DNA of 64,000 nucleotides. Source: Rhodococcus sp. 105337. Its GTDB lineage: Bacteria; Actinomycetota; Actinomycetes; Mycobacteriales; Mycobacteriaceae. Positions 1 to 64,000 of the stretch are shown in pieces. Below the pieces are notes generated by a model. The model did not search any database, was not told where the DNA came from, and was given only the letters and a program-made list of their open reading frames with translations. Position 1 is the first letter of the stretch. Each line of letters starts with the position of its first letter. The stretch is taken from the NCBI RefSeq assembly GCF_012844225.1, contig NZ_JABAGQ010000009.1, positions 1 through 64,000 of the forward strand, in the 5' to 3' direction. Made by a program: the position numbers and the translations under genes.

Positions 1-31
1 AGTATCCAGCACGACTCGTTGATCACTACGT

Positions 32-775
32 CTACTGCAGAGCCGATCCGAAGTCCACCACTCCACGGGGCACTATCCCATCGGAAATCCAGTCGAGCGC
101 CGCACACACGATGCCCAGTAGGGCAGTGGATCCGGTCAGTTCCGCGTAGCGGCATTCGATTCTCGGGTCTCCGGTGGCGTGGTAGCGAGCCAGACCGGCC
201 GGAACCACCCGACCTCGAATCGTTGTATGCGCCGCAACAACCGGGCGAAATCCGCGACGGGCGGAGGAGATACGACGTTGAACCTCGTCGAGAAGGCGGC
301 GATAAAGCATAGGTCGGTGAAGCTGTGATCGAGTAAATTCGGCTGAAAGTGGTTCGGATTCGCGCCGGAGCAGATTCACACGGTTGCACAATCGGAGCAG
401 ATCGGTTGCCGCGTGAGTGTCGACCGCGGGGAGTGTGGCGAGCAGACCCGTCCGTAAAGGTGAGACGTCGGGGTGGAGTAATGCCTCTCCCCACCTTCGT
501 TTCGACTTCTCTGATTCGATCACTGAACGCTGTAGGCATCGCTCAGTGAGGTTTTGGAGGTCGGGGTTGTCACGGACGTGAAGTCGGTCGGTTTCGTAGA
601 CGGTTGCGAGGTAGTGGCCATCCGCTCGTCGTGGTCCCGCCATGTGGAGCGTCCCCTGATGTTCAGGACGCCAGGCTTTCGGCGCGACTGTCAACAGCAG
701 TTGTGTCCCGTCCACGCTCGCCGAGGAGAACCCGACGCGGGCGCCACGTGGTGACGCTGCAATCGTGACTGTCAC
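32..775 (-). CDS. McrC-like subunit of a McrBC restriction system, probably frameshifted near the left edge
   Basis: It starts with GTG overlapping the McrB-like stop (GTGA), the usual McrB-McrC arrangement. The 247 residues cover the family's N-terminal and middle parts. Around residues 183-225 a segment built as 'hydrophobic-RG-R...C-YAEL...LL' matches the stretch that precedes the McrC PD-(D/E)XK nuclease. The frame then stops at 32-34, before any nuclease motif. One frame over, beginning at a GGGG run (67-70), an open frame reads on to the edge with Asp-Val-Val-Ile followed by hydrophobic residues, as expected for the first half of that nuclease fold. I infer a one-base loss in the homopolymer, by mutation or sequence error. 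McrC normally stimulates McrB GTPase and cuts the DNA; without the nuclease the pair would be inactive. Family assignment rests mainly on the McrB neighbour. Confidence 0.65.
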   Translation of the reverse strand: MTVTIAASPRGARVGFSSASVDGTQLLLTVAPKAWRPEHQGTLHMAGPRRADGHYLATVYETDRLHVRDNPDLQNLTERCLQRSVIESEKSKRRWGEALLHPDVSPLRTGLLATLPAVDTHAATDLLRLCNRVNLLRRESEPLSAEFTRSQLHRPMLYRRLLDEVQRRISSARRGFRPVVAAHTTIRGRVVPAGLARYHATGDPRIECRYAELTGSTALLGIVCAALDWISDGIVPRGVVDFGSALQ

Positions 776-2760
776 GAGTCCATACCGGCCGCTGCGTCGA
801 AGTCGTCGAGAACCAACTCGTCATCAGAGCCCGGGTCGCCGACCTCGATTCCCGCGATCCGCGCCCCTCTCGCCAGCCCGGTGCCTTCGACGACAAGCAT
901 GAGTCCGAACTGGGCCAGATAATCGTCCAGGGCGCCGAGAGCATCCATGGCACGGTCGAGAGCTTTTTTCTCGATCTCGGAATGGGTATCGAACCATGCG
1001 GGTCGGGTGTGGCTGTCGAGAATATCGTCGGCATTGAGTGCTCGGACCGAATCGATCAATTGGGGGAGGATCGTGTACCTCCAATAGCTTGCAATCACGT
1101 CTGCGGGATTTCGGGAACGATCATTGAGTGCGTCGGCAATCGAGTAGAAGTAGGAGTGTCCGAGTAGTGCGTCGGGGCCCAGGCAGGGCCGCAACGCATG
1201 TTCGTTCACATTCTCCAGAATCCGAGCCCCGCTGCGGAACAACTCGCGATCAGCGGAGGACAAGATGGATGGCGCAGTCACTTCGCCCAACTCGGGTTCC
1301 AGCCGGTGGAATGCGAACCGGCGACGTAACGCAGCGTCGAGCGGTGCCACCGACCGGTCCGTTGTATTGGTAGTTGCCACGACATACACGTTGTCCGGGA
1401 CGAAGAACGTGCGACCGGAGTAGGGCAGTCGAGCTGTCGTCGTTGCCGACCAATCGTGGGCCGATCCGCTACTTGGTCCGGCACTGCGTAATCTTGCGCG
1501 ACGGGAAGACTCCAGTGTCAGTAGCAAGTCGCCGAAGACGCTCGGAATGTTGCAGCGATTCAACTCGTCGAGCAGGACAAGCACGTCCTCGTGTGGCGCG
1601 CGTACCGCCGCACGGCACACCTCGACAAAGAAGCCGTCGGCGACTGCGAACGAGGTATCCCGAGCCGGAGCTTCGTCGAAATATCCGGGCGCATCCACGC
1701 GTACAGACGGGACGGGGCGCAACCCCTCGATGAAGTCCTCGTAAGAAGTACTCGGGTGCATCACTGTGGTGCGGTACGGGCGCCCATCAAAATCGTGTAG
1801 CGACCGACCGGTTCGGGAACGCCATTGACGTGCAATGTTCTCGATTGCGTATGATTTCCCCGTGCCTGGAACGCCTTCGAGGACGATGTTCTTGAACTGC
1901 AGTAAGGACTCGAGGATGGGATCGGATTCGTAGGAGCCGGCGAACTCGTCGGAGTGCTGATCCTCGTAGTGTGTCCGATGGGTGAAGGTGCCCTCGAGCA
2001 GGCCGGGTATGCGGGCGTCGAGGAACGCAAGCACGTCAAGAATATGGTCGTCGCCGATCGGGTAGAGATACCCCTGGTTGACCTTGCCGTTCTTGTCGAA
2101 CGGCGCAGTCGCGAGAAGCTCCTCAGGGAACTCCGACGCGGAAATAGGGTTGGCGAGTTCCCTGTAGTCGATGGGGCAGAGGTATCCCGCAGGTGCGTAT
2201 TGTTCGAAGAGATTCGACTCGGGATCCGTCGCCTCTCGCGGGTGCCCGTGAACAGTGCCGACGGCGGTGATCTGCTTGTTTGTGTAGTGCAGGACGAGTT
2301 GCCCCTCCTGCAGTTTCATGACATTCGACCAGGACGGGACGACCCTCCCGTTCTTCGCACGTTGCCCGGCCCACACGTATCCGCCATCACGCTCAGTTGC
2401 GTAGTTGGCGCCTTGGTTGACCCACCACAGCCCCTTGAACTTTACGACCGGTACGCGGAGCGCCTTGAGTTGGGCTCGGGCGTTGTCCGTGACAAAGTCG
2501 GACGCTGTGAGCGGGCGTCCGGTCGCATACTTGTGCGCGACGCCGATGAGTGCTTTGGGATCGTAGAATCGCCCGTTGAGATGCACGAGATACCCGGTGG
2601 AGACACCGAATCCGTAGGTGTCGAGCATCGCCTTACGGTCGGTCGTGTCGAACTCGCTGATGGCAGCGTCGAGGTGCTTTCGTTCGATATCGCGGATTGC
2701 CATGTGGTCGCTTTCATTGGACGTGATGTGGGCTTCAGGCGGGGTCGAGAACTGTCGCAT
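772..2760 (-). CDS. McrB-like AAA+ GTPase with ScoMcrA-type head and EVE-like reader domain
   Basis: This 662-residue protein should be the motor and reader of a type IV, modification-dependent restriction system. Residues 20-105 resemble the N-terminal head of Streptomyces ScoMcrA (an 'F-D...YGFG...YDPKALIGVAH' pattern). Residues 110-250 resemble an EVE domain, a fold that binds modified bases. The C-terminal half is McrB-type AAA+, with Walker A GVPGTGKS at 296-303, Walker B VLLDELNR at about 395-402 and a TTN motif near 465. The start is ambiguous. The codon at 2760 overlaps the upstream gene by 26 bp. An ATG at 2703 begins exactly at the head domain and is the better biological start, giving 643 residues. 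It is coupled to the McrC-like gene and lies at the tail of the BREX operon. Domain calls are from pattern memory, not a profile search. Confidence 0.85.
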   Translation of the reverse strand: MRQFSTPPEAHITSNESDHMAIRDIERKHLDAAISEFDTTDRKAMLDTYGFGVSTGYLVHLNGRFYDPKALIGVAHKYATGRPLTASDFVTDNARAQLKALRVPVVKFKGLWWVNQGANYATERDGGYVWAGQRAKNGRVVPSWSNVMKLQEGQLVLHYTNKQITAVGTVHGHPREATDPESNLFEQYAPAGYLCPIDYRELANPISASEFPEELLATAPFDKNGKVNQGYLYPIGDDHILDVLAFLDARIPGLLEGTFTHRTHYEDQHSDEFAGSYESDPILESLLQFKNIVLEGVPGTGKSYAIENIARQWRSRTGRSLHDFDGRPYRTTVMHPSTSYEDFIEGLRPVPSVRVDAPGYFDEAPARDTSFAVADGFFVEVCRAAVRAPHEDVLVLLDELNRCNIPSVFGDLLLTLESSRRARLRSAGPSSGSAHDWSATTTARLPYSGRTFFVPDNVYVVATTNTTDRSVAPLDAALRRRFAFHRLEPELGEVTAPSILSSADRELFRSGARILENVNEHALRPCLGPDALLGHSYFYSIADALNDRSRNPADVIASYWRYTILPQLIDSVRALNADDILDSHTRPAWFDTHSEIEKKALDRAMDALGALDDYLAQFGLMLVVEGTGLARGARIAGIEVGDPGSDDELVLDDFDAAAGMDS

Positions 2761-3382
2761 CCAGAGCTGCTCGGGCCAGTTGAGCGCAGTGGGACCGGAT
2801 CTGTGAGCTTCTGCCCTTGCGCATGAGCGCGAGATTCAAACTGGCCGCGGCACGCATGATCACGGGGTCTTCCGTCATTGTTTCGATTGCTTTGTGACCG
2901 CGGGCAATCAGTTGTTGCTGCGACGCGCCACCTGGTGCGTGCTTGATCTTGCCGCGGCGTATTCCACGCCGACGCAGATAAATTGCGCATCGGGATGCGC
3001 CGTGCGGAAGTTCGTCTTCGAATCGAAGGGCGTGTTCGCGGTTCCGTACGACGAGTCCGGACTTCTCCGCGTCGTGAATCAGTGAACGTTCGCGGTCTCT
3101 CAACGCGGAGTATGATCCGGCGAACCGCTGCAGCCGGAAGCCGGTGATGTCGTCGTACGTCTTGCCGTGGGCAATCAGGCGGCTGGCGCAGTCGCTGCCG
3201 GAGATGCCGATGTAGCACGCGTCGTTAGCGAACTCCACCAGGTAGATGCCGCGCAACCCGCGGGGACCACGGCGTGAACGTGGGACCGACATAGCCGTCG
3301 GCGTGTAGGGAATGTGAGGTCCAAACCCGTTGGCAGCGGCCCATGAATCTGCTGAGTGCACCTGAATGTCCTGTCCGATCAA
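2735..3382 (-). CDS. GIY-YIG nuclease-domain protein
   Basis: The 215-residue protein carries a GIY-YIG signature, with GIY at 45-47 and YIG at 57-59, followed by an Arg about ten residues later (in 'SRLIAHGK'), the usual catalytic spacing. This family cuts nucleic acid with a single metal ion. The remaining C-terminal part is basic and has no motif I recognise. It begins with TTG overlapping the stop of the upstream GIY-YIG gene (TTGA), so it is probably translationally coupled. An internal ATG at 3292 is an alternative start that keeps the domain. The setting between BREX and McrBC genes suggests a nuclease for incoming DNA, but the substrate is unknown. Confidence 0.7.
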   Translation of the reverse strand: MIGQDIQVHSADSWAAANGFGPHIPYTPTAMSVPRSRRGPRGLRGIYLVEFANDACYIGISGSDCASRLIAHGKTYDDITGFRLQRFAGSYSALRDRERSLIHDAEKSGLVVRNREHALRFEDELPHGASRCAIYLRRRGIRRGKIKHAPGGASQQQLIARGHKAIETMTEDPVIMRAAASLNLALMRKGRSSQIRSHCAQLARAALDATVLDPA

Positions 3383-4263
3383 CCCTTGAACTGCGCTGCG
3401 GGGGCACAGTTCAGATGAAGCACGTGTGCTGCGACGAGGTCGTTCTCGAGTTCCAGCAGCTGATTTGCCGGTCGCTGCGGCGCCGCAACCCAGGAGACTT
3501 CGAGTCTGTGCTGTGAGGCGAATGTCGCGCCTTGCGCATGACCGGCTGTGGCGATCTTCGCGAGGTGCGCGAGAGGTCGATTCGGGAGTACGCCCTGCCC
3601 GATATATAGCAGGGCGTCGTCACAGTCGCCCCTGATGCGATACAGGCCGACGGCCTTTGTGGGGATTGTGCTTCGAGCATCCGACAGCGCTACCCACTCA
3701 CTCCAGTTATGGCCACACCACGACTGACTCTGGGTCGCGGGGGTCAGAGGACCAACCGGGGGTGCCCCGACACTGTGTTCCGCGAGCGACGGGCCGACGT
3801 ACAGGCCGCCACGAAACCTGGCCCCTGCAGCCACGAGGCGTGAGTTGTTCGGCGATGAGGCGCGATAGCCGTTCGGGACACGGCCGAACTGTACGGTCGG
3901 GGAAGCGCCGAACTCCTGGCGGTACAACCCGATCGCCAACGCTTCCTGTCCCTTCCGAATATGCGAATCTCCAGCGACCGTTATGTACGACGTCTCGAAT
4001 TCACAGCCGGTCGCATGGCGTAACGCCCACAGGGCGGGTGCCGCGGTGTGCGGGTCCCGATAGGGCATCTGCTCCGCGTGGCACCGGGACAGTGCGCCCA
4101 AGCGCTCGCGAAGACTCCGTCCGCTCTGCCCGATGTAGTCGAGACCGTCGAAGTCTCTGCGGCGAACACGGTAGATGCCAGGAACTCGGGGGACAGAGGC
4201 AGTGCGGGAGATCCCCAGCAGTGGAAACCAGCTGCTCCAATCAGGTGTTGAGCCCGTGATCAT
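3379..4263 (-). CDS. Protein with two GIY-YIG domains
   Basis: The 294-residue protein contains two GIY-YIG signatures. The first has GIY at 29-31 and YIG at 43-45, with an Arg-rich helix after it. The second has GLY at 206-208 and YIG at 220-222, followed by 'NRPLAHL'. Between them lies about 100 residues of Gly/Pro-rich linker. Two nuclease domains in one chain suggest an enzyme that cuts both strands without dimerising, though one copy could be structural. The ATG overlaps the brxHI stop (ATGA) and the stop overlaps the next gene's start, so it is embedded in the BREX polycistron. No specific named family is recognised. Confidence 0.7.
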   Translation of the reverse strand: MITGSTPDWSSWFPLLGISRTASVPRVPGIYRVRRRDFDGLDYIGQSGRSLRERLGALSRCHAEQMPYRDPHTAAPALWALRHATGCEFETSYITVAGDSHIRKGQEALAIGLYRQEFGASPTVQFGRVPNGYRASSPNNSRLVAAGARFRGGLYVGPSLAEHSVGAPPVGPLTPATQSQSWCGHNWSEWVALSDARSTIPTKAVGLYRIRGDCDDALLYIGQGVLPNRPLAHLAKIATAGHAQGATFASQHRLEVSWVAAPQRPANQLLELENDLVAAHVLHLNCAPAAQFKG

Positions 4264-6350
4264 CCGATCTGTGTCTTCTCGCCGAGCACCGTGTCCGCTC
4301 CGGCTGCGTCGATGGCACGGACAGCAAGGGTTGCCCGTGCCAGGTGTTCGGGCAACGCCGCCGAGAACTTCAACCCCCGCAGTGCGCCCGCGTCCACCGC
4401 CGGGAGAGGCCTCGAAGGTCCAGTGCGTAGTGCGGCGAGTCCTTCACGGATATCAGCGACCGTCAGGTCGGCGTGCAACCGCAGCGACTCAGCCCCGATC
4501 CGCTGCCGCGGCGGAATTAGATCCGGGGCCCACGCCGCGAGGGTTCGGTTCGCCTTCGAGCCTGCCCACGTCCACCAACGCCAATCGTCCCGATCGTCGC
4601 GAGTGATGACGAATGCACCATCGGTGACGTGGCAGGAGCGCTGCAGACGCTGGTCTTCCAACGTCGCTATGGCTCGTCGCGTCAACGTCACCCCGGAGGG
4701 CATTGCACCGAGCAGCACATCACGAATACCGCGCGCGATCTCGAATGAGGCACCATCGGGCATCGAACTCCACTTGGCGCGACCTTGGATATGGGTGGCC
4801 TCGACGAATACGTGCCGTCGCTTCCAATCGATGTGAGTGACCTTCCATGACCGCCCACCGAGCAGCAGAATGCGCGGTCCCTCGACATCGTCGGTGAGCA
4901 CACTCGTCTCTACCGAGCCGATTTCTTGTCGACCGGCCCATACCTTGAACTCCGGAGCGGCGGTGAACACCGCGAGCAGCTCCATGAAATGCCGCCGCCC
5001 AAAGTATTTTTCGGCCTCAGGTCCAATGAATGCGCTGCCCGCATCGTGTTCGAGGAATCCTTCGGCGAGCAGGTGGTCGAAAACCTCCTGCCCGTCGCAG
5101 CCGAACAGCGGCAGCGATCCCCATGCCCGCTGCCAATCGACGAGCGGAACGCGGCGGGTCTGCAACGCGGCGGCGAGCAACTGTTGGGCTGCGATATGCC
5201 GGGGTTGCGGCGTCGGTAACACCGGCTCAACCCACCCGCGAGACCAGCACTGCAACATACCGAGGGTGTCGAGTACTGCCTGATCGGTAAGAGCAAGGAA
5301 CAGACAGTTGCGGGTGGTACCGGGGCGGCGGCCTGTGCGACCGAGTCGCTGGAGGAACGACGACACCGTCCGAGGAGCATTGATCTGGATTACTCGGTCG
5401 AGGTCGCCGACGTCGATACCGAGTTCGAGAGTGGAGGTGGCAACAATGACGCAGTCGCGACCATCGGCGAACGCTTCCTCCGATTCACGGCGCTCGGCCG
5501 CGGACAACGAGGAATGCGAGATGAAGGTGGTGATGCCACGTCGACGCAGTTGGGTTCCCAATTCTTCGGCGAGCCTCCGCGAATCGACGAAGACGAGTCG
5601 CTTCTCCCCGGCGTGCAGCGCGGCGATCACTTTTGCGGCATTCTCGATACCACCTACGGAGTCGACGGTGATCTCGGGAATCACTGCAGCGCCTGAGACT
5701 GCGGGGGAGATGACGCGGCCGGGGGCGGTCGTGCCACCCTGCAACCAGCCGAGCAACTCCTCCGGATTCCCGACGGTGGCGGACATACCCACCCGTTGCA
5801 GACGTCGTCCGAGCAACGTTTCGAGTCGTGCCAGCACCGCCAGTAGGTGCCAACCGCGATCGTCCCCCGCGAACGCGTGCACCTCGTCGACCACTACCGC
5901 TCGTACTCCGCCGAGTAGTTCTGCCGCGTCGACGCTTTCGGAGACGAGCATGGACTCGAGCGATTCCGGAGTGGTCAGCAGGATGTCGGGTCGGTCGCGC
6001 TTGATACGACCGCGGACGGACTGACCGACGTCTCCGTGCCACGTCATCGCATCGCGGCCGAGCCACGTCGCGTAGTCCGCCAGACGCGGCTGCAGGTTGT
6101 TCAGTAGCGCCTTGAGCGGGCAGATGTACAACACGGAGATACCGGTCCAGCGATCGGACTGCATACGGGTCAGCAACGGGAACATTGCCGCTTCGGTCTT
6201 CCCGCCTGCGGTCGGAGCGAGAAGAATCGCGTCCGATCCGGTGACGATCGGCGCGACCGACTCGTCTTGTAGCGGCCGCAGACCAGGCCAGCCGAGCGAG
6301 TTGACGATGTGATGCTGCAGCACCGGATCGAGCAAGTCGAAGCCGGTCAT
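4260..6350 (-). CDS. brxHI: BREX type 2 Lhr-like DEAD/DEAH helicase BrxHI
   Basis: A 696-residue superfamily 2 helicase. Walker A is APTAGGKT at 45-52, the Walker B box DEVH is at 155-158, a 'MSAT' motif III follows, and the C-terminal helicase domain ends in 'QRLGRTGR'. It resembles the core of Lhr but is much shorter, as BrxHI proteins are. It starts 3 bp after brxD stops, in the canonical order pglW-X-Y-Z-brxD-brxHI, which supports the assignment more than the sequence alone. Its role in BREX is presumably DNA or RNA unwinding or translocation; the exact step is not established. Confidence 0.88.
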   Translation of the reverse strand: MTGFDLLDPVLQHHIVNSLGWPGLRPLQDESVAPIVTGSDAILLAPTAGGKTEAAMFPLLTRMQSDRWTGISVLYICPLKALLNNLQPRLADYATWLGRDAMTWHGDVGQSVRGRIKRDRPDILLTTPESLESMLVSESVDAAELLGGVRAVVVDEVHAFAGDDRGWHLLAVLARLETLLGRRLQRVGMSATVGNPEELLGWLQGGTTAPGRVISPAVSGAAVIPEITVDSVGGIENAAKVIAALHAGEKRLVFVDSRRLAEELGTQLRRRGITTFISHSSLSAAERRESEEAFADGRDCVIVATSTLELGIDVGDLDRVIQINAPRTVSSFLQRLGRTGRRPGTTRNCLFLALTDQAVLDTLGMLQCWSRGWVEPVLPTPQPRHIAAQQLLAAALQTRRVPLVDWQRAWGSLPLFGCDGQEVFDHLLAEGFLEHDAGSAFIGPEAEKYFGRRHFMELLAVFTAAPEFKVWAGRQEIGSVETSVLTDDVEGPRILLLGGRSWKVTHIDWKRRHVFVEATHIQGRAKWSSMPDGASFEIARGIRDVLLGAMPSGVTLTRRAIATLEDQRLQRSCHVTDGAFVITRDDRDDWRWWTWAGSKANRTLAAWAPDLIPPRQRIGAESLRLHADLTVADIREGLAALRTGPSRPLPAVDAGALRGLKFSAALPEHLARATLAVRAIDAAGADTVLGEKTQIG

Positions 6351-6353
6351 GTG

Positions 6354-7649
6354 TTAAAGCTCCACGTCGTCCGCGGAAACCGCGGCGCGCTCGGTGTCCG
6401 TCAGCTCGGTCGACGCGACCGTCAACGCGTAGTGCTGTCGCGGATCGAAGTCGTCGAACTGGTCGACTCGGTCGAGCACGTCGAGCACAAGCTTCTTGAG
6501 GAAGAGCCGCGGTGAGATTCCCACCTGCCCTCCGAGTTTGCCCGCCACTGCGGATGCGAGGTCGCGCAAGTAAGAGTCGTCGACCAGCGCGCGAATCCGC
6601 TCGGGTGCCGAGGCGCCATTCGCATACACGTCACGCACTCGAATGCCCACTTCGACGAGCTTCTCCAGGTCGAACCCGGCAAGACGGATCTGTGGAGCGC
6701 GCGGGTTGTCGAAGCGAGCGTCGGTGGTGAAGTCGGTGTGAAGGCGCTGCGCAAGTGGCGGCAGCGACTGGATGCCGAGTCGACCGTCGAAGAATGCAGG
6801 TGTACCGGTGATGAGCAGATACAACCCCGGATATCGACCCGAGTCGAGCTCGTCGATCCACTGACGCAGCGCGTTGAGCGCCTTGGCGCGACTGTCCGAG
6901 CGCATCCGCTGCAGCGTCTCGACCTCGTCGATCACCAGGAGCAACCCCGGGTGTCGCGCTCCTTCGAGCACTGCGAGCAAACCCTGAAGAAATCCCATGG
7001 CGAGGAAGTGGTCGACGTCTTGCCGAACACCGGCAGCCCGTTTCGCGGCGGCACCCACGTGAGGCTGCCCTCCGAGCCAGGCGACGAGCGCATCCGCGGT
7101 GGCGGCGTCTTCGCGGGCGAGAGCGGCACGATAGGCGCGCAACACCATCGGATACACCGGTGTCACAGTCGCAACGGCCGCGAGGCGCTGCTCGAGCAGC
7201 GCGTCTATCTGTTCCTCGGTCGCTTCGTCCACTCCCGCCGCAGTCGCGGCGTCCTCCTCGACACCGAACAACCAAGCGTCGAGCACGCTGCGGAACGCAG
7301 AGGGAGGGAACGCGGCGGTGCGCAGGGACTCGGTAGTCCGGCGATACACCGTTTCCAGCTTGTGGAGGGGTGTTTCGAGTTCGCTGATCTGGACCTCGGC
7401 CACCGCCAGGCCGCGACGCATAGCGCGCTGCTGTATCCACCGAGCAAAAAAGGTTTTACCCGAACCGTATTCGCCACGCACAGCCTTGAACACCGATCCA
7501 CCGGCGGCGATGGCGTCGAGGTCATCGTCGACGGTCGGAGCAAATCTGTCGATGCCTACGGCAAGTACATCGAGGTTGCCGGCAGGAACGGTTCCCTGTC
7601 GCAGCGCCTGCAGGATCTCTCGCCGACGGACCGGCGACAACGTGGTCAC
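6354..7649 (-). CDS. brxD: BREX type 2 ATPase BrxD
   Basis: A 431-residue P-loop ATPase of the BrxD (DUF2791-type) family. It opens with the family's 'RREILQALR.G.VP..GL' style segment. Walker A is GEYGSGKT at 59-66 and a Walker B of 'LLLVIDEVETL' type lies in the middle. The GTG start overlaps the pglZ stop (GTGA), so translation is coupled. In type 2 BREX this gene sits next to brxHI, as here. Its biochemical role in the complex is inferred to be ATP-dependent and DNA-linked. Confidence 0.87.
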   Translation of the reverse strand: MTTLSPVRRREILQALRQGTVPAGNLDVLAVGIDRFAPTVDDDLDAIAAGGSVFKAVRGEYGSGKTFFARWIQQRAMRRGLAVAEVQISELETPLHKLETVYRRTTESLRTAAFPPSAFRSVLDAWLFGVEEDAATAAGVDEATEEQIDALLEQRLAAVATVTPVYPMVLRAYRAALAREDAATADALVAWLGGQPHVGAAAKRAAGVRQDVDHFLAMGFLQGLLAVLEGARHPGLLLVIDEVETLQRMRSDSRAKALNALRQWIDELDSGRYPGLYLLITGTPAFFDGRLGIQSLPPLAQRLHTDFTTDARFDNPRAPQIRLAGFDLEKLVEVGIRVRDVYANGASAPERIRALVDDSYLRDLASAVAGKLGGQVGISPRLFLKKLVLDVLDRVDQFDDFDPRQHYALTVASTELTDTERAAVSADDVEL

Positions 7650-10456
7650 GGCGCAACCCCGTACTGCTCGAACAACAACGCGGATTCGAGCTCGACCTCG
7701 GTGCCGTTGTCGGAGAGCACCACCACCCCGTCGGTGTTGAGTACCTGTGCGAGCACTGCAATCGCGGCGCGAGCGCGTGCCGGCTTCACGTCGAGGACGT
7801 CCGCAGCTCGGCTCAACGCAAGCCGACCGTTAGCGTCGAGCATTTCCTGCAACAACTTGCCGATGACCGCCTTGGTGAACTTGGGTCGGAACTGCGCGTA
7901 CTGCTGCTTGAAGAGCTCGCTGCCGAGGACCTCCGCGATCCGATCGCGGCCCATGGGTGCCGTGGCCGCAGGACCGGCGGCGGGCGTGCCGACATCGAAC
8001 AGCGCATCGGCCTGTGTAACGGGTTTCGTGGAGGCTGGCGGCTTCTTGCGTTTCGGAACCGGTGCCGCGGCGACAGGAGGGGCGGCCATGGGTGTCGGTG
8101 CGGTACGCGCCGTTTCCCACCATGCGGGTTGCGGCGCAGGTGCCACTTCGAGCCCGAGGTGCTGTGGTATCGCACCGTTGACGAGGATGGACACGGGGAT
8201 CACCACTTCGGCCAGTGAGCCGCCGCCGTGGTATCCGGCCTTGAGGCCCGTGTAACGCACTTGCTCGTCGACAGCGAGGATCGCGCGCTGGTGTCCGGAC
8301 AGTACCCGCTCACCGATGACGAGCACTTCGTCCTCACGGGGTTCAGGGTCGAGGTCGGAGGCAGACCGGTATCTCGCGGAGATCTGCTGCCCGCGTTGGA
8401 CGCTCGGCTGCTCGCGGCGTTCGACGACATGCCCGTGATCACTGACCAGCACTACAGTTCGGCCCACGGCTGCAGCGGCAGTGAGCAGTGGATCGAGATG
8501 CTTGAAGCTTGCAGTGCTCCAAATGGCGCCGATGGGATCGGACCGATCGAGCGCATCGTCGATGTCGTTCAGGACGCACGCCACGACCGGGCGATGCTCT
8601 GTGTCGTCCACCGCATCGCGGACGACGTCGGCAAGTGCGTGATTTCGGGAGACCAGATCCAGATCGGCCTTGTGGAACAGGACCTGTCCAGCGCCTTTCA
8701 ACCCGTTGCGCTGCAACCATTTGGCAAACCCGGATCGCTCTTTGTCTTGCCCACCCTCGGCGAGACCTCCGGTCAGGAGCGAGCAGCGCGAGAAGCGTGT
8801 CACGGTGGGCAGTGCCGCGAGTGCTGCGTGCGGCTGGTCTGCGCCGGCGAACCGGCATTCCTGCCATTGTGGCCGGTGTCGCCGCAGCGCGTCGGCGACA
8901 ACTTCATTGGCGACCGATCCGCTCATCCCGTCGGCGATCACGAGCAGTACAGGCGAGGGCTTCGGTCCGCCTGCGGAGACGCTGCCGAGCCCACCGGTGG
9001 GTCCCGGTGCCGGCACCGTCAGCGGTTTCACGATTCGGTCGAGCACATCTTCGATGTAGAGCGGGCCGCCCGAGCCGGCGCGATGGCCGCCGCCCGAGGC
9101 GAGTTGGCGCGCGAATCGGCGATCCGCCTCGGACCGCTGGTTGCGCACCGCAGTGACTATTCGATCGGCCACCGTTGCCAGGGCTCGGTCGTCGGCACCG
9201 ACGAATGCATCGTTGACGGCGTCGTCCACCCACGACAGGTCGCGCCGGTAGTACGAGAGCCAGTGGGTCAGACCGGCAGGCTCGGACCATTCGAGGTTCC
9301 GTCGACGGAGCAGACGCAGCGCAGCTGCCCCGACCTGTACATTCCGTGGTGCATCGGCTGTGCCGACGTGCGCACTACGGTGGGCGACTACGTCTGCCCA
9401 CGCGTTTTCCGCTGTCGCCAGATCATCGGAATCGACGGCTGCTCCGAGGGCCTTTGCGAATTGCGCAATGCGCGGGGCAAGTGCCATCGGTAGGACGTCG
9501 GACCGCGCGACCAGCGGCTCGGCGTGCAGGCGTCGCACTGCATCTTCGGCCCGGCGCAGCACCTCGTCGGGAACGTTGGTGCCCGACACCGCAAGTGCGG
9601 CGGCGTTGCCCCACGCGGTGAGCTGCTGCTCGGTGAGGGCACGATTTCCGAGCTCGACCTCGAGCAGGGTGCGGACTTTGACGATGGTGTCTCGCGCCGC
9701 GGGAAACGCTACAGCGGCCGCGCTACCGTCGCCGATGAGCGCTGCGACGAGACCGAGCGGGACGAGGTGCCCCGGGCCTCTGCTGCGCCACACTGCGACG
9801 AAGACCGGGCCGAGCGGGCCGAGCCGGGTCTCGATCCAGCTGTAGAACTGCTCGAGAAGCACCGGATCCGTGTGCTGGCGCCACACCTCGAACCGGGCGG
9901 TGATCGCGTCGTCCATCGACCACAACGCGATGTGGTGAGGGGTGTACTCGGCTGGGCGTAATCCGAAGTTGCGGTCGGCCAGCGTCGCGAACAGGTGATC
10001 GTTGGTCAGTACACCACCGGGCGCGGGCGCGCGCACGCCGTCGAGGTCGCGCAAGGCGGCGCGGGCGGCATCGTTGCTCAGCGAGAGCAGGTGAAACTCC
10101 TGCCTGGCAGCCTGGAACAGCTCTCGCAACGCCGGCCACGGATCCAGATTCGACAGCCGTCCGGCGGTGAGGTGTTCGAGCACACCAGCAGGTAGTTCGG
10201 CCGCGTCACGATCGGTCAGAATCACTACCCAATCAGCACGGTGTCGCTCGGTGAGTGCGTCGCGGATCGCCAGAACACTTGGCGCCACACGCACCCGCAC
10301 CGATTGGCCGTTGAAGTCGATCTCGTCCGGTCCCGACCATACGGGGGCGGCGGCAAGAGCAATCACTCCGTGGGAGTAGTTCTTGCTGCGCAGTCCAGCG
10401 ACGAGACTGCGTACTGCCGCGATGTCCGCCTCGGGAAGACTGGCAGCGACGGTCAC
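7646..10456 (-). CDS. pglZ: BREX type 2 alkaline-phosphatase-fold protein PglZ
   Basis: PglZ is a hallmark BREX component with an alkaline-phosphatase-like fold. I place the start at GTG 10456, which overlaps the pglY stop (GTGA) and gives 936 residues. The frame is open 183 bp further upstream, but that extension lies inside pglY and looks non-coding. A metal-binding strand '[11 protein letters not shown]' begins near residue 504, and later motifs '[12 protein letters not shown]' and 'VLVSDHGH' supply the other expected Asp/His ligands. The region around 865-900 is Pro/Ala/Lys-rich and reads as a linker before a C-terminal domain. It is the fourth gene of a complete type 2 set. Confidence 0.9.
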
Positions 10457-13400
10457 GGCTCCACCTTGGTGATCGTGACGGTGTAGGTGGCGTTCGGATC
10501 CGCATCGAGTAGTTCCCGCAGACGGCTTTCGGCGGCAGAGAATCCGCCACGAGCGGTGAAGGTAACCGCTGACGGCGGCGGTGGCGGGGGTGGCGGTGGC
10601 GGGTGTGGCCCGTCTGACGTAATCCACTTCTCTATCCATCGATCCCGTGCCGCATCAGCGGTTCTAAGGGCTCCAGCCAGCGGGCGCGAAAGCTCATGGT
10701 CGGCGAAGCTGCCCGCAACAGCATCGATGATCACAGCCGCCTCGCGGCCCCGCTCATCGTCCGCTGTTGCCGCATTTCGTAGCACGGTGAACTTGTCGAG
10801 CGAATAGCGACTGACAGCGTCGGCCACCGAGACCGCCGTGGTAAGGCACTTGCCGGCCTCGAGGTCTGTGCCGGCGAGGGGAGCATTCGCAATCGCCTCG
10901 ACCATGGCGATGTTGTCCAAGTGGTTGAGTTGCGAGTCGAGCATCTCGGTCAGGTCTCGCGCCAGGTCGAAGCGCTTGCCGGTTTGGAGCCCGAGGTAGC
11001 CATATGCGCGAGTAAGAACATCGACGAGACGTAACCGGTCGGCGCGTCCGCTCGCTGCGTGGTCGCGCACATGCTGAACGAAAGCCGCGACGTTGGTGGC
11101 GGTGAGGTAGTCGTTGACAGTGACCCCGGTCAGCGTCTTCCACCGAGTGCACGCCCGGGTCCACACCTGACGGTCCGGAAGGGGCTCGAGGCGCAGTGTG
11201 GTGCCACGTCGGAAGTCGCCGATGGCCGGTTCGGTGATGGGAGACGAGTGCAGGAACCACGACCGTTTGCCCTGCGCTGCCCACGCGCCCGCCACCAGAT
11301 CGACCATGTCATCGGTCAAACCCCGCTTCGGTCCGCTCGCGACGATCGCATTGCGCAGATCCTCGATGTGAACATCCCCCGACTCGTCGAATCCGGCACG
11401 TGAGAGTTCCTGCGTAATGCGGTTGCGCCAACTCGCGAAATGTTCAGGGCCGAAGAGCAGATGGGTGTCATTGGTACGCGCGATACCGAGCGATTCGACG
11501 ACGCGTCGTACAGTGTCGCGTTCGCCGCGGTCGAGGGGGATGCGTCCGTCTTCCACCGCCTGGGCTTCCCGCAACCGTGTCAACGTCGTATTCAGCTGAC
11601 GCCGGGTGATGAGCTGATCGGCAGGAGTGAACTCGGGGTGATCGGGATACAGCGCGGCGAACGCGTCGGCGATCAACCGGTTGGCGGCCTCGCCCAGGTC
11701 GTGTCCGATCGGAGGCTGCACGGCGAAACCAGCGTGCAGCGACCGCAGCGGCGGCTGATCGGGTGCGAAGGCCGAACCGGATCCGGCTGCCACTCCGTAG
11801 GCGACTTGAATGGCTGTCCCCAGCTGGCCACGCACCTGTGTCTGCTGCTGTTGCAGGATCGATCTGGCCGCGGCCCGGTCCGCGTCGGACAGCTCGTTCG
11901 CGTAGGACGCCCACCGGTCCCCGGCGAGCACGTAGTTGAGGATCACGAGCCGGCCGAGCTGCCGAGTTACCTTTTGGCTGAAGAAGTTCGGCAACCATGC
12001 CACGGTGAACCGATCCTGCCCGGTCCGCAAGAGTTGGTCGATGCGGTCGTGGTCCTCGCCGGTGGTGTGGCCGGCATCGTCGAACGGTAGGTCGACGACG
12101 AGCCGCAACGCCCCGTCGATCGAGGGCCGGAAGGCTTCGTCCGGCAGGTAGCCGTGGTCGCGGATGTTGCCGAACACGATCTCCACTTGCCGTTGGGTTC
12201 CGCGCCAGATCACCTGGCGGAGCAGTGCGTTGTCGACGGTGTGGTCGGCTCCGACCACACCCAGCTGCTCGGAGAGCATCTCGCGCATCAGCTCGCGGCG
12301 ACGGCCGTCGGTGTCCTCGGCCTGGGCGCGGCGAACGATCCGCTCATAGTCGACCGATTCGAGAGTCACCGAGATGATGGGGTTCGCGTCTGCCGTGACG
12401 GACAACTCGGGGATCTCCGCCGCCCACGCCTTGACCTTGCCGGTGATCTGTCCGATCTGGTCACCCGGGATGAGGCTGATGACGCTGCCGTGATTGAGCG
12501 AGGCCAACCGAGCGGCGTCGATCTGCTTGAGCGCAGGCACATTCGGGGCCACCGCCGACATCAGCAACGTCTTGGCGATACGGATATCTGCGCGCAGACC
12601 CGGCGGCACGTCCTTGTCCGGTGTGGACTCGGGAACATTCGCATTGCGGAAAAGCAACGGACGCAACTTATCGGTCCACAGCGAGCGCGCAGTCTTGAAC
12701 GTCTGGGTGGCGGCTTCGTTGATGGGGGTCGCGTTTGCGCTGTCGATGATGTAGTCGAACGCCTCGCCGACAGGAATCACATTGTCGATAGTGAGCCGGT
12801 CGGCGTTGTCCGAGAGCATCTGCTGCATGACCTTCAGCGCGGTGCGCTCGCGCTGCATCTGTCCCGACAACTCGCGCAGCGTCGCGATGAGCGCAGGCGA
12901 GAACGGGTAGGTCAGCTTGAAAGCATCGGCGTCGGAGCCGCGGTGCCGGTCATCGGTGTTGACACCGTCCAGGAGCACATCCCATACCTGCGGGCTGCGG
13001 TCGAGACGAGCAAACGCGGCGTCGAGGGCGGCTTTGGCCTCGGCGTCCCGCGGCTGCAGCAGCCGCTTGTGGGCGATGTAGGGGAGGTTCTCATCGCCGA
13101 GGGTGACGAGCCCGAACCGTCCCTCCTGGTGAGCGAATGCCCGTTCGACCGCCTGCTGGATGGCACCGGCGTCGGGGCCGCTGGCGACCCACTGGGCGAG
13201 GTTGTGCTGCCGGGCGACGTACGAGATGACCGGGACGGCAAGGCGCCCCCTGCTGGTCTCGACCAGCTTGGTGATCTTCTGAACCTCGGCGTTGAAACGT
13301 TCGCGTTCGGTGATGAGGAACGTCAACCACAGCACGAGTTCGTCGAGCATGAGAACGACGCCGTCGTAACCGAGCGATTTGGCGTGGTCGGCGATGACGG

Positions 13401-14172
13401 CGAGACCGTCTTCGAGAGAGAGCCAGTCGGTGTTGCGCGAGTAGCTGGTGAAGTAGGTGGATACCAGGGCCTGCTGTAGCCGAGCGCGCTCGGCGGGATC
13501 TGCACCGGGAGCGCTTGCGGCTGCGTAGGTCTCGGGTGTCCACGCCCCGGTCGACTGACCCAATGCGGACCAGTTGACCGTGGTGCTGGCCTGCGGGCCC
13601 CCGGCGCTGTTGAGCGCGGCGAAGAACTTCTCGTCGCCCACCTCGCGGCGTCGGTTGTCGGCGTCACCGAACAAGCCGCCCGCGGAGTGCAATACCGGGG
13701 GAAGCACGTCGGGGTGTGCAGCGGCGATCTGCCGCAGATACTGGTCGAACAGCGCCGATTCGACGCTCGTAGCGTCGAGGAAGTGGAACGTGAGCCGCAG
13801 CAGGTTCGCCTGGTTCACCGTGGGGTGTTGGGCCACGATCGGCTGAAGCTCCGGTACGGACAGAGCTTTGGGGGAGTGTCCGAGGATGCCGTGCAGCACG
13901 GCCATGAAGTGCGATTTACCGGAGCCGAAGGAGCCGTGGAGGAACGCGGCCTTGTTTTCACCGGAGCGCAGTGCCTCGTCGACTACCGATAGAGCCGAGT
14001 CGAATGCTTCAACGAGGGCGGGAGTGACGACGTACGAGTCGACGGTTGCGGCGAGGTGGTCTTCGCCTACCGAATCGGACAGCCGCAACACGTAGTCGTT
14101 GGTGCCGTGTGATTCGGGGATGTCGAATGTCTCGCGCAAGGTGCGCGCGGGAGTCGAGGCGCCGGGGAACAC
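10453..14172 (-). CDS. pglY: BREX type 2 ATPase PglY
   Basis: A large P-loop ATPase of 1239 residues from the GTG at 14172, whose G is shared with the last base of the pglX stop (TAGTG). The frame is open for 103 more codons upstream, but these lie within pglX. Walker [10 protein letters not shown] is at about 80-88 and Walker [12 protein letters not shown] starts near 273. These match PglY/BrxC-type ATPases. Close to the C-terminus a run of about ten prolines precedes a short domain of about 40 residues. PglY is essential in the Streptomyces Pgl phage-resistance system, the prototype of type 2 BREX. Confidence 0.9.
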
Positions 14173-17100
14173 TACTGGCCTGCCTTTCCGGTTGCTGCCT
14201 TGCGGCCGCGGGTCTTCTTTTCGGGTCGCCACGCCGGCAGATCTTGCACCGGAACACCGACCGCGGCGGATTTCTCGGCGAGTTGGGCCGTCAGGTACTC
14301 GGCGAGGTCGACCCCGAGATTCGGGTCGACACCGGCGTGCCACTGTTTGACCCAGGGCAGCACCTCGGCGATGCCCGCGACGACAGGCACCAATGCGGTC
14401 AACGGTGTGCCCTCGGACTCGCGCATGGCATAGATGGTGGCGAGCGCCAAACCCTGCTGAGCATGGTTCCAGCCTGCCCATCCGAGCAGCGGGGTCGGGT
14501 CGGTGGCGCGCCCGGCGTGGGGGTAGGCGATGAACCGTTCTTTCGGCACATCGAGCTTGCCGCGATGCGACCAGTACGACGATTTGAGGAAGTCCGCGTT
14601 GGTGTACTTCGGGGGTACGGGGATGTCGGTGGCTTTGATCAGCCCCGCGTCTTCGTCACGCTGCAAGTCCCACACCCTCTCCCATTCGGCGCGCTTGCGC
14701 AGCCCGGAGTCCTTATAGCGCAGTGCGGCGAGGTAGGGGACGGCTTGGTCGGCGAGCAGCTTGACGAGAGTAGCGGTGACCGGTGCGTCCTTCTGGCCTG
14801 CCCACAGATCCAGGGCTTCGATGAACTCCGGATTCTTCTCGACGTGTCCGGCCAGTTCGCTGACGGAGCGGGGCAGCGGCGTGCCGTGCGGCGTGAACCA
14901 CAGAGTCGGGTCTTCGAGTTTGTCGAGCAGCCAGTCTCGCAGGGCACGCTGCAGCTTCACGTCCCACGAATCACCGGCCCAACGGCGCTTGTATTCGGGG
15001 CGCTCCAGCAAACGAATGAACGGGTTGGATTCGATAACGGCTATGCGCTTTTCGACGAGTTCCCGGTACTCGGTAGGCCAGTGCGTAGGAATCTCGGTGA
15101 TGGGGCTGAATTTATGATTGTGGTGGTCGAACCAGCTGGTCTCGATTTCACCTGCTGCGACCTTTCGAGCGAGCAGGATCGCAAAAGTGCGCTCCGCAGG
15201 TGCCACACCGGGTGCTCGCCCGACAGGCATCGTAAGGTCTTTGTCGATCAGGCCATATTGGTGGTAGACCTCCCAGTCGAGCTCTTCTTGCTCGGCGACC
15301 ATCTGAGCGCGGATTTGAGCATGTTCAGCGCGGGCGTTATTGATAACGGTGCGGCACACACCCCGGGCTTCGATCATTGCGGGTGGTTCCTGTGTGGCAA
15401 GCTGCCGAGCCAGTGTGTCGAGGTAACGGGCACGCTCAAGGGGAGCGTCGGCCGTCAACGGGTAGTCCTGGAGGGTGGTGCCGGTGAACTCGAATCGGCG
15501 CTCCCACGGTTCGTCGGCCCCGGCTGCCTCTGCCCCAGGACGGCCCTTATCGTGGCTGTTCTGCTTGAGCCAGAAGCACGCGGTCGAGCTGTTGAGGGTA
15601 CCCAGCAGCCGCAGGTGATCGTCCTCGCTCGCCCCCTCCGGCAACTTGATCACCGGCGCGGACTGCTTGAACACCTTGCCGCCACGGTCGAGCACGAAGT
15701 GGTTGTGGGTGGCGACGAACGCGAAAGTGATGGAGAAGGGGGTTGCGTGGCGTCGGGCAAAGAACATACCGATGTCGAACCATCGCAGACCCCGCTCGGA
15801 GGGCACCTGTCCGAAGTAGAGCCGTCGAGCGAGTCGAGTTCGGTGCTGCCATAGGTATCTCGCTGTAGGGGCGGAGGGTTCTCTGTCCTGGCCAGACCAT
15901 GAGACGGGTGCGAGGCCGTGGCTCTGATAGTCGATTGAGTAGTCGCGGACTTCGTCGCCGAGAACCACCGGCACAGTATCTTCAGCGAGTTGTCGCCCGA
16001 GTGGTGACCTAGGGGGCACCAAGAAGACGTCGTCTTCGAGGGTGAGGTAGGTCATCCCGATGTCATTGGTTTGGTCACCTAGAACTGATTTTGCGGTCTG
16101 GTGTATTGCTGCCGAAACTTCAACGGCACCACCGCCAGAAAGACTCCACGGGTGCTGGCGCAGATTCTCGCGCGGAAGATCAGTGATCGACACCCATTGG
16201 TCCTCGTAACCCGGCTGGTCGATGTGTTCGACGATCGATGTCCAAACTAGACCTTTGGCGGGATTCTCCGGCGCCCCGGGCTCACCTTGAATACCGAGCA
16301 CGGCGCGTACCGTATCGTGGACCCTGCCTTGATTTCGTCCGACAATGATGACGGTTGGAGTCCCATGCCCGGGTATGTAGGCACCGGAAGTGTCAGCAAC
16401 TAGACGGAGATCCTTATTTGCAAGGAATTCTGTAATTAGGGGGACGCCGAATTCTCGCTTCATGAACGAATTCGAGGTGATTTGCCCGACCCAGCCGGTA
16501 CGTCCAGCCGCGGCGTCTACGCCTTGCCATTCCTTCTGTCGGGCGAGCCGGAAGAACTTTTCCATGAATGGCACTGTGAGCGCGTACTTTCCCTTGCAGT
16601 ACGGGTATAGCTCGCGGTACCGCCGATTGAGTGCTTTGTCGCTGACAGCGATATATGGCGGGTTGCCGACAACAACGTCATAGCTACCGGGTGTGAGGAG
16701 TCGTCTGAGCAGAGGCGCATCTTCCGTGCTGTAGCTGAAGTTGGACGCGATTGCGTCCTTATCGAGCTGGCGATCGCCAAAGTCGAATGAATCCGAACCA
16801 TCCTGCTCGGGCCCGTGCAGAAGTGAGTCGCCAGCGGCGAGATTGAGCGTGAACTTCGGGGCATGCACCAACGATGGTTCGTTGCATGCCTTCATCGCCG
16901 CGACGATCAGCCGGAACTTTGCGATCGCGACTGCGAACGGGTTCAGGTCTACGCCATAGATAGAGGCGAGCGCGTTGTCGACGCGCGTGCGCAACTCGAG
17001 GCCCGGGGCGTGCCGGTGCCAGCGTTCCACGAGCCGGTCGAAGGCGCCGAGCAGGAAATGGCCGGAGCCGCAGGTGGGATCGATGAGTTTGAAACCTTCG

Positions 17101-17792
17101 AGCGGGCGGTCTCTCAGCGCAGGCTCAAGGGTTTGGTCGAGGATGAATTCTTCGACGAAGTCCGGGGTTTGGAGAAGCGCGTACTTCTTCTTCGCGAAAT
17201 CCGACAGGTCTTGATACAGGTCGCCGAGGAATCGCGTCGAGAGGCTCTCGTCGTCGAACGACCACACCAACTCGCCCACGTCGTCGGTCCGTCGCCAGAA
17301 CCCGAGCAACTGCTGCACGACGTCTGAGGACGGGGAGATGATGTTGAGCGCAGCGTGTTCGTCGACCAGCGCCTGGGTGGCGGGGTTGCGGCGCAAGGCG
17401 TCGAAGGACTGTTCGAGCCACTCGCGGTAGGAGCAGTCCTGGTGTTCGCGGTAGAAGGCGTTCTCGGCATCAATGGCACGTTGCCGCAGCAGAGGGGTGG
17501 GGCCGGCGATCCACACCGCGGTGTCGCCGAGCAACAGGTTGTCTTCGCAGAATCGCACGAACACGGAGGTGAGCAGCCAGCCGACGGCGGCCTGGGTGAG
17601 CTGGTCTTCGGACCAGTCGGTCCACGACGTGGCGGTGCGCTGTTCACGCACGGCCTCGCGGTGGGTGGTGCGCCAGTTTTCGAGTTCGTGCGTGTCGGCG
17701 TTCAGCCGTGCCCGCATGTCATCGACCAGCAGGGTCAGTTGCGGCTTGAGTGCGGCCGTCAACTGGGCTCCGGCGATCGTGGCCAATGCCAT
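14172..17792 (-). CDS. pglX: BREX type 2 adenine-specific DNA methyltransferase PglX
   Basis: A 1206-residue N6-adenine methyltransferase of the PglX family, which in BREX methylates host DNA to mark it as self. The SAM-binding motif I is DPTCGSGHF at 238-246 and the catalytic motif IV is NPPY at 377-380. Length and architecture fit the family: a helical N-terminus, a Rossmann methylase core, then a long recognition region. The ATG overlaps the pglW stop by one base (TGATG). The specificity site cannot be read from the sequence. Methylome sequencing of the host would show a non-palindromic N6-methyladenine motif if the gene is active. Confidence 0.92.
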
Positions 17793-20700
17793 CAGGCGTG
17801 CTCCTTTACTGTCGAATCTTCGGGCTGGACTGTGACGCTGAGTAGCGCCGATACTTCTGTGTCGTCGATCTGCGCGAATTGTTCCGGGCTGTTGATCGGC
17901 AACCTCGTGCCGTCCACCTTCGAGCCGGGACGCCCGCCAGCCTCGTTACGCTGCGGCACCAGCGCCCACACAGCATGTGGAGGCGGGGTGGTCAGATCGG
18001 TCCATCTGCCGAGCACGTCGAGCTGCCCGTACGCGGCGAGTGTCGACAGGTCGGTGAGGACCACTGGACCGCTCGCTGCCGAGATCGCCTCGATGAGTGT
18101 CGGAATTGCTTGAGCGACAAATCCTTTCAGCCCTTCACGGTCGGCGGTAGCGCCTGCGTCTGCAGCGAGAATCATGTTCCAGTCGATGCCCGCAGTCGCG
18201 GCCTTCGATCGCAGCGAACCGAGTAGAAGCTCCGTCACGTCGATGTGGGTTGCCCCGAATCTCTCAACCAGCGCCGCAGCCACCGCGTCGGAGGTACCCA
18301 GAGGAACACCGAGAGCCCGGAACGTTCGTTCCTGCACGCTCGAGGCCAGAAGGTATTCGACATCGGACGTTCCGTGCTCCCGATGCACAGGAGCGGGGGT
18401 GCGAGTGTGGCGTGTGGGCACGTAGGAGGCCGCGGCCTGCTCCTGCACGAACTGGTAACGAGCGCGGGCGTCGTTCCACTCCATGTCCGGTACGAGAGAC
18501 AGCACCACCGCGTCGAGCTCCGGGCGGCGGGGCAGGGACTTCGCCAACGCTGGGAAACGCGCTGCGAGACGCGATTCCAGTTCGGACCGGCCGAAGGAGT
18601 CCGTTGCCGAGAGGCCGCGCAGTAGCATACGCAACGCCTCGAGAATCGGCATCGATCGAGCGTGCAACTCGTCACGAGACGACAAGGCAACCTGCGTCGA
18701 CGATGCTGCAGCCATACGCAGCAGCGCGTGGCCCGGGATCTCCACGTCGCCGGCAGCGACATCCAACAGTGCTGCTGTGGCGTCGCGCAGCGCCGACTCG
18801 GACTCCGCAGGTGCCACCAGCAGCGACCCCTGAGCCTGTGCGGCGTCCACCAGTGCCTCGGCACGCGCCGCCAGCACCGCGGGCAGCTTGCGTGAGACCC
18901 CGGGCAGCGAGATCATCGCGACTGTGCCCGAGCCGTGCCGCCGCACCATGTGCACTGCGGCGACGGCCGCGCCCCCTTCGTCGTTCTCGCCGTGTGGAGG
19001 CGACGCCAGTAGGAGCCGCAGCACACCGAGCGCGGTCCGCTGCGGGTTCTCGACCCCGTCGGTGTGGAGCGCGCCGGCGAGTTTCTGAGCAAGCAAATCC
19101 GGCGTCGAAGCACCACCGGACAATTCGAGCAGCGTAAGCATGCGCCCGTACAAGTCCTCCACGGTCGCCGCGAGCTGCGGGTTCTTTGCCCACAGCGACG
19201 GGAACTCACCGAAGATCTGGGCGATGCGACCCGAGGAAACTCCGGCGCGCGGTGCCACCATCTGATAGGTCATGAACGGATCGTCGGTGCTGTTCGGATG
19301 CGACCCGAGAACCAGCTCCACTACCTGTCGACGGATCGCCGAAGGCTTCGTCGCGGCTGCGCGAGCGAACTCGTCTGCCAGCGTCGCGAGCGAGGTGTAC
19401 GTCGCTGCGGAACCGATGGGTTGCACGGGTTCCGGAACGGGCGGCGGGGCGGGCTTTTTCTTCGGTGTCGATGCCGGTTCGATCGTCTGCGCCTTGAAGA
19501 CTGCGGTCCAGGCGTCCCGCATGGTAGCGGCGGTATCGAACCGCTTTTTCACGTCGCGTGCCAACGCGGTCCGGAAGAAGTCCGCGAGCGCATCGGCGCG
19601 GGCGGCGCTCACGCCTCCTGCAGTGAAGTCTTCCGCCGAGACGGAAACGTCGTCGTCGAGAACACGTGGGTCGCTCAAACCGTCCCCGTATACGGGAGTT
19701 CCGGACGTTGCCATCTCGTACAACACCACGGCCGCCGAGTATCGCTCCGCCGCGGAGTCATAGGAGGTGCGAATGCCGGTGCCCAAGAATGGATCCCGAT
19801 ATGGCGGAGTACCTGCGTCGATCTGCTCGACGGGGGCGCGTGACAACGAGAAGTCGAACAGCGCGAGCCTGGCTTTCGCCTTGGCTTTGCCTTCGGGCTT
19901 TGCCAAACCCAGATTGGAGGGTTTGAGGTCACGGTGGGTGATGCCGGCCGCGTCGAGCGCGACCACCACGTCCAGCAACTCCTTGCCCCAGCTTCGCAGC
20001 TGCGTTTCCCCGAGCGGGGTGTAGCGCACGACGTCTGCGAGTGTCTGCTCGCCGCAGTTGCTCAGCAGCAGCGCTGTGCGGTGCGCGAGCTCGATCGGTC
20101 CTTCGATGAGCTCCACCACGCCGGGCACCGGCGGGGACTGGCGGGCCAGCTCGGTAAGGACCAGTGCCTCATCGTGGAGGCGAGAGGTGGCGGCGTCGTC
20201 AAGTCCCACCTTGAGTACCCGCAGTTGGTCGTCGTGCTCCCGGTCGGTGACCAGCACGCCGCGTGCAGTGGAACCGGCGCCCAGCACTCGCACCACGTCG
20301 AAGCGGCCGCCGAGGAGCGCACCAGGAGCGGGATTGAGCGGATCCGCCTCCGGAGCCGCCGACGTGGCCAATCGGTCGTGCCGGTAGTCGGAAAGTGCGG
20401 CGACAAACTGCTGCGCACCGAACTCGGGACGGCCGGTCTTGCGATCCGTCTTCATGCGCGCCGATACCGACGGAGCTGTCGCCTGCAACACGAGCGCGCG
20501 CAACGTCTCGTCGACGAACCCGCCTCCCGAGGCTGCCAGATCCAGGCCCTGTTCGAGCCGCAGTCGTTCGAGCAACGCGGCACGGTCGCGGGCCGGTGCC
20601 TGCCCACCCGAAAGCAAGTAGTAAGCGAGCGCCCCGAGGGAGAACACGTCCAGCGCGAGCCGGTCGGCGTCCGGGGCCCATCGATCCTCCGGGGCCTGGT

Positions 20701-21910
20701 AGACGGCATCGGCCGGGGCACTGCCCGGCGCGACCGCGGTGCCGAGCATCGTCGCGGATCGGGTATCTCCTGTATGCACGCGACCGGCCCACGACCAGTC
20801 GGCGAGACGCACGCGTACCTCGCCTCGATCGAGAGCATCGGTGTGGACGAGCACGGTGCTCGGACCCAGGCCTCGGTGTGCGACGTGATTGCGGTGCGCG
20901 TAGGCGACGGCCTCGGCGGTCTGGGTGAGAATCAGCAGTTGCTGCTCCGCGGTGAGGGTGCGCGTCGCCAGGGCTAGATCAAGGGGTTCGTAGCCGGGGA
21001 TGTCCGGGTAAACGATGACGGTGTTGCCGTCGTCGTCCTGAACCAGATCACGAGGCGCGACAATCGCGTCGTGCCGCAGCGAGGAGAGCAGCGAGAACTC
21101 CCGTTGCATTCGTCGGTGCGACGCCGCCCGTGCCTGCACCGGGGTACCGCGGTGGAACGAAACGATCCGCGCGCGTGCGCGTTCGTCTGTGCCCTTGTGG
21201 GTGGCGGCCCATTCCTGCCAGTCGTCGCCGCTGGCCAGGGGGGTGCCGGTGATCGTCCACGACCCCGCGTCGCGTTCGGTGCGGCGTGCGATGCCCAGGT
21301 TCTTCAGTGCGAGGGCGATGATGACCGACAGGTCCTCGTCCACGCGCTTGGTCTCGGTGGGCGGCTCCAGTAGCCGGGTCGAGATGCCGGGCAGACCCGT
21401 CTCGTCCTCGAACCCGTCCGGGCCGAACAGCCCCGACTTCGCCAGGTCCGGCATGTCGACCTTGAAAGGGGCGCCATGAAGGAACACGGACTCCTGCACG
21501 AACGGCAGAGCGCGACGCACCTTCTCTGCGTTCAGGCCCGCTTGCTGAGCAACCTTGCGGGCCTCTTCCTCGATCCGTGTCGCCAACCGCTGGGCCTTGC
21601 GGCGAGTAACCAGCAGCGGGGAGCGCTGGGTACGGGTCTTGCCGCCGAGGGTGGTGCGCACCCAGCTGGTCTCTGTGCCCTGCAGGACGCCGGTGTAGTG
21701 CTTGAGTTCGACCAAATGCAGTCGGCGCCGGCCGAGAACCAGCGCGTCGATCTCGTGCCACTGTCCGTGGTTGTCCATGAACTCGAAGTTCGTCCACGCG
21801 CGGTAAGGGGACGCCTTGGGCACGATGTACCGAAGCATCGCCAGACCGTCGGTCTCGTGCGCGAACGCCGACTTCGAGACCTCGACCCAGCGATCATCGC
21901 TCTGTGCCAC
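17792..21910 (-). CDS. pglW: BREX type 2 serine/threonine kinase PglW with NERD domain
   Basis: First gene of the BREX operon, 1372 residues from a GTG start. Residues about 15-130 form a NERD (nuclease-related) domain with 'WHEIDALVLG' and 'LVELKHYTG'. Two protein-kinase-like regions follow. In the first (about 245-505) the catalytic loop reads HRGLGPS (345-351) and the DFG position reads ADW, so it should be a pseudokinase. In the second (about 535-790) a Gly-rich loop GAGSTARG is followed by Lys in VLKV (567) and an intact HRDLKPSN (659-666), but the DFG is replaced by DFS (686-688). The C-terminal half is mostly helical with no motif I recognise. The NERD-kinase order is typical of PglW in type 2 BREX. 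Confidence 0.92.
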   Translation of the reverse strand: MAQSDDRWVEVSKSAFAHETDGLAMLRYIVPKASPYRAWTNFEFMDNHGQWHEIDALVLGRRRLHLVELKHYTGVLQGTETSWVRTTLGGKTRTQRSPLLVTRRKAQRLATRIEEEARKVAQQAGLNAEKVRRALPFVQESVFLHGAPFKVDMPDLAKSGLFGPDGFEDETGLPGISTRLLEPPTETKRVDEDLSVIIALALKNLGIARRTERDAGSWTITGTPLASGDDWQEWAATHKGTDERARARIVSFHRGTPVQARAASHRRMQREFSLLSSLRHDAIVAPRDLVQDDDGNTVIVYPDIPGYEPLDLALATRTLTAEQQLLILTQTAEAVAYAHRNHVAHRGLGPSTVLVHTDALDRGEVRVRLADWSWAGRVHTGDTRSATMLGTAVAPGSAPADAVYQAPEDRWAPDADRLALDVFSLGALAYYLLSGGQAPARDRAALLERLRLEQGLDLAASGGGFVDETLRALVLQATAPSVSARMKTDRKTGRPEFGAQQFVAALSDYRHDRLATSAAPEADPLNPAPGALLGGRFDVVRVLGAGSTARGVLVTDREHDDQLRVLKVGLDDAATSRLHDEALVLTELARQSPPVPGVVELIEGPIELAHRTALLLSNCGEQTLADVVRYTPLGETQLRSWGKELLDVVVALDAAGITHRDLKPSNLGLAKPEGKAKAKARLALFDFSLSRAPVEQIDAGTPPYRDPFLGTGIRTSYDSAAERYSAAVVLYEMATSGTPVYGDGLSDPRVLDDDVSVSAEDFTAGGVSAARADALADFFRTALARDVKKRFDTAATMRDAWTAVFKAQTIEPASTPKKKPAPPPVPEPVQPIGSAATYTSLATLADEFARAAATKPSAIRRQVVELVLGSHPNSTDDPFMTYQMVAPRAGVSSGRIAQIFGEFPSLWAKNPQLAATVEDLYGRMLTLLELSGGASTPDLLAQKLAGALHTDGVENPQRTALGVLRLLLASPPHGENDEGGAAVAAVHMVRRHGSGTVAMISLPGVSRKLPAVLAARAEALVDAAQAQGSLLVAPAESESALRDATAALLDVAAGDVEIPGHALLRMAAASSTQVALSSRDELHARSMPILEALRMLLRGLSATDSFGRSELESRLAARFPALAKSLPRRPELDAVVLSLVPDMEWNDARARYQFVQEQAAASYVPTRHTRTPAPVHREHGTSDVEYLLASSVQERTFRALGVPLGTSDAVAAALVERFGATHIDVTELLLGSLRSKAATAGIDWNMILAADAGATADREGLKGFVAQAIPTLIEAISAASGPVVLTDLSTLAAYGQLDVLGRWTDLTTPPPHAVWALVPQRNEAGGRPGSKVDGTRLPINSPEQFAQIDDTEVSALLSVTVQPEDSTVKEHA

Positions 21911-22251
21911 GTCACCGCCTATTTCTCGGTTCGAATCGCGGCCGAACGAGGGTCGCGCAAGTCAGAGCGGACTTTACCAACCAGTGGACACGTCCTCCGA
22001 GTCCACCACTGACGCCTCAACCCCAGAACCTCCCCACCCCGTTACTGCCGGACACAGGAGTGTCGTATGGGACTCGATGTGCGTTACAACCGTTGCTCCG
22101 GCGAGTCGGATTCCACGTCCGCGCCTGGCAGATCTCGTCGCGGAGGACTGCGTGACGGCCTGAACTCGGCACCACCTGCACCCTTACAGGTGCGTTCCGG
22201 TGGACCCTGTGTGGAGCGCATGAGTCGCGAACCTGCCACCCGTGCCAGTTG
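21911..22251. promoter_or_regulatory. Gap upstream of pglW; presumed BREX promoter region
   Basis: These 341 bp separate the pglW start from the stop of the next upstream gene on the same strand. I see no supported gene in it. Frames that run through are shadows of the neighbours. A short perfect CACCTG/CAGGTG inverted repeat (about 22175-22194) with an 8-base loop is present but unremarkable. The region should contain the promoter of the long BREX-McrBC operon, but no clear -35/-10 pair can be picked by eye. Confidence 0.35.
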
Positions 22252-24123
22252 CTATTCCGAGATCAAATCGCGGAGAGCTGCTCGGGTCTCCGCGTCCGTG
22301 GAATAGATGACCGTACCGATCATGCCCCTGGTCAACAGGACCTTGTACACGTTGCGCACGAGCCGATCGAATCGCACGTCGGAGATCTTGGTGCGGTTCT
22401 TGAAGTCGGGGTCGCGGTTCGCGGCGCGGTCCGTCGTAAAACCACCGTTTCGCCACACCAGGTCGGGTCCCAGGATGACGCCGTTCCAGTCGTACTCGAA
22501 TCCTTGTGCTGTGTAGACACACCCGACCTGTCCGAAGCCGCCGTCTTCGGTGGCCCACAACGGAGCCGGCGGAGCATCGCCCGTGCGCCGATCGCTCTTG
22601 CTGTTCCAGGGCCTCGCCCAGCTTCCGATCTGCACGTCGGGAACGAGGTTGCCGTCTTTGTCGGCGTTGCTCCAGGGCCAGCAGTAGCCGGCCGTCATTC
22701 GAGCCGAATAGCCGCGTTCCATCTGCTGCGAAAGCAGATGCTCCATCTCCTCGGGAGTGTCGGCAACGCGCACAATGAACTGAGGGTCGGGGGTCCACTG
22801 GAATGCACCCCCTTCGGTGAGGCCGAGGAGTCGCTTCACCCACAGGACGTATTCCTCGCTCCCCCCACAACGGAACTGTTCGCCCAGGTGGACATGCTGT
22901 GTTTCGATTCCGAGCGACGTCGCATAGTGCTCGATCTGCTCGAGCGACCCCATCTCACCGGGACGCACGACTTGATGTTCGTCGAGGAGAAACACAGGTA
23001 CTCGTGCCGCTGCGATGAGTTCGTCGACCTGAGGTCGATCGGTCCGCAGTTCGGCCCGGGTGTATCGATCGACCGATGTCTCCCGGATCCGGTGGGCCTC
23101 ATCGAGAATCAGGACGTCCAGGCCGTTCGGATCGGCGGACATGAACTGGTTGAAGTACTTGAACATCTTCTGCACGCGCGGTGCTCGATGCCCCGCTACC
23201 TTGCGAAGTGTCTGAGTGAAGGACCGTGACCCGGTGGCGTGCAGGACGGTTCGTCCTCGACGCGCCAATTCGCCGAGCAGAGACAAGGCGATGACGCTCT
23301 TTCCACTCCCGGGGCCGCCGGTGACGATGACGATCCGTTTACTGTTCGACGCACGCGAATTCTCCACCGCGTGCAGGACGAGGTCAACGGCCAATTTCTG
23401 GTTGCCGAGCAAGTGGAACTGTGGTCGGTCTCGCACCTCGGCAGCCGCGACTTTCAACAACTGTTGAGACGGTGCGACCGCCGACTTCATCAGCGTGTCG
23501 CCGGCGGCGTGGCCGGGAATCGGTGCGAGGCGGGCACGGAGAAAATCCAGCAGGTCGCCACGCTCGGCCGCAGTAAACATGCGTCCGGTGATCCCGGTGG
23601 GGTATGCGCGCAGGTCTGCGACTGTCCCAGGGTCGGTTGCGTTGTGGAGGTATGCGATGCCGGCCAACGAGTCGGGTTGATCGGCCAACGCACGAGCAAA
23701 GTCGGAGAGGTAGTCGCAGTAGCCCTTTACCTGTGCCACCGGGTGAAGTTTCGGGCCGCCAGGCATACCGGGCACCTCGACCAACTCAGGGCTGTCCTCG
23801 TAGCGGTATGCGGCTGTCCACTGCTTCAGCTCGACCACCACGTACGATGCAGCACCCGTCCGTGGATGGACTCCGGCGAGAACCACATCCGCCCGCTGTG
23901 AGGTGAGGGGGAGGTGGTACTCGAGGAGCATCTCGACTTCGCCCAGGCCCGCTTCGACGAGGTCGTGTGCGAGAGCCGGCAGGCTGCGTCTCCACGAGCG
24001 CTGCTCGGCTTCGCTGGCGCGGCGCCCGGTCTTGAACAGCATCTGCTCCAACAATTGCTCCACGAGCGAATCGGGTTGTTCGAGGTCCACAATCCGGCGG
24101 GCGGAAGTACGAAGCAGCGTCAC
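22252..24123 (-). CDS. PD-(D/E)XK nuclease-like and DUF2075 (Schlafen-type) helicase protein
   Basis: A P-loop helicase with an N-terminal nuclease-like domain. I prefer the GTG start at 24123, which follows a GGGGA Shine-Dalgarno element and gives 623 residues; an ATG at 24171 lacks one. Near residues 79-100 an Asp strand followed by 'VVVELKQW' has the D...E-x-K pattern of a PD-(D/E)XK fold. Walker A GGPGSGKS is at about 269-276 and Walker B 'LILDEAHRI' follows. The 'QVGCVYTAQGFEYDWNGVILG' type segment near the C-terminus is characteristic of DUF2075 proteins, which occur widely in defence islands. It is upstream of and co-directional with the BREX operon but separated by 341 bp, so it may be an independent system. 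Confidence 0.8.
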   Translation of the reverse strand: MTLLRTSARRIVDLEQPDSLVEQLLEQMLFKTGRRASEAEQRSWRRSLPALAHDLVEAGLGEVEMLLEYHLPLTSQRADVVLAGVHPRTGAASYVVVELKQWTAAYRYEDSPELVEVPGMPGGPKLHPVAQVKGYCDYLSDFARALADQPDSLAGIAYLHNATDPGTVADLRAYPTGITGRMFTAAERGDLLDFLRARLAPIPGHAAGDTLMKSAVAPSQQLLKVAAAEVRDRPQFHLLGNQKLAVDLVLHAVENSRASNSKRIVIVTGGPGSGKSVIALSLLGELARRGRTVLHATGSRSFTQTLRKVAGHRAPRVQKMFKYFNQFMSADPNGLDVLILDEAHRIRETSVDRYTRAELRTDRPQVDELIAAARVPVFLLDEHQVVRPGEMGSLEQIEHYATSLGIETQHVHLGEQFRCGGSEEYVLWVKRLLGLTEGGAFQWTPDPQFIVRVADTPEEMEHLLSQQMERGYSARMTAGYCWPWSNADKDGNLVPDVQIGSWARPWNSKSDRRTGDAPPAPLWATEDGGFGQVGCVYTAQGFEYDWNGVILGPDLVWRNGGFTTDRAANRDPDFKNRTKISDVRFDRLVRNVYKVLLTRGMIGTVIYSTDAETRAALRDLISE

Positions 24124-24540
24124 AGTCAAGTCCCCAAGGCAGCACGAATTCAGTCGTGCGGGTGGGGGCATGTCCGTGGCTGCTTATCGCAGCGGAAGTC
24201 CGTCGGGCCGCGAAGAGGAGCGTATCGGAGAAATCGACTCGGTTCACGCCGAGATTGGATACACAGCTTTCAAGAACAATGCCTTACAAGGAACGCGGGT
24301 AGTGCCGTGCGCACTGTGGGCCTCTGCAGCACACAACGCCGAACCAGGGCCCGCTCAGGTCGTGCTGGAGAACGCTCGAGAGCCCGGCGCGCTATCCCTG
24401 CCACAACTCGGCTCCGGGGCCGGTCACGCGGCTTGCAGCAGCCGGCCCTGGATAGTACTCGTCGTGTCGGGATTCGTTGCACCACGCAGGGGTGCCACCC
24501 CTCGACACCGGATCCAAGGGCTGCTCCAAGAGGGCTGCAC

Positions 24541-24577
24541 GAAAGTTCCTCGGCTCCAATGGAGCCGAGGAACTTTC
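24541..24577. terminator. Perfect 17-bp hairpin with AAT loop
   Basis: GAAAGTTCCTCGGCTCC pairs base for base with its complement across a three-base AAT loop. It lies about 50 bp downstream of the stop (24628) of the decayed minus-strand gene, with a short T run at the end of the stem, so a factor-independent terminator for that gene is the simplest reading. The perfect match over 34 bases is unusually strong for this GC-rich genome. Confidence 0.6.
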
Positions 24578-24627
24578 CTGCCAAACGCCGGCTCTTCCAT
24601 CGATGCTGAGTGAGCGCCGTTATCCCG

Positions 24628-25093
24628 TCAGTACGCGGAGGCGTAATTGAATCCGCCGTAGCTGCTGTAGTTCTCGTCCCGCGCAACTTGCGTGTACTGC
24701 GGAGGCGCACCGGTGCTTCCCGAGAACATCGGATACGAGACAGAATAGATCGCGGCGTAGACGTAGCGTGAATGTTCATTGGTGATGCGTGCGGACACGT
24801 ACGAATCAGGTTCGATGCTGACCTCGATGCTTCCGCAGTATTGGTTTGTATTGGTTTCCGTCGGCTTTAGTGGGCAGGCTGACGTACTTGTTTACCCTGC
24901 CGTACCTGTCGTAATAGGCGATTTCGTTGTTGTGCTGGTTAGCGCTGCAGAACACATGCACCCACTGCTGGAGACGGTTTTTGCGACAGTGGTGACGGCG
25001 ACGCCAATTTGCACGGCTCGACCATGCGATTGCTCTGGCAACTCGAGTATCGCGGGATCGGCACGTGTGTTCAGGCGGGCAGCCTAGAGGCAA
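24628..25093 (-). pseudogene. Small probably secreted protein gene, frameshifted by a 10-bp tandem duplication
   Basis: Two good protein segments lie in different frames on the minus strand. The upstream one includes 'CSANQHNNEIAYYDRYGRVNKY'-like sequence. The downstream one contains an 'ITNEHSRYVYAAIY' stretch and ends 'YGGFNYASAY' at a TGA (24628). They are separated by an exact 10-bp direct duplication at 24838-24857. Deleting one copy restores a single frame that joins them seamlessly (…KADGNQYCGSIEV…). The Tyr/Asn/Ser-rich composition and a Cys in each part suggest an exported protein, but the 5' end, including any signal peptide, could not be resolved. No family is recognised. Confidence 0.5.
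24838..24857. repeat. Exact 10-bp tandem duplication (GTATTGGTTT x2)
   Basis: GTATTGGTTT occurs twice head to tail at 24838-24847 and 24848-24857. Because 10 is not a multiple of 3, the second copy shifts the frame of the minus-strand gene that spans it. Removing either copy reunites the two coding halves, so this is the probable inactivating mutation. Confidence 0.8.
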
Positions 25094-25353
25094 GCAACAA
25101 TTCGAGTCTCAACATCTGCACCGCGGGAAATTCGATCTGGGCGGGGTGGGAGGCCCGTGATCGATGGGAAACCGCAGTAAACGTTCCGCCGTCACGTTGG
25201 GAGAGTATACGTCCACTTGCGGCGGATTATGCAGTGTCCCAGTGCGTATCGTCCGATCAGACGACATCAGGGCCCCCCGACAATAAAGGATCGGACGAAT
25301 TCGTGTGGCGCTGCGAGACCTATGGCTGCGGGTTCCTGTGAGCTGCTGTCCGC

Positions 25354-25420
25354 GGCATGCGTAGCTCGGTGGAAGATTTGGTTCCCGCTGCAGGTCGACG
25401 GTTCGAATCTGTAGCGGTTA
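25354..25420 (+). other. tRNA-like fragment, possible old attachment site
   Basis: The stretch contains a D-arm-like TAGCTCGGTGGAAGA and a T-loop-like GGTTCGAATC at roughly tRNA spacing. The T stem pairs over only four bases, and the 3' arm GCGGTTA finds no partner where the 5' acceptor arm should be, so it is not an intact tRNA. A 9-bp stem (CCGCTGCAG with CTGTAGCGG, one G-U pair) encloses the T-loop-like part. A leftover tRNA 3' end created by island integration is possible; chance resemblance is not excluded. Confidence 0.25.
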
Positions 25421-25617
25421 TGGAAGGACCGGGAGGGCGGTCCGGCATCGCGTTCGACCGAGACCGGCAGCCCGCAGGCCAACGGAGCCTCATGGATCGC
25501 TACGGGTACCTCCCGACCTCGCACTGACGCGCGCATCCCGCTATCGGTTACCCTTGGCGCCGAAAACCGGGTGGGGGAACACCGATGGGGATCGGTGGTC
25601 GGGATCTAGGGGGTTCA

Positions 25618-25899
25618 GTGACCAGTGCTGCGCGAGAAGTACCGCCCATTGTCTATCTGCCGTGCATCGAGAGGGTGACCGATCCGGCGGATGCAGTGAT
25701 CGAGTTGAGACGCACCAAGGACGGCCGGACGGCGCTTCTGGCCTATTCTGCTTTCGACAGGTTCCAGAGGTGTTGCGGTGACCTCAAACCGTGGGTCGCG
25801 CTGCCGTCGGCTGCACTCGAGGCGCTGCACCGCACGGATCCTTTTGACCTGCTTCTGCTGGACGTCGTCATGCCGGAGGGCCAGGTGCCGGGCCAGTGA
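25618..25899 (+). CDS. SAV_915-like small protein at the head of a WXG-type operon
   Basis: A 93-residue protein from a GTG at 25618, which follows an AGGGGG ribosome-binding site 4-5 bp upstream; a codon 33 bp earlier is also open but lacks one. It matches the pattern I associate with SAV_915-type proteins: 'VIELRRTKDGRTALLAYSAFDRF', a CCG...W segment and a C-terminal 'LLLLDVVMP'. These small actinobacterial proteins often neighbour type VII secretion cargo genes; their function is not known. The stop overlaps the next start (GTGA). Family assignment is from memory and should be checked with a profile search. Confidence 0.65.
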   Translation: MTSAAREVPPIVYLPCIERVTDPADAVIELRRTKDGRTALLAYSAFDRFQRCCGDLKPWVALPSAALEALHRTDPFDLLLLDVVMPEGQVPGQ

Positions 25900-26177
25900 G
25901 CCTTTACGTCGATCACGCTGCACTCGACGAAATAGCGGCGATCTGCAGCACTGCCAGTAGGACCGTCGGGGAAGTGGGCGAGACTGTCCCGTTGTCGGTC
26001 GACGCAGGGGACGCGACGGCAGTCGTACTGGGGATAGTTGCGCTGTTGATGGCAAACGGAGGCGACCTCGTCGCTGCGCTGTCATCGACGAGCAATGTCG
26101 TGGAAGAGGCGAACGCCGCTTACCGCACCGGAAATGATGAGCTCGCTGCCGAGCTGACCAAGGTATGGAGCGAATGA
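25896..26177 (+). CDS. Small helical protein, likely ESX/WXG100-like partner
   Basis: A 93-residue, almost wholly helical, Ala/Val-rich protein without Cys or a signal peptide. It resembles the small ESX-type proteins of actinobacteria in size and in the two-helix pattern broken near 'GGDLVAAL'. It lacks a clean WxG in the usual turn. It is coupled on both sides by 4-bp overlaps (GTGA and ATGA), which argues for production in fixed ratio with the larger WXG-type protein downstream, possibly as its secretion partner. The role is inferred from context. Confidence 0.6.
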   Translation: MSLYVDHAALDEIAAICSTASRTVGEVGETVPLSVDAGDATAVVLGIVALLMANGGDLVAALSSTSNVVEEANAAYRTGNDELAAELTKVWSE

Positions 26178-27358
26178 ACGCACCGCTCGATACCCGTTTG
26201 CCGGGCGACCCCGAATCCGTTCGCGCGGCAGGACGATGGCTCAGCGAGAAACTCGCGGCCGAAGTCGACCGAGCGGTCGATGCGATGTACTCGGCGCGGC
26301 GCCTCGCGGACGGTGGATGGGAAGGCCCGGCAAGCGAGGGCTTTCGGAAGCTTCTCACCACGGACGCGCAGAGCGCAGAGCGCTTCGCTGAGGCCGTCAC
26401 CGACTACGGACGGCACATCGACCGCCTCGCTGCCCAGCTTCGATCCGTACAGTCGGATCTCGCGCATGCCCGCGACATCGCGCGGGAATCCGGGCTAGCG
26501 GTGGAAGGCGGGTTGATTCATCCGCCCGGAAACCCACCTCCCGTTCCGGCTGTACCGCCGGAGGATGCGTTGCCGAGCGTTGTTTCGGCCTATGACGCCG
26601 CTGTGTCGGCACGACGTCGACATGACGAGCTGACCGCAGCCTTCGAGATCGCCGACGCCGCAGTGAGAGCCGCGAGATCTGTCTGGATGATCGCGCTGGA
26701 ATCGACCCGCAACGTTGGGGCGGAGATTACAAGCAAATGGTTCTTCTTTGCCGCCAACTCGGTGAACGGCATATCCGGTGCACTCGCTGTTGTGAACGCG
26801 GCCGCATTGAGGAAGAACGCAGCGTTCTTGGCCGGAGAAGCGCAGAAGTACGTCGACCTGGCGCGATCGGGAGTACCCGGTACACCAGCCTCGGTGATCT
26901 ACCGAGATTTTGATCTCGGGAGGGCTCTGGCCCATCGTGCCGACGACGCGGCAGCCGCGGCTGTCAGGTCTGACGGCCTGGCGCGAATGAGTGGTATCAA
27001 GCTCGGCGGAGCTTTGGCGGTTGCAGGCGTGGCATACGACGTACTTGCCACGGACAAACCGGTTGGTCAGGCGGTTGTTTCCGGGGCTGCGGGATTCGGC
27101 GCCTCGTTGGCAGCGGGTGCGGGGACCGGTGCCTTTTTGGGGTCGGCTGTGCCGATCCTGGGGACAACGGCAGGGGCGATTGTCGGCGCAGCCGTGGGAT
27201 CAGCCGCAGGGCTCGTCACATCAGGTTCGGTAGACGCTGTGTACGCCAACGGGATCGGGGATGTGGGAGGTGCTGTTTCAGCCGGTGTCGACGCGGTCAC
27301 CGAGGCCGGATCAGCCGTTGGCGATGTTGTGGAAGGTATCTGGGATGCACTATTCTGA
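26174..27358 (+). CDS. WXG-type large protein with glycine-zipper C-terminus (putative type VII secretion cargo)
   Basis: 394 residues from the ATG at 26174 overlapping the previous stop. The N-terminal about 110 residues are helical with a 'GGWEGPASEGF' turn, the WxG-type signature of type VII substrates. After a Pro-rich linker (about 115-130) comes a second helical region. From about 275 to 345 the protein is Gly/Ala-rich with repeated small-residue spacing, like the glycine-zipper membrane-inserting segments of some exported toxins. There is no recognisable enzymatic toxin domain at the C-terminus. The downstream membrane protein could be an immunity or transport partner. Function unproven. 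Confidence 0.65.
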   Translation: MNAPLDTRLPGDPESVRAAGRWLSEKLAAEVDRAVDAMYSARRLADGGWEGPASEGFRKLLTTDAQSAERFAEAVTDYGRHIDRLAAQLRSVQSDLAHARDIARESGLAVEGGLIHPPGNPPPVPAVPPEDALPSVVSAYDAAVSARRRHDELTAAFEIADAAVRAARSVWMIALESTRNVGAEITSKWFFFAANSVNGISGALAVVNAAALRKNAAFLAGEAQKYVDLARSGVPGTPASVIYRDFDLGRALAHRADDAAAAAVRSDGLARMSGIKLGGALAVAGVAYDVLATDKPVGQAVVSGAAGFGASLAAGAGTGAFLGSAVPILGTTAGAIVGAAVGSAAGLVTSGSVDAVYANGIGDVGGAVSAGVDAVTEAGSAVGDVVEGIWDALF

Positions 27359-28175
27359 TCAGCTCTCACGACCGATCGAATGGTCGGCGCGAAGATGGAC
27401 TCGACGCCTGGTGCTCTCGGTGATCGTCATGTCGGCGTTTTCCGTTCCCGCGCTACTCATTGCGGCAGGTGGACTCGTGATCGGTGATCCATACCTGGCG
27501 AAATATGGAGTGTTGTTCAGTTGCGTATTAGTGAGCGCGATTCTGATGCCCTTCGCGGCGAACGCGCGCAGGAATCGGATGGGCTCTATTCACACCATCG
27601 AGTGGAACGGTGTGCCGGCGACTGTCATCGAAGGGTCGCGGATCGTATTCGCAGTGGTGACGACATTTTTCCTCGCCGGGGCTGGACTCTGCCTGTCGGC
27701 TGCAGCGGACATTCTTCGTCATGGCGGTGGTGGAGGAACGATAGTGCTCGTCATCTTGTTGAGCGTGTTCGGATGTGTTGTGGGCTTCTTCCTTCCCATG
27801 ATGCTGGCCGGAAGAATCCGCCGTGGACGACTTGTACTGACGCCAAACGTAATCCACCAGCGAGGCTGGAGTCTGGAATCGACGTTGGACTGGCATTCCA
27901 TCCTCACCGTCAGGCCCGTAGTACTCGGGAACTGGGCGGTTGTGCTTCTCGGACACCCTGCAGCACAGTGGGAGCGACGTGCGACGGTGCCCCGGGGTTT
28001 AGGTTGGGGTGGGTTGCCGATCACGCCGATGATCGAAGTGCATTGTCACATGCACCCCGTCGATCCGACGCTTCTCTATACGCTGTTGCGGTTCTATCTC
28101 GAAAACCCGCAGGCTCGAACCGAACTGGGGACCGAGGCTGCGCTGGAGCGGATCAAGGCAAGAAGATTCGCGTGA
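27345..28175 (+). CDS. Multi-pass membrane protein at the end of the WXG-type operon
   Basis: 276 residues from the ATG at 27345, which overlaps the previous gene by 14 bp. Four hydrophobic segments are visible, at about residues 22-42, 50-70, 100-120 and 130-152. A soluble C-terminal domain of about 120 residues with alternating beta-like segments ('LVLTPNVIHQRGW', 'WAVVLLGHP') resembles bacterial PH-like domains. The tight coupling to the WXG-type gene suggests an immunity protein or a membrane anchor for it. I do not recognise a named family. Confidence 0.65.
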   Translation: MHYSDQLSRPIEWSARRWTRRLVLSVIVMSAFSVPALLIAAGGLVIGDPYLAKYGVLFSCVLVSAILMPFAANARRNRMGSIHTIEWNGVPATVIEGSRIVFAVVTTFFLAGAGLCLSAAADILRHGGGGGTIVLVILLSVFGCVVGFFLPMMLAGRIRRGRLVLTPNVIHQRGWSLESTLDWHSILTVRPVVLGNWAVVLLGHPAAQWERRATVPRGLGWGGLPITPMIEVHCHMHPVDPTLLYTLLRFYLENPQARTELGTEAALERIKARRFA

Positions 28176-28392
28176 GTAGCGCCGACGAGCAGAGTTCGTC
28201 GGCGTCTCACGTCCTTCCCGATCGCGGGAGCGCTACCCGTGGAGGTTGGGCGACCATGGCGTCAGCAACGGAACCGACTGGTGGCCCGTCCACGCAGAAT
28301 CCGGTTTCGATGCCGAGGCCGCTGCAGCGTGTCCCACCGCCGCGTCTCTAGCAAATGTCGCTGAGCGCCGGAGTAGAGCGACCCGTTGCCCT

Positions 28393-29640
28393 CTACTTAC
28401 TGCCCGCTGTCCATCGCATCCTCCACTTGTACGCTTTGTCGAGGTCCGACTGGCTGCCGCGGATGTAGCGGACCTCGCGCTTGATGTCCATCTGTCCGTT
28501 CTTGTTTTCCAGCAACGCAATCGCACACATGGGGGCGCGGTTGTCACCAGAGTCGAGGCGGACCTCGATTTCCGGGCCGGACGTTCGGTACAGCGTGACC
28601 ACTCCATCTGCTGCAGCCCAATTGGGCACACCTTCATAGATATACGCAAAGATAAGGATGCGCTTGAACGCTCGCGGGTTCGACAGGTCGATGTAAAGGT
28701 TCTCGCCACCGGCCACGGAGCCTGTTCGGTCGTCGCCGTCGAGCTCGATGAACGGGTAACCGTATCTCGATCCGAACGCTTCCCCGAGGGCTTGGATGAC
28801 GCCCTTGCTGCCGTCGGCCATTTCGTAGAGGCAGCCGAGATCGAGATCGATGCCGTTGGTACCGGCAAGGCGCCCCAGGAACCCCTTACCGGAGCCTCTG
28901 GTCGTCCAGTTCAAGTTCACGCGCATGACTCCCTGCTCCTCACCGGCCTTTACGAGGCTCACCGAGGGAGTGTTCTTGTCGAGAGTGATCTTGGAGAGCG
29001 TGACAGGCGGTGAGGCGGGTGTTGATGGCCGCGGCCGGGACGGAGGCACACCTCGGCGCTCGGTTGTCGGTCCGGGCATCGGCGCAGGCGGAGGAGTGGG
29101 CGCGGGCGGAGGAGTGGGTGCAGGTGCGGGGGCCGGCGCGGGCTGGCTGACGTCCACACCGTAATTCATGGCGAGGGTCGAAAGTCCGGTGTTCCATCCC
29201 TGCGAGACGTTTCGCACCTTCCATGTCCCGTTGCGGCGATAGACCTCCATGAGGATCGCTGCCCGCTCGGAACTCAACCCGCTTGCAGGTGCCTGAACGA
29301 CCAAACCTGTCGGTTGTTCGACGGTGACGCCGAGGCCGGGGACTGTCGCCAGAGTGCCGCTCACGCTCTCATCCAGAGCCACCGCGATCGACAGTGTGTG
29401 AATGCGTGCGGGAATGAGGGACAGGTCCAACGAGATTCGATCGGCACCGATCAGCCGAATAGCGCCTTCGGGCGATTTGGGCTGGTTGAAGAAGATGAAG
29501 TCGTCGTCGTTTCGTACACGCTGGTCTTCCGTCAACTGGAAGGCCATCAGATCGACCGTGCCCTGTCGTGCGCCGGACACGGACAGTGTGACGGCGCCGT
29601 CGTGGATTACGGTATTCGCTCCGGGGGGAAGTGCAGGCAT
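28393..29640 (-). CDS. Double TerD-domain stress protein (TerA-like)
   Basis: A cytoplasmic tellurium-resistance/stress protein with two TerD-fold domains. I choose the ATG at 29640 (415 residues), directly before the first domain 'LPPGANTVIHDGAVTL'; the frame upstream runs through a hairpin and is unlikely to be coding. The first domain ends near 165 ('NYGVDV'). A Pro/Ala-rich linker of about 60 residues follows, then a second domain with Asp-rich calcium-binding motifs ('IDLDLG' and 'LDGDDRTG'). TerD proteins bind calcium and are implicated in membrane-associated stress and phage responses. It is the last gene of the ter cluster. Confidence 0.85.
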   Translation of the reverse strand: MPALPPGANTVIHDGAVTLSVSGARQGTVDLMAFQLTEDQRVRNDDDFIFFNQPKSPEGAIRLIGADRISLDLSLIPARIHTLSIAVALDESVSGTLATVPGLGVTVEQPTGLVVQAPASGLSSERAAILMEVYRRNGTWKVRNVSQGWNTGLSTLAMNYGVDVSQPAPAPAPAPTPPPAPTPPPAPMPGPTTERRGVPPSRPRPSTPASPPVTLSKITLDKNTPSVSLVKAGEEQGVMRVNLNWTTRGSGKGFLGRLAGTNGIDLDLGCLYEMADGSKGVIQALGEAFGSRYGYPFIELDGDDRTGSVAGGENLYIDLSNPRAFKRILIFAYIYEGVPNWAAADGVVTLYRTSGPEIEVRLDSGDNRAPMCAIALLENKNGQMDIKREVRYIRGSQSDLDKAYKWRMRWTAGSK

Positions 29641-29682
29641 GGCGTGTCCGGCCCGACGGCCGACTCCTTTCGGCGGAGGGAT

Positions 29683-29709
29683 GTGGCCAGCCGGGTGCCG
29701 GCTGGCCAC
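29683..29709 (-). terminator. Perfect 12-bp hairpin downstream of the DUF475 gene
   Basis: GTGGCCAGCCGG and CCGGCTGGCCAC pair perfectly around a GTG loop, beginning 12 bp after the stop of the minus-strand DUF475 gene. The position and strength fit a transcription terminator, although no T run follows. Confidence 0.65.
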
Positions 29710-29721
29710 ACTTCCAACTGA

Positions 29722-30849
29722 TCAGGCGTTCACAGTGAGCGACTCGGGTCGGGGATCTTCGTCCGCGTCCGCGTCTGTGTCCCCGGGGTTGTTCTTGTTC
29801 CGGATGATGCTGGTGGCCAAGGCCGCGAGGATCAAGAACACGCCGGTCAGGCCGGTGACGATCTCGCTGACGTGGTTGCCGATCGAGTACAGCAGGATGA
29901 GCGCCAGCGCGCCGATCGCCCAGTGAGCGCCGTGCTCGAGGTAGACGTACTCCGCGAGGGTGCCCTTCCGGACCAGGTACACCGTGATCGAACGAACGAA
30001 CATGGCGCCGATGAAACCGAGGCCGAGAGCGATGATGATCGGATCGGACGTCACGGCGAATGCACCGATGACTCCGTCGAACGAGAACGATGCGTCGAGC
30101 ACTTCGAGGTAGAGGAACAGGAAGAAGCCCGCCTTACCCGTTGCCTTCGCGAGGTCGCTGGGACCACTCGACGATTCTTCGCCCTCCTCGTCGACGTTGA
30201 ACAATTCGCCGAGGCCGTTGACCAGAATGTAGGTGATCATGCCGAGCGTGCCGGCGATCATCACCGTGGATGACTTGCCGTCGGGTGCGAGGAAAAGCGC
30301 AGTGAGAACGAGGAGCCCGGATGCAACGACCACCGAGAGCTGGTCGAGCTTACCGATACGTTCCAGCGGACGCTCGATCCAGGACAGCCAGGTGATGTCC
30401 TTCTTCTCGAAGACGAAGCCCAGGAACAACATCAGCAGGAACATGCCGCCGAACGAAGCGATCTGCGGGTGCGCGTCCGTGATCAGGGTTTCGTAGCTCG
30501 CCCTGCCATCCGGGAAATATGCGGCGCCGTCGGCCGGCGGGTTCAGGGCTAGGTCCAGAGCCGCGACGGGGCCGAGACCCGAGGCGACCCAGACGATGAG
30601 GAGCGGGAACACGAGTCTCATACCGAAGACGGCGATGAGTATGCCGATCGTGAGGAAGATCTTCTGCCAGAACTCACTCATTCGCCGCAGCACGGTTGCG
30701 TTGATGACCGCATTGTCGAACGACAGTGAGACCTCGAGGACGCCGAGGATGGCTGCGAGCAGGAGGGCCTGAGGGCCGCCGTAGAGGAAAGCGACGACCA
30801 GGGCGACAACGGTGACGGCGAATGATGCGCCGAATATGCGCAGAACCAC
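29722..30849 (-). CDS. DUF475 / TerC-like integral membrane protein
   Basis: A 375-residue polytopic membrane protein with roughly nine hydrophobic segments. It carries the paired TerC-type motifs, 'SLSFDNAVIN' near residues 42-51 and 'SFSFDGVIGAF' in the second half, whose acidic residues are thought to line a metal path. TerC-family proteins act in metal (notably Mn) handling and tellurite resistance and are found with TerD proteins, as here between two TerD genes. The C-terminal tail is acidic and hydrophilic. Substrate not determinable from sequence. Confidence 0.85.
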   Translation of the reverse strand: MVLRIFGASFAVTVVALVVAFLYGGPQALLLAAILGVLEVSLSFDNAVINATVLRRMSEFWQKIFLTIGILIAVFGMRLVFPLLIVWVASGLGPVAALDLALNPPADGAAYFPDGRASYETLITDAHPQIASFGGMFLLMLFLGFVFEKKDITWLSWIERPLERIGKLDQLSVVVASGLLVLTALFLAPDGKSSTVMIAGTLGMITYILVNGLGELFNVDEEGEESSSGPSDLAKATGKAGFFLFLYLEVLDASFSFDGVIGAFAVTSDPIIIALGLGFIGAMFVRSITVYLVRKGTLAEYVYLEHGAHWAIGALALILLYSIGNHVSEIVTGLTGVFLILAALATSIIRNKNNPGDTDADADEDPRPESLTVNA

Positions 30850-30881
30850 GGACGTGGCCTTTCTCTATGGACGCTTCAGCG

Positions 30882-30909
30882 CCGGGACGCCCGATGTCGA
30901 GCGTCCCGG
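30882..30909 (-). terminator. 9-bp hairpin after the TerD gene
   Basis: CCGGGACGC pairs with GCGTCCCGG around a 10-base loop. It lies about 30 bp downstream of the TerD stop and upstream of the DUF475 start, so it would end or attenuate transcription between the two minus-strand genes. Confidence 0.55.
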
Positions 30910-30937
30910 TCGCTTCGTGTAATCGAAACTGATGAAC

Positions 30938-31516
30938 TCAGGCGACGTTGACGCCGTAGTCGAGGGCGATTCCTCGAAGTCCGGATGCATAACCCTGCCC
31001 GACAGCGCGGAACTTCCACTCGGTGTTGTGGCGGTAGACCTCACCGAAGATCATCGCGGTCTCGGTGGAGGCATCTTCCGACAGGTCGTAGCGGGCGAGC
31101 TCGATCCCCGTGACACGGTCGATGATTCGGATGTACGCGTTGCGGACATGACCGAAGGACTGGCCGCGGACGTCCGCGTCGTAGATCGACACGGCGAAGA
31201 AGATGTTGGTCACCGACGGGGGGAGCGCAGCGAGGTCGACGTGGATGGATTCGTCGTCACCGTCGCCGTCACCGGTCAGGTTGTCGCCCGTGTGCTCGAC
31301 CGTGCCGTCGGGCGAGGAAAGGTTCCCGTAGAAGACGAAATGTTTATCCGAGAGAACCTTGAATGCCGGACCGGTGATCAGCGCCGACGCATCGAGGTCG
31401 TACGGCGCACCCGTGGTGGTGCGCTCGTCCCAGCCGAGCCCCACCGTGATGGTGGTGAGGTTATCGGTGGCCTTGGACAGAGATACGTTGCCGCCCTTGG
31501 CAAGCGAGACGCTCAT
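30938..31516 (-). CDS. terD: TerD family stress protein
   Basis: A 192-residue single-domain TerD/TerE protein of standard length. It begins MSVSLAKGGNVSLSK, has 'YDLDASALI' and 'GDGDDESIHVDL' calcium-binding segments, and ends 'LDYGVNVA', all hallmarks of the family. An ATG start with an AAAGGA-type element just upstream is clear. It heads the minus-strand ter cluster. Symbols terD and terE are used interchangeably for such proteins, so the symbol is approximate. Confidence 0.92.
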   Translation of the reverse strand: MSVSLAKGGNVSLSKATDNLTTITVGLGWDERTTTGAPYDLDASALITGPAFKVLSDKHFVFYGNLSSPDGTVEHTGDNLTGDGDGDDESIHVDLAALPPSVTNIFFAVSIYDADVRGQSFGHVRNAYIRIIDRVTGIELARYDLSEDASTETAMIFGEVYRHNTEWKFRAVGQGYASGLRGIALDYGVNVA

Positions 31517-32090
31517 GTCAATCCTTTCGAGTTCCTGCGGGGAGGTCTGTCAGGACGACGCCTGGGCCCGAAATGCACCACAGGTGTCGCCGGGGTGGGC
31601 GAAGATATCAGAAGAAATGAGCGAGTAGACGGGTGGATGCCCTCGATCTACAGGTGAGCACTCCGGGACGAATCTCCGGGGCTCGGCGGAATGGTTAGTC
31701 CACGCTGCTTGATTGAACTCCTTCTGCGGGGGCACTTCTGGGCATGCCACGCAAAGGCAACAACGTGCCGTACGTCACCTGCTCCAGCCCCCGACAGACT
31801 GTTCGGGGCACAACATAGCAGGTGCAACCGAGTCTTCGGAAGTTCCGGTTATTCCTGTGCTCTCGGGCCGGTTTATGCGCGGAGTAAGGGGGTGGACGCG
31901 CGGCCGTGCGCTGAGCAGATGTAACAATTGCGGAGCTGGAGAGATGTACCCCGAAATGGATCGGGACGGATCGGGAGGTACGGGCGGAGAAGCACAGTGG
32001 TGGAAACCCGACAGTTCTGTCGTAGGTGCTGTTTATGGTGGTCGGCATTTCCTCCGTTCGCCTACGGAGTGACTTCATCGCGCAAATGGG
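31517..32090. other. Divergent intergenic region between terD and the SF1 helicase gene
   Basis: 574 bp between two divergent transcription units, with no supported gene. Frames running through it have no domain-like content and overlap the helicase gene antisense. It is less GC-rich than its surroundings by eye. It must carry promoters for both directions, but no convincing motif pair was found. Confidence 0.4.
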
Positions 32091-35000
32091 GTGGTTGTGG
32101 ATTCGAGGGAGAACGATCCTGAACTGAAGGATCGTGTCCAGCGACTGCTGGCGTTCTTGTCCGAGCTCGTCAAAGCACGAAGTGCTCCTGTTCGAGTCCT
32201 CGAAAGGCACCGAGGCGTGATGGCACTCGACCAGGGCAACCTGGAGGTTGCTCTCAACACGGATGCGTCCGCGGGTGATGTCGTGATCCGAGCACACCGT
32301 GTGCATCTCGAGGACCCACCTCGCCCGCCCACCGCCATCGCTTCCTCCGTTCTGGGGTCGATCGCGGACTCGAGTGCCGAACCGACGCTCCACCCCGATG
32401 CGTCGGGGACGAGTGAGTTCGAACGATGGTTGGATAAGTGGCGTGCCTGGGCCGAGCTCGATCGGCAGCGCCGGCCCGCCTGGGATCTCTATGTGTTCCT
32501 GCAGCGCGCGATGCTGGAACTCGAAGCGCAGCCGGAATCACTGGAACTCGTGGCTGCGTCGGGACTACTCGAGCTCCCGCCCGACATTGCGGGAGAACGG
32601 GTACGCACGCACCTGATCACGCAGTCAGCGCTGGTCGAGCGGGACGCAGCATCGGGTGATCTGCTGGTACGACTGGATCCGGAATCCGCGCCCAGCCTCG
32701 AAGACACGCAGTTGCTGACGGGGCTGGAGGTTTTCGATTCAACCGGTACCCGAAGCCTGCACGAATCGTTGGCTGCCCGTGTGTGCTCGCCCATCGACCC
32801 TGCCGCCAAGATTTTCCTCAAGGATTGGTCGGACCGTGCCTTGACGACCCGCGTCGACGTCGTCGACCGACCCGACGACGCCCCGTCCAAAGACCGGTTG
32901 CTGACGCCGTCTCCCGCATTGGTCCTGCGTAAAAGAGGCGCGTACGCGCTGATCGAGTACTACGACCGCATGACCGCAGCCGCTGCAGACGAGACGGCAG
33001 GAGTCCCCCTGGGCTTGGCGCAACTCGTGGAGGCGATCGAACCCGCTGATCGGGTCGCGTGGTTGGACCGGGCAGGCACGTCGACATCTTCGCTGCTTGC
33101 CGACGACCCGCTTTTTCCGCTTCCTGCCAATCAGGAACAGCGAGATATCATAGACCGCCTCGCCGGCGACAGTGGTGTAGTGGTCGAGGGCCCGCCCGGT
33201 ACGGGAAAGACTCACACGATTGCAAACCTGGTGTCGGCGCTGCTGGCGCGCGGCCAGCGTGTACTGGTCACCAGCGAAAAAGCACAGGCGCTTCGTGTGC
33301 TCCGAGACAAATTGCCCGCCGAACTACAGGACCTGTGCGTTTCGGTGACCGACACAGGCCGTGGAGGATCTGCCGAGCTGAACCGAAGCGTCAGCGAAAT
33401 CGCCACCCGCAAGGCACAGTTCGACGTTCGGCGAACCGCCGCTCTCATCGACCAGGTAGCGCAGCAGCGTGACGCCGCGTTGAGTCGCCGAGCCGTACTG
33501 ACGGAGCGGATCCGGCAGTGTCGTGCTGCGGAAACGCTCTCGCACAACGATATCGCGGCGGGCTATGCAGGAACACCTGCGCAGATCGTGCAGAAGGTTT
33601 CGGCACAGAGCGCCAACCACGATTGGCTGCAGGGCCCGCTCCATGCGGATAGCCCACCGCTGACGCAGGAAGAGTTTCAGACACTGCTCGCGCTGACCGA
33701 ACGGTCCAGACCCGGACGTGCGGAGCGCCGACGGCAGTGGTTTCCGGATCTAGGTCTGCCGACACTGTCTGACTTCGAAACTGCATGCGAAGCGATTCGA
33801 AACGGAACCGGGTCGGATGACCTTCCCTCCTCTGGACTGGTTCGGACCTTGGAAGGTGCCGCCCCAGAGGCGCTCGAACGGCTCCGTGAACAATGTGAGT
33901 ACTTGCAGCAGGCTCTGAGCGATGTCGACGGGCTCGAACCTGCGTACCGGAACCTCGCAGATGCGGTGCTGTCCGGGGGGATCGACTACCTGTGGGAAAA
34001 GACCAGCCACATCCGCGAGCTGGTCACCACCGCGTACAACGCGGACATGTTCCTGGGGACAACTACTGTCGTCGACGCCCCGGTGCTCGGACGATCTGCG
34101 CTGCACGCGTACGACGCGCTCGCAAGGGCACTCGAGGGCGGTGAGGTGTGGCGAAGCGGTCTCGGACGTTTCCGCAGGAGCAACGAGCAGACCGCGGTGG
34201 AAGCACTGGGCTCAGTCGCTACCGTCGACGGCCTCGAAGCCACTACTGCACAGCGCGCCCGTGCGGTTGCGGAGCATCTTCGTGCGCTCGATGCCATCCA
34301 GTCCGTGGCGCTGATCCTCCGCGATCTGGGCATCGATATGGAGACCACCGGCTCTCGTAGCCAGATTATCGGTGCAGCCGCGCGGGCCGCGCGGGCACGC
34401 GACCTGATTGAAGTGCTCGCAGCGCGAACCAAGGAAGTCGAGCTCGCGCTGCGGCAGGTGAGCCCCGGAGTACCGCGTATCGCGAGCCTGGACCAGGCCA
34501 GATCGGTGGCGACCGCGGCGCAGGCAATTGCCGCAGCTGCTTATGCAGAGGCAAACCGTATCTGGCTGACGGACACTGCGTCTCGTATTCGAGCCGAGCT
34601 GACCCACGGGGTTCCCCCGGAAGGGCACCTCCTCGCCCGGGCCATCGAGTCCGCCGAATTCGGAAGGATCCGCACGGCGATCGATTCCTGGGAAGCCGCG
34701 GTCCGCGAATATCAGGAGGAACTCCATCTCGAATCGCTGCACACGCGCTTGACGGAAAAGGCGCCCGCGCTGGCACAGGCGATCTCCGAGAACCCTTCGT
34801 CGTCGGAGTGGTCGGTGCGCCTGACCTACATCGAGCAGGCCTGGGCGTGGCGTCGTGCACACGATTGGGTCCGGCAGAACTCCCGAGGCGTAGACGACGA
34901 CAACCAGCTCCAGCACGAACTCGACGCGACCGAGAACGACATCGCCCAGTTGACCGCGCGATTGGCTGCCGAACGAGCATGGAGTGCTTGTCTCGGGCGA

Positions 35001-37511
35001 ACGACGGCTGAGCAGGTGCAAGCACTGCAGACGTATCGCGACCACGTGTCCAGTATCGGTAAGGGGACCGGCAAGTACGCCGAGCGGTTCCGGGCGGGCG
35101 CACGTGAAGCGATGCAGGTGGCGCAACGCGCGGTTCCGGCGTGGGTCATGCCGCTCCAGCAAGTATTGTCATCCATTCCGGCCGAACAGAATTCGTTTGA
35201 CGTTGTGATCGTCGACGAGGCGAGCCAGGCTGATATCAGCAGTTTGTTCCTGTTGTGGCTCGCGCCCCGGGTGATCGTCGTGGGTGACGACAAGCAGTGT
35301 GCACCCAGTGATGTGTCGTCAGGTGCTCTCGACGGTGTGTTCACCCGGCTCGACTCCTACTTGCCCGACGTGCCGAAGTACCTGCGCGACAGTTTCACAC
35401 CTCGATCCAGTGTCTTCTCGCTGCTCCGCTCGAGGTTCGGAAGCGTTATCCGCCTGCGGGAACACTTCCGGTGCATGCCTGAGATCATCAACTGGTCCAG
35501 CGGTCAGTTCTACTCCGACGCACCGTTGGTGCCCGTGCGCCAGTTCGGTGCCGATCGGCTGCCGCCCCTGCGCACCACCTTCGTCGAAGGTGGAGTGGTC
35601 ACCGGGCGGAATGCGACCCTCTCCAATCGAATCGAAGCTCGCGCTATTGCCGACGCGATCAAACGGTGTCTGTCGGACGAAGCGTACGACGGCAAGACGT
35701 TCGGTGTCGTGGTGCTTCAGGGACAAGCGCAGGTCGACATCATCACGAACGAATTGCTCGACCGGCTGACACCGGAGCAATGGGAACAGCGTCGATTGCG
35801 AGTAGGTACGCCACCGGATTTTCAGGGGGACGAACGTCACGTCGTCTTCTTGTCGATGGTCGTGGCGCCCGAACAGAACATCGCCGCGATGACGAAGACC
35901 GAGTACCAGCGCCGCTTCAACGTTGCTGCGTCGCGTGCCCAGGATCAGATGTGGCTGTTCCACTCACGGAGCCTGGAATCGCTGCGCTCAACCGACCTGC
36001 GGCATTCGCTGCTCACCTACATGCAATCGACTTCTCCTGCGCCGGCAGAACCGATGCCCGAAGGCGTGAAACGCGACGAACGCCATCAAGCGTTCGACAG
36101 TCTCTTCGAACAGCGCGTGTTCCTCGACATCGTGGCGCGTGGTTATCACGTGAATTCGCAGGTCGCGGTGAACGGTCGACGGATCGATCTCGTAGTCACG
36201 GGCGCGGACGGAAAATTGGCGGTCGAGTGCGACGGCGACCACTGGCACACGAGTCCCGAACAGCAGCGTGCGGACCTCGAGCGGGAACGAGAACTGCAAC
36301 GCTGCGGATGGCAGTTCTGGCGTATCCGCGAGTCGGAGTACTACCTCGATCCGGTGGGATCGATGATGGGTCTCTGGGAGGAGCTCGACAGGCGCGGCAT
36401 CAGGCCGCACGTTGTCGGTGTGAACGACGTCGTAAAGTCCCTGCAGGAGAGCTGGACTCCGGTAGAGCTCGTGGAGGATGACTCGCCGGTCGATGACGTA
36501 GTGGATGTGGCGGAGCAGCCGGTCATTCGTCCGGTGCCCACCGTCGTCGAGCATGCTTCGGTTCCTGTTATCGAACACTCGGAGGAACGTGCAGAGCCGC
36601 CCGCCTGCACGGGTGAGGTCGAACATCTTCCGCTGGAGGAAACCGCGACGCCGACACTCGTGTCACCCGCCCAGACACCGGTACCGGTGGTCGACCCGGC
36701 CGTCGAGAGCGGACCGGTGCGCACACTACGAGCCGCCATCCTCGAAGAACTGGAGCGCGAACCCCTCCCCGTACGTGCGCTTGCGCAGCGTCTCGGCGAA
36801 GACTGGCGGAGCGTCCAGACAGAGGTTGATCGCCTTCAGCACGACGGACGCGTCGAGGAAGTCAACGAGTTCGGGAAGCTGACCCACTATCACCTGATCG
36901 GTGGTCTCTCCCCGGTTGAAGACCTTGAGCTGTCGCACGGCGTCGAGAACGTGACACCGTCCGATCCAGGCGTAGCAGTTCCCGAACCCTCTGCCACACC
37001 GACATTCGTACGTGGCTGGGAAGTAATGCCCGCGGCGGCTACCTCGATACTTCCTCCGAGCCTCGGCTCGCGCATCTTGGAACGCCTCGCCGCCGATCCG
37101 GTTTCGCTGGCAGACCTCGAATACCGGTTGAACGAACCGAGAGACCGGATCGAAGCGATCATGGGGGAGCTGATTGCCCAGGGTCGCGCGAAGTGGATGC
37201 CCGAACGTGGCCCGCGTGTATACGGATTGGCAGACGAGGTGTCGCCTCTCATCGACGCCGCTCCCCCTGTGCACCCCGCGGCCCAGGAGGCAGTCACCCT
37301 TGCGGATCTGCCGCCGGCACACCTCGATTCTGTCGCCGACGTGTTGGTTACGGCTGCCGGATTCGCTGCTTTGTCGTTGGAACGGGCACGGAAGCTGACC
37401 CGACTCGACGATGAGCGCCTTCTCGTCGTTCTCGAAGATCTGGAAGCAGAGGGCCGGTTGCGCAAGAACTCCGCCGGTGCAGGAGTCACGTGGACCGAGG
37501 CGGGCCGATGA
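32091..37511 (+). CDS. Giant SF1 helicase with Vsr-like nuclease and winged-helix tail (Hhe-like)
   Basis: An 1806-residue protein starting at GTG 32091; a second GTG at 32097 is equally plausible. Residues 1-340 form an N-terminal region without a motif I can name. Walker A GPPGTGKT is near 367-374 and the Walker B DEASQAD near 1041, split by a long helical insertion, as in UPF1-like SF1 helicases. Motif 'LREHFRC' and 'NVAASRAQD' complete the helicase. Around 1340-1440 lies a Vsr/MTES_1575-type nuclease: 'RRIDLVV' then 'AVECDGDHWH' (about 1376-1385). After an acidic linker, three winged-helix-like repeats occupy about 1540-1800. The layout is close to DUF4011-helicase-Vsr defence proteins. 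It is coupled to the next gene by ATGA. Confidence 0.85.
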   Translation: MVVDSRENDPELKDRVQRLLAFLSELVKARSAPVRVLERHRGVMALDQGNLEVALNTDASAGDVVIRAHRVHLEDPPRPPTAIASSVLGSIADSSAEPTLHPDASGTSEFERWLDKWRAWAELDRQRRPAWDLYVFLQRAMLELEAQPESLELVAASGLLELPPDIAGERVRTHLITQSALVERDAASGDLLVRLDPESAPSLEDTQLLTGLEVFDSTGTRSLHESLAARVCSPIDPAAKIFLKDWSDRALTTRVDVVDRPDDAPSKDRLLTPSPALVLRKRGAYALIEYYDRMTAAAADETAGVPLGLAQLVEAIEPADRVAWLDRAGTSTSSLLADDPLFPLPANQEQRDIIDRLAGDSGVVVEGPPGTGKTHTIANLVSALLARGQRVLVTSEKAQALRVLRDKLPAELQDLCVSVTDTGRGGSAELNRSVSEIATRKAQFDVRRTAALIDQVAQQRDAALSRRAVLTERIRQCRAAETLSHNDIAAGYAGTPAQIVQKVSAQSANHDWLQGPLHADSPPLTQEEFQTLLALTERSRPGRAERRRQWFPDLGLPTLSDFETACEAIRNGTGSDDLPSSGLVRTLEGAAPEALERLREQCEYLQQALSDVDGLEPAYRNLADAVLSGGIDYLWEKTSHIRELVTTAYNADMFLGTTTVVDAPVLGRSALHAYDALARALEGGEVWRSGLGRFRRSNEQTAVEALGSVATVDGLEATTAQRARAVAEHLRALDAIQSVALILRDLGIDMETTGSRSQIIGAAARAARARDLIEVLAARTKEVELALRQVSPGVPRIASLDQARSVATAAQAIAAAAYAEANRIWLTDTASRIRAELTHGVPPEGHLLARAIESAEFGRIRTAIDSWEAAVREYQEELHLESLHTRLTEKAPALAQAISENPSSSEWSVRLTYIEQAWAWRRAHDWVRQNSRGVDDDNQLQHELDATENDIAQLTARLAAERAWSACLGRTTAEQVQALQTYRDHVSSIGKGTGKYAERFRAGAREAMQVAQRAVPAWVMPLQQVLSSIPAEQNSFDVVIVDEASQADISSLFLLWLAPRVIVVGDDKQCAPSDVSSGALDGVFTRLDSYLPDVPKYLRDSFTPRSSVFSLLRSRFGSVIRLREHFRCMPEIINWSSGQFYSDAPLVPVRQFGADRLPPLRTTFVEGGVVTGRNATLSNRIEARAIADAIKRCLSDEAYDGKTFGVVVLQGQAQVDIITNELLDRLTPEQWEQRRLRVGTPPDFQGDERHVVFLSMVVAPEQNIAAMTKTEYQRRFNVAASRAQDQMWLFHSRSLESLRSTDLRHSLLTYMQSTSPAPAEPMPEGVKRDERHQAFDSLFEQRVFLDIVARGYHVNSQVAVNGRRIDLVVTGADGKLAVECDGDHWHTSPEQQRADLERERELQRCGWQFWRIRESEYYLDPVGSMMGLWEELDRRGIRPHVVGVNDVVKSLQESWTPVELVEDDSPVDDVVDVAEQPVIRPVPTVVEHASVPVIEHSEERAEPPACTGEVEHLPLEETATPTLVSPAQTPVPVVDPAVESGPVRTLRAAILEELEREPLPVRALAQRLGEDWRSVQTEVDRLQHDGRVEEVNEFGKLTHYHLIGGLSPVEDLELSHGVENVTPSDPGVAVPEPSATPTFVRGWEVMPAAATSILPPSLGSRILERLAADPVSLADLEYRLNEPRDRIEAIMGELIAQGRAKWMPERGPRVYGLADEVSPLIDAAPPVHPAAQEAVTLADLPPAHLDSVADVLVTAAGFAALSLERARKLTRLDDERLLVVLEDLEAEGRLRKNSAGAGVTWTEAGR

Positions 37512-39268
37512 CGACGGTTACCCCCGCCGGGACGCCTCTTCGTGCCTGGCAGCGCGAAGCCTTCGATGCCTGGGTGGCGGCCGACCGAAGTGCCGTGGTG
37601 GAAGCCGTCACGGGCTCCGGAAAGACAACGCTCGGTATCGCGGCGGCCGCGGACGCAGTCGCGCGCGGCCTGGACGTCTTGATCGTCGTGCCCGGGATCG
37701 AACTGCTGGACCAATGGCATCGATCAATTCGGCGCGTTCTCCCGGATATCCCCGTCGGTCGACGTGGCGGTGGGTACGCGGACAGTTTCGATGGCAAGCG
37801 GATTCTCGTCAGCACGGTGCAGTCGGCGATCAGTAGATCGGCGCCGCGTCCGGTCGCGCCGACGCTGCTGGTCGCCGACGAAGTGCACCGATACGGCGCG
37901 CTGACGTTTTCGCGACTGCTCACCGACGACTTCACGGAACGGATCGGTCTCACCGCCACGTTCGAGCGGTCCGACGACGGCGTCGAACGGCATTTGATGC
38001 CCTACTTCCGCACGGTCATCAACGGTTGTGATTACGAGCGTGGTCATGCCGACGGCATCCTCGCGCCCGTGCGAGTCATGCTTGTCGCGGTGCCGTTCGA
38101 CGAGTTCGAGGCGGCCGAATACCAGGAATACGACGAGCTGGCACGCAAGCTCCGGGGTGATCTCACTGAGAAGTTCGGATGCGCGGGGGAGCCCTTCGGT
38201 GAGTTCATGCGCGACGTTCAGCTGCTCAGTGGAGGGGAGAGCGCCGAGGGTTCGACATGGGCCGCCCGGAAGTATCTTTATGCGTTCTCGAAGCGTCGCT
38301 CGCTGCTCGCCGAGTGCCGCGGAAAGCTCGAGGCTCTGAGGGGCCTCGGTACCGTGCTCAAGGAGACCGGGCAGGCACTCACCTTCTCGGAGACGAAGGA
38401 TTCGTCGCGTGCCGCCGCTGAGGTGCTTCTCGAAGAGGGTGTGCTCGCCGCACCGTTCACGAGCGACCTGAAACGTGCGGACCGAGCGCGGCTCCTCACC
38501 GAGTTCAAGAACGGTACGGTAACCACGCTCGTCGCTCCGAAGGTTCTCGACGAAGGTGTCGATGTTCCCGAGGCGGACGTCGGAATCATTCTGGCGAGCA
38601 GTAAGAGTCGCCGACAGATGATTCAGCGTATGGGGCGAGTCATCCGGCCGAAATCCGATGGCCGACCGGCTTCTTTCCTGGTGATGTTCGCGGAGAACAG
38701 TTCTGAAGATCCCAGGAACGGGGCTCACGGAACCTTCCTGGAACAACTCACGGGAATTGCCTCCGAAGTGGTGACGGTCGGTCCTGGCGATGCACCTGCG
38801 CTGCTTCGTGAATGGATGCAAGCCGCTCCCCAGGGCCCGGACACTCTGTTGCCACTCGCTGAGCCTCCACGTCCCTCGGAGTCGCGAGTTGATTCGCCAA
38901 CGGCCGAAGAAGTCGTCGCAATCGCGCAGCGGTTGGTTGACGATGACGCGCCCGAAGACGTAGTCACTGGTAGCGAACACGCCGAGATCGGTCGTGTCCT
39001 GCTCGAGGTGGGTGAACGGGGAACTGTCGATGATTTCGACACGGTTTTGGCATGCTTGTCGATCCTCGAACCTCGGCAGGTCTCCGTGCTCGTCATGCGT
39101 TTCGGCCTCGGTGGTGAGCGACCGAAGCGCCAGGCGGAGGTCGGAGCACGGCTCGGTGTCTCTTCGAGTCAGGTGAGTCGAATAGAGAGGACGGCCATCG
39201 AGTACCTGGGAGACACCGTCGCGGGTGAGCTGCTGTCGGACGTGATGGTGCGGATGGAGGCCGTGTAA
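37508..39268 (+). CDS. SF2 (XPB/Rad25-like) helicase fused to a sigma-70 region 4-like helix-turn-helix
   Basis: 586 residues from the ATG overlapping the previous stop (ATGA). A DEAD/DEAH SF2 core carries TGSGKT at about 35-40, DEVH near 122, 'GLTATFER' and the C-terminal motif 'RRQMIQRMGRVIRP'. The C-terminal about 60 residues (about 516-575) read 'LEPRQVSVLVMRFGLGG...EVGARLGVSSSQVSRIE', the pattern of sigma-70 region 4, which normally contacts the -35 element. The helicase core resembles those of type III or phospholipase-D type defence systems; the sigma-like tail is unusual. It probably reads specific DNA or recruits RNA polymerase. It is coupled downstream by TAATG. Confidence 0.85.
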   Translation: MTTVTPAGTPLRAWQREAFDAWVAADRSAVVEAVTGSGKTTLGIAAAADAVARGLDVLIVVPGIELLDQWHRSIRRVLPDIPVGRRGGGYADSFDGKRILVSTVQSAISRSAPRPVAPTLLVADEVHRYGALTFSRLLTDDFTERIGLTATFERSDDGVERHLMPYFRTVINGCDYERGHADGILAPVRVMLVAVPFDEFEAAEYQEYDELARKLRGDLTEKFGCAGEPFGEFMRDVQLLSGGESAEGSTWAARKYLYAFSKRRSLLAECRGKLEALRGLGTVLKETGQALTFSETKDSSRAAAEVLLEEGVLAAPFTSDLKRADRARLLTEFKNGTVTTLVAPKVLDEGVDVPEADVGIILASSKSRRQMIQRMGRVIRPKSDGRPASFLVMFAENSSEDPRNGAHGTFLEQLTGIASEVVTVGPGDAPALLREWMQAAPQGPDTLLPLAEPPRPSESRVDSPTAEEVVAIAQRLVDDDAPEDVVTGSEHAEIGRVLLEVGERGTVDDFDTVLACLSILEPRQVSVLVMRFGLGGERPKRQAEVGARLGVSSSQVSRIERTAIEYLGDTVAGELLSDVMVRMEAV

Positions 39269-40485
39269 TGGCGCAGTGGTTCGAAGGGTTCGACGGCCAG
39301 GTCGTCCTCGAGGACGATTACGTCTGGATCGTGCGTGAGGGAATCCCCAGCGGTTGTTTCTCAGAGCCGACAGCGCGGCCGATCCGCGCGCTGCGCGGCG
39401 ACGTCGTCGGCACCGACTTCAAGTCTGCGACCGAATCCAGTTTCGGCTCGTTACGGATCAATGTCTCAGCGGGAGCCGCTGCCACTGACTCAGTTGTACA
39501 CAACGACGTCGTGCGCTTCTCGGCGGGAAGTAACGACCGATTCTCCGCGCTCAACTTGCTATTGGGCGGGAATCCCGAAGTGGTAACAGAGCCGATGAGC
39601 ATCGGTGATCAGCTCCGTGCCGCGCTCGACGCGTTCGAAGGAATCGCCAGTCAAGCCGAGCTGGCCGACTCGCTCGGTGAAGTCCCTGACGTTGTGCAAA
39701 CCCATGACGGCGTCATATGGAACTCGGTCGGGTCGCTGTGGATGGCTGCAGGCGGGACCGAGGGTGCGGCCGCTGCTGTACAACTGGAGCGGATCCGAAC
39801 TCTGAACGATCTGACTCGACGATTGCCGGCGAACTCCGGGATAAAGGTGTTGCAGAAAGCCGTGAAGGGAACACCCCTTCACCACCTCGGCGCCCAGCGT
39901 CTCGGCACGCTGTGGGAAGCCGTCATGTCGGAGGCATTGCCTGACCCTGTGCAGTCTTCCGGTCCCTCGGGTCTCCGCGCGAATTCGAAGCCGGCACCGG
40001 CAGCTTCTCGACGCGCCGCGACCAAGCACACGGCCCGTCCGCGAACGCAAGTGTGGAACAAGGAGGACAGTGTCGAGACGCGCGATGGTTCACCTCGTCC
40101 GAGTGGGGCGCGTGTTTCGAGTCCGACGGACGCCTCGAACGCTCCGACCACCCTGTCCCGTGTCGCCGAGTCGGGGCCGGCCCGGGCTCGATCTACACGA
40201 GTCATCAGTGCGCTCAGTGGCAAGAGGATTCGCGTCTACCTCGACTGTGATGGTCACCGAGTGAAGGCGTTGTTCGATCCCGATAGCAAGAAGATGGATG
40301 TGACGGTCGCGCCGGTTCGCGCTCTCTTGGGTGCGACATACCCGGACCCCGACGCCGCCGCGGCGGCCGTGGTGTCGGCGTTCAGGCTCGGTGATGAAGG
40401 TCCGTTCGACGGGTGGGAACTGTGGAAAGTGGACGACACCTCGATGCGGACGCTGCGGGAGTCCGTGAGCAAGTCGTTCGAGTAG
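39268..40485 (+). CDS. Uncharacterised protein with RAMA-like C-terminal domain
   Basis: A 405-residue protein beginning one base into the stop of the helicase (TAATG), so the three genes are translationally coupled. The N-terminal about 100 residues look beta-rich. Residues about 115-230 are helical. A disordered Ser/Arg/Pro-rich linker spans about 230-310. The C-terminal about 90 residues ('GKRIRVYLDCDG', 'YPDPDAAAAAV', 'DGWELWKVDD..MRTLRES') have the outline of the RAMA domain, predicted to read modified DNA and often attached to restriction enzymes. The RAMA call is by pattern and is the weak point. The protein may be the target-recognition subunit for the two helicases. Confidence 0.6.
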   Translation: MAQWFEGFDGQVVLEDDYVWIVREGIPSGCFSEPTARPIRALRGDVVGTDFKSATESSFGSLRINVSAGAAATDSVVHNDVVRFSAGSNDRFSALNLLLGGNPEVVTEPMSIGDQLRAALDAFEGIASQAELADSLGEVPDVVQTHDGVIWNSVGSLWMAAGGTEGAAAAVQLERIRTLNDLTRRLPANSGIKVLQKAVKGTPLHHLGAQRLGTLWEAVMSEALPDPVQSSGPSGLRANSKPAPAASRRAATKHTARPRTQVWNKEDSVETRDGSPRPSGARVSSPTDASNAPTTLSRVAESGPARARSTRVISALSGKRIRVYLDCDGHRVKALFDPDSKKMDVTVAPVRALLGATYPDPDAAAAAVVSAFRLGDEGPFDGWELWKVDDTSMRTLRESVSKSFE

Positions 40486-40563
40486 GTAATGGTTCAATAG
40501 GGACCGATCGACCATCCCATGATGATGGCGTCGGTGTGGTCTCGGGCGGCATCAGGAGGATCT

Positions 40564-41490
40564 GTGAGTGACAGTTTGTGGCGCGGTGACGGGTTCGACC
40601 TCCGGCTTCGTCGTGAGGCAATGGCCTGGTTGACCGTGCGAACAAACGACGGACTCGATCCGATCAGTCGCCAGGACTTACTCGACTTCACGATCGATGG
40701 GAAGATGTTCCGGCTGATGGACCCGACGCGCGGGATTCGGAAACCCAAGGAGCTTTCTTCTGCTTTGTCCATCAGCACGACGTACCGCGCGCCCGGTGCG
40801 AAGCGTCCGTACGAGGATCAGGTCGGCTCGGATGGGCTTCTCCGCTACAAATGGTCGACGACCGACCCAAACAACATGGACAACAGGGGATTACGCGCTG
40901 CCATGAATGAGGGCGTTCCGCTGATCTGGTTCTACGGCGTGGGGCCGAGTTTGTTCCAGCCCATCTATCCGGTGTTCATCGTCGGGGAAGAACCTGGCGA
41001 ACATCAGTTCGTCATCGCCACAGAAGTCGCTCGCGATCTCCACCGTCCCGATTCGCAAGCCGAGGCGCAGCTTCGGCGTTACGTAGTGGCCGAGACGAAA
41101 CGTCGGCTCCATCAGCCTGTCTTTCGTGCCACTGTCATGCGTGCATATGAAACGCGATGCGCGGTCTGCGCTCTCGGACATAGCGAGCTGCTCGATGCTG
41201 CGCATATCGTGCCCGACTCGCACGACGCGGGTATTGCGTCGGTGACCAACGGGCTTGCTCTGTGCAAGATCCACCACGCCGCATACGACGTGAACATCCT
41301 TGGCATTACGCCGGATTTGGTCGTAGAGATCCGGAAAGATCTTCTCGACGAGATCGACGGTCCGATGCTCGAGCACGGTCTCAAGGAGCGGCACGGCCAG
41401 AAGCTCATGGTGGTTCCGCCGGCTCGCAATGAACGCCCTGATCCAGAACTCCTGGCGACAAGTTACAAGCGTTTTCTCAGCGCCGGGTAA
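40564..41490 (+). CDS. HNH endonuclease, restriction-type
   Basis: 308 residues from a GTG at 40564 preceded by AGGAGG. An ATG 45 bp earlier is open but lacks a ribosome-binding site. The C-terminal HNH domain is clear: 'CAVC' zinc knuckle, 'LDAAHIVPDSH', then 'NGLALCKIHHAAYD' with the second zinc site, typical of putative restriction HNH enzymes. The N-terminal about 180 residues are a separate domain, with 'DQVGSDGLLRYKW' and 'PLIWFYG', that probably senses DNA. It follows the helicase operon by 79 bp on the same strand and could be its nuclease or an independent modification-dependent enzyme. Confidence 0.85.
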   Translation: MSDSLWRGDGFDLRLRREAMAWLTVRTNDGLDPISRQDLLDFTIDGKMFRLMDPTRGIRKPKELSSALSISTTYRAPGAKRPYEDQVGSDGLLRYKWSTTDPNNMDNRGLRAAMNEGVPLIWFYGVGPSLFQPIYPVFIVGEEPGEHQFVIATEVARDLHRPDSQAEAQLRRYVVAETKRRLHQPVFRATVMRAYETRCAVCALGHSELLDAAHIVPDSHDAGIASVTNGLALCKIHHAAYDVNILGITPDLVVEIRKDLLDEIDGPMLEHGLKERHGQKLMVVPPARNERPDPELLATSYKRFLSAG

Positions 41491-41559
41491 GAAAAGGCGC
41501 TGGACGCGGTGGACGCGCTTCGCCGCCTCGATAGCTCGAGTGACGTCTGACGAGTGAAA

Positions 41560-41590
41560 GGGTGTGCGAGGGCTGGTCCCTCGCACACCC
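41560..41590. terminator. Perfect 13-bp hairpin between convergent genes
   Basis: GGGTGTGCGAGGG pairs with CCCTCGCACACCC around a CTGGT loop. It sits exactly between the convergent HNH gene and the DUF262 gene and probably terminates both, since the stem is symmetrical. It lies 6 bp from the DUF262 gene's stop. Confidence 0.75.
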
Positions 41591-41595
41591 CTAGC

Positions 41596-44466
41596 TCATC
41601 GCTTGTCTGCCGAAGGGGCAGATCGGTCGAGGTCGGTGACGCCGAAGAACTCTGTCACTCGGTTCAGGGTGTGCTCGTCGCGGAGCCTGCAGGCAGAATT
41701 CTGGTTCGCGAACAAACCGGCCTCGCGCAGTGCAGACTCGCGGTCGACAGTCCGTTCCCAAACGACGGGAACGATCCACTCCTGGTAGTCCTCGTCAGGG
41801 TCCGGGTTGTCGATCTCGTGCGTGTACGGACCGACCAGGTCGAGACTGCGGAAACTGACCTGCTTGCCGTCGACCTCGAGTGTCGCTCGGTCCGCCGGAG
41901 CGGCGGAGCCGGCGACTGTTCCGGCACCGACGTAGCCGACCTTCGGGACGTAGACGAAAACGCGATCTCCGACCTGAAGGTTCTTGAGGGTGTCGGAATA
42001 CCAACGGCCTCCGCCGGCTGACACGAACCCGTACTTGCGCGCGTCGTCCCAGTTTCGGGAATCGTTGACTTCGCCCAGGCAGACGTACCAGTCCTGCCCG
42101 TTCCACTCGGGCTTTTCCGAGGTCGGCGTCAGGTTCGTGTTTTCCGTCGTGGCCGGCTTTTGCGACGTACGGGTCGAGGGAGATGCCTTCGAGGCGGATT
42201 TGTTGGCCGTGTATCCGAACTGTGTGAGTCGATGCCGGGCGACATCGAGCTCCGTGTCGGTGAACAGTGTTTCGAAAGTGGGCTCGATGACGAGCGCCTC
42301 CACTGTGAGGTCGATGCGTCCTCGTTCCCACAGCTCGGAGAAGCCGTCCGAGATGGTCCTCGAGGCAAGGAGCTTCTTTGCTGTACCCAGAGGACCGATG
42401 TTCGCGACCATGCTTATGAAGTGGGTGGCGTTGTAGCCGGCTTCGCGTCGAGCACGGTCATAGAGCTCGCGGATGCGGGAACCGAACTCCGACTCGAGTT
42501 CGCTCGTTTTGTCGCCAGCTTCCTCGAGCAACTCTTCCGGTTCGGTCGACTCCGGGACGCCGGCAGCGGCCTCGTTGAGGTTGTTGACGAAACCGAGCAA
42601 AGCGTCCACGGATGTGAACACCTTGTAGCCGAGTTCCTCGAGACGTGGCAGGTCGGCTTCATCGGGATCGAGTTCGAGGATGACAGGATCGCCGACGCCG
42701 TGCTGCAGGCCGTCGGGCCAAAACGCTTCTGCCATGGACAGGAAGCGCCCGTTCGCGGGATCGGTGATCTCGGTGTCGACCTCCGGTTCCGCGAATCCGA
42801 GGTCGCGAAGCTCCGCGATCATTGCCTGAATCTGCAGAGTTCTCGGGTCATCGGGCTCTGTTTCCGTGACGGCGAGCGGCTGCAGCGACTCCTCTGCGCT
42901 TTGAGAACCGGACCGGAGCTCTTCCAAGAATGATTGGGCTGCCTCTGCGAGAAGTTCACGCCGTGCTGCGAGGAAGTCCGGGTAGCGGTCGACGGTCCAC
43001 AGTGCCGGATCGGTCGGAATCCACTGAGACGCGAGTACACCGGGATTCTTTGCTTCGACTTCCGCAAAGTACTTCTCCGGCGCACTCTTGCCAATCTCCA
43101 GGTTGGTGGCTTGGGTGAGGAAGCAGAAGTTCGCGATCGCATTGATCTCGTTGCGGTCGTATCGATCGCGCAGCAGGGCCTTCGGGAAGATGTGGTGGAC
43201 CTGCAGACTGGTGAGTTTTCCGAGCAGCTCTGCACGCAGTTCCAGCCCGCTGCCGAAGTCCCGGGCGCCCTTCACACGGGTGAGGAGGTAGAGCAAGGGG
43301 TAGAAGCGGGAGCCTCGCGTGGATCCGTCGAAGTCGTGCGGAAGCAGTTCGAGGTTTCCGCCGCGGACACGTTCGAGCGTGGCAATCAAACCGTCGACTC
43401 CGGAGTCTCGCACGGTGTCGTAGTCCTGTTGAAGGTAGCTCTCCGTCGACCCGCTGAAGCGACCCCAGAGCGCCGAGTGGACATACCAGTACAGGACTTT
43501 GTCGCGCTGAGCGGCGTCCGTGAACTTACCGCCGTTCAGTTCGAGCAGACGCGACACCACCGGGATCGCGTAGCGCCCCATCAGTACCCTGTCGTGGTCG
43601 AGACCGAGTCGTCCGGAAACTGCGTCGAGGAAGGTGCCGATGTGGGCGACCGACGATGTGAGCGCGCGCTCGAACTCGTCGGCTTGCACGCTGCTCAGTG
43701 CGGTAAACAGTGCACGCCCCCTCGCAACCGCGGTTGCGTTGCGCAGCAGCCAGTCCAAAGTGAAATCGAAGCCGGCCTTCTTCCACACCGCGAGGCTGTC
43801 GCGCATCACCTGACGGGCGGGTGGCCACTGTGCGCACAACGACGCGAGCGCAAGGTCGCCCTTCGAGAGTTTGGTGCCACCGGAGTTCACTCGGTTGAAG
43901 ATGTCGACCACCTCATCGACGGACTTGTCCAAACCGGTGATCTTCTCGACGTTGAACTCACGCTGCATAATCTGCGACAACGTGTTCAGGCGGTCGAGGT
44001 AGGTACTGGCCTTCTCGGCGTGGTTGGTAAAGGCGGTGAAGAAGGGCTTCAGACCCTCGCGGAACAATTGAGTGACACTCACCCAACACGGGTCCTCTGC
44101 CATGACCATCGGGCGATAGAACTCGAAGACTTCCGACTCGACGTTGAAGTACAAACCCGTGAACGCAGAGGGATCGCCTTCGAAGAATGGGGGAGGGGTG
44201 CCACGCACCACGCCGTACAGAGAGGTGACGCGCTGTTGCCCGTCGAGCAGAAGCTGCCGAACACCACCACTGGTGACCTCGCCACGTACAGCGATCTCAT
44301 TGGTCGCGGTCTCCCACATCAACAAGCCGCCCACGGGATAACTCCGGTAGAGCGAGCGCATCAGGCCTCGGACCTGATCCCGATTCCAGACGTAGCCGCG
44401 TTGAAACTCGGGGAGAAGAACGGTGCCCGAGTCGATCTCGTCGAGCAGGGTGGACAATTTGGGCAT
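41596..44466 (-). CDS. GmrSD-type DUF262/HNH restriction protein with EVE-like C-terminus
   Basis: A 956-residue single-chain relative of the GmrSD type IV restriction enzyme, which cuts DNA carrying modified cytosines. The DUF262 (GmrS-like) N-terminus has 'FQRGYVW' (21-27) and the nucleotide-binding DGQQR box (75-79). 'VHHIFPKALL' near residue 425, followed by 'NAIANFCFLT', is the HNH of the DUF1524 (GmrD-like) part. A helical domain with 'FSELWERGRIDLTVEALV' lies near 700-730. The last about 150 residues ('WYVCLGEVND', 'VGDRVFVYVPKVGYVG') resemble an EVE-like reader. It starts with ATG after an AGAGG element, 39 bp downstream of the UvrD-like gene with which it is co-transcribed. Confidence 0.85.
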   Translation of the reverse strand: MPKLSTLLDEIDSGTVLLPEFQRGYVWNRDQVRGLMRSLYRSYPVGGLLMWETATNEIAVRGEVTSGGVRQLLLDGQQRVTSLYGVVRGTPPPFFEGDPSAFTGLYFNVESEVFEFYRPMVMAEDPCWVSVTQLFREGLKPFFTAFTNHAEKASTYLDRLNTLSQIMQREFNVEKITGLDKSVDEVVDIFNRVNSGGTKLSKGDLALASLCAQWPPARQVMRDSLAVWKKAGFDFTLDWLLRNATAVARGRALFTALSSVQADEFERALTSSVAHIGTFLDAVSGRLGLDHDRVLMGRYAIPVVSRLLELNGGKFTDAAQRDKVLYWYVHSALWGRFSGSTESYLQQDYDTVRDSGVDGLIATLERVRGGNLELLPHDFDGSTRGSRFYPLLYLLTRVKGARDFGSGLELRAELLGKLTSLQVHHIFPKALLRDRYDRNEINAIANFCFLTQATNLEIGKSAPEKYFAEVEAKNPGVLASQWIPTDPALWTVDRYPDFLAARRELLAEAAQSFLEELRSGSQSAEESLQPLAVTETEPDDPRTLQIQAMIAELRDLGFAEPEVDTEITDPANGRFLSMAEAFWPDGLQHGVGDPVILELDPDEADLPRLEELGYKVFTSVDALLGFVNNLNEAAAGVPESTEPEELLEEAGDKTSELESEFGSRIRELYDRARREAGYNATHFISMVANIGPLGTAKKLLASRTISDGFSELWERGRIDLTVEALVIEPTFETLFTDTELDVARHRLTQFGYTANKSASKASPSTRTSQKPATTENTNLTPTSEKPEWNGQDWYVCLGEVNDSRNWDDARKYGFVSAGGGRWYSDTLKNLQVGDRVFVYVPKVGYVGAGTVAGSAAPADRATLEVDGKQVSFRSLDLVGPYTHEIDNPDPDEDYQEWIVPVVWERTVDRESALREAGLFANQNSACRLRDEHTLNRVTEFFGVTDLDRSAPSADKR

Positions 44467-44505
44467 TCGAAACCTCTCGGGAAAACAGAACTGTAGAGCG
44501 GGAAG

Positions 44506-46599
44506 TCAGATAAGCGGGGTGAGGAACGGGCTGGGTTCGCCATGCCAAGTCACCGACAGTTGCTCTCGCGCACGAGTACATGCGACGAACAGGAGAGAGC
44601 GTTCGCGTTGTACGTCGCGCTCGTGGCTGTGTTCGTCCTCGCTCACCGGGGTAACGGCATATGGAGCGGGAATCTGTTTACTGGTAGCGGCACCGACAGC
44701 CAGGCAACGAAACTCGAGACCTTTCATGCGGTGCATCGTTCCGATCGAGACACCGTCGTTGCCGTTGCGCGAGTCGGACAAGTCGGAATTCGGGATGCCC
44801 TGTTTCGTGAGAACACCCGCAAGGGACTCCCCGATTTTTTTGGACCGTACAGCGATCCCGATCTCCGACGGCGCGATTCCGCTTTCGATCCACTCCTGCA
44901 CTTTGTCGGCAATGAAAGCGAACTCGACATCTCGCGTTCCGAAGCCTCGAACGGCGGGGTGATCGCCGTGAATGTCCGAGCGACAGCCGGCAATCGAGTC
45001 GAACTGGTCGTTCATGTCGTCGATGCGACATCCCTGTATCAGGCCGAGACTCCACCGCAGAATCTCTGCAGTGGTGCGGTAGTTGATAGACAGACGGTTG
45101 GATCTTCCCGTTACCTTGATGCCGAGCTCGCGCAGACTGACATGGTTGTTGTAGATGCGCTGATGGGTGTCACCGGCGAGGAACAGGTCGTCTGACGCTT
45201 CCGGCACGGCAGCACGCAGGAACCGCCACTGATCGGGGCTCAGGTCCTGAGCTTCGTCGACAACAATGTGGCGGTAGGGCTTGTAGTCGCGTTGTTCGAG
45301 AATCTTCGTCGCTTCTCGACGCACGGTTTCGTGCGTGTGCAGCGCACGTGTCTTCAGTGCTTCTTCGAATTCCCAGACTGCTTGCCACACCTGTGCTTTC
45401 TGAGTGGCACCGAGTCGCCGCCCTCTACCTGTTCGCTTGGCAGCGAGGTACTCAGTTGCAGAACTGACACGTTGCGCGAGCACCACCTGGCGCCACTCTT
45501 CGCCGAGAAACGCTTCGGTGAAATCGATGTCCAGGTCGTCGATGATGCTTCGCCAGAGCTTCTTCTCGTCCGCGGAACTGACCATGTGGGGGCTACCGTG
45601 CACATCGCGGAAAACACGATGAGCGAGACGGTCGACGTGCTGGACGTCGATGCGGGACGTGACGTCGGAACCCTCAGCGAGCAGTTCGATGCCTTCTCCG
45701 AGTGAATCGGACAAGGTCGAGGTGAAGGTTGTCACGAGGACTTGTCCTTCGCCCCGTTCAGCCAATCGGCGTGCACGATGCAGCGCGACGACGGTCTTAC
45801 CGGTTCCCGGCCCGCCCGTTACACGCGCCGGTCCCCGATAGGTTGCATCCACCGCGGCCCGTTGCGCGGGGTGGAGATAGATCCGCCATAAAGCGAAGGG
45901 GTGGGCGAAGACCGCCATCATCTCCGCAGGACCGTCGACGAGAAGCACGCGGTCGGAGCTGCGTTTGATTGCGGCGTCGAGGTCGTCGGTGTCCACGGGT
46001 CCGTCGAGGATTTCGGCTCCGAGATCTGACCACACCTCGTCGGGAGTCATGCCGGCAGCGAGGCCGTAGAGGACCTGCCACTGGATAGTGGGGAAGTAGG
46101 GTTGGGCTGCGTCGAGCTGGGAGTCCTCAGCCAGCAGCCGCGCGAAGCGTATTGCCTTCTCGTCCAGTCCGAGCCGGGCAAGTTCGTTGTCCTTGACGTG
46201 CTCGAACAAATAGCTGGCAGAGACATTCTCGGATTCGTGATCGAGATGAGCCAGCTGCTCGTCAAGTGCGGCGTCATCGCGGACTTCGATGCCGCCGGTC
46301 GCTTGGTTGACGGAGACGTCGCGACGCTCCGCCCACACATACGCATCGTCGTGGGGTAGAACTTTCAGGAGAGTGTAGGTGTCCCCGTTCTTGGGGGCCA
46401 GCACGATGCCACGCCAGAACTGCGTGATGCGGATCGACCGGAAAAGGGGATTGCGTGCGTTCTTGATCTTCTCGAGATGGAGACCCGAGTGTGTGGCGGA
46501 GTCGAACTTCTCGAACACCTCTGTGACTCGAGCTTGGACTGTCGACTCGAGCTTCGTGAAGTCGAGGAGGAAGCCCTTGTCGATCGCAAGTGTTGCCAA
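44506..46599 (-). CDS. UvrD-like SF1 helicase with RelE/ParE-like N-terminus
   Basis: A 697-residue protein starting at TTG 46599. The first about 95 residues ('HLEKIKNARNP..RSIRI', 'DTYTLLKVLPHDDAYVWA') have the shape of a RelE/ParE toxin fold. The rest is a UvrD/Rep-type helicase: Walker A GGPGTGKT at 262-269, 'VVDEAQDL' near 453, 'INYRTTAEI', and C-terminal 'TMHRMKGLEF' and 'ACTRAREQL'. Proteins with this layout are common next to defence genes; whether the RelE-like part is active is unknown. It is the first gene of a pair with the DUF262/HNH protein, suggesting a helicase feeding a modification-dependent nuclease. Confidence 0.85.
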   Translation of the reverse strand: MATLAIDKGFLLDFTKLESTVQARVTEVFEKFDSATHSGLHLEKIKNARNPLFRSIRITQFWRGIVLAPKNGDTYTLLKVLPHDDAYVWAERRDVSVNQATGGIEVRDDAALDEQLAHLDHESENVSASYLFEHVKDNELARLGLDEKAIRFARLLAEDSQLDAAQPYFPTIQWQVLYGLAAGMTPDEVWSDLGAEILDGPVDTDDLDAAIKRSSDRVLLVDGPAEMMAVFAHPFALWRIYLHPAQRAAVDATYRGPARVTGGPGTGKTVVALHRARRLAERGEGQVLVTTFTSTLSDSLGEGIELLAEGSDVTSRIDVQHVDRLAHRVFRDVHGSPHMVSSADEKKLWRSIIDDLDIDFTEAFLGEEWRQVVLAQRVSSATEYLAAKRTGRGRRLGATQKAQVWQAVWEFEEALKTRALHTHETVRREATKILEQRDYKPYRHIVVDEAQDLSPDQWRFLRAAVPEASDDLFLAGDTHQRIYNNHVSLRELGIKVTGRSNRLSINYRTTAEILRWSLGLIQGCRIDDMNDQFDSIAGCRSDIHGDHPAVRGFGTRDVEFAFIADKVQEWIESGIAPSEIGIAVRSKKIGESLAGVLTKQGIPNSDLSDSRNGNDGVSIGTMHRMKGLEFRCLAVGAATSKQIPAPYAVTPVSEDEHSHERDVQRERSLLFVACTRAREQLSVTWHGEPSPFLTPLI

Positions 46600-46836
46600 T
46601 ATGCCAGCCCTCGTTCCCCGCTCCGCTGATTACCTGTTCATCGTGTTGTCGTTCCGACGAACCGAGACATTACGGATATGGGACGACAGGATCGCACTAC
46701 ACCCTGAACACGAATGACGGGTCGGGCTGTCGGGGTGGGTGCGAAGCGACCGGTAGCCCGGGGAGACTAGGAATCGCGTGGTCTTGTCTCGGCACCGGGC
46801 CGACCGTCATAGCCCCTCAACCTTTGGCGCGTCCGG

Positions 46837-47505
46837 CTATGGGTACCGCCCACCGACGCCCGGATTTGCCAGTACGGGGAGCGCCCGAGCACGCGTACGC
46901 GCATCGCTTCGGATCACACTCATTCGCGCCGCAAAACGGCAGTTAGCGTTACCGGAAATATTGAGCGGCAACACCAACTTCCCGAACAGCCGTGACTCGA
47001 GCTCCCAGGGCGCATCGTCCGCAATCCAGGACACACGAGCATGCTCGTGCATCCACCGAGACAGTTCCCGCTCGCCTTCGCCGAAGTGCATCCGAGTGCC
47101 GGAACCGAATCGTCGGAGTTCGAACCCGAGCGTAGGCGCCAAGAGGCACCCGAGGCTCAGACGTAGCGTCGAACCTTCCGCGTTGCCGGCATAGTGCGTC
47201 GTGATCCTGGAGCGAAGTGTTTGGCTGCTGACGAGAGTTCCGGTCTTCGGCGGAGCTTTAGGGCTGATGCCCACATACAGAAGTGTCAGGCCGTCACGCT
47301 GGATACAGCCGGAAGCCTCCACTTCGCCTGGTAGCTCATCGAACCACCATGCATATACCCCGCCCTCCTTCGGAACCGGAGTGCCGCGCCCGACCGCTAC
47401 GTCGCGGCGCACCGGTCCGTTTGACAAGATCCCTTGGACATCGACGTCCACTTCATAGATATCAGAAGCGCGTTGGTCAAGCTGTTGCGTCACGGCGATG
47501 AACAT
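46837..47505 (-). CDS. GIY-YIG nuclease family protein
   Basis: A 222-residue protein with a variant GIY-YIG signature: 'GGVYAWWF' near 48-55 and 'LLYVGIS' near 75-81, followed by an Arg in 'LRSRITTHY' and 'LRLSLGCLL'. The 'HARVSWIAD...WELESRLF...LPLN' C-terminal half is characteristic of a small actinobacterial GIY-YIG family often described as hypothetical. It starts at an ATG (47505) without an obvious ribosome-binding site and is flanked by gaps of about 240 and 180 bp, so it is probably a single-gene unit. Its substrate is unknown. Confidence 0.75.
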   Translation of the reverse strand: MFIAVTQQLDQRASDIYEVDVDVQGILSNGPVRRDVAVGRGTPVPKEGGVYAWWFDELPGEVEASGCIQRDGLTLLYVGISPKAPPKTGTLVSSQTLRSRITTHYAGNAEGSTLRLSLGCLLAPTLGFELRRFGSGTRMHFGEGERELSRWMHEHARVSWIADDAPWELESRLFGKLVLPLNISGNANCRFAARMSVIRSDARTRARALPVLANPGVGGRYP

Positions 47506-47686
47506 AACAACGGCTTACGAAAGGATCGAGCACCTACGCCTCGACCTCGTCACACGCGGTGATGCTATGGGCCGGGCTGAGACCTCGACCTCGCGCTAGT
47601 GAGCGCGCACGGGACACGTCGAAAGGTGCTTGTGACCAGAGTATTAGCGATCAGCACCGCGATTATCGCCTCAGAGCGATCGTGCT

Positions 47687-49360
47687 TCACTGCAGATCTC
47701 GCAGCGACCGCCCGTCGGTCAGCCTCCAATCTCGCCATCCGTTCCGGCTGCGACCACACTTCTCGATCAGGGGAGTCGACGGGTCGTCGTACTCTTTGTC
47801 CTCGAAACGGATTCGTCCGTCACCGGTCACCGTCGCGGTGTGAACGAGACCTGCCGGGGCGTCGCGATAGCAAAGGGTTTCGCCGGCACGCAGTCGGCCG
47901 TCCTTCACGTGCTCGTACAAGGACCCAACTGCGGTGGAAGCCTCTCCGGCCGTCGCCCATTGCTCGATCCGGACTTTGTTTTCGGCCTCGGGACGAGATC
48001 CCCCGACCAGCTGGCCGACGCCTCGTCCCACGAATCCCAATCCCGCTCCTGCGCCGGCGAGTCCGGCGCCGAGTGCTCGGCCGGCTCCCGCTGCGGCCGA
48101 CCCTCCTACCGACAGGGCTCGGCTACCCACTTCTGCGAAGGCGTCAGCGATAGAAGGTTTCTCGACTGCCACCCACTCGGTGATCTGTCGACCGCGCGCC
48201 TCGGCGAACCCTTCGAGATCGTCCCGGAGCTTGACGATGTCGTGGGACAGATTGTGGGTAGCGCCCCACCGGAAGCCGTCGAGCCGGTTCATACGTGTGA
48301 ATTCGGACAGATGCTCGCGCGCGTGGTGTAACAACGCGCCGTCCTGGTCGGCGTTGTCCTCGAGGAGTCGGCGGGCGTCATCGAGCACCATCTGAAGATG
48401 ATTGGCCTCGGTTGCCTGAACCCGTGCTATCCGGAGTCGCTGCCACAGGTATAGCGATTGCTCGCTGACAACCAGAAGATGAAGAGTCTCGCCGAGACGG
48501 TTGTCGTCGAGAGCCTTTCTCAGATAGTCGGCGCGCTCATGTACAGGCTTCGTCGAGTCGAAACCGCCGAGAGTACGTTTCGCGTGTTCGCGTAGGCGCT
48601 CGATGGTGACGACGAGCTTCGGCCCGAGGCCTGCGACGGATTCCCAGTCGGTGTTCGTGAGGATCTGGTGTTCATCGAGTTGCGTAGTGAGGCGACTCAA
48701 CACGACGTAGTGGCCGCGGACATCGCCGGCACGGGAAGCCTCGGCGAGCATAAGGACTCGTTCGACCTTGCTCTCGACACGGGCAACTGATTTTTCCACG
48801 GACGCGATGGCACTGGCGAGTGCAACTTGGACCGCCAACAATTGGACAGACGCCATTCGTCCAGGCGCCATGGACACCTTCTGCCACTGCATCTGATGCG
48901 AGAATTTTCCTGCGCTGTCGACCAACGTTCCGCGGAAGAAGCCGTTGCCGACGGGGAGTGCGCGCGCCGTCTTCAATGCCTCGACGGTTTTGGAGGAGAG
49001 CCGTACGAACTCACCGGCGTGTGACGACATCGCCACACCCGCCGCCGCAATCGCACCAGCGTGCGCTGCGACCACGGGAGAGACGTCGGCGGTCTCAATC
49101 GCATCCGACACAAGCCCGCGAAGTTCGGTCACATACCTGGCAACGGCGCTCGGATCACCACACACGAGCAAACCTTCGGGCTCTACACACAGTGCGACGT
49201 CGGTGCCGGGCTCGTCGCTTGCCGGCACAACGGCCGCACCCATCGTCCGTGCCAACTCGTTCATCCGCTTGCTCTCCTCCGATTCGGCCCGACGGACCGA
49301 GAACATACCCTGTAATTCCGACATTGGGACGAGGCGGATGGACGTACGGGTCGGGGGCAT
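47687..49360 (-). CDS. Helical/coiled protein with Gly-rich segment and RAMA-like C-terminal domain
   Basis: 557 residues from the ATG at 49360; an alternative ATG at 49324 loses 12 residues. Most of the protein is helical, with long heptad-like runs ('SVEKSVARVESKVERVLMLAE', then 'LREHAKRTLGG'). A Gly/Ala-rich segment near 430-460 could be membrane-active or flexible. The last 45 residues ('GDGRIRFEDKEYDDPSTPL', then 'NGWRDWRLTDGRSLRDL') match the RAMA outline well: a beta hairpin, small-residue helix, NGW..W and a terminal L-R-D-L. It begins 32 bp after the GIY-YIG-EVE gene ends, so the two are likely co-transcribed, giving a reader protein paired with a nuclease. Confidence 0.65.
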   Translation of the reverse strand: MPPTRTSIRLVPMSELQGMFSVRRAESEESKRMNELARTMGAAVVPASDEPGTDVALCVEPEGLLVCGDPSAVARYVTELRGLVSDAIETADVSPVVAAHAGAIAAAGVAMSSHAGEFVRLSSKTVEALKTARALPVGNGFFRGTLVDSAGKFSHQMQWQKVSMAPGRMASVQLLAVQVALASAIASVEKSVARVESKVERVLMLAEASRAGDVRGHYVVLSRLTTQLDEHQILTNTDWESVAGLGPKLVVTIERLREHAKRTLGGFDSTKPVHERADYLRKALDDNRLGETLHLLVVSEQSLYLWQRLRIARVQATEANHLQMVLDDARRLLEDNADQDGALLHHAREHLSEFTRMNRLDGFRWGATHNLSHDIVKLRDDLEGFAEARGRQITEWVAVEKPSIADAFAEVGSRALSVGGSAAAGAGRALGAGLAGAGAGLGFVGRGVGQLVGGSRPEAENKVRIEQWATAGEASTAVGSLYEHVKDGRLRAGETLCYRDAPAGLVHTATVTGDGRIRFEDKEYDDPSTPLIEKCGRSRNGWRDWRLTDGRSLRDLQ

Positions 49361-49392
49361 GACTCGACACCTGATCCGCAGCGGCGAGTCTT

Positions 49393-50985
49393 TTAGCGGT
49401 CGCCGAAACGTTCTGCCCAGAACGGCAGGTTGCGGACGTAGTCGACGTCTTGCTTGCTGTCGTCGAAAACGAAGCCGATCAGGTCGTTTGCCAAACTGTG
49501 GACGCCTCGCGCGAGAGCCCAGACGGTGTCTTGACTTGTGTAGAGGTAGTACTCGCGAGGAATCGGGAGTAGGGGCTCCCAGGACACCCGCACCGAGCAA
49601 CCGTCACCCGGATTCTCGGTGATCGTTCCGCGGAGGTAAAAATCCATCACGGACACGCGGTGACCTCGGCGATCGAACGGAAGGTGGTCGGCGGTTGTAT
49701 TCCGGCGTGTGCGAACGGCGATGGGTTCACCGGGGAGCATGTCTGCGACTTTCGCTTCGTACCGCGGGTCGGGATCCGTACGCCATTCGCCTTTCGCGAT
49801 GAAGTCATCGACCTGGTTTCTCCCTGATGCGCGTGGCCCGCACCCGACGATCCAGTACAGGTCCACGTCGCCGAGTTCCTCGACGTCGATGTTCGTCTCG
49901 GGCTCTATGCCGATGCTCACGGACTCGACGTACGGGACGGAAGAATCCCACTGCGTAGTGGCATCCTCTTGCAAATCGTCTGCCGACCTTCGATATTCGG
50001 GATAGGCCAACTGCACCAGCTGCGGGCAGTGATACCGCGTGTAGACACAGAAGTGCTTACGCATGAGGTCGAGAACGAGCTGTGCAGCTGCGGCCGTGAC
50101 GTCGGGATCGGCTAGCAGTCCTTCGATTGCGTTCAGATCTCTCGGCTTGAGGCAGAGCAGGTCGCCGCCGGCATCAACGTACTCGCGCACTTCGATGCGA
50201 AGCCCGGGATGCCTGCGTCGTAGGGAATGCAGCGACCCCACTCGCGACAACAGCGTGCTTTCGCGCACGTTCAAGATCCCCTGGACGGCGCCGGGGGAGT
50301 CCTTGACGCCGTGGACGACGAGCACTTCCATCATTCCGACGCTGATGCAGAACCGGCGAGGAAACTTGCTGCCCCCAAACGTTCCGGTGCTCACCGACCA
50401 GTACTGGAATTCCGTGGCCCGCGGCGACGGCACACACGCTTCGAGGAAAGTGCGCAGCAGCGCGGTCAGCGCAGGCGCTTCGGGGAGGTCGCTGAAGCGG
50501 CGAGCAGCCGTGGAATACCGCACCTCCTGCTCGGAAAGATTCTTGAGGGGAGTGGTGTCGCGAGCATTGACTCCGCGCGGGTCGCGGATCCACTCCTTCT
50601 GCATTTCGTCGCCGAACAGCTCGTCGAGTGCGTCGCGACCGGTCGTAACATCGGAATGTACGACATTGCGCAACGGAATCTTCTGTGTCCTCAGTTCACG
50701 AATAAGCGTGCGCTCAAGGACGCGAAGCTGCTGCTTCGATGCGGCTTTCGGCAGGAGGCGAACACTCGCAATCTCGTTACCCCACTTCGCCGCATGCCCT
50801 CCCATTCGCGAGCGGAGGTCGACTGATTCTCCGAGGTAGTACGTGTCGTCGCTGAAGCCGAGCAGGTACCAACCGCTCCGTTTCGGTCCGTCGGCCGGCA
50901 GCGCGGACCGTCGCACATCCGCAAAGCTCACAGGAGCGCGGAACTTCCAGCGGTCTGCCCATTCATCGACACCACGAATCGTCAC
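49393..50985 (-). CDS. GIY-YIG nuclease fused to an EVE-like modified-base reader
   Basis: A 530-residue protein from a GTG start. The N-terminal GIY-YIG domain has GWYLLG (38-43) and YYLGES (49-54), then Arg 58 and the 'LERTLIRELR' helix with its Glu. The middle (about 130-350) is uncharacterised. From about 370 to 495 a domain reading 'YWIVGCG', 'FIAKGEW', 'LPGEPIAVRTRRN', 'LPFDRRGHRVSVMDF' and 'VRVSWEPL' is the EVE-like module found at the N-terminus of many McrB-type proteins. Nuclease plus reader in one chain predicts a stand-alone enzyme that cuts DNA bearing modified bases. I know of no named system with this exact layout. Confidence 0.75.
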   Translation of the reverse strand: MTIRGVDEWADRWKFRAPVSFADVRRSALPADGPKRSGWYLLGFSDDTYYLGESVDLRSRMGGHAAKWGNEIASVRLLPKAASKQQLRVLERTLIRELRTQKIPLRNVVHSDVTTGRDALDELFGDEMQKEWIRDPRGVNARDTTPLKNLSEQEVRYSTAARRFSDLPEAPALTALLRTFLEACVPSPRATEFQYWSVSTGTFGGSKFPRRFCISVGMMEVLVVHGVKDSPGAVQGILNVRESTLLSRVGSLHSLRRRHPGLRIEVREYVDAGGDLLCLKPRDLNAIEGLLADPDVTAAAAQLVLDLMRKHFCVYTRYHCPQLVQLAYPEYRRSADDLQEDATTQWDSSVPYVESVSIGIEPETNIDVEELGDVDLYWIVGCGPRASGRNQVDDFIAKGEWRTDPDPRYEAKVADMLPGEPIAVRTRRNTTADHLPFDRRGHRVSVMDFYLRGTITENPGDGCSVRVSWEPLLPIPREYYLYTSQDTVWALARGVHSLANDLIGFVFDDSKQDVDYVRNLPFWAERFGDR

Positions 50986-51166
50986 GGGCGAATAGTAAGA
51001 CTCCGCACAACGGGAGTTTCACGCGACCTGGTCGTATCGGATAAATGTAACGAAGTGCGGAGCAGCGTCGATAAAGGGCTCTGTGGTCGAATGCCAGAGG
51101 TCCCGGCCATGTGATGGAATGCGAGCCCGAATGACGCCGCTGCTCGCGGATCATAGGTCCCGATAG

Positions 51167-52252
51167 TCACCACTCGTGTGTGTGGGACGGGTCGTGTTTT
51201 TCGTAGCTCCCGACTCCCCGCCACAGTACTGATCCGGTGGGCAGCGCAGCGTATGCTCCGCGCGCAGCCGACTCGGTGCGCTTGTACAACACCGGTATCC
51301 GCGATACCGAAGCGATGGCGGGCAAAGACTCCCGACTCAGCGCGCGCGACATGTGTTCGAGTACGGGCATACTGGCGGATTTTCCGAGATTGCATCGCGG
51401 ATCGGTGGCGACCAGATTGGCGACGCCATCGATCGGGAGAAGCGACCACGGCAGGACGTGGTCGACGTGGATCTCGGCCATTATGCGGCCGTCGCAGTAG
51501 AAACACCGATTGTTCTGCAGTTCTCGGAGCGGCTCCGCGAGTGCGCGCAGAGCAGTGCGGTCTGAGCCGAACAGGAATCCGTCTAAATCTTCCGCATCGA
51601 GTTCCGCCCGGTTGAAACCGATCACATCTTGGGCCCAGCGCGACCGCAAGAAGGTTCGGAGCAAAGTCGATGTCCGCCGCAGTCCCTCGGGCACGCCTGG
51701 CCGTAGAGTGATGACGCCGATTCGATCGATCTCGACAACCGTCATCTTCTTGTGGAACTCGCTGGCATCGAACAGGAAGTCGTCGCGAAGACGACTGCGT
51801 GGCACCGTTTGAAGGTGGGTAAGCGGTTGTTGGGCAATAATTGTCCGGAGCGCCCGAACCAGTGAGTGGTAAGCAGGGTGATCGACTTCGCGTGCTGCCT
51901 CCGCTGTGCGAAAACCGTCGCGCAGCAGTACCTCTTTCGCGTCGGCGATCTTGTCCGGAATCGATCGTCCTTGGCGTGACTGTGCGAGCCGACCGTGTTG
52001 GTGGAACACCCGAACCTGCGTCCAGTAGTACGCGACGAACCGATGAGAGATCTCGTCGATAGGTACCGTGAGGGCTCCGTCGGGGGCCGGCGAGTGCTCG
52101 ACGCAGATGTCGATCAGCGCCATCAAGGTCGCGAGCTTGTACGTCGACTCTCGACGTCCGGTTTCCACCAGTTGAACCACCCGGGCTGCGAGGTCCACCG
52201 CGTCGAGGGGGCCACCGATAGCCTGCTGAAGATCGCTCATTCGCGATTCCAT
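51167..52252 (-). CDS. HNH endonuclease
   Basis: 361 residues from the ATG at 52252, which shares one base with the upstream stop (TGATG); ATGs at 52270 and 52240 are alternatives. The HNH core lies around residues 245-290: 'RCFYCDG' zinc knuckle, 'HVDHVLPWSLLP' and 'NLVATDPRCNLGKS'. The N-terminal 240 residues are mostly helical and read like the regulatory half of HNH proteins in defence islands ('ESTYKLATLMALIDICVEH'). It is coupled to the preceding gene, which may supply target recognition. The phrase 'YKLATLMAL' is shared with DUF-type HNH proteins I cannot name more closely. Confidence 0.8.
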   Translation of the reverse strand: MESRMSDLQQAIGGPLDAVDLAARVVQLVETGRRESTYKLATLMALIDICVEHSPAPDGALTVPIDEISHRFVAYYWTQVRVFHQHGRLAQSRQGRSIPDKIADAKEVLLRDGFRTAEAAREVDHPAYHSLVRALRTIIAQQPLTHLQTVPRSRLRDDFLFDASEFHKKMTVVEIDRIGVITLRPGVPEGLRRTSTLLRTFLRSRWAQDVIGFNRAELDAEDLDGFLFGSDRTALRALAEPLRELQNNRCFYCDGRIMAEIHVDHVLPWSLLPIDGVANLVATDPRCNLGKSASMPVLEHMSRALSRESLPAIASVSRIPVLYKRTESAARGAYAALPTGSVLWRGVGSYEKHDPSHTHEW

Positions 52253-53121
52253 CACGCGCAATAGTCGCAACGCCCGCTACGGGGAAGGGCAGTGTGATGT
52301 TCCGGGCACAGCTCGATCTTCTCGGGACGAGCTGCCGCAGCCTTACGCGCTGCCACTTCGCGTGACGCGGTGACCTGGGGCGGGAGCGTAGGAGTGCCTC
52401 CGTCCGAAGGCAGATCGGTGCTGAAAGCGCGGTAGCACCTGAGGCGGGCTTCGGCAGCGTGATGATCGAGGTCGTCCGGAACGGGCTCACCTGCTGTCTC
52501 GAGGACGAACCGGTACCCGTCGCCGACCGTCTGGTTCTGGGTGACGCACAGAGCGGTGAGCGGCGGTTCGCCCCGGCGGGCACATTCTCCGACGACGACT
52601 GCCAGTACCTTGCCGATCCAATTGCGCATCTGCGACCTAGTCCGAATTCCCGAGAGTTCCTGGACCTTTTCCGCCAGCTCCTTGTAGGTGACGAAGTCGT
52701 TGTAGCGGGTAGCGGTCTCCAGCAGGACGTCGTGCGCGACCCTTCCCCACTCAGCGATCGCATCGCGGAAGGACACAGCAGATCCGTCGGATACACGCCA
52801 GGTGCCCGGTGTCGTTGCGGGAGCGGGCTCGACATGGTCGATCTCGTCGGCAGTGCTCACGGGTTCGTCGGTCGAAGGATCTGTGCTCGAGACGGCCCGC
52901 GGCGTGTAGGTGCTCGTGGCGAAGCCGAGCGTGCGGAGCTGAGCCAACGCATGGTGGGTATTGAAGGCGGAGCGCGGCTGCCCTGTGATCAAGTGGTACG
53001 CCTGTTTCGGAGGATAGAGAACACCGTCGACGTCTGCCCAGTGTTCCTGGAGAGGTTCGGGGGCAGCCTTCCGGATCAATGCGGCGGTGGTTTCGATGTC
53101 CGAATCGGGCGTATCACTCAT
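52252..53121 (-). CDS. Uncharacterised partner of the HNH nuclease with C-terminal zinc knuckle
   Basis: 289 residues from the ATG at 53121 (an upstream GTG at 53196 would add 25 residues of unlikely composition). The N-terminal about 65 residues ('VDGVLYPPKQAYHLITGQPRS') resemble the head domain of ScoMcrA-like proteins. The middle (about 120-210) contains 'TRYNDFVTYKELAEKVQ' and 'RSQMRNWIGKVLAVV', a segment seen in proteins next to HNH enzymes. The last 15 residues, together with 'ELCPEHH', carry Cys/His pairs (CPEHH...RCDYC) that could bind zinc. It overlaps the HNH gene by one base and is divergent from the UDG-like gene. Confidence 0.6.
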   Translation of the reverse strand: MSDTPDSDIETTAALIRKAAPEPLQEHWADVDGVLYPPKQAYHLITGQPRSAFNTHHALAQLRTLGFATSTYTPRAVSSTDPSTDEPVSTADEIDHVEPAPATTPGTWRVSDGSAVSFRDAIAEWGRVAHDVLLETATRYNDFVTYKELAEKVQELSGIRTRSQMRNWIGKVLAVVVGECARRGEPPLTALCVTQNQTVGDGYRFVLETAGEPVPDDLDHHAAEARLRCYRAFSTDLPSDGGTPTLPPQVTASREVAARKAAAARPEKIELCPEHHTALPRSGRCDYCA

Positions 53122-53238
53122 GTGCCCAATTAGAGCGCGTAGTGCCGACAGTCTTCGCTTCGACCCCGCCAGGGTGCGTGAATTCTCGGGACTCACAGCG
53201 GCAGATGCACTCTCGCACGATCCGAAAAGGTGTCAGAT

Positions 53239-54059
53239 ATGGAGTACTGTCCGCTGGTCGACTGTTCTGTCGGCGGTCGAATCAATACGGGCATAGGGGC
53301 CTTGAACGCCGACAACCGCGTGCTGGAATCGATCATTCATTGCGAGATCCTGGCTCGATGCAAGGCCGGTGAGGACTTGACGTGTTCGAAGGTCGTTTCC
53401 GTGCAGGATGTGCCTCTGTCCGAGCACCAGGTGCCCGAACCGTGGACAGGGCATCTCGATAGAGCTCGTCTGGTTTTCATCAGTAGCAATCCCTCGATCG
53501 ACCCGCGAGAGGCGTATCCGAGTTGGGAGACGATATCGCCGGATCCGTTCGATACTTCACCGACCGGTTCGACGGAGGGCACGGGCAGATCCGTGACGGC
53601 ATCTACAGTCCGTTGCCGGAGGGCGGATGGTCCGGCGCGGTCCGTTTTTGGGCAGCGGTAAGGCAACGGGCGTTTGAGCTGATTCCCGGGGCTACTCCCG
53701 GGGTCGACTATGCGCTCACGGAGGTCGTGCACTGCAAGAGCACGAATGAGATCGGTGTGGAGGAGGCACGTCATACGTGTGCGACGAAGCACCTTCCCAA
53801 CGTGTTGGCGGCTGCGACGGAAGCGCGAGTCGTTGCGGTGATCGGTGTGCACGCCGCCCGTGAGGTCTCGCGTCTGTTCGACCTGGGCCTCGACGGGAAC
53901 AGCAGGTACGCGGAGCTCGATCTGGATGGCAGCCGCCGCGTATTCGTCTACCTGGATCATCCGTCGAGCTGGGGAAAGAAGAAGCGTTTCGCTATGGCTC
54001 TAACGCATGACGAGCTCGACCGAGTGCGCATGGCGCTCGCAGACAGCACTCTCGAGTAG
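53239..54059 (+). pseudogene. Uracil-DNA-glycosylase-fold-like gene split by a frameshift
   Basis: Two adjacent plus-strand frames encode one protein. The first part starts at ATG 53239 with an AAAGG site and runs through a Cys-rich N-terminus to 'LVFISSNPSIDPREAYPSW'. The second continues in the -1 frame from 'DDIAGSVRYF' to the stop at 54059. The break is near 53523-53535, within GTTGGGAGACG; adding one base joins the parts smoothly. 'FISSNPS', 'TEVVHCKS' and 'VVAVIGVHAAREV' recall the UDG superfamily. The Cys residues near the N-terminus may bind zinc. Inactivation or a sequencing error are both possible. Family assignment is moderate. Confidence 0.55.
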
Positions 54060-54067
54060 GATCGCGG

Positions 54068-54478
54068 TCACGCCGGCGACGGACTCCGACCCGTGCGTAC
54101 CACCAACAGCCCCGCCGCCACCATCACCTGGCCCACCATCAAGGCTGCCGGCAGCGCGATGAGTTCCCACCCGGTCGAGGCGAACCCGAAAGCCCACACC
54201 AGGATGGCCGCGGCCAGAGCCACTGTGGTCACCTGTCCGAGCGCCATGAGGACTGTCGCCCTCCCTCGAGTGCGTCGCCGGAGAACGCAGGCGGTCCCGA
54301 CGATGGCTCCGGCGAGAGAACAGGGCAATCCGACCAATGTCGGCAGCACCACCAGCAGTTCGAGACCACGGCCGCCGACTTCGACCACTCCCGACGCGAC
54401 CAGCTGAGGCACCACGTAGATCAGGACCGCAACCGTGCACAACACCGAGGTGATCGAGACGGTCAGGAGCATCTTCAT
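54068..54478 (-). CDS. Small integral membrane protein
   Basis: 136 residues from the ATG at 54478, with an alternative Met two residues in. Four hydrophobic segments are seen, at about 4-26, 40-65, 77-98 and 106-127. An 'RRRTRGR' loop in the middle should face the cytoplasm. No family is recognised. It overlaps no gene and is oriented away from the envelope operon to its right. A longer frame upstream runs antisense to that operon and is not convincing. Confidence 0.6.
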   Translation of the reverse strand: MKMLLTVSITSVLCTVAVLIYVVPQLVASGVVEVGGRGLELLVVLPTLVGLPCSLAGAIVGTACVLRRRTRGRATVLMALGQVTTVALAAAILVWAFGFASTGWELIALPAALMVGQVMVAAGLLVVRTGRSPSPA

Positions 54479-54692
54479 GCAGGGAAGGTAACGGACGAGG
54501 GGATCCGTTCGAGGATGCCCCGGACGGACCGCAGAGTTTCGGTCGAAAGCCGCCGCAACCGAGGGGCGAATGGCACAGAATGGAGCGGTAACCAATAGCA
54601 GGCAAGTGGGAAAGGTGCTTGCAGGATCCATCGTCCACCCCGCTTCTCGGCGCTTGAAAGATGCTGGGGGACTAGCAGTTTCAGGATGTGCG

Positions 54693-55952
54693 ATGATCGA
54701 GGCACTCGTGGGGATCCACGCGACGGATGGTGAGCCCGACCAGGCTCGGCCCGGACTGCCGACGCGAACCGAGGACGATCCAGGTGGCGCCGGCGTCTCC
54801 GTGGAGAGGCTGCTCGCGATCGCGAAGCTGACCCCTGCGCAGGCGGCCGTGCTCGTCACCGATGTGGTCGATCAGGTCGGGTCGGAACACGAGCCGGGGC
54901 GTTCTCGGGCGAGTTTTCGAGCAAATGCCGTGACGGTGTCCGACAGCGGGCACCTCACGATCGAGCGCGGCGGGAACGCGGGATCCCGGGACGAGGTCCG
55001 TGATGCGCTCGCGGTCCTACTTCGAGAGGTCGCGGCGAACTGTCGCAGCGCCGCATTTGCGGACCGGCTGGACGAATCGATCGCCGAGGCGTCGGACCCG
55101 GTCGTCCTCGCGCAGCTCGTGCGTAGCACTGTCGCAACAGAATTCGGTCCGGACGAGGTGGAGGCGACGCGGCGTCAGCTCGCCGCGCTCGTCTCTGCGG
55201 TGCTGGGACGTGCCCGTCCGGAGGGTCGAGCGCACGAACGGCCGGACGCGCCGGATCAGCCGCCCCCGGCCGCCGGGTCCTCTCTTGCCTCGACCGGCTG
55301 GCAGCCACCCACAGGGAAGATCTGGCATCGCAGGAGAAGGCGACCGTCGTGGCGCCGAGGTCTGCTCGCTCTGCTCGCCCTCCTCGTACTCGCCGGGATG
55401 GTGTGGGTGGCTCCGAAAGCATGGTCGGAGCTGCGGCAGGGATGGAACACCCTCCTCGACCCGGGGGAGTCGTCGATGGACGATCAGATCAGTCCGGTTT
55501 CGCCGCCGCCCCCGGCGCCCGACGCCGCATCCCCTCCGGCCGAGCCGGGGTCCACCGAGCCGGGCCCCGTCCCCGTCGATCTTCCGGGTGAAGCCGGACC
55601 GATCACCCGGATGGTCGCGAGCTTTGCCAACGGTGCCTGTGAGCCGGGGCGATCGTGCAACCTGCGGGTGGACGTCGGCGTCGATCCCGCAGCGAATGTC
55701 GGTGCGGTGACCTGGAATCTGACCGTCTACGACAGATGTACGGGTGCTGTCGGTCCCGGTGGTGCGGTCACGGTGCCGGTACCGCCCGGCACGCAGGAGG
55801 CCTACGGCGTCGGTCGCGTCGATCTGCCACCGGGTTCTGCCCTGGCGGTCGCCGCGGTCAGCACGGCTCCCGCTGCCGCCGCGTCGGAGCCGCTGTACGT
55901 GCCCACCGAGAACGTCACCTGCCCGCCGGGAGGCTCTGGTGCAGGCGGATAG
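54693..55952 (+). CDS. Membrane-anchored protein upstream of the RodA-PBP fusion
   Basis: 419 residues from the ATG at 54693, preceded by an AGGA element; frames extending to 54570 look non-coding. The N-terminal about 200 residues are hydrophilic and helical ('LTPAQAAVLVTDVVDQV'). A basic patch and one transmembrane helix follow at about 222-241. A Pro-rich spacer leads to an exported about 110-residue domain with Cys pairs ('GACEPGRSCNL', 'YDRCTG', 'NVTCPPGG') that could form disulfides. It overlaps the RodA-PBP start by 14 bp, so it probably acts with that peptidoglycan synthase, perhaps as an assembly or regulatory partner. No family name is known to me. Confidence 0.65.
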   Translation: MIEALVGIHATDGEPDQARPGLPTRTEDDPGGAGVSVERLLAIAKLTPAQAAVLVTDVVDQVGSEHEPGRSRASFRANAVTVSDSGHLTIERGGNAGSRDEVRDALAVLLREVAANCRSAAFADRLDESIAEASDPVVLAQLVRSTVATEFGPDEVEATRRQLAALVSAVLGRARPEGRAHERPDAPDQPPPAAGSSLASTGWQPPTGKIWHRRRRRPSWRRGLLALLALLVLAGMVWVAPKAWSELRQGWNTLLDPGESSMDDQISPVSPPPPAPDAASPPAEPGSTEPGPVPVDLPGEAGPITRMVASFANGACEPGRSCNLRVDVGVDPAANVGAVTWNLTVYDRCTGAVGPGGAVTVPVPPGTQEAYGVGRVDLPPGSALAVAAVSTAPAAAASEPLYVPTENVTCPPGGSGAGG

Positions 55953-58752
55953 GCGCCGATCCGATCCCTGGCTCGTCGCTGCGGCAGTCGTCCTGGTCGC
56001 TCTCGGCGTGCTCAACATGTGGACGACGGGAATGACGGCACCGGCAGTGCGTCACGCGGTTCTCGCCGGCGTGGGCCTCGGCGCCATGTGGGCGACCTCG
56101 CGAATGCGGATCGCTACCCTGAGCCGTTTCGGCTGGATCCTGTACATCGTCTCGGTTGTCCTGCTGGTGGCGGTGCCGCTGATCGGTATCGCGACGATGG
56201 GCGCGCAGCGCTGGCTGAATCTCGGCGTGTTCACCCTGCAACCCTCCGAGATCGCCAAGCTCGCCCTGGTTCTGGTGCCCGCATCGATACTGGCTCGTGA
56301 CTACACGGTCCGCAGGTTCCTGGCGGTCCTGGCGGTTGCGTGTGTGCCGATCGCGCTGGTCGCACTGCAACCCGACCTGTCGACGGCCGTGGTCCTCGTC
56401 TTCACCGTGGTGCTCATGTTGATCCTTGCCCGGGTGCCGATGCGGTCACTGCTCCCGCTGTTCGCGCTCGGCGTCGCCTCGTTACCGCTGGCGTTGCTGT
56501 TCCTCCGCCCGTACCAACTCGATCGGATCAACGTCTTTCTCTCGCGCGACGCGGATCCGCAGGGTTCGGGCTGGGCTGCCTGGCAGGCGGACATCGCGAT
56601 CGGCAGCGCGGGATGGTGGGGCCTCGGCCGGGAACCGGACTACGGCCTCCGGGCCACCTACCTGCCTGAATCCGAGCACGACCTGGCCTTCGCGAGCTTG
56701 GTGTACGGATGGGGTCTGGTCGCCGGGCTGGCTGTCGTGCTGGCCGTCGTGATCATCGTGTGGCGCGCCGTCCTCGCTGCCCGACACGCACGGACGAAGG
56801 AAGCGGCACTCGTCGCGGCGGGTGTCGCCGGACTGTTCGGAATTCACACGGTGGTTTCGGTCGCCCAGAGCCTGTCGCTGCTGCCGCATACGGGCATGCC
56901 CATCCCCTTGTTCAGTTACGGGGGCACCGCCTCGATCGTCGGGTTCGTCTCCCTCGGCCTGGTGCTCGCGGTGCGGCGCGACGGCGTGACGCGTTCGCTG
57001 TGGGCCACCGAATCCCGGAAGCGACGGCTCCCTCGCGGAGTGTCGACGAGCGCGGTGGCGGTGACCGCGTCGCTCGTCGCGATGTCGATGTTCGCCTGGC
57101 AACTCCAGACCGCTCACGGCGGCGATCTGCGGGCCACCAGCGACACGCAGATGCTGCGCTGTCTCCGACTGCCCGCCGAACGAGGTGACATTCTCGACCG
57201 AAACGGTGTTCCGGTCGCGGTCAATGTCGCCGAATACTCCGTTGCGGTGGTTCCGCGGATGTTCGCCGACGGTGACCCTGGGGTACGCGACGAACTCGCC
57301 GCACTCCTCGCCGTCACGCCTGACGCACTCGCGGACGACCTGACGAGCGCGGAAGAGGAGATGCAGCTCGTGCTCGGACGCGTCGGGGCCGAGCAGGCCC
57401 GGCGAATCGTGGATGCCCAGTTGCCCTGGGTGCTCGTGTATCCGACCGGACGCAGGCAGTATCCCCAGGGGGAGTCGCTGGCGTCCGTCCTCGGGTACGT
57501 CGGGACCGCGGACGAGCAGGGCATGCAGTACTGGCCGAACCTCCCGCTCGGAGCGCGGGTGGGCAAGGCGGGACTCGAGATGCAGTACGACGCGTTGCTC
57601 CGCGGCGTCGACGGCCGGCAGTGCATGTACGTCGATCCGTCCGGGCGTCCGGTCGGCACAGGGGAGAGGGTGGACCCGGTACGGGGTCACGACCTGCGGT
57701 TGCACCTCGACCTCGGCTTGCAACAGGCCGCGACCGATGCGCTCGCACAGGCGATGCGCACCAGCGGAGGCGACCTCGGTGCCGCAGTCGTGATGGATGC
57801 CCGCACCGGTGGGGTGCTGGCACTGGCAAGTGTTCCCGGCTACGACAACAACGTCTTCGAACCACCGGTCGACCCGGTCGCGCTCGCGGCGCAAACCGAG
57901 GGCACGGGGCCGGGGCGGATGCTCAACCACGCTGCGCAGACCGCCGTGCCTCCAGGCTCGACGTTCAAGATCGTTACCGCCGCGGCGAATGCGGCGTCGC
58001 ACGTGCTGTCGCCGGACACTGTGCTCGCGGGCGGCGCCTCCTATTCCTACGGAGGGCACACTTTTGCGAACTGGCAGCCCATGGGAGGCAACAGCCTGCT
58101 GGGGGCCATCCAGTGGTCGGACAACGTCTACTTCTACCAGCTCGCCGACCTCCTCGGCCCCGAGCGCATCGCGACGACCGCGGGTGAACTGGGCGCCGGC
58201 TCGCCGACGGGCATCGATCTGCCCAACGAGTCCGCGGGTTTCCTCGGCACACCGGAGAACGTCAGCAGCATCGGTGGGGCCTGGTATCCGGGGTCGACCC
58301 TGCTGATGGGAATCGGTCAGGGCACCGTCAGCTCGACCCCGCTGCAGGTGGCTCGCTGGACGTCGGGCATCGCCTCCGGCGCGATGGTGACGCCCCAACT
58401 CGCGGCGTCCTACGGGCCGGCGGAGGGCGTGCCCGTTCCGACAGAGGCCCCGCATCGACTGTCGTTCGCGGACGAACTCGGACCTGTGCGAGCGGGGATG
58501 CGTGCATCGGCCGCCGCCGGTACCGCCGGTCAGCTCGCGAGCCTGCCGGTGCCGGCCGGGGCGAAGACCGGTACCGCCGAGGATCCCTCGGCCCCCGGAA
58601 AGGGCCTCAATGCCTGGTTTTCCGCGGTGGCACCCTTCGATGCACCGGAGGTCGTGGTGACGGCACTCGTGCGGGGTGGTGGATTCGGTTCGGCGACATC
58701 AGGTCCGGTGGTCAAGACTCTGCTCGAGCGCTATCTCGCCCAGACCCGCTGA
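55939..58752 (+). CDS. RodA/FtsW (SEDS) glycosyltransferase fused to a penicillin-binding transpeptidase
   Basis: One 937-residue chain from GTG 55939, which follows GGGAGG by 5 bp. Residues 1-350 are a SEDS polymerase with about nine or ten membrane spans, including 'TLQPSEIAKLALVL' (99-112), an extracytoplasmic 'RDADPQGSGWAAWQ' loop and 'LFSYGGTA' (324-331). Residues 370-937 are a class B PBP: a membrane anchor near 370-388, 'RGDILDRNG', then STFK with active-site Ser 674, SDN 727-729 and KTG 876-878. RodA and PBP2 normally are separate partners. The fusion would polymerise and cross-link peptidoglycan as one unit. The SEDS motif near 244-260 reads 'ESEHDLAFAS' rather than the usual TDFIFA. 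Confidence 0.93.
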   Translation: MQADRRRSDPWLVAAAVVLVALGVLNMWTTGMTAPAVRHAVLAGVGLGAMWATSRMRIATLSRFGWILYIVSVVLLVAVPLIGIATMGAQRWLNLGVFTLQPSEIAKLALVLVPASILARDYTVRRFLAVLAVACVPIALVALQPDLSTAVVLVFTVVLMLILARVPMRSLLPLFALGVASLPLALLFLRPYQLDRINVFLSRDADPQGSGWAAWQADIAIGSAGWWGLGREPDYGLRATYLPESEHDLAFASLVYGWGLVAGLAVVLAVVIIVWRAVLAARHARTKEAALVAAGVAGLFGIHTVVSVAQSLSLLPHTGMPIPLFSYGGTASIVGFVSLGLVLAVRRDGVTRSLWATESRKRRLPRGVSTSAVAVTASLVAMSMFAWQLQTAHGGDLRATSDTQMLRCLRLPAERGDILDRNGVPVAVNVAEYSVAVVPRMFADGDPGVRDELAALLAVTPDALADDLTSAEEEMQLVLGRVGAEQARRIVDAQLPWVLVYPTGRRQYPQGESLASVLGYVGTADEQGMQYWPNLPLGARVGKAGLEMQYDALLRGVDGRQCMYVDPSGRPVGTGERVDPVRGHDLRLHLDLGLQQAATDALAQAMRTSGGDLGAAVVMDARTGGVLALASVPGYDNNVFEPPVDPVALAAQTEGTGPGRMLNHAAQTAVPPGSTFKIVTAAANAASHVLSPDTVLAGGASYSYGGHTFANWQPMGGNSLLGAIQWSDNVYFYQLADLLGPERIATTAGELGAGSPTGIDLPNESAGFLGTPENVSSIGGAWYPGSTLLMGIGQGTVSSTPLQVARWTSGIASGAMVTPQLAASYGPAEGVPVPTEAPHRLSFADELGPVRAGMRASAAAGTAGQLASLPVPAGAKTGTAEDPSAPGKGLNAWFSAVAPFDAPEVVVTALVRGGGFGSATSGPVVKTLLERYLAQTR

Positions 58753-58790
58753 CCAACCAGACCCGCTGACCAACCAGACCCGCTGAACAT
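58741..58790. repeat. 17-bp tandem repeat over the end of the RodA-PBP gene
   Basis: CAGACCCGCTGACCAAC occurs at 58741-58757 and 58758-58774, then a third partial copy (CAGACCCGCTGA) follows. The first copy encodes the last residues and stop of the gene, so the repeat triplicates the stop-codon neighbourhood without altering the protein. Confidence 0.85.
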
Positions 58791-59779
58791 CAGGCGCTGT
58801 AGGCGGCGACCACCTCGGGGTGGTCCATGCAGGCGGTCGCGCCTTCCGCAACGCAGGTGAGAGGACGCTCCGCGGCCTTCACGGGAAGGCCGAAGGCTTC
58901 TTCGAGCAGTTGCGGCAGACCGCGAAGCATCGATCCACCACCGATCGCCAGCATGCCTTCGGCCATCACGTCACCGATGGCCCGCGCCGGAAGGTCGTCG
59001 AGGCACGCGGAAAGCGTCTGCACGATGCTCGTCATCGTGGGCCGCACCGCATCCATGATCTCCTCGGTTTCGAGAGTAACCAGCCGGACCCGGCCGGTCG
59101 CGGCGTCGCGGCCCTCCACCACGAGCGGCTGTTCCTCGGCGACCTCGGGCGCTCCCACCTTGGCCCGCTCCGCGGTGAATTCGCCGACGACGAGTTCGTG
59201 TTCCGCGCGCAGGTAGCGGAGTATCGCCCTGTTCAAGTCGTTTCCCGCAATTCGGCAACTGCGGTGCGACAGGACACCGCCGTAACAGAGTGCAGTGACT
59301 TCCGAAGTGCCGCCGCCGATATCGACGACGAGATGGGTCGACGGCTCGAGCGGGTTGAGACCGCAACCGAGCGCGCCGGCCACCGGTTCCGGCACCAGAC
59401 CGACCTTCCGAAGACCCGCCTCGTGTGCGACTTCGAACATCGCGCGACGCTCGAGCGGGGTCGCGCCGGCGGGAACCGCGACGACACCCGTCGGCCGTGT
59501 ACCGAACCGGCGGCGGGGGGCGGCCCGCTCGAGAACGGCACTGACGAACGTCCGAGCCGTCCCGAGATCCACGATGACACCGTCACGTATCGGGTGAATC
59601 GCCGTGATTCCGGAGGGAATGCGGTCGACGAGGTCACTCGCGTCATGGCCGATCGTGAGCGCTTTGTGGGGTTCCCTCGTCCGAACCATCAACAGCGACG
59701 GTTCGTTCAGGACTATGCCGTCTTCGGGAGTGCCGACGACAGTGTTGGCTGTTCCGAGATCGATACCGAATCCACGCAC
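58790..59779 (-). CDS. mreB: MreB-like actin homologue
   Basis: 329 residues from the GTG at 59779, which follows GGAGG by 5 bp; a GTG at 59800 lacks such a site. Actin-fold motifs are intact: phosphate-1 'GIDLGTANT' near residues 4-12, phosphate-2 'VVDIGGGTSEV', and adenosine-binding 'AIGGGSMLRGLP'. The length is close to standard MreB (about 335-345). MreB normally scaffolds lateral wall synthesis with RodA and PBP2. Here it is convergent with a RodA-PBP fusion, 37 bp apart. Tip-growing mycolate actinomycetes usually lack MreB, so a paralogue with another role, for example in spore-like or storage cells, is possible. Ordinary MreB membrane-binding features are not obvious. Confidence 0.87.
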   Translation of the reverse strand: MRGFGIDLGTANTVVGTPEDGIVLNEPSLLMVRTREPHKALTIGHDASDLVDRIPSGITAIHPIRDGVIVDLGTARTFVSAVLERAAPRRRFGTRPTGVVAVPAGATPLERRAMFEVAHEAGLRKVGLVPEPVAGALGCGLNPLEPSTHLVVDIGGGTSEVTALCYGGVLSHRSCRIAGNDLNRAILRYLRAEHELVVGEFTAERAKVGAPEVAEEQPLVVEGRDAATGRVRLVTLETEEIMDAVRPTMTSIVQTLSACLDDLPARAIGDVMAEGMLAIGGGSMLRGLPQLLEEAFGLPVKAAERPLTCVAEGATACMDHPEVVAAYSA

Positions 59780-59984
59780 GTCGGCCTCCGAGCGGATCAC
59801 CCGCGAGAGTGTTCAGATGGTGTTCAACGGCATCCGAAGATGTCGAATAGACCAAGGTTACCGCTGTCGAATTCGCCTCGGCGCGTTGTTCGCCGGAATG
59901 GGTGACATGGACTCTCGTAGAGCGTCCCGCTCGTCGTGGATGACCGGATACGGGGATGCGCACCCCTGCCTTCGGGGGGGTCGG

Positions 59985-60536
59985 CTACTTCTCGTCGGGA
60001 GCGACGGGCGGGGGAGTGGGAATCACCGCGGTGGTCAGATCGACGCGCATTCGGTCGCCGCCTGCATCCGTTCGGTAGGGGGCAAGGATCTCGCCGAGTC
60101 GCGCCTGGATTTCCGCAAGATCGTCGGTGGTGACGTAGAGCGGAGTGGTTCCGAAACCCAGATAGTGCCGGAGCTGTCGATCGTCGTTCTCGACGAACGA
60201 GTCGAAACTCTTGCCGAGTGATCCGAGGAAGGCGAGAAAGGCATTCCGTAGTTCGGCTTCGTCCATGGCGGCGAGCTCGTCGTGTCCGACATGGGCCATA
60301 CGCTCGCCGAGCGCGAGGGTGCGTTCGATGGTGCCGCGTACGCGGCGTTCGTCGACGACGGTAACGATCTCGGCGTCGATCAGGGCCGCGATGTGCCGAT
60401 AGAGCGTGGCCTGGGTGACGTCGGGGAGCTCGGCCCGGAGTTGTGCGGTGGTCAGCCGGCGCCCGCCGAGTTGCTGCACGATCCGCAGGCGAACGGGATG
60501 CAGCACCACCTCGGCAATCGGTGAGGTCTTTCCCAT
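59985..60536 (-). CDS. Winged-helix (ArsR/PadR-like) transcriptional regulator
   Basis: 183 residues from the ATG at 60536, preceded by GAAGGG; a GTG two codons upstream is an alternative. Residues about 8-85 form a winged helix-turn-helix ('HPVRLRIVQQL', 'TQATLYRHIAALIDAEIVTVVDE'). The C-terminal half is helical with Leu-rich and acidic segments and ends in a Pro-rich tail; it likely serves dimerisation or ligand binding. It is divergent from the small gene at 60619 across a perfect palindrome, so it probably autoregulates and controls that gene. Ligand unknown. Confidence 0.8.
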   Translation of the reverse strand: MGKTSPIAEVVLHPVRLRIVQQLGGRRLTTAQLRAELPDVTQATLYRHIAALIDAEIVTVVDERRVRGTIERTLALGERMAHVGHDELAAMDEAELRNAFLAFLGSLGKSFDSFVENDDRQLRHYLGFGTTPLYVTTDDLAEIQARLGEILAPYRTDAGGDRMRVDLTTAVIPTPPPVAPDEK

Positions 60537-60554
60537 CGGCACCCTTCCCGCATT

Positions 60555-60571
60555 ATTATCAGTCTGATAAT
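60555..60571. promoter_or_regulatory. Perfect 17-bp palindromic operator
   Basis: ATTATCAG-T-CTGATAAT is a perfect 8-bp inverted repeat about one base, AT-rich in a GC-rich genome. It lies 18 bp before the regulator's start and 47 bp before the divergent gene. Each arm contains TGATAAT, close to a -10 box, so a repressor bound here would block both promoters. It is the expected operator of the adjacent winged-helix protein. Confidence 0.75.
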
Positions 60572-60618
60572 GTTCTCAGTACTACATCGAGCTTACCGTC
60601 GACGGGAGACCTGACGTT

Positions 60619-60978
60619 ATGGCGACATCGACCATTCGAGACAACGCCCTTCATCTCTCGTTCTCCTGGTGGGAGGCGATCATGGTCCACCGGAGCACGA
60701 TGGAGGTGCCGTTGTCGGAGATCTCGAGCGTCGAGGTTCTGCCGGGCTGGACGTCCGAAATACTCGGCATCAGATCGGGATTGGTGATCTCCGGATATCT
60801 CAAAGTGGGCACCTTCCGGCATCCGCGCGGCACACGGCGCCTGGTCGCGATGAAGCGCGGATATCCGGTGCTGCGCATCGGGGTGCGCCGGGCCGGCACC
60901 GAGTTCGACGAGCTTCTACTGAGTTCTCCGAATGCGTACGCACTCGCGAACGCCGTGGACCCGGCCGGGGCTCACTGA
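60619..60978 (+). CDS. Small uncharacterised protein, probable regulator target
   Basis: 119 residues from an ATG at 60619. It is beta-rich by eye ('LHLSFSWWEAI', 'VPLSEISSVEVLPGW', 'PVLRIGVRRAGTEFDELLLSS') with a C-terminal helix, a pattern seen in bacterial PH-like domains. There is no signal peptide or membrane segment. It is expressed divergently from the winged-helix gene across the palindromic operator, so it is likely the regulator's target. No specific function can be given. Confidence 0.7.
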   Translation: MATSTIRDNALHLSFSWWEAIMVHRSTMEVPLSEISSVEVLPGWTSEILGIRSGLVISGYLKVGTFRHPRGTRRLVAMKRGYPVLRIGVRRAGTEFDELLLSSPNAYALANAVDPAGAH

Positions 60979-61189
60979 CCACCGACGCTGTCCGGCTCAG
61001 CCGGCGAGTTCGGCGAGTCATACCGGCGCTGCCCTGCATCCAGACCGTCGAGTCCGGGGGATTTTCTAGGGGCCGATTTCCGGGTCTTCCCCGATGTTCG
61101 AGGTGGCGTTCAGGCGGTTGACTGGGCGAAGGGATTCGGGTGCTGCATCCGAATGCTTGCCATCTCGAGACGGTGATCGGAATGTTGCC

Positions 61190-62173
61190 ATGAATCTGAC
61201 TGCGCAATCCCGGGGCGCGGACCGGGTGTTGCCGCTCCGGCGCTGGATATGCGTCGCCACCGTCGTGTCGTGCCTGCCCTACCTGCTCCTGAAGATTGCC
61301 TGGATCTTCGGCTGGACGATCGGTGTCGACGACGCCGAGTTCGCCGACACCATGCGGGTCGCCAACATCGCGACGGCGGGTATGGAACTGACCGCGATCC
61401 TGATCGCGGTCGGGTTGGTTGCGCCGTGGGGAAAGTGAATCCCCGCCGTCCTCCTTGCTTTCCCGATGTGGGTCGCGACCGGACTGCTCGTCCCCGTCGC
61501 GGTGGGGTCGGTTCTGGGCGGCGCCATTCAGGTCGTCACGGGCGGCGGAAACGCGTACAGCGGCAACGACGCCATGGAGGGGTGGGTGTTCGCTGTCGTG
61601 TACGGAGGCTTCGCGACGCAGGCTGTTCTCCTGCTCGCCGGATTCGTTCTCTACGCGCGGGACAGGTGGCACGTGGTGGTCGACGGTGGCGCCGACAACG
61701 GCGGAGGACGAACCGGCCGACTACAGAACCACCTCGGTGCCGTATTCGTCGCTGCCGCTGTGATATTCACCGGACAGCAGCTGGTGTGGGCGGTGTGGGG
61801 GAGTGCGGTGTTTTCGGACCTGACGACCGCGCAACGAGTATTCCTCGTCGTAGGAGCGTCGGCGGCTGCCGCAGGTGCCGCGGCTGCGACGGGTCTGCTC
61901 AGGGGAAAGCGGCTTACGCCGGCTCGTCTCGTGTTGCTCTGGCTGGGCACCGCAGTAACCTTCACCAGCGCATTGAAGGACACGGTGACGTACCTCGCCC
62001 TCGACACCGAAGCCTCGGGAGGGTCGGCACGCGACCCCGGTAACGGCGCACTCACCCTGCTCGTACTCCTGGGTTCCTTGGCTGGTGCCATCGGAGTAGC
62101 GATGCGACTCGCTGAAGAATCCGCGGGCAGCGAACCCACGAGGAACGCGCCGCTGTCGCTGCCTCTTGCGTAA
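61190..62173 (+). pseudogene. Polytopic membrane protein interrupted by an in-frame TGA
   Basis: A single frame from the ATG at 61190 to the stop at 62173 is broken only by TGA at 61436-61438. Hydrophobic segments occur on both sides: two before the stop ('VATVVSCLPYLLLKIAWIF', 'GMELTAILIAVGLV') and about six after it, starting 'AVLLAFPMWVATGLLVPVAV'. Reading continues without a frameshift, so a CGA-to-TGA change is the simplest explanation. The 3' part from ATG 61466 could in principle be made alone. No family recognised; the intact form would have about 327 residues. Confidence 0.7.
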
Positions 62174-62227
62174 CGGGCACCTGGGCGGCTTAACTTCGTG
62201 GACCGTCGTCCGGGGGAAGGCCACTCG

Positions 62228-63343
62228 ATGAAGTTCAGCCGGTATGCAGGGGCACTGATCGCTGCGGTGATGATGACGGCGACGGCACCCGTCGCCTATG
62301 CCGGGCCCTTCGCTCTCCCGGACCTGGTCGGTCCCTACCCGTCCGATCTCCCCGCGCGCGTCAACTACATCTCCGTGCTGGACGGGTTCACCGAACTTCG
62401 CGAGAGTCGTCCCGACGTTGTGCAGCAGAACCTCGGTACCGCCGTGGCGATCAACAATGCGGCGTCGCCCGTAGAGCAGCAGCGCGCGTTGTTCGACAGT
62501 CACTACGACCGGCTGCTGTCGTTGTCGGATGGGTTCGGCCACGGCCTGGGCGAAGCGTTCCGCGTCGCGCTCGACGAGGGACGTCTACCGAAGACCGAGA
62601 CTTTGCTCGGAGGAGACCTCGCTCGGGCCGGCGGCATCGCCAATTCGACGCTCCTGGAAAAGCAGCACTGGAACAACCCGCGGCCGTTCGAGGCGGCACC
62701 CGAGCGGATCCACTACTACTTCGGCGACGGAACCGGCGGCGCTGCCGACCCCTATGCAGAAGTGTTCGGTACCAGTTCGTACCCTTCGGGTCATACGGCG
62801 CAGGCGTATTGGAAGGGAATCCTGCTGGCGGACATGCTTCCTGAGCTTGCTCCGCAGATTCTCGCCCGCGCCTCGGAGGTGGGGAACAGCCGCATCGTGT
62901 TGGGTGTGCACTACCCGCTCGACGTGATGGGCGCGCGCATCATGGGCCAGGCCGCAGCGGCCGACCGGCTGAACGACCCGGCGTTCGTCCGTCTCGTCGA
63001 CGAAGCGAAGGCCGAACTCCGGTCGGAACTCGAACGGTCTGTGGGTGCACCCCTGGCCGACTACATCGAGTCCGACCTCCGGTATCGCTCACTCGATGCG
63101 GCGCGCGGCGAATACCGGAACCGGTTGACCTACGGGTTCGAGCCGGTCGATCCGGCGATAGTGAACGACATTCCCGCGGACGCCGCGGTGCTGTTGCGGA
63201 GCGTCGCGCCCCATCTCACGGACGAGGAGCGCCTCGGCGTGCTCCGGGACACCGCGCTACCTGCGGGATACCCACTCGATCGCGCCGGCTCCGACGGCGG
63301 GTGGCTACGCATCGATCTCGCTGCCGCGTACGCGACTGTGTAG
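62228..63343 (+). CDS. Secreted PAP2-family (class A acid-phosphatase-like) phosphatase
   Basis: 371 residues from the ATG at 62228. Residues 1-25 are a clear Sec signal peptide ending 'APVAYA'. The PAP2 signature is present: 'SSYPSGHTAQAYW' (the PSGH motif) near residues 185-197 and 'GVHYPLDVMGARIMG' (the SRxxxxxHxxxD equivalent) near 227-241, supplying the catalytic His and Asp. The N-terminal motif lies in 'KQHWNNPRPF'. The enzyme should hydrolyse phosphomonoesters outside the membrane. Long hydrophilic C-terminus, about 120 residues beyond the core. It stands alone between the broken membrane gene and the rhodanese. Confidence 0.87.
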   Translation: MKFSRYAGALIAAVMMTATAPVAYAGPFALPDLVGPYPSDLPARVNYISVLDGFTELRESRPDVVQQNLGTAVAINNAASPVEQQRALFDSHYDRLLSLSDGFGHGLGEAFRVALDEGRLPKTETLLGGDLARAGGIANSTLLEKQHWNNPRPFEAAPERIHYYFGDGTGGAADPYAEVFGTSSYPSGHTAQAYWKGILLADMLPELAPQILARASEVGNSRIVLGVHYPLDVMGARIMGQAAAADRLNDPAFVRLVDEAKAELRSELERSVGAPLADYIESDLRYRSLDAARGEYRNRLTYGFEPVDPAIVNDIPADAAVLLRSVAPHLTDEERLGVLRDTALPAGYPLDRAGSDGGWLRIDLAAAYATV

Positions 63344-63431
63344 GAGCCTCGCCGCGTACGATTTGGTGGTTCGGACCTCGCGCGCCGGGGTCGAGGCCAG
63401 CACTGCCGTGGGACGGCAGAAGGAGTGCTCC

Positions 63432-64000
63432 ATGAGCGACCCGACACCCCAGTCCGTCACTCCCGAGTGGTTGCACGAGCACCTCGACGACGAAGACCTC
63501 GTCATCGTCGACGCCACGACACACCTGAGCATGCCGCCGGACGGGTCGGTGCACATCGAGCCCGGTCTCGACACGTACGCCGAGGCGCACATCCCGGGGG
63601 CGGTTTACGCCGACCTGTTCACCGACTTTTCCGACCATCAAGCGCCGCAACCGTTTACCGCTGTGTCGTCGGACCGGTTCGCGATCGCGGCGGGTGCGGT
63701 GGGTATCGGGGACGGACGACGGGTGGTGATCTACGACCAGTCGAGCGGAATCTGGGCCGCCCGATTGTGGTGGCAGTTGCGGCTCGAAGGATTCGACGAC
63801 GCGGCAGTCCTCGACGGCGGCCTCCCCGCGTGGCGTGCCGCGGGGTATCCCGTTTCGGAAGAGCAGGTGATTCCGCACGCCGCGACCTTTACGGCGCATC
63901 GTCGTCCGGACTTGCTGACGTCGACGCAGGACGTTCTGGGCGCTCTCGACGACCCCCACACCCTCATCATCAACGCTCTCGACCCGGCGACCTACCGAGG
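63432..64000 (+). CDS. Rhodanese-type sulfurtransferase, 3' end beyond the window
   Basis: The first 189 residues of a thiosulfate/3-mercaptopyruvate sulfurtransferase, starting at ATG 63432 after an AAGGAG ribosome-binding site. It shows the first rhodanese domain: 'VSPEWLHEHLDDEDLVIVDAT'-type start, 'YAEAHIPGAVYAD', 'VVIYDQSSGIWAARLWWQLR' and 'VLDGGLPAWRAAGYPV'. The second domain begins ('LLTSTQDVLGAL') at the edge, so the catalytic Cys of the second domain is not seen. Two-domain proteins of this family transfer sulfur to thiols or cyanide in the cytoplasm. Confidence 0.9.
   Translation, partial: MSDPTPQSVTPEWLHEHLDDEDLVIVDATTHLSMPPDGSVHIEPGLDTYAEAHIPGAVYADLFTDFSDHQAPQPFTAVSSDRFAIAAGAVGIGDGRRVVIYDQSSGIWAARLWWQLRLEGFDDAAVLDGGLPAWRAAGYPVSEEQVIPHAATFTAHRRPDLLTSTQDVLGALDDPHTLIINALDPATYR

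Follow-up and report, generated by a model that had tools for sequence, protein, structure and literature searches.

A co-inherited SF1-Vsr and XPB-like helicase pair in a Rhodococcus defence island: a candidate DNA-interference module

Four consecutive forward-strand genes occupy positions 32091 to 41490 of a 64,000-nucleotide stretch of the Rhodococcus sp. 105337 genome, the whole of which is referred to here as the window. They raise the question of whether a new defence system is encoded and, if so, which of the genes belong to it. The initial annotation proposed a single four-gene system, and the open reading frames agree with its layout. G1 (32091..37511, 1806 aa) encodes an SF1 helicase with a C-terminal MTES_1575/Vsr-type nuclease, G2 (37508..39268, 586 aa) an XPB-like SF2 helicase with a tail resembling sigma-70 region 4, G3 (39268..40485, 405 aa) a protein with a RAMA-like C-terminal domain, and G4 (40564..41490, 308 aa) an HNH endonuclease. 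The stop codon of G1 and the ATG start of G2 at 37508 overlap as ATGA, and base 39268 is shared by the G2 stop codon, as its last letter, and the G3 ATG, as its first, giving TAATG. The likely start of G4 is the GTG at 40564, which is 78 bases from G3, with an ATG at 40519 as the alternative. The same order is present in three other genomes of the genus and dN/dS of the genes is 0.05–0.24, these values being rough because many comparisons have a dS close to or exceeding 1 and one of those for G4 gave no value. The repeated order and these ratios suggest that the arrangement exceeds chance. The proposed check, co-occurrence of all four genes, found them together in the window and these three genomes only.

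The labels first given to G1, G2, and G4 stand, as each has Pfam domains above cut-off. G1 matches AAA_11 (60.9 bits) and AAA_12 (54.5 bits) of the SF1 helicases and retains both a Walker A motif (GPPGTGKT) and a Walker B motif (VDEAS). Its nuclease domain, residues 1339–1432, matches the MTES_1575/Vsr REase family (PF18741) at 101.2 bits against a cut-off of 38.2 and carries the motif IDLVV...VECDGD. The last 370 residues have a winged-helix-like appearance, the matches to helix-turn-helix and winged-helix families there being weak and all below the Pfam cut-off. G2 matches Helicase_C (69 bits), ResIII (68.3 bits), and the XPB C-terminal domain (45.6 bits), with the helicase motifs GSGKT, DEVH, and QRMGR. 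Its tail, residues 516–565, matches Sigma70_r4 (PF04545) at 40.4 bits against a cut-off of 24.1. The same family is found at E≤0.1 in 12 of 24 G2 members scanned, 21 of which are of the pair type.

G1 and G2 are the unit conserved across genera. Of the 80 loci fetched with G2, 24 carry G1 on the same strand immediately upstream. The two genes overlap by 4 nt at every readable junction (25 of 25; 22 ATGA, 2 GTGA, and 1 TTGA). The paired G2 proteins form one clade (96/81) and the paired G1 proteins another (99/97), the latter also holding four unpaired sequences. Distances between G1 proteins follow those between their G2 partners (r = 0.92, 22 pairs), a correlation not reached in any of 2000 permutations. 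Shared species history accounts for part of this correlation. A published description of the pair was not found in the open-access literature searched.

Homologues of G1 are found in 30 of 246 genomes of the class at E 1e-60, counting that of the window. The initial annotation had named homologues occurring independently, with no conserved neighbours, as evidence against the set. Such occurrence was found for G1 and for G4, but G2 of this type was accompanied by G1 in all 24 of its loci. Another 40 places with G1 were retrieved independently of the G2 search; the retrieved stretch lacks G2 at 39 of them and has it at one. Many of these unpaired proteins carry the ECDGD motif. G1 being widespread without G2, the latter is therefore not needed by G1 in most lineages. 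This would fit a G1 that is a self-sufficient, single-gene defence protein of the PDC-S37/Hhe-like helicase-Vsr kind, with G2 and G3 acting outside any target-finding complex as regulators or boosters of G1 or of its expression; the sigma-like tail could act on transcription in that case. The overlapping coupling and the co-inheritance with a conserved XPB-type ATPase argue against it. So do three unpaired G1 proteins nested within the paired clade, in which the nuclease glutamate has been replaced by alanine. As these three are sisters, the replacement was probably one event; the fourth unpaired member (L161) retains the glutamate. A self-sufficient G1 is considered unlikely here.

The place of G3 is less fixed. 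Its N-terminal domain resembles DUF4429 in sequence, the middle part has no match, and the RAMA-like domain spans approximately residues 309–403. The RAMA-like label is upheld at the level of profiles. Nothing in G3 exceeds a Pfam cut-off, RAMA (PF18755) reaching 13.6 bits against 35.2 in the C-terminal part, but profile-profile comparison by hhalign aligns the C-terminus with true RAMA domains at 96.7% over 44 columns, with only the C-terminal half aligning. The value is 95.75% when the G3-type profile alone is compared with RAMA, and the maximum for 60 shuffled controls is 5.4%. Against solved structures, the G3 profile has no match and the sequence has one meaningless match at E 0.26. Full-length G3 is found order-wide (200 genomes) only as the window's own copy, with six partial matches elsewhere, and it has no match among 72,556 plasmid records at E 1e-5.

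A RAMA-type domain is nevertheless a common, if movable, companion of G1 and G2. Two profiles were used, RAMA-like and true RAMA, the former of which misses true RAMA genes. By one or the other, 12 of the 24 pair loci have such a domain, either within G2 or in an adjacent gene, in five arrangements; neither profile finds one there in 11 of the 24, and one further locus is cut. Three Gordonia loci have the RAMA-like domain fused to G2, and in another locus a true RAMA domain (57.7 bits) lies in a gene 75 bp 3' of G2. Three further loci (L046, L062, and L070) have a true RAMA domain in a divergent gene adjoining G1. These divergent genes are close kin of one another and may be part of a separate, GmrSD-like system. 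On a Tsukamurella plasmid, an XPB-like helicase with a RAMA-like end is directly followed by a standalone Vsr nuclease. The available text on MPND, a eukaryotic RAMA protein, reports that 6mA makes no difference to its binding (PMC9963953).

G4 matches HNH_2 at 36.6 bits (cut-off 21) and has no match among solved structures at E 0.1. As a candidate phosphorothioate-binding SBD-HNH enzyme it was rejected, the match to NF045808 being 63.3 bits against a cut-off of 180 and confined to the HNH part. If the four genes were one obligate two-nuclease system, in which another HNH protein replaces G4 elsewhere, the ordered set in the window and three other genomes would be expected, as would the HNH_2 genes that adjoin G1 in four pair loci, on the same strand as the pair in L036 and on the opposite strand in L039, L040, and L041. 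These HNH_2 genes look unrelated to G4. G4 itself, however, is separable. It is found at full length in seven genomes of the genus, three of which (G002, G004, and G015) lack G2 and G3, and it is unmatched in 22 of the 24 pair loci, although some of these contigs are cut. In locus L032, G3 is followed by a different gene. G4 also evolves slowly (dN/dS 0.05–0.06) where G3 is faster (0.15–0.24). An obligate set of four is therefore very improbable, and the four-gene unit is rejected since G4 is separable and some pair loci lack G3. G4 is probably an optional neighbour rather than a fixed member of the module. Of the new defence system first proposed, a multi-gene unit with the named domains in a defence island is upheld, but not with the boundaries then drawn.

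The setting of the genes is that of a defence island. Convergent with the set is a GmrSD_N/HEC-05-like protein with a PDC-S11-type C-terminus (41596..44466, reverse strand), followed by a UvrD-like helicase (44506..46599, reverse strand). Type 2 BREX genes (BrxHI, BrxD, PglZ, BrxC/PglY, and PglW) occupy 4260..21910 on the reverse strand and include an Eco57I-type N6-methyltransferase at 14172–17792 on that strand. PADLOC models recognise, at 1e-10 or better, all ten of the large neighbours that were picked by hand rather than drawn at random: MzaB, MzaC, Orf5/HEC-06/mREase_IV (twice), DpdE, BrxHI, PDC-S02/REase_II, ZacC, DrmMI, and LeoBC. A module for DNA repair or transcription-coupled repair, XPB/Bax1- or RadD-like and without a role in immunity, would have its Vsr-type nuclease nicking lesions or mismatches. 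Vsr proper is a mismatch endonuclease, and the best solved-structure relatives of G2 are archaeal XPBII and RAD25 (E about 1e-29, helicase core). The patchy distribution, changing flanks, and defence-type neighbours make repair quite improbable, as does the restriction-system context in which the available text of PMC3710099 places the MTES_1575-type relatives of G1.

The favoured explanation, held at slightly better than even confidence, is that G1 and G2 are the core of a multi-subunit DNA-interference module, anti-phage or anti-plasmid, with G2 as scout and loader and G1 as effector. The module is probably undescribed and anti-phage. G2 would act as an XPB-like double-strand DNA translocase, positioned on particular DNA by its sigma-region-4-like tail and by a RAMA-type reader, whether this is G3, is fused to G2, or is encoded next door. 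The cue for this placement may be a promoter, the modification state of the DNA, or the context of RNA polymerase. G2 would then recruit or release G1, perhaps through physical contact, and the SF1 motor would unwind the DNA for the Vsr-type nuclease to nick or cut. The defence role, the order of events, the reader's target, and contact between the two proteins are inferred here. G2 has no match among 50,697 phage records at E 1e-20.

How much the tail says about transcription is less certain. It may be a generic DNA-holding helix-turn-helix, uninformative on RNA polymerase, and the chance of this is put at somewhat below even; it would be compatible with the interference module. A -35 recognition helix like VTRERIRQIE is present in the three sigma genes aligned and in none of the 15 G2 tails aligned, and a sigma-type helix-turn-helix is described for BrxL and some DndH, which are also defence proteins (PMC12839542, PMC10853773, available text). 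The presence of complete sigma-70 genes after the pair in 3 of the 80 loci from the G2 search argues otherwise, as do XPB-like helicase-sigma-70 fusions encoded in four other loci, which form a separate clade. In the search for such fusions among 296 genomes of the class, housekeeping sigma factors dominate the matches, two genomes (G224 and G425) were examined, and no frequency is derivable. A more speculative possibility, considered rather unlikely, is immunity by way of transcription. An XPB/TFIIH-like motor, held by its sigma region to sigma, RNA polymerase, or promoter DNA, would deliver the helicase-nuclease to transcribed foreign DNA while the RAMA-type reader sorts self from non-self, and the adjacent sigma-70 genes and the fusions would represent further versions of this principle.

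Known helicase-Vsr defence consists of single proteins, and in the present case a lineage of them has turned into a unit with two motors. A sigma-factor link recurs in the second motor, as a tail, as an adjoining gene, and, in the separate clade, as a full fusion. Should this link prove functional, it would offer a testable route by which immunity might watch transcription, and a bacterial parallel to XPB at promoters. The unit to clone is G1 and G2 with a RAMA-type reader instead of four fixed genes.

The assembly was first noted as falling outside known systems. This is sustained, as none of the NCBIfam models scanned exceeds its cut-off and PADLOC models match parts only. Sigma-type helix-turn-helices are common to G2, BrxL (a sigma-HTH-like domain), and some DndH (an insert), but the motors differ, and the available text of PMC12839542 and PMC10853773 mentions no complete sigma-70 gene or fusion. 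MTES_1575-type proteins are described as an SF-I helicase, a Vsr REase, and a wHTH (PMC3710099, 2013, available text), and share with G1 the SF1 helicase, the PF18741 subfamily of Vsr, and possibly a winged-helix-like tail. The giants among them carry HEPN and transglutaminase domains, neither of which is among the best 25 of 26 Pfam families matched by G1 at E≤1, and a further difference is the XPB-like helicase to which G1 is coupled. Hhe, ProA, and PDC-S37 share with G1 the helicase and a Vsr-type C-terminal half as partial matches. G1 was rejected as Hhe (NF042953, 122.5 bits against a cut-off of 2000; PADLOC's own Hhe model, 97 bits) and as ProA (NF058533, 163.7 bits against 1500). PDC-S37 of PADLOC, for which no cut-off is shown, matches at 188.6 bits with the best stretch at 753–1338 of 1550. 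Hhe and ProA are single-protein entries, as PDC-S37 presumably is from its label, whereas G1 is paired with G2. The helicase core of G2 resembles the phosphorothioate-linked SF2 helicases PbeA (202.6 bits) and TIGR04095 dnd_restrict_1 (rejected as an identity, 145.5 bits against a cut-off of 600), but these matches stop before the sigma tail and the partner of G2 is an SF1-Vsr protein. Archaeal XPBII and RAD25 likewise share the helicase core, the sigma-like tail being a feature of G2. Archaeal XPB has the nuclease Bax1 as its partner, and in G2 this place is taken by the SF1-Vsr protein.

The four open reading frames at 32091..41490, all on the forward strand of contig C34 in a genome of 4.46 Mb, and their gene overlaps are correct in the initial annotation, which had proposed them as a single four-gene defence system. 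They are 72–97% identical to their counterparts in R. ruber NBRC 15591 (locus L030), the Rhodococcus of the window being close to R. ruber. G1 (32091–37511) encodes an SF1 helicase carrying an MTES_1575/Vsr-type nuclease, G2 (37508–39268) an XPB-like SF2 helicase, with XPBII/RAD25 as best relatives of solved structure and a sigma-70 region-4 match above cut-off, and G4 (40564–41490) an HNH protein. In G3 (39268–40485) no Pfam domain reaches its cut-off. The N-terminal part resembles DUF4429 through homology: the L020 protein, which aligns at 32%, scores 31 bits there (cut-off 25), and for the G3-like protein of L034 the score is 17.4 bits, under cut-off. Most of the domains originally assigned are right; the RAMA-like part, at the C-terminus of G3, is below the Pfam cut-off at 13.6 bits, yet profile comparison with 14 true RAMA domains agrees with it (96.7%; shuffled controls at most 5.4%).

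Full-length G3 is found in four of 41 related genomes, all of one genus, and the order G1-G2-G3-G4 is preserved in the three besides that of the window (G003, G007 and G012). Co-occurrence of all four genes holds in these genomes; across genera the conserved unit is G1-G2. When the G2 alignment was used for a pattern-based scan of the collection of named genomes, 172 places were confirmed, and the analysis covered the best 80. In 24 of these 80, G1 is directly upstream of G2 on the same strand (L030–L049, L051, L062, L066 and L070, in Rhodococcus, Rhodococcoides, Gordonia and Speluncibacter), with a contig edge inside G1 in L032, L037, L044 and L047. Five (Nocardia, Hoyosella) have a relative of G1 within 4 kb but on the opposite strand, L057 has a distant G1-like ORF downstream, and the other 50, some on short contigs, have no G1 match. 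Loci G003/L030 and G007/L031 are each one locus drawn from two collections. The G1 stop overlaps a possible G2 start by 4 nt in all 25 readable junctions (22 ATGA, two GTGA and one TTGA), which include the window and L016, count L043 twice and exclude L032 and L044. G1 and G2 distances correlate (r 0.92, 22 pairs), with none of 2000 permutations as high, shared species history contributing to this value. The genes flanking the pair vary from one locus group to another. Homologous genes of 271 and 286 aa with no Pfam match are directly downstream of G2 in L043 (11763–12578) and L048 (11659–12519).

G4 is full-length or nearly so in seven of 18 genomes of the genus, an eighth copy being a contig-edge fragment. 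Four of the seven have G1–G3; the three others have no G2 match, which speaks against the membership of the set first given to G4. In two of them (G002 and G004) G1 ends early and just the last part of G3 is present, and in G015 there is no G1, G2 or G3 inside the 18 kb fetched. G4 is near G2 in two of the 24 pair loci (L030, L031), in the window and in L016. Its dN/dS of 0.05–0.06 is similar to that of TerC (0.06–0.09), with G3 highest at 0.15–0.24. Counting against an optional role, HNH_2 genes adjoin G1 in L036 (same strand) and in L039, L040 and L041 (opposite strand), none of them matched by the G4 search. The preferred reading is that G4 is an optional neighbour. In L014 the end fragment of a GmrSD-like gene (6886–7191) adjoins G4 and an entire copy (9–2873) is 4 kb off, as if genes were inserted between G4 and GmrSD.

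The G1 core is present in 30 of 246 genomes of the class at E 1e-60, that of the window among them. Among 40 G1 places fetched from part of the matches listed, two on contigs below 9 kb, a G2 match of at least 60 bits was found at one, L158, in the same Gordonia genome as L045. A tree of 71 G1 cores has a single clade (99/97) that holds every one of the 26 paired sequences, L045 and L158 coming from the same genome, and four unpaired ones. The nuclease residue is E in 24 of the paired G1s and Q in two. It is A in three of the four unpaired, those of G002, G004 and a second, shorter G1 on contig C33 of the window's own genome (L157:9951–14270; 66% identical), around which there is no G2 match in the stretch fetched. 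Since these three are sisters, the change is probably one event. The fourth, L161, retains E, but the D after ECDG is A. The change shared by the three sisters is suggestive, rather than proof, of a nuclease in this clade that depends on G2.

Although the tails of G2 can be aligned to region 4 of complete sigma factors, the recognition helix of those factors is missing from them. The G2 stop of Rhodococcoides kyotonense (L039) is followed, from the very next base, by a complete sigma-70 gene. In L034 and L066 a G3-like gene, G1 and G2 are followed in one run by three genes, for a ParA-like ATPase, a sigma-70 factor and, between them, a small protein (L034:11692–14442; L066:11674–14430). Against the profile of the G3 N-domain, the N-terminal parts of these two sigma factors score 35.9 and 39.6 bits; Pfam itself gives no match for them. 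Matches in tblastn with these sigma factors are confined to these three of the 80 G2 loci. XPB-like helicase–sigma-70 fusions occur in four loci outside G1-G2 pairs (L212:8908–11877 and L213:8908–11880, where an HA domain is also present, L238 and L239), with no G1 match within the surrounding 19–20 kb. In those of Paenarthrobacter and Pseudarthrobacter plasmids, Pfam shows the helicase together with regions 2 and 4 of sigma; those of genomes G224 and G425 were found by tblastn. The fusions are a separate protein family with a clade of their own in the G2 tree (100/99). Between it and the paired clade (96/81) lie lineages, some of whose members have tails too short for region 4 (L050, L052, L054, L057, L059, L064 and L067). 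The sigma link has therefore arisen more than once or been lost often. The tail may be a tie to RNA polymerase, a means of binding promoter DNA or only an additional grip on DNA. Promoter reading is disfavoured by the loss of the recognition helix, and the recurrence of complete sigma factors favours a transcription tie.

A RAMA-like profile, built from 11 of the studied sequences themselves, matches eight of the 24 pair loci. The domain is in G3 of L030–L032, in the upstream 730-aa G3-like protein of L034 and L066 (79 and 72 bits, both outside the profile seed), and, in Gordonia L042, L045 and L047, at the G2 ends, which compare with the G3-type domains at 98.7%. The profile of 14 true RAMA domains gave six strong matches (at least 50 bits) among 1023 predicted proteins: a gene 75 bp after G2 in pair locus L038 (11764–12729; Pfam 57.7 bits, with a VRR_NUC-like part just under cut-off), a divergent gene adjoining G1 in pair loci L046, L062 and L070, in L053 a divergent gene adjoining the one for the XPB-like protein, and, in the window, a single gene that is not part of the G1–G4 set. 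With both profiles together, a RAMA-type domain is encoded in G2 or an adjacent gene at 12 of the 24 pair loci; 11 have no match to either profile there, and in L044 the contig ends. The putative RAMA-type reader is a movable part of G1-G2 loci. On a separate branch, an XPB-like helicase with a RAMA-like end is encoded in Williamsia L053 and on a plasmid of Tsukamurella (L216:7776–10996); tblastn for this branch gives 30% across nearly the entire L019 protein. The L216 protein also has an unnamed domain, and its stop is overlapped by the next gene, a standalone Vsr endonuclease. In the window, a true RAMA domain (47687–47914, reverse strand; 43.8 bits) ends another island gene, PDC-S14-like in PADLOC. 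The RAMA-type part may be a reader of modification; a RAMA protein characterised elsewhere bound DNA with and without 6mA alike (PMC9963953).

The window also bears a type 2 BREX with an Eco57I-type N6-methyltransferase, and GmrSD-like and UvrD genes. All ten large neighbour genes hand-picked from nine other loci have PADLOC matches at 1e-10 or better. A search of 72,556 plasmid records at E 1e-40 yields four with G2 relatives, each covering no more than 80% of the query; among 50,697 phage records there are none at E 1e-20. Between the BREX and ter genes is an SLFN-g3 helicase protein (22252–24171, reverse strand; 297 bits), with copies in L017 and L018 that are 86–87% identical to it. The best-supported account is that G1-G2 and the reader may form a DNA-interference module, in which G2 together with the reader would select DNA and G1 would act as the helicase-nuclease effector.

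Proteins of the G1 type, with SF-I helicase, Vsr and wHTH, were described in 2013 (PMC3710099), and BrxL and some DndH are known to contain HTH domains of the sigma type (PMC12839542, PMC10853773). No published account of the SF1-Vsr/XPB-sigma pair was found in the mainly open-access literature searched.
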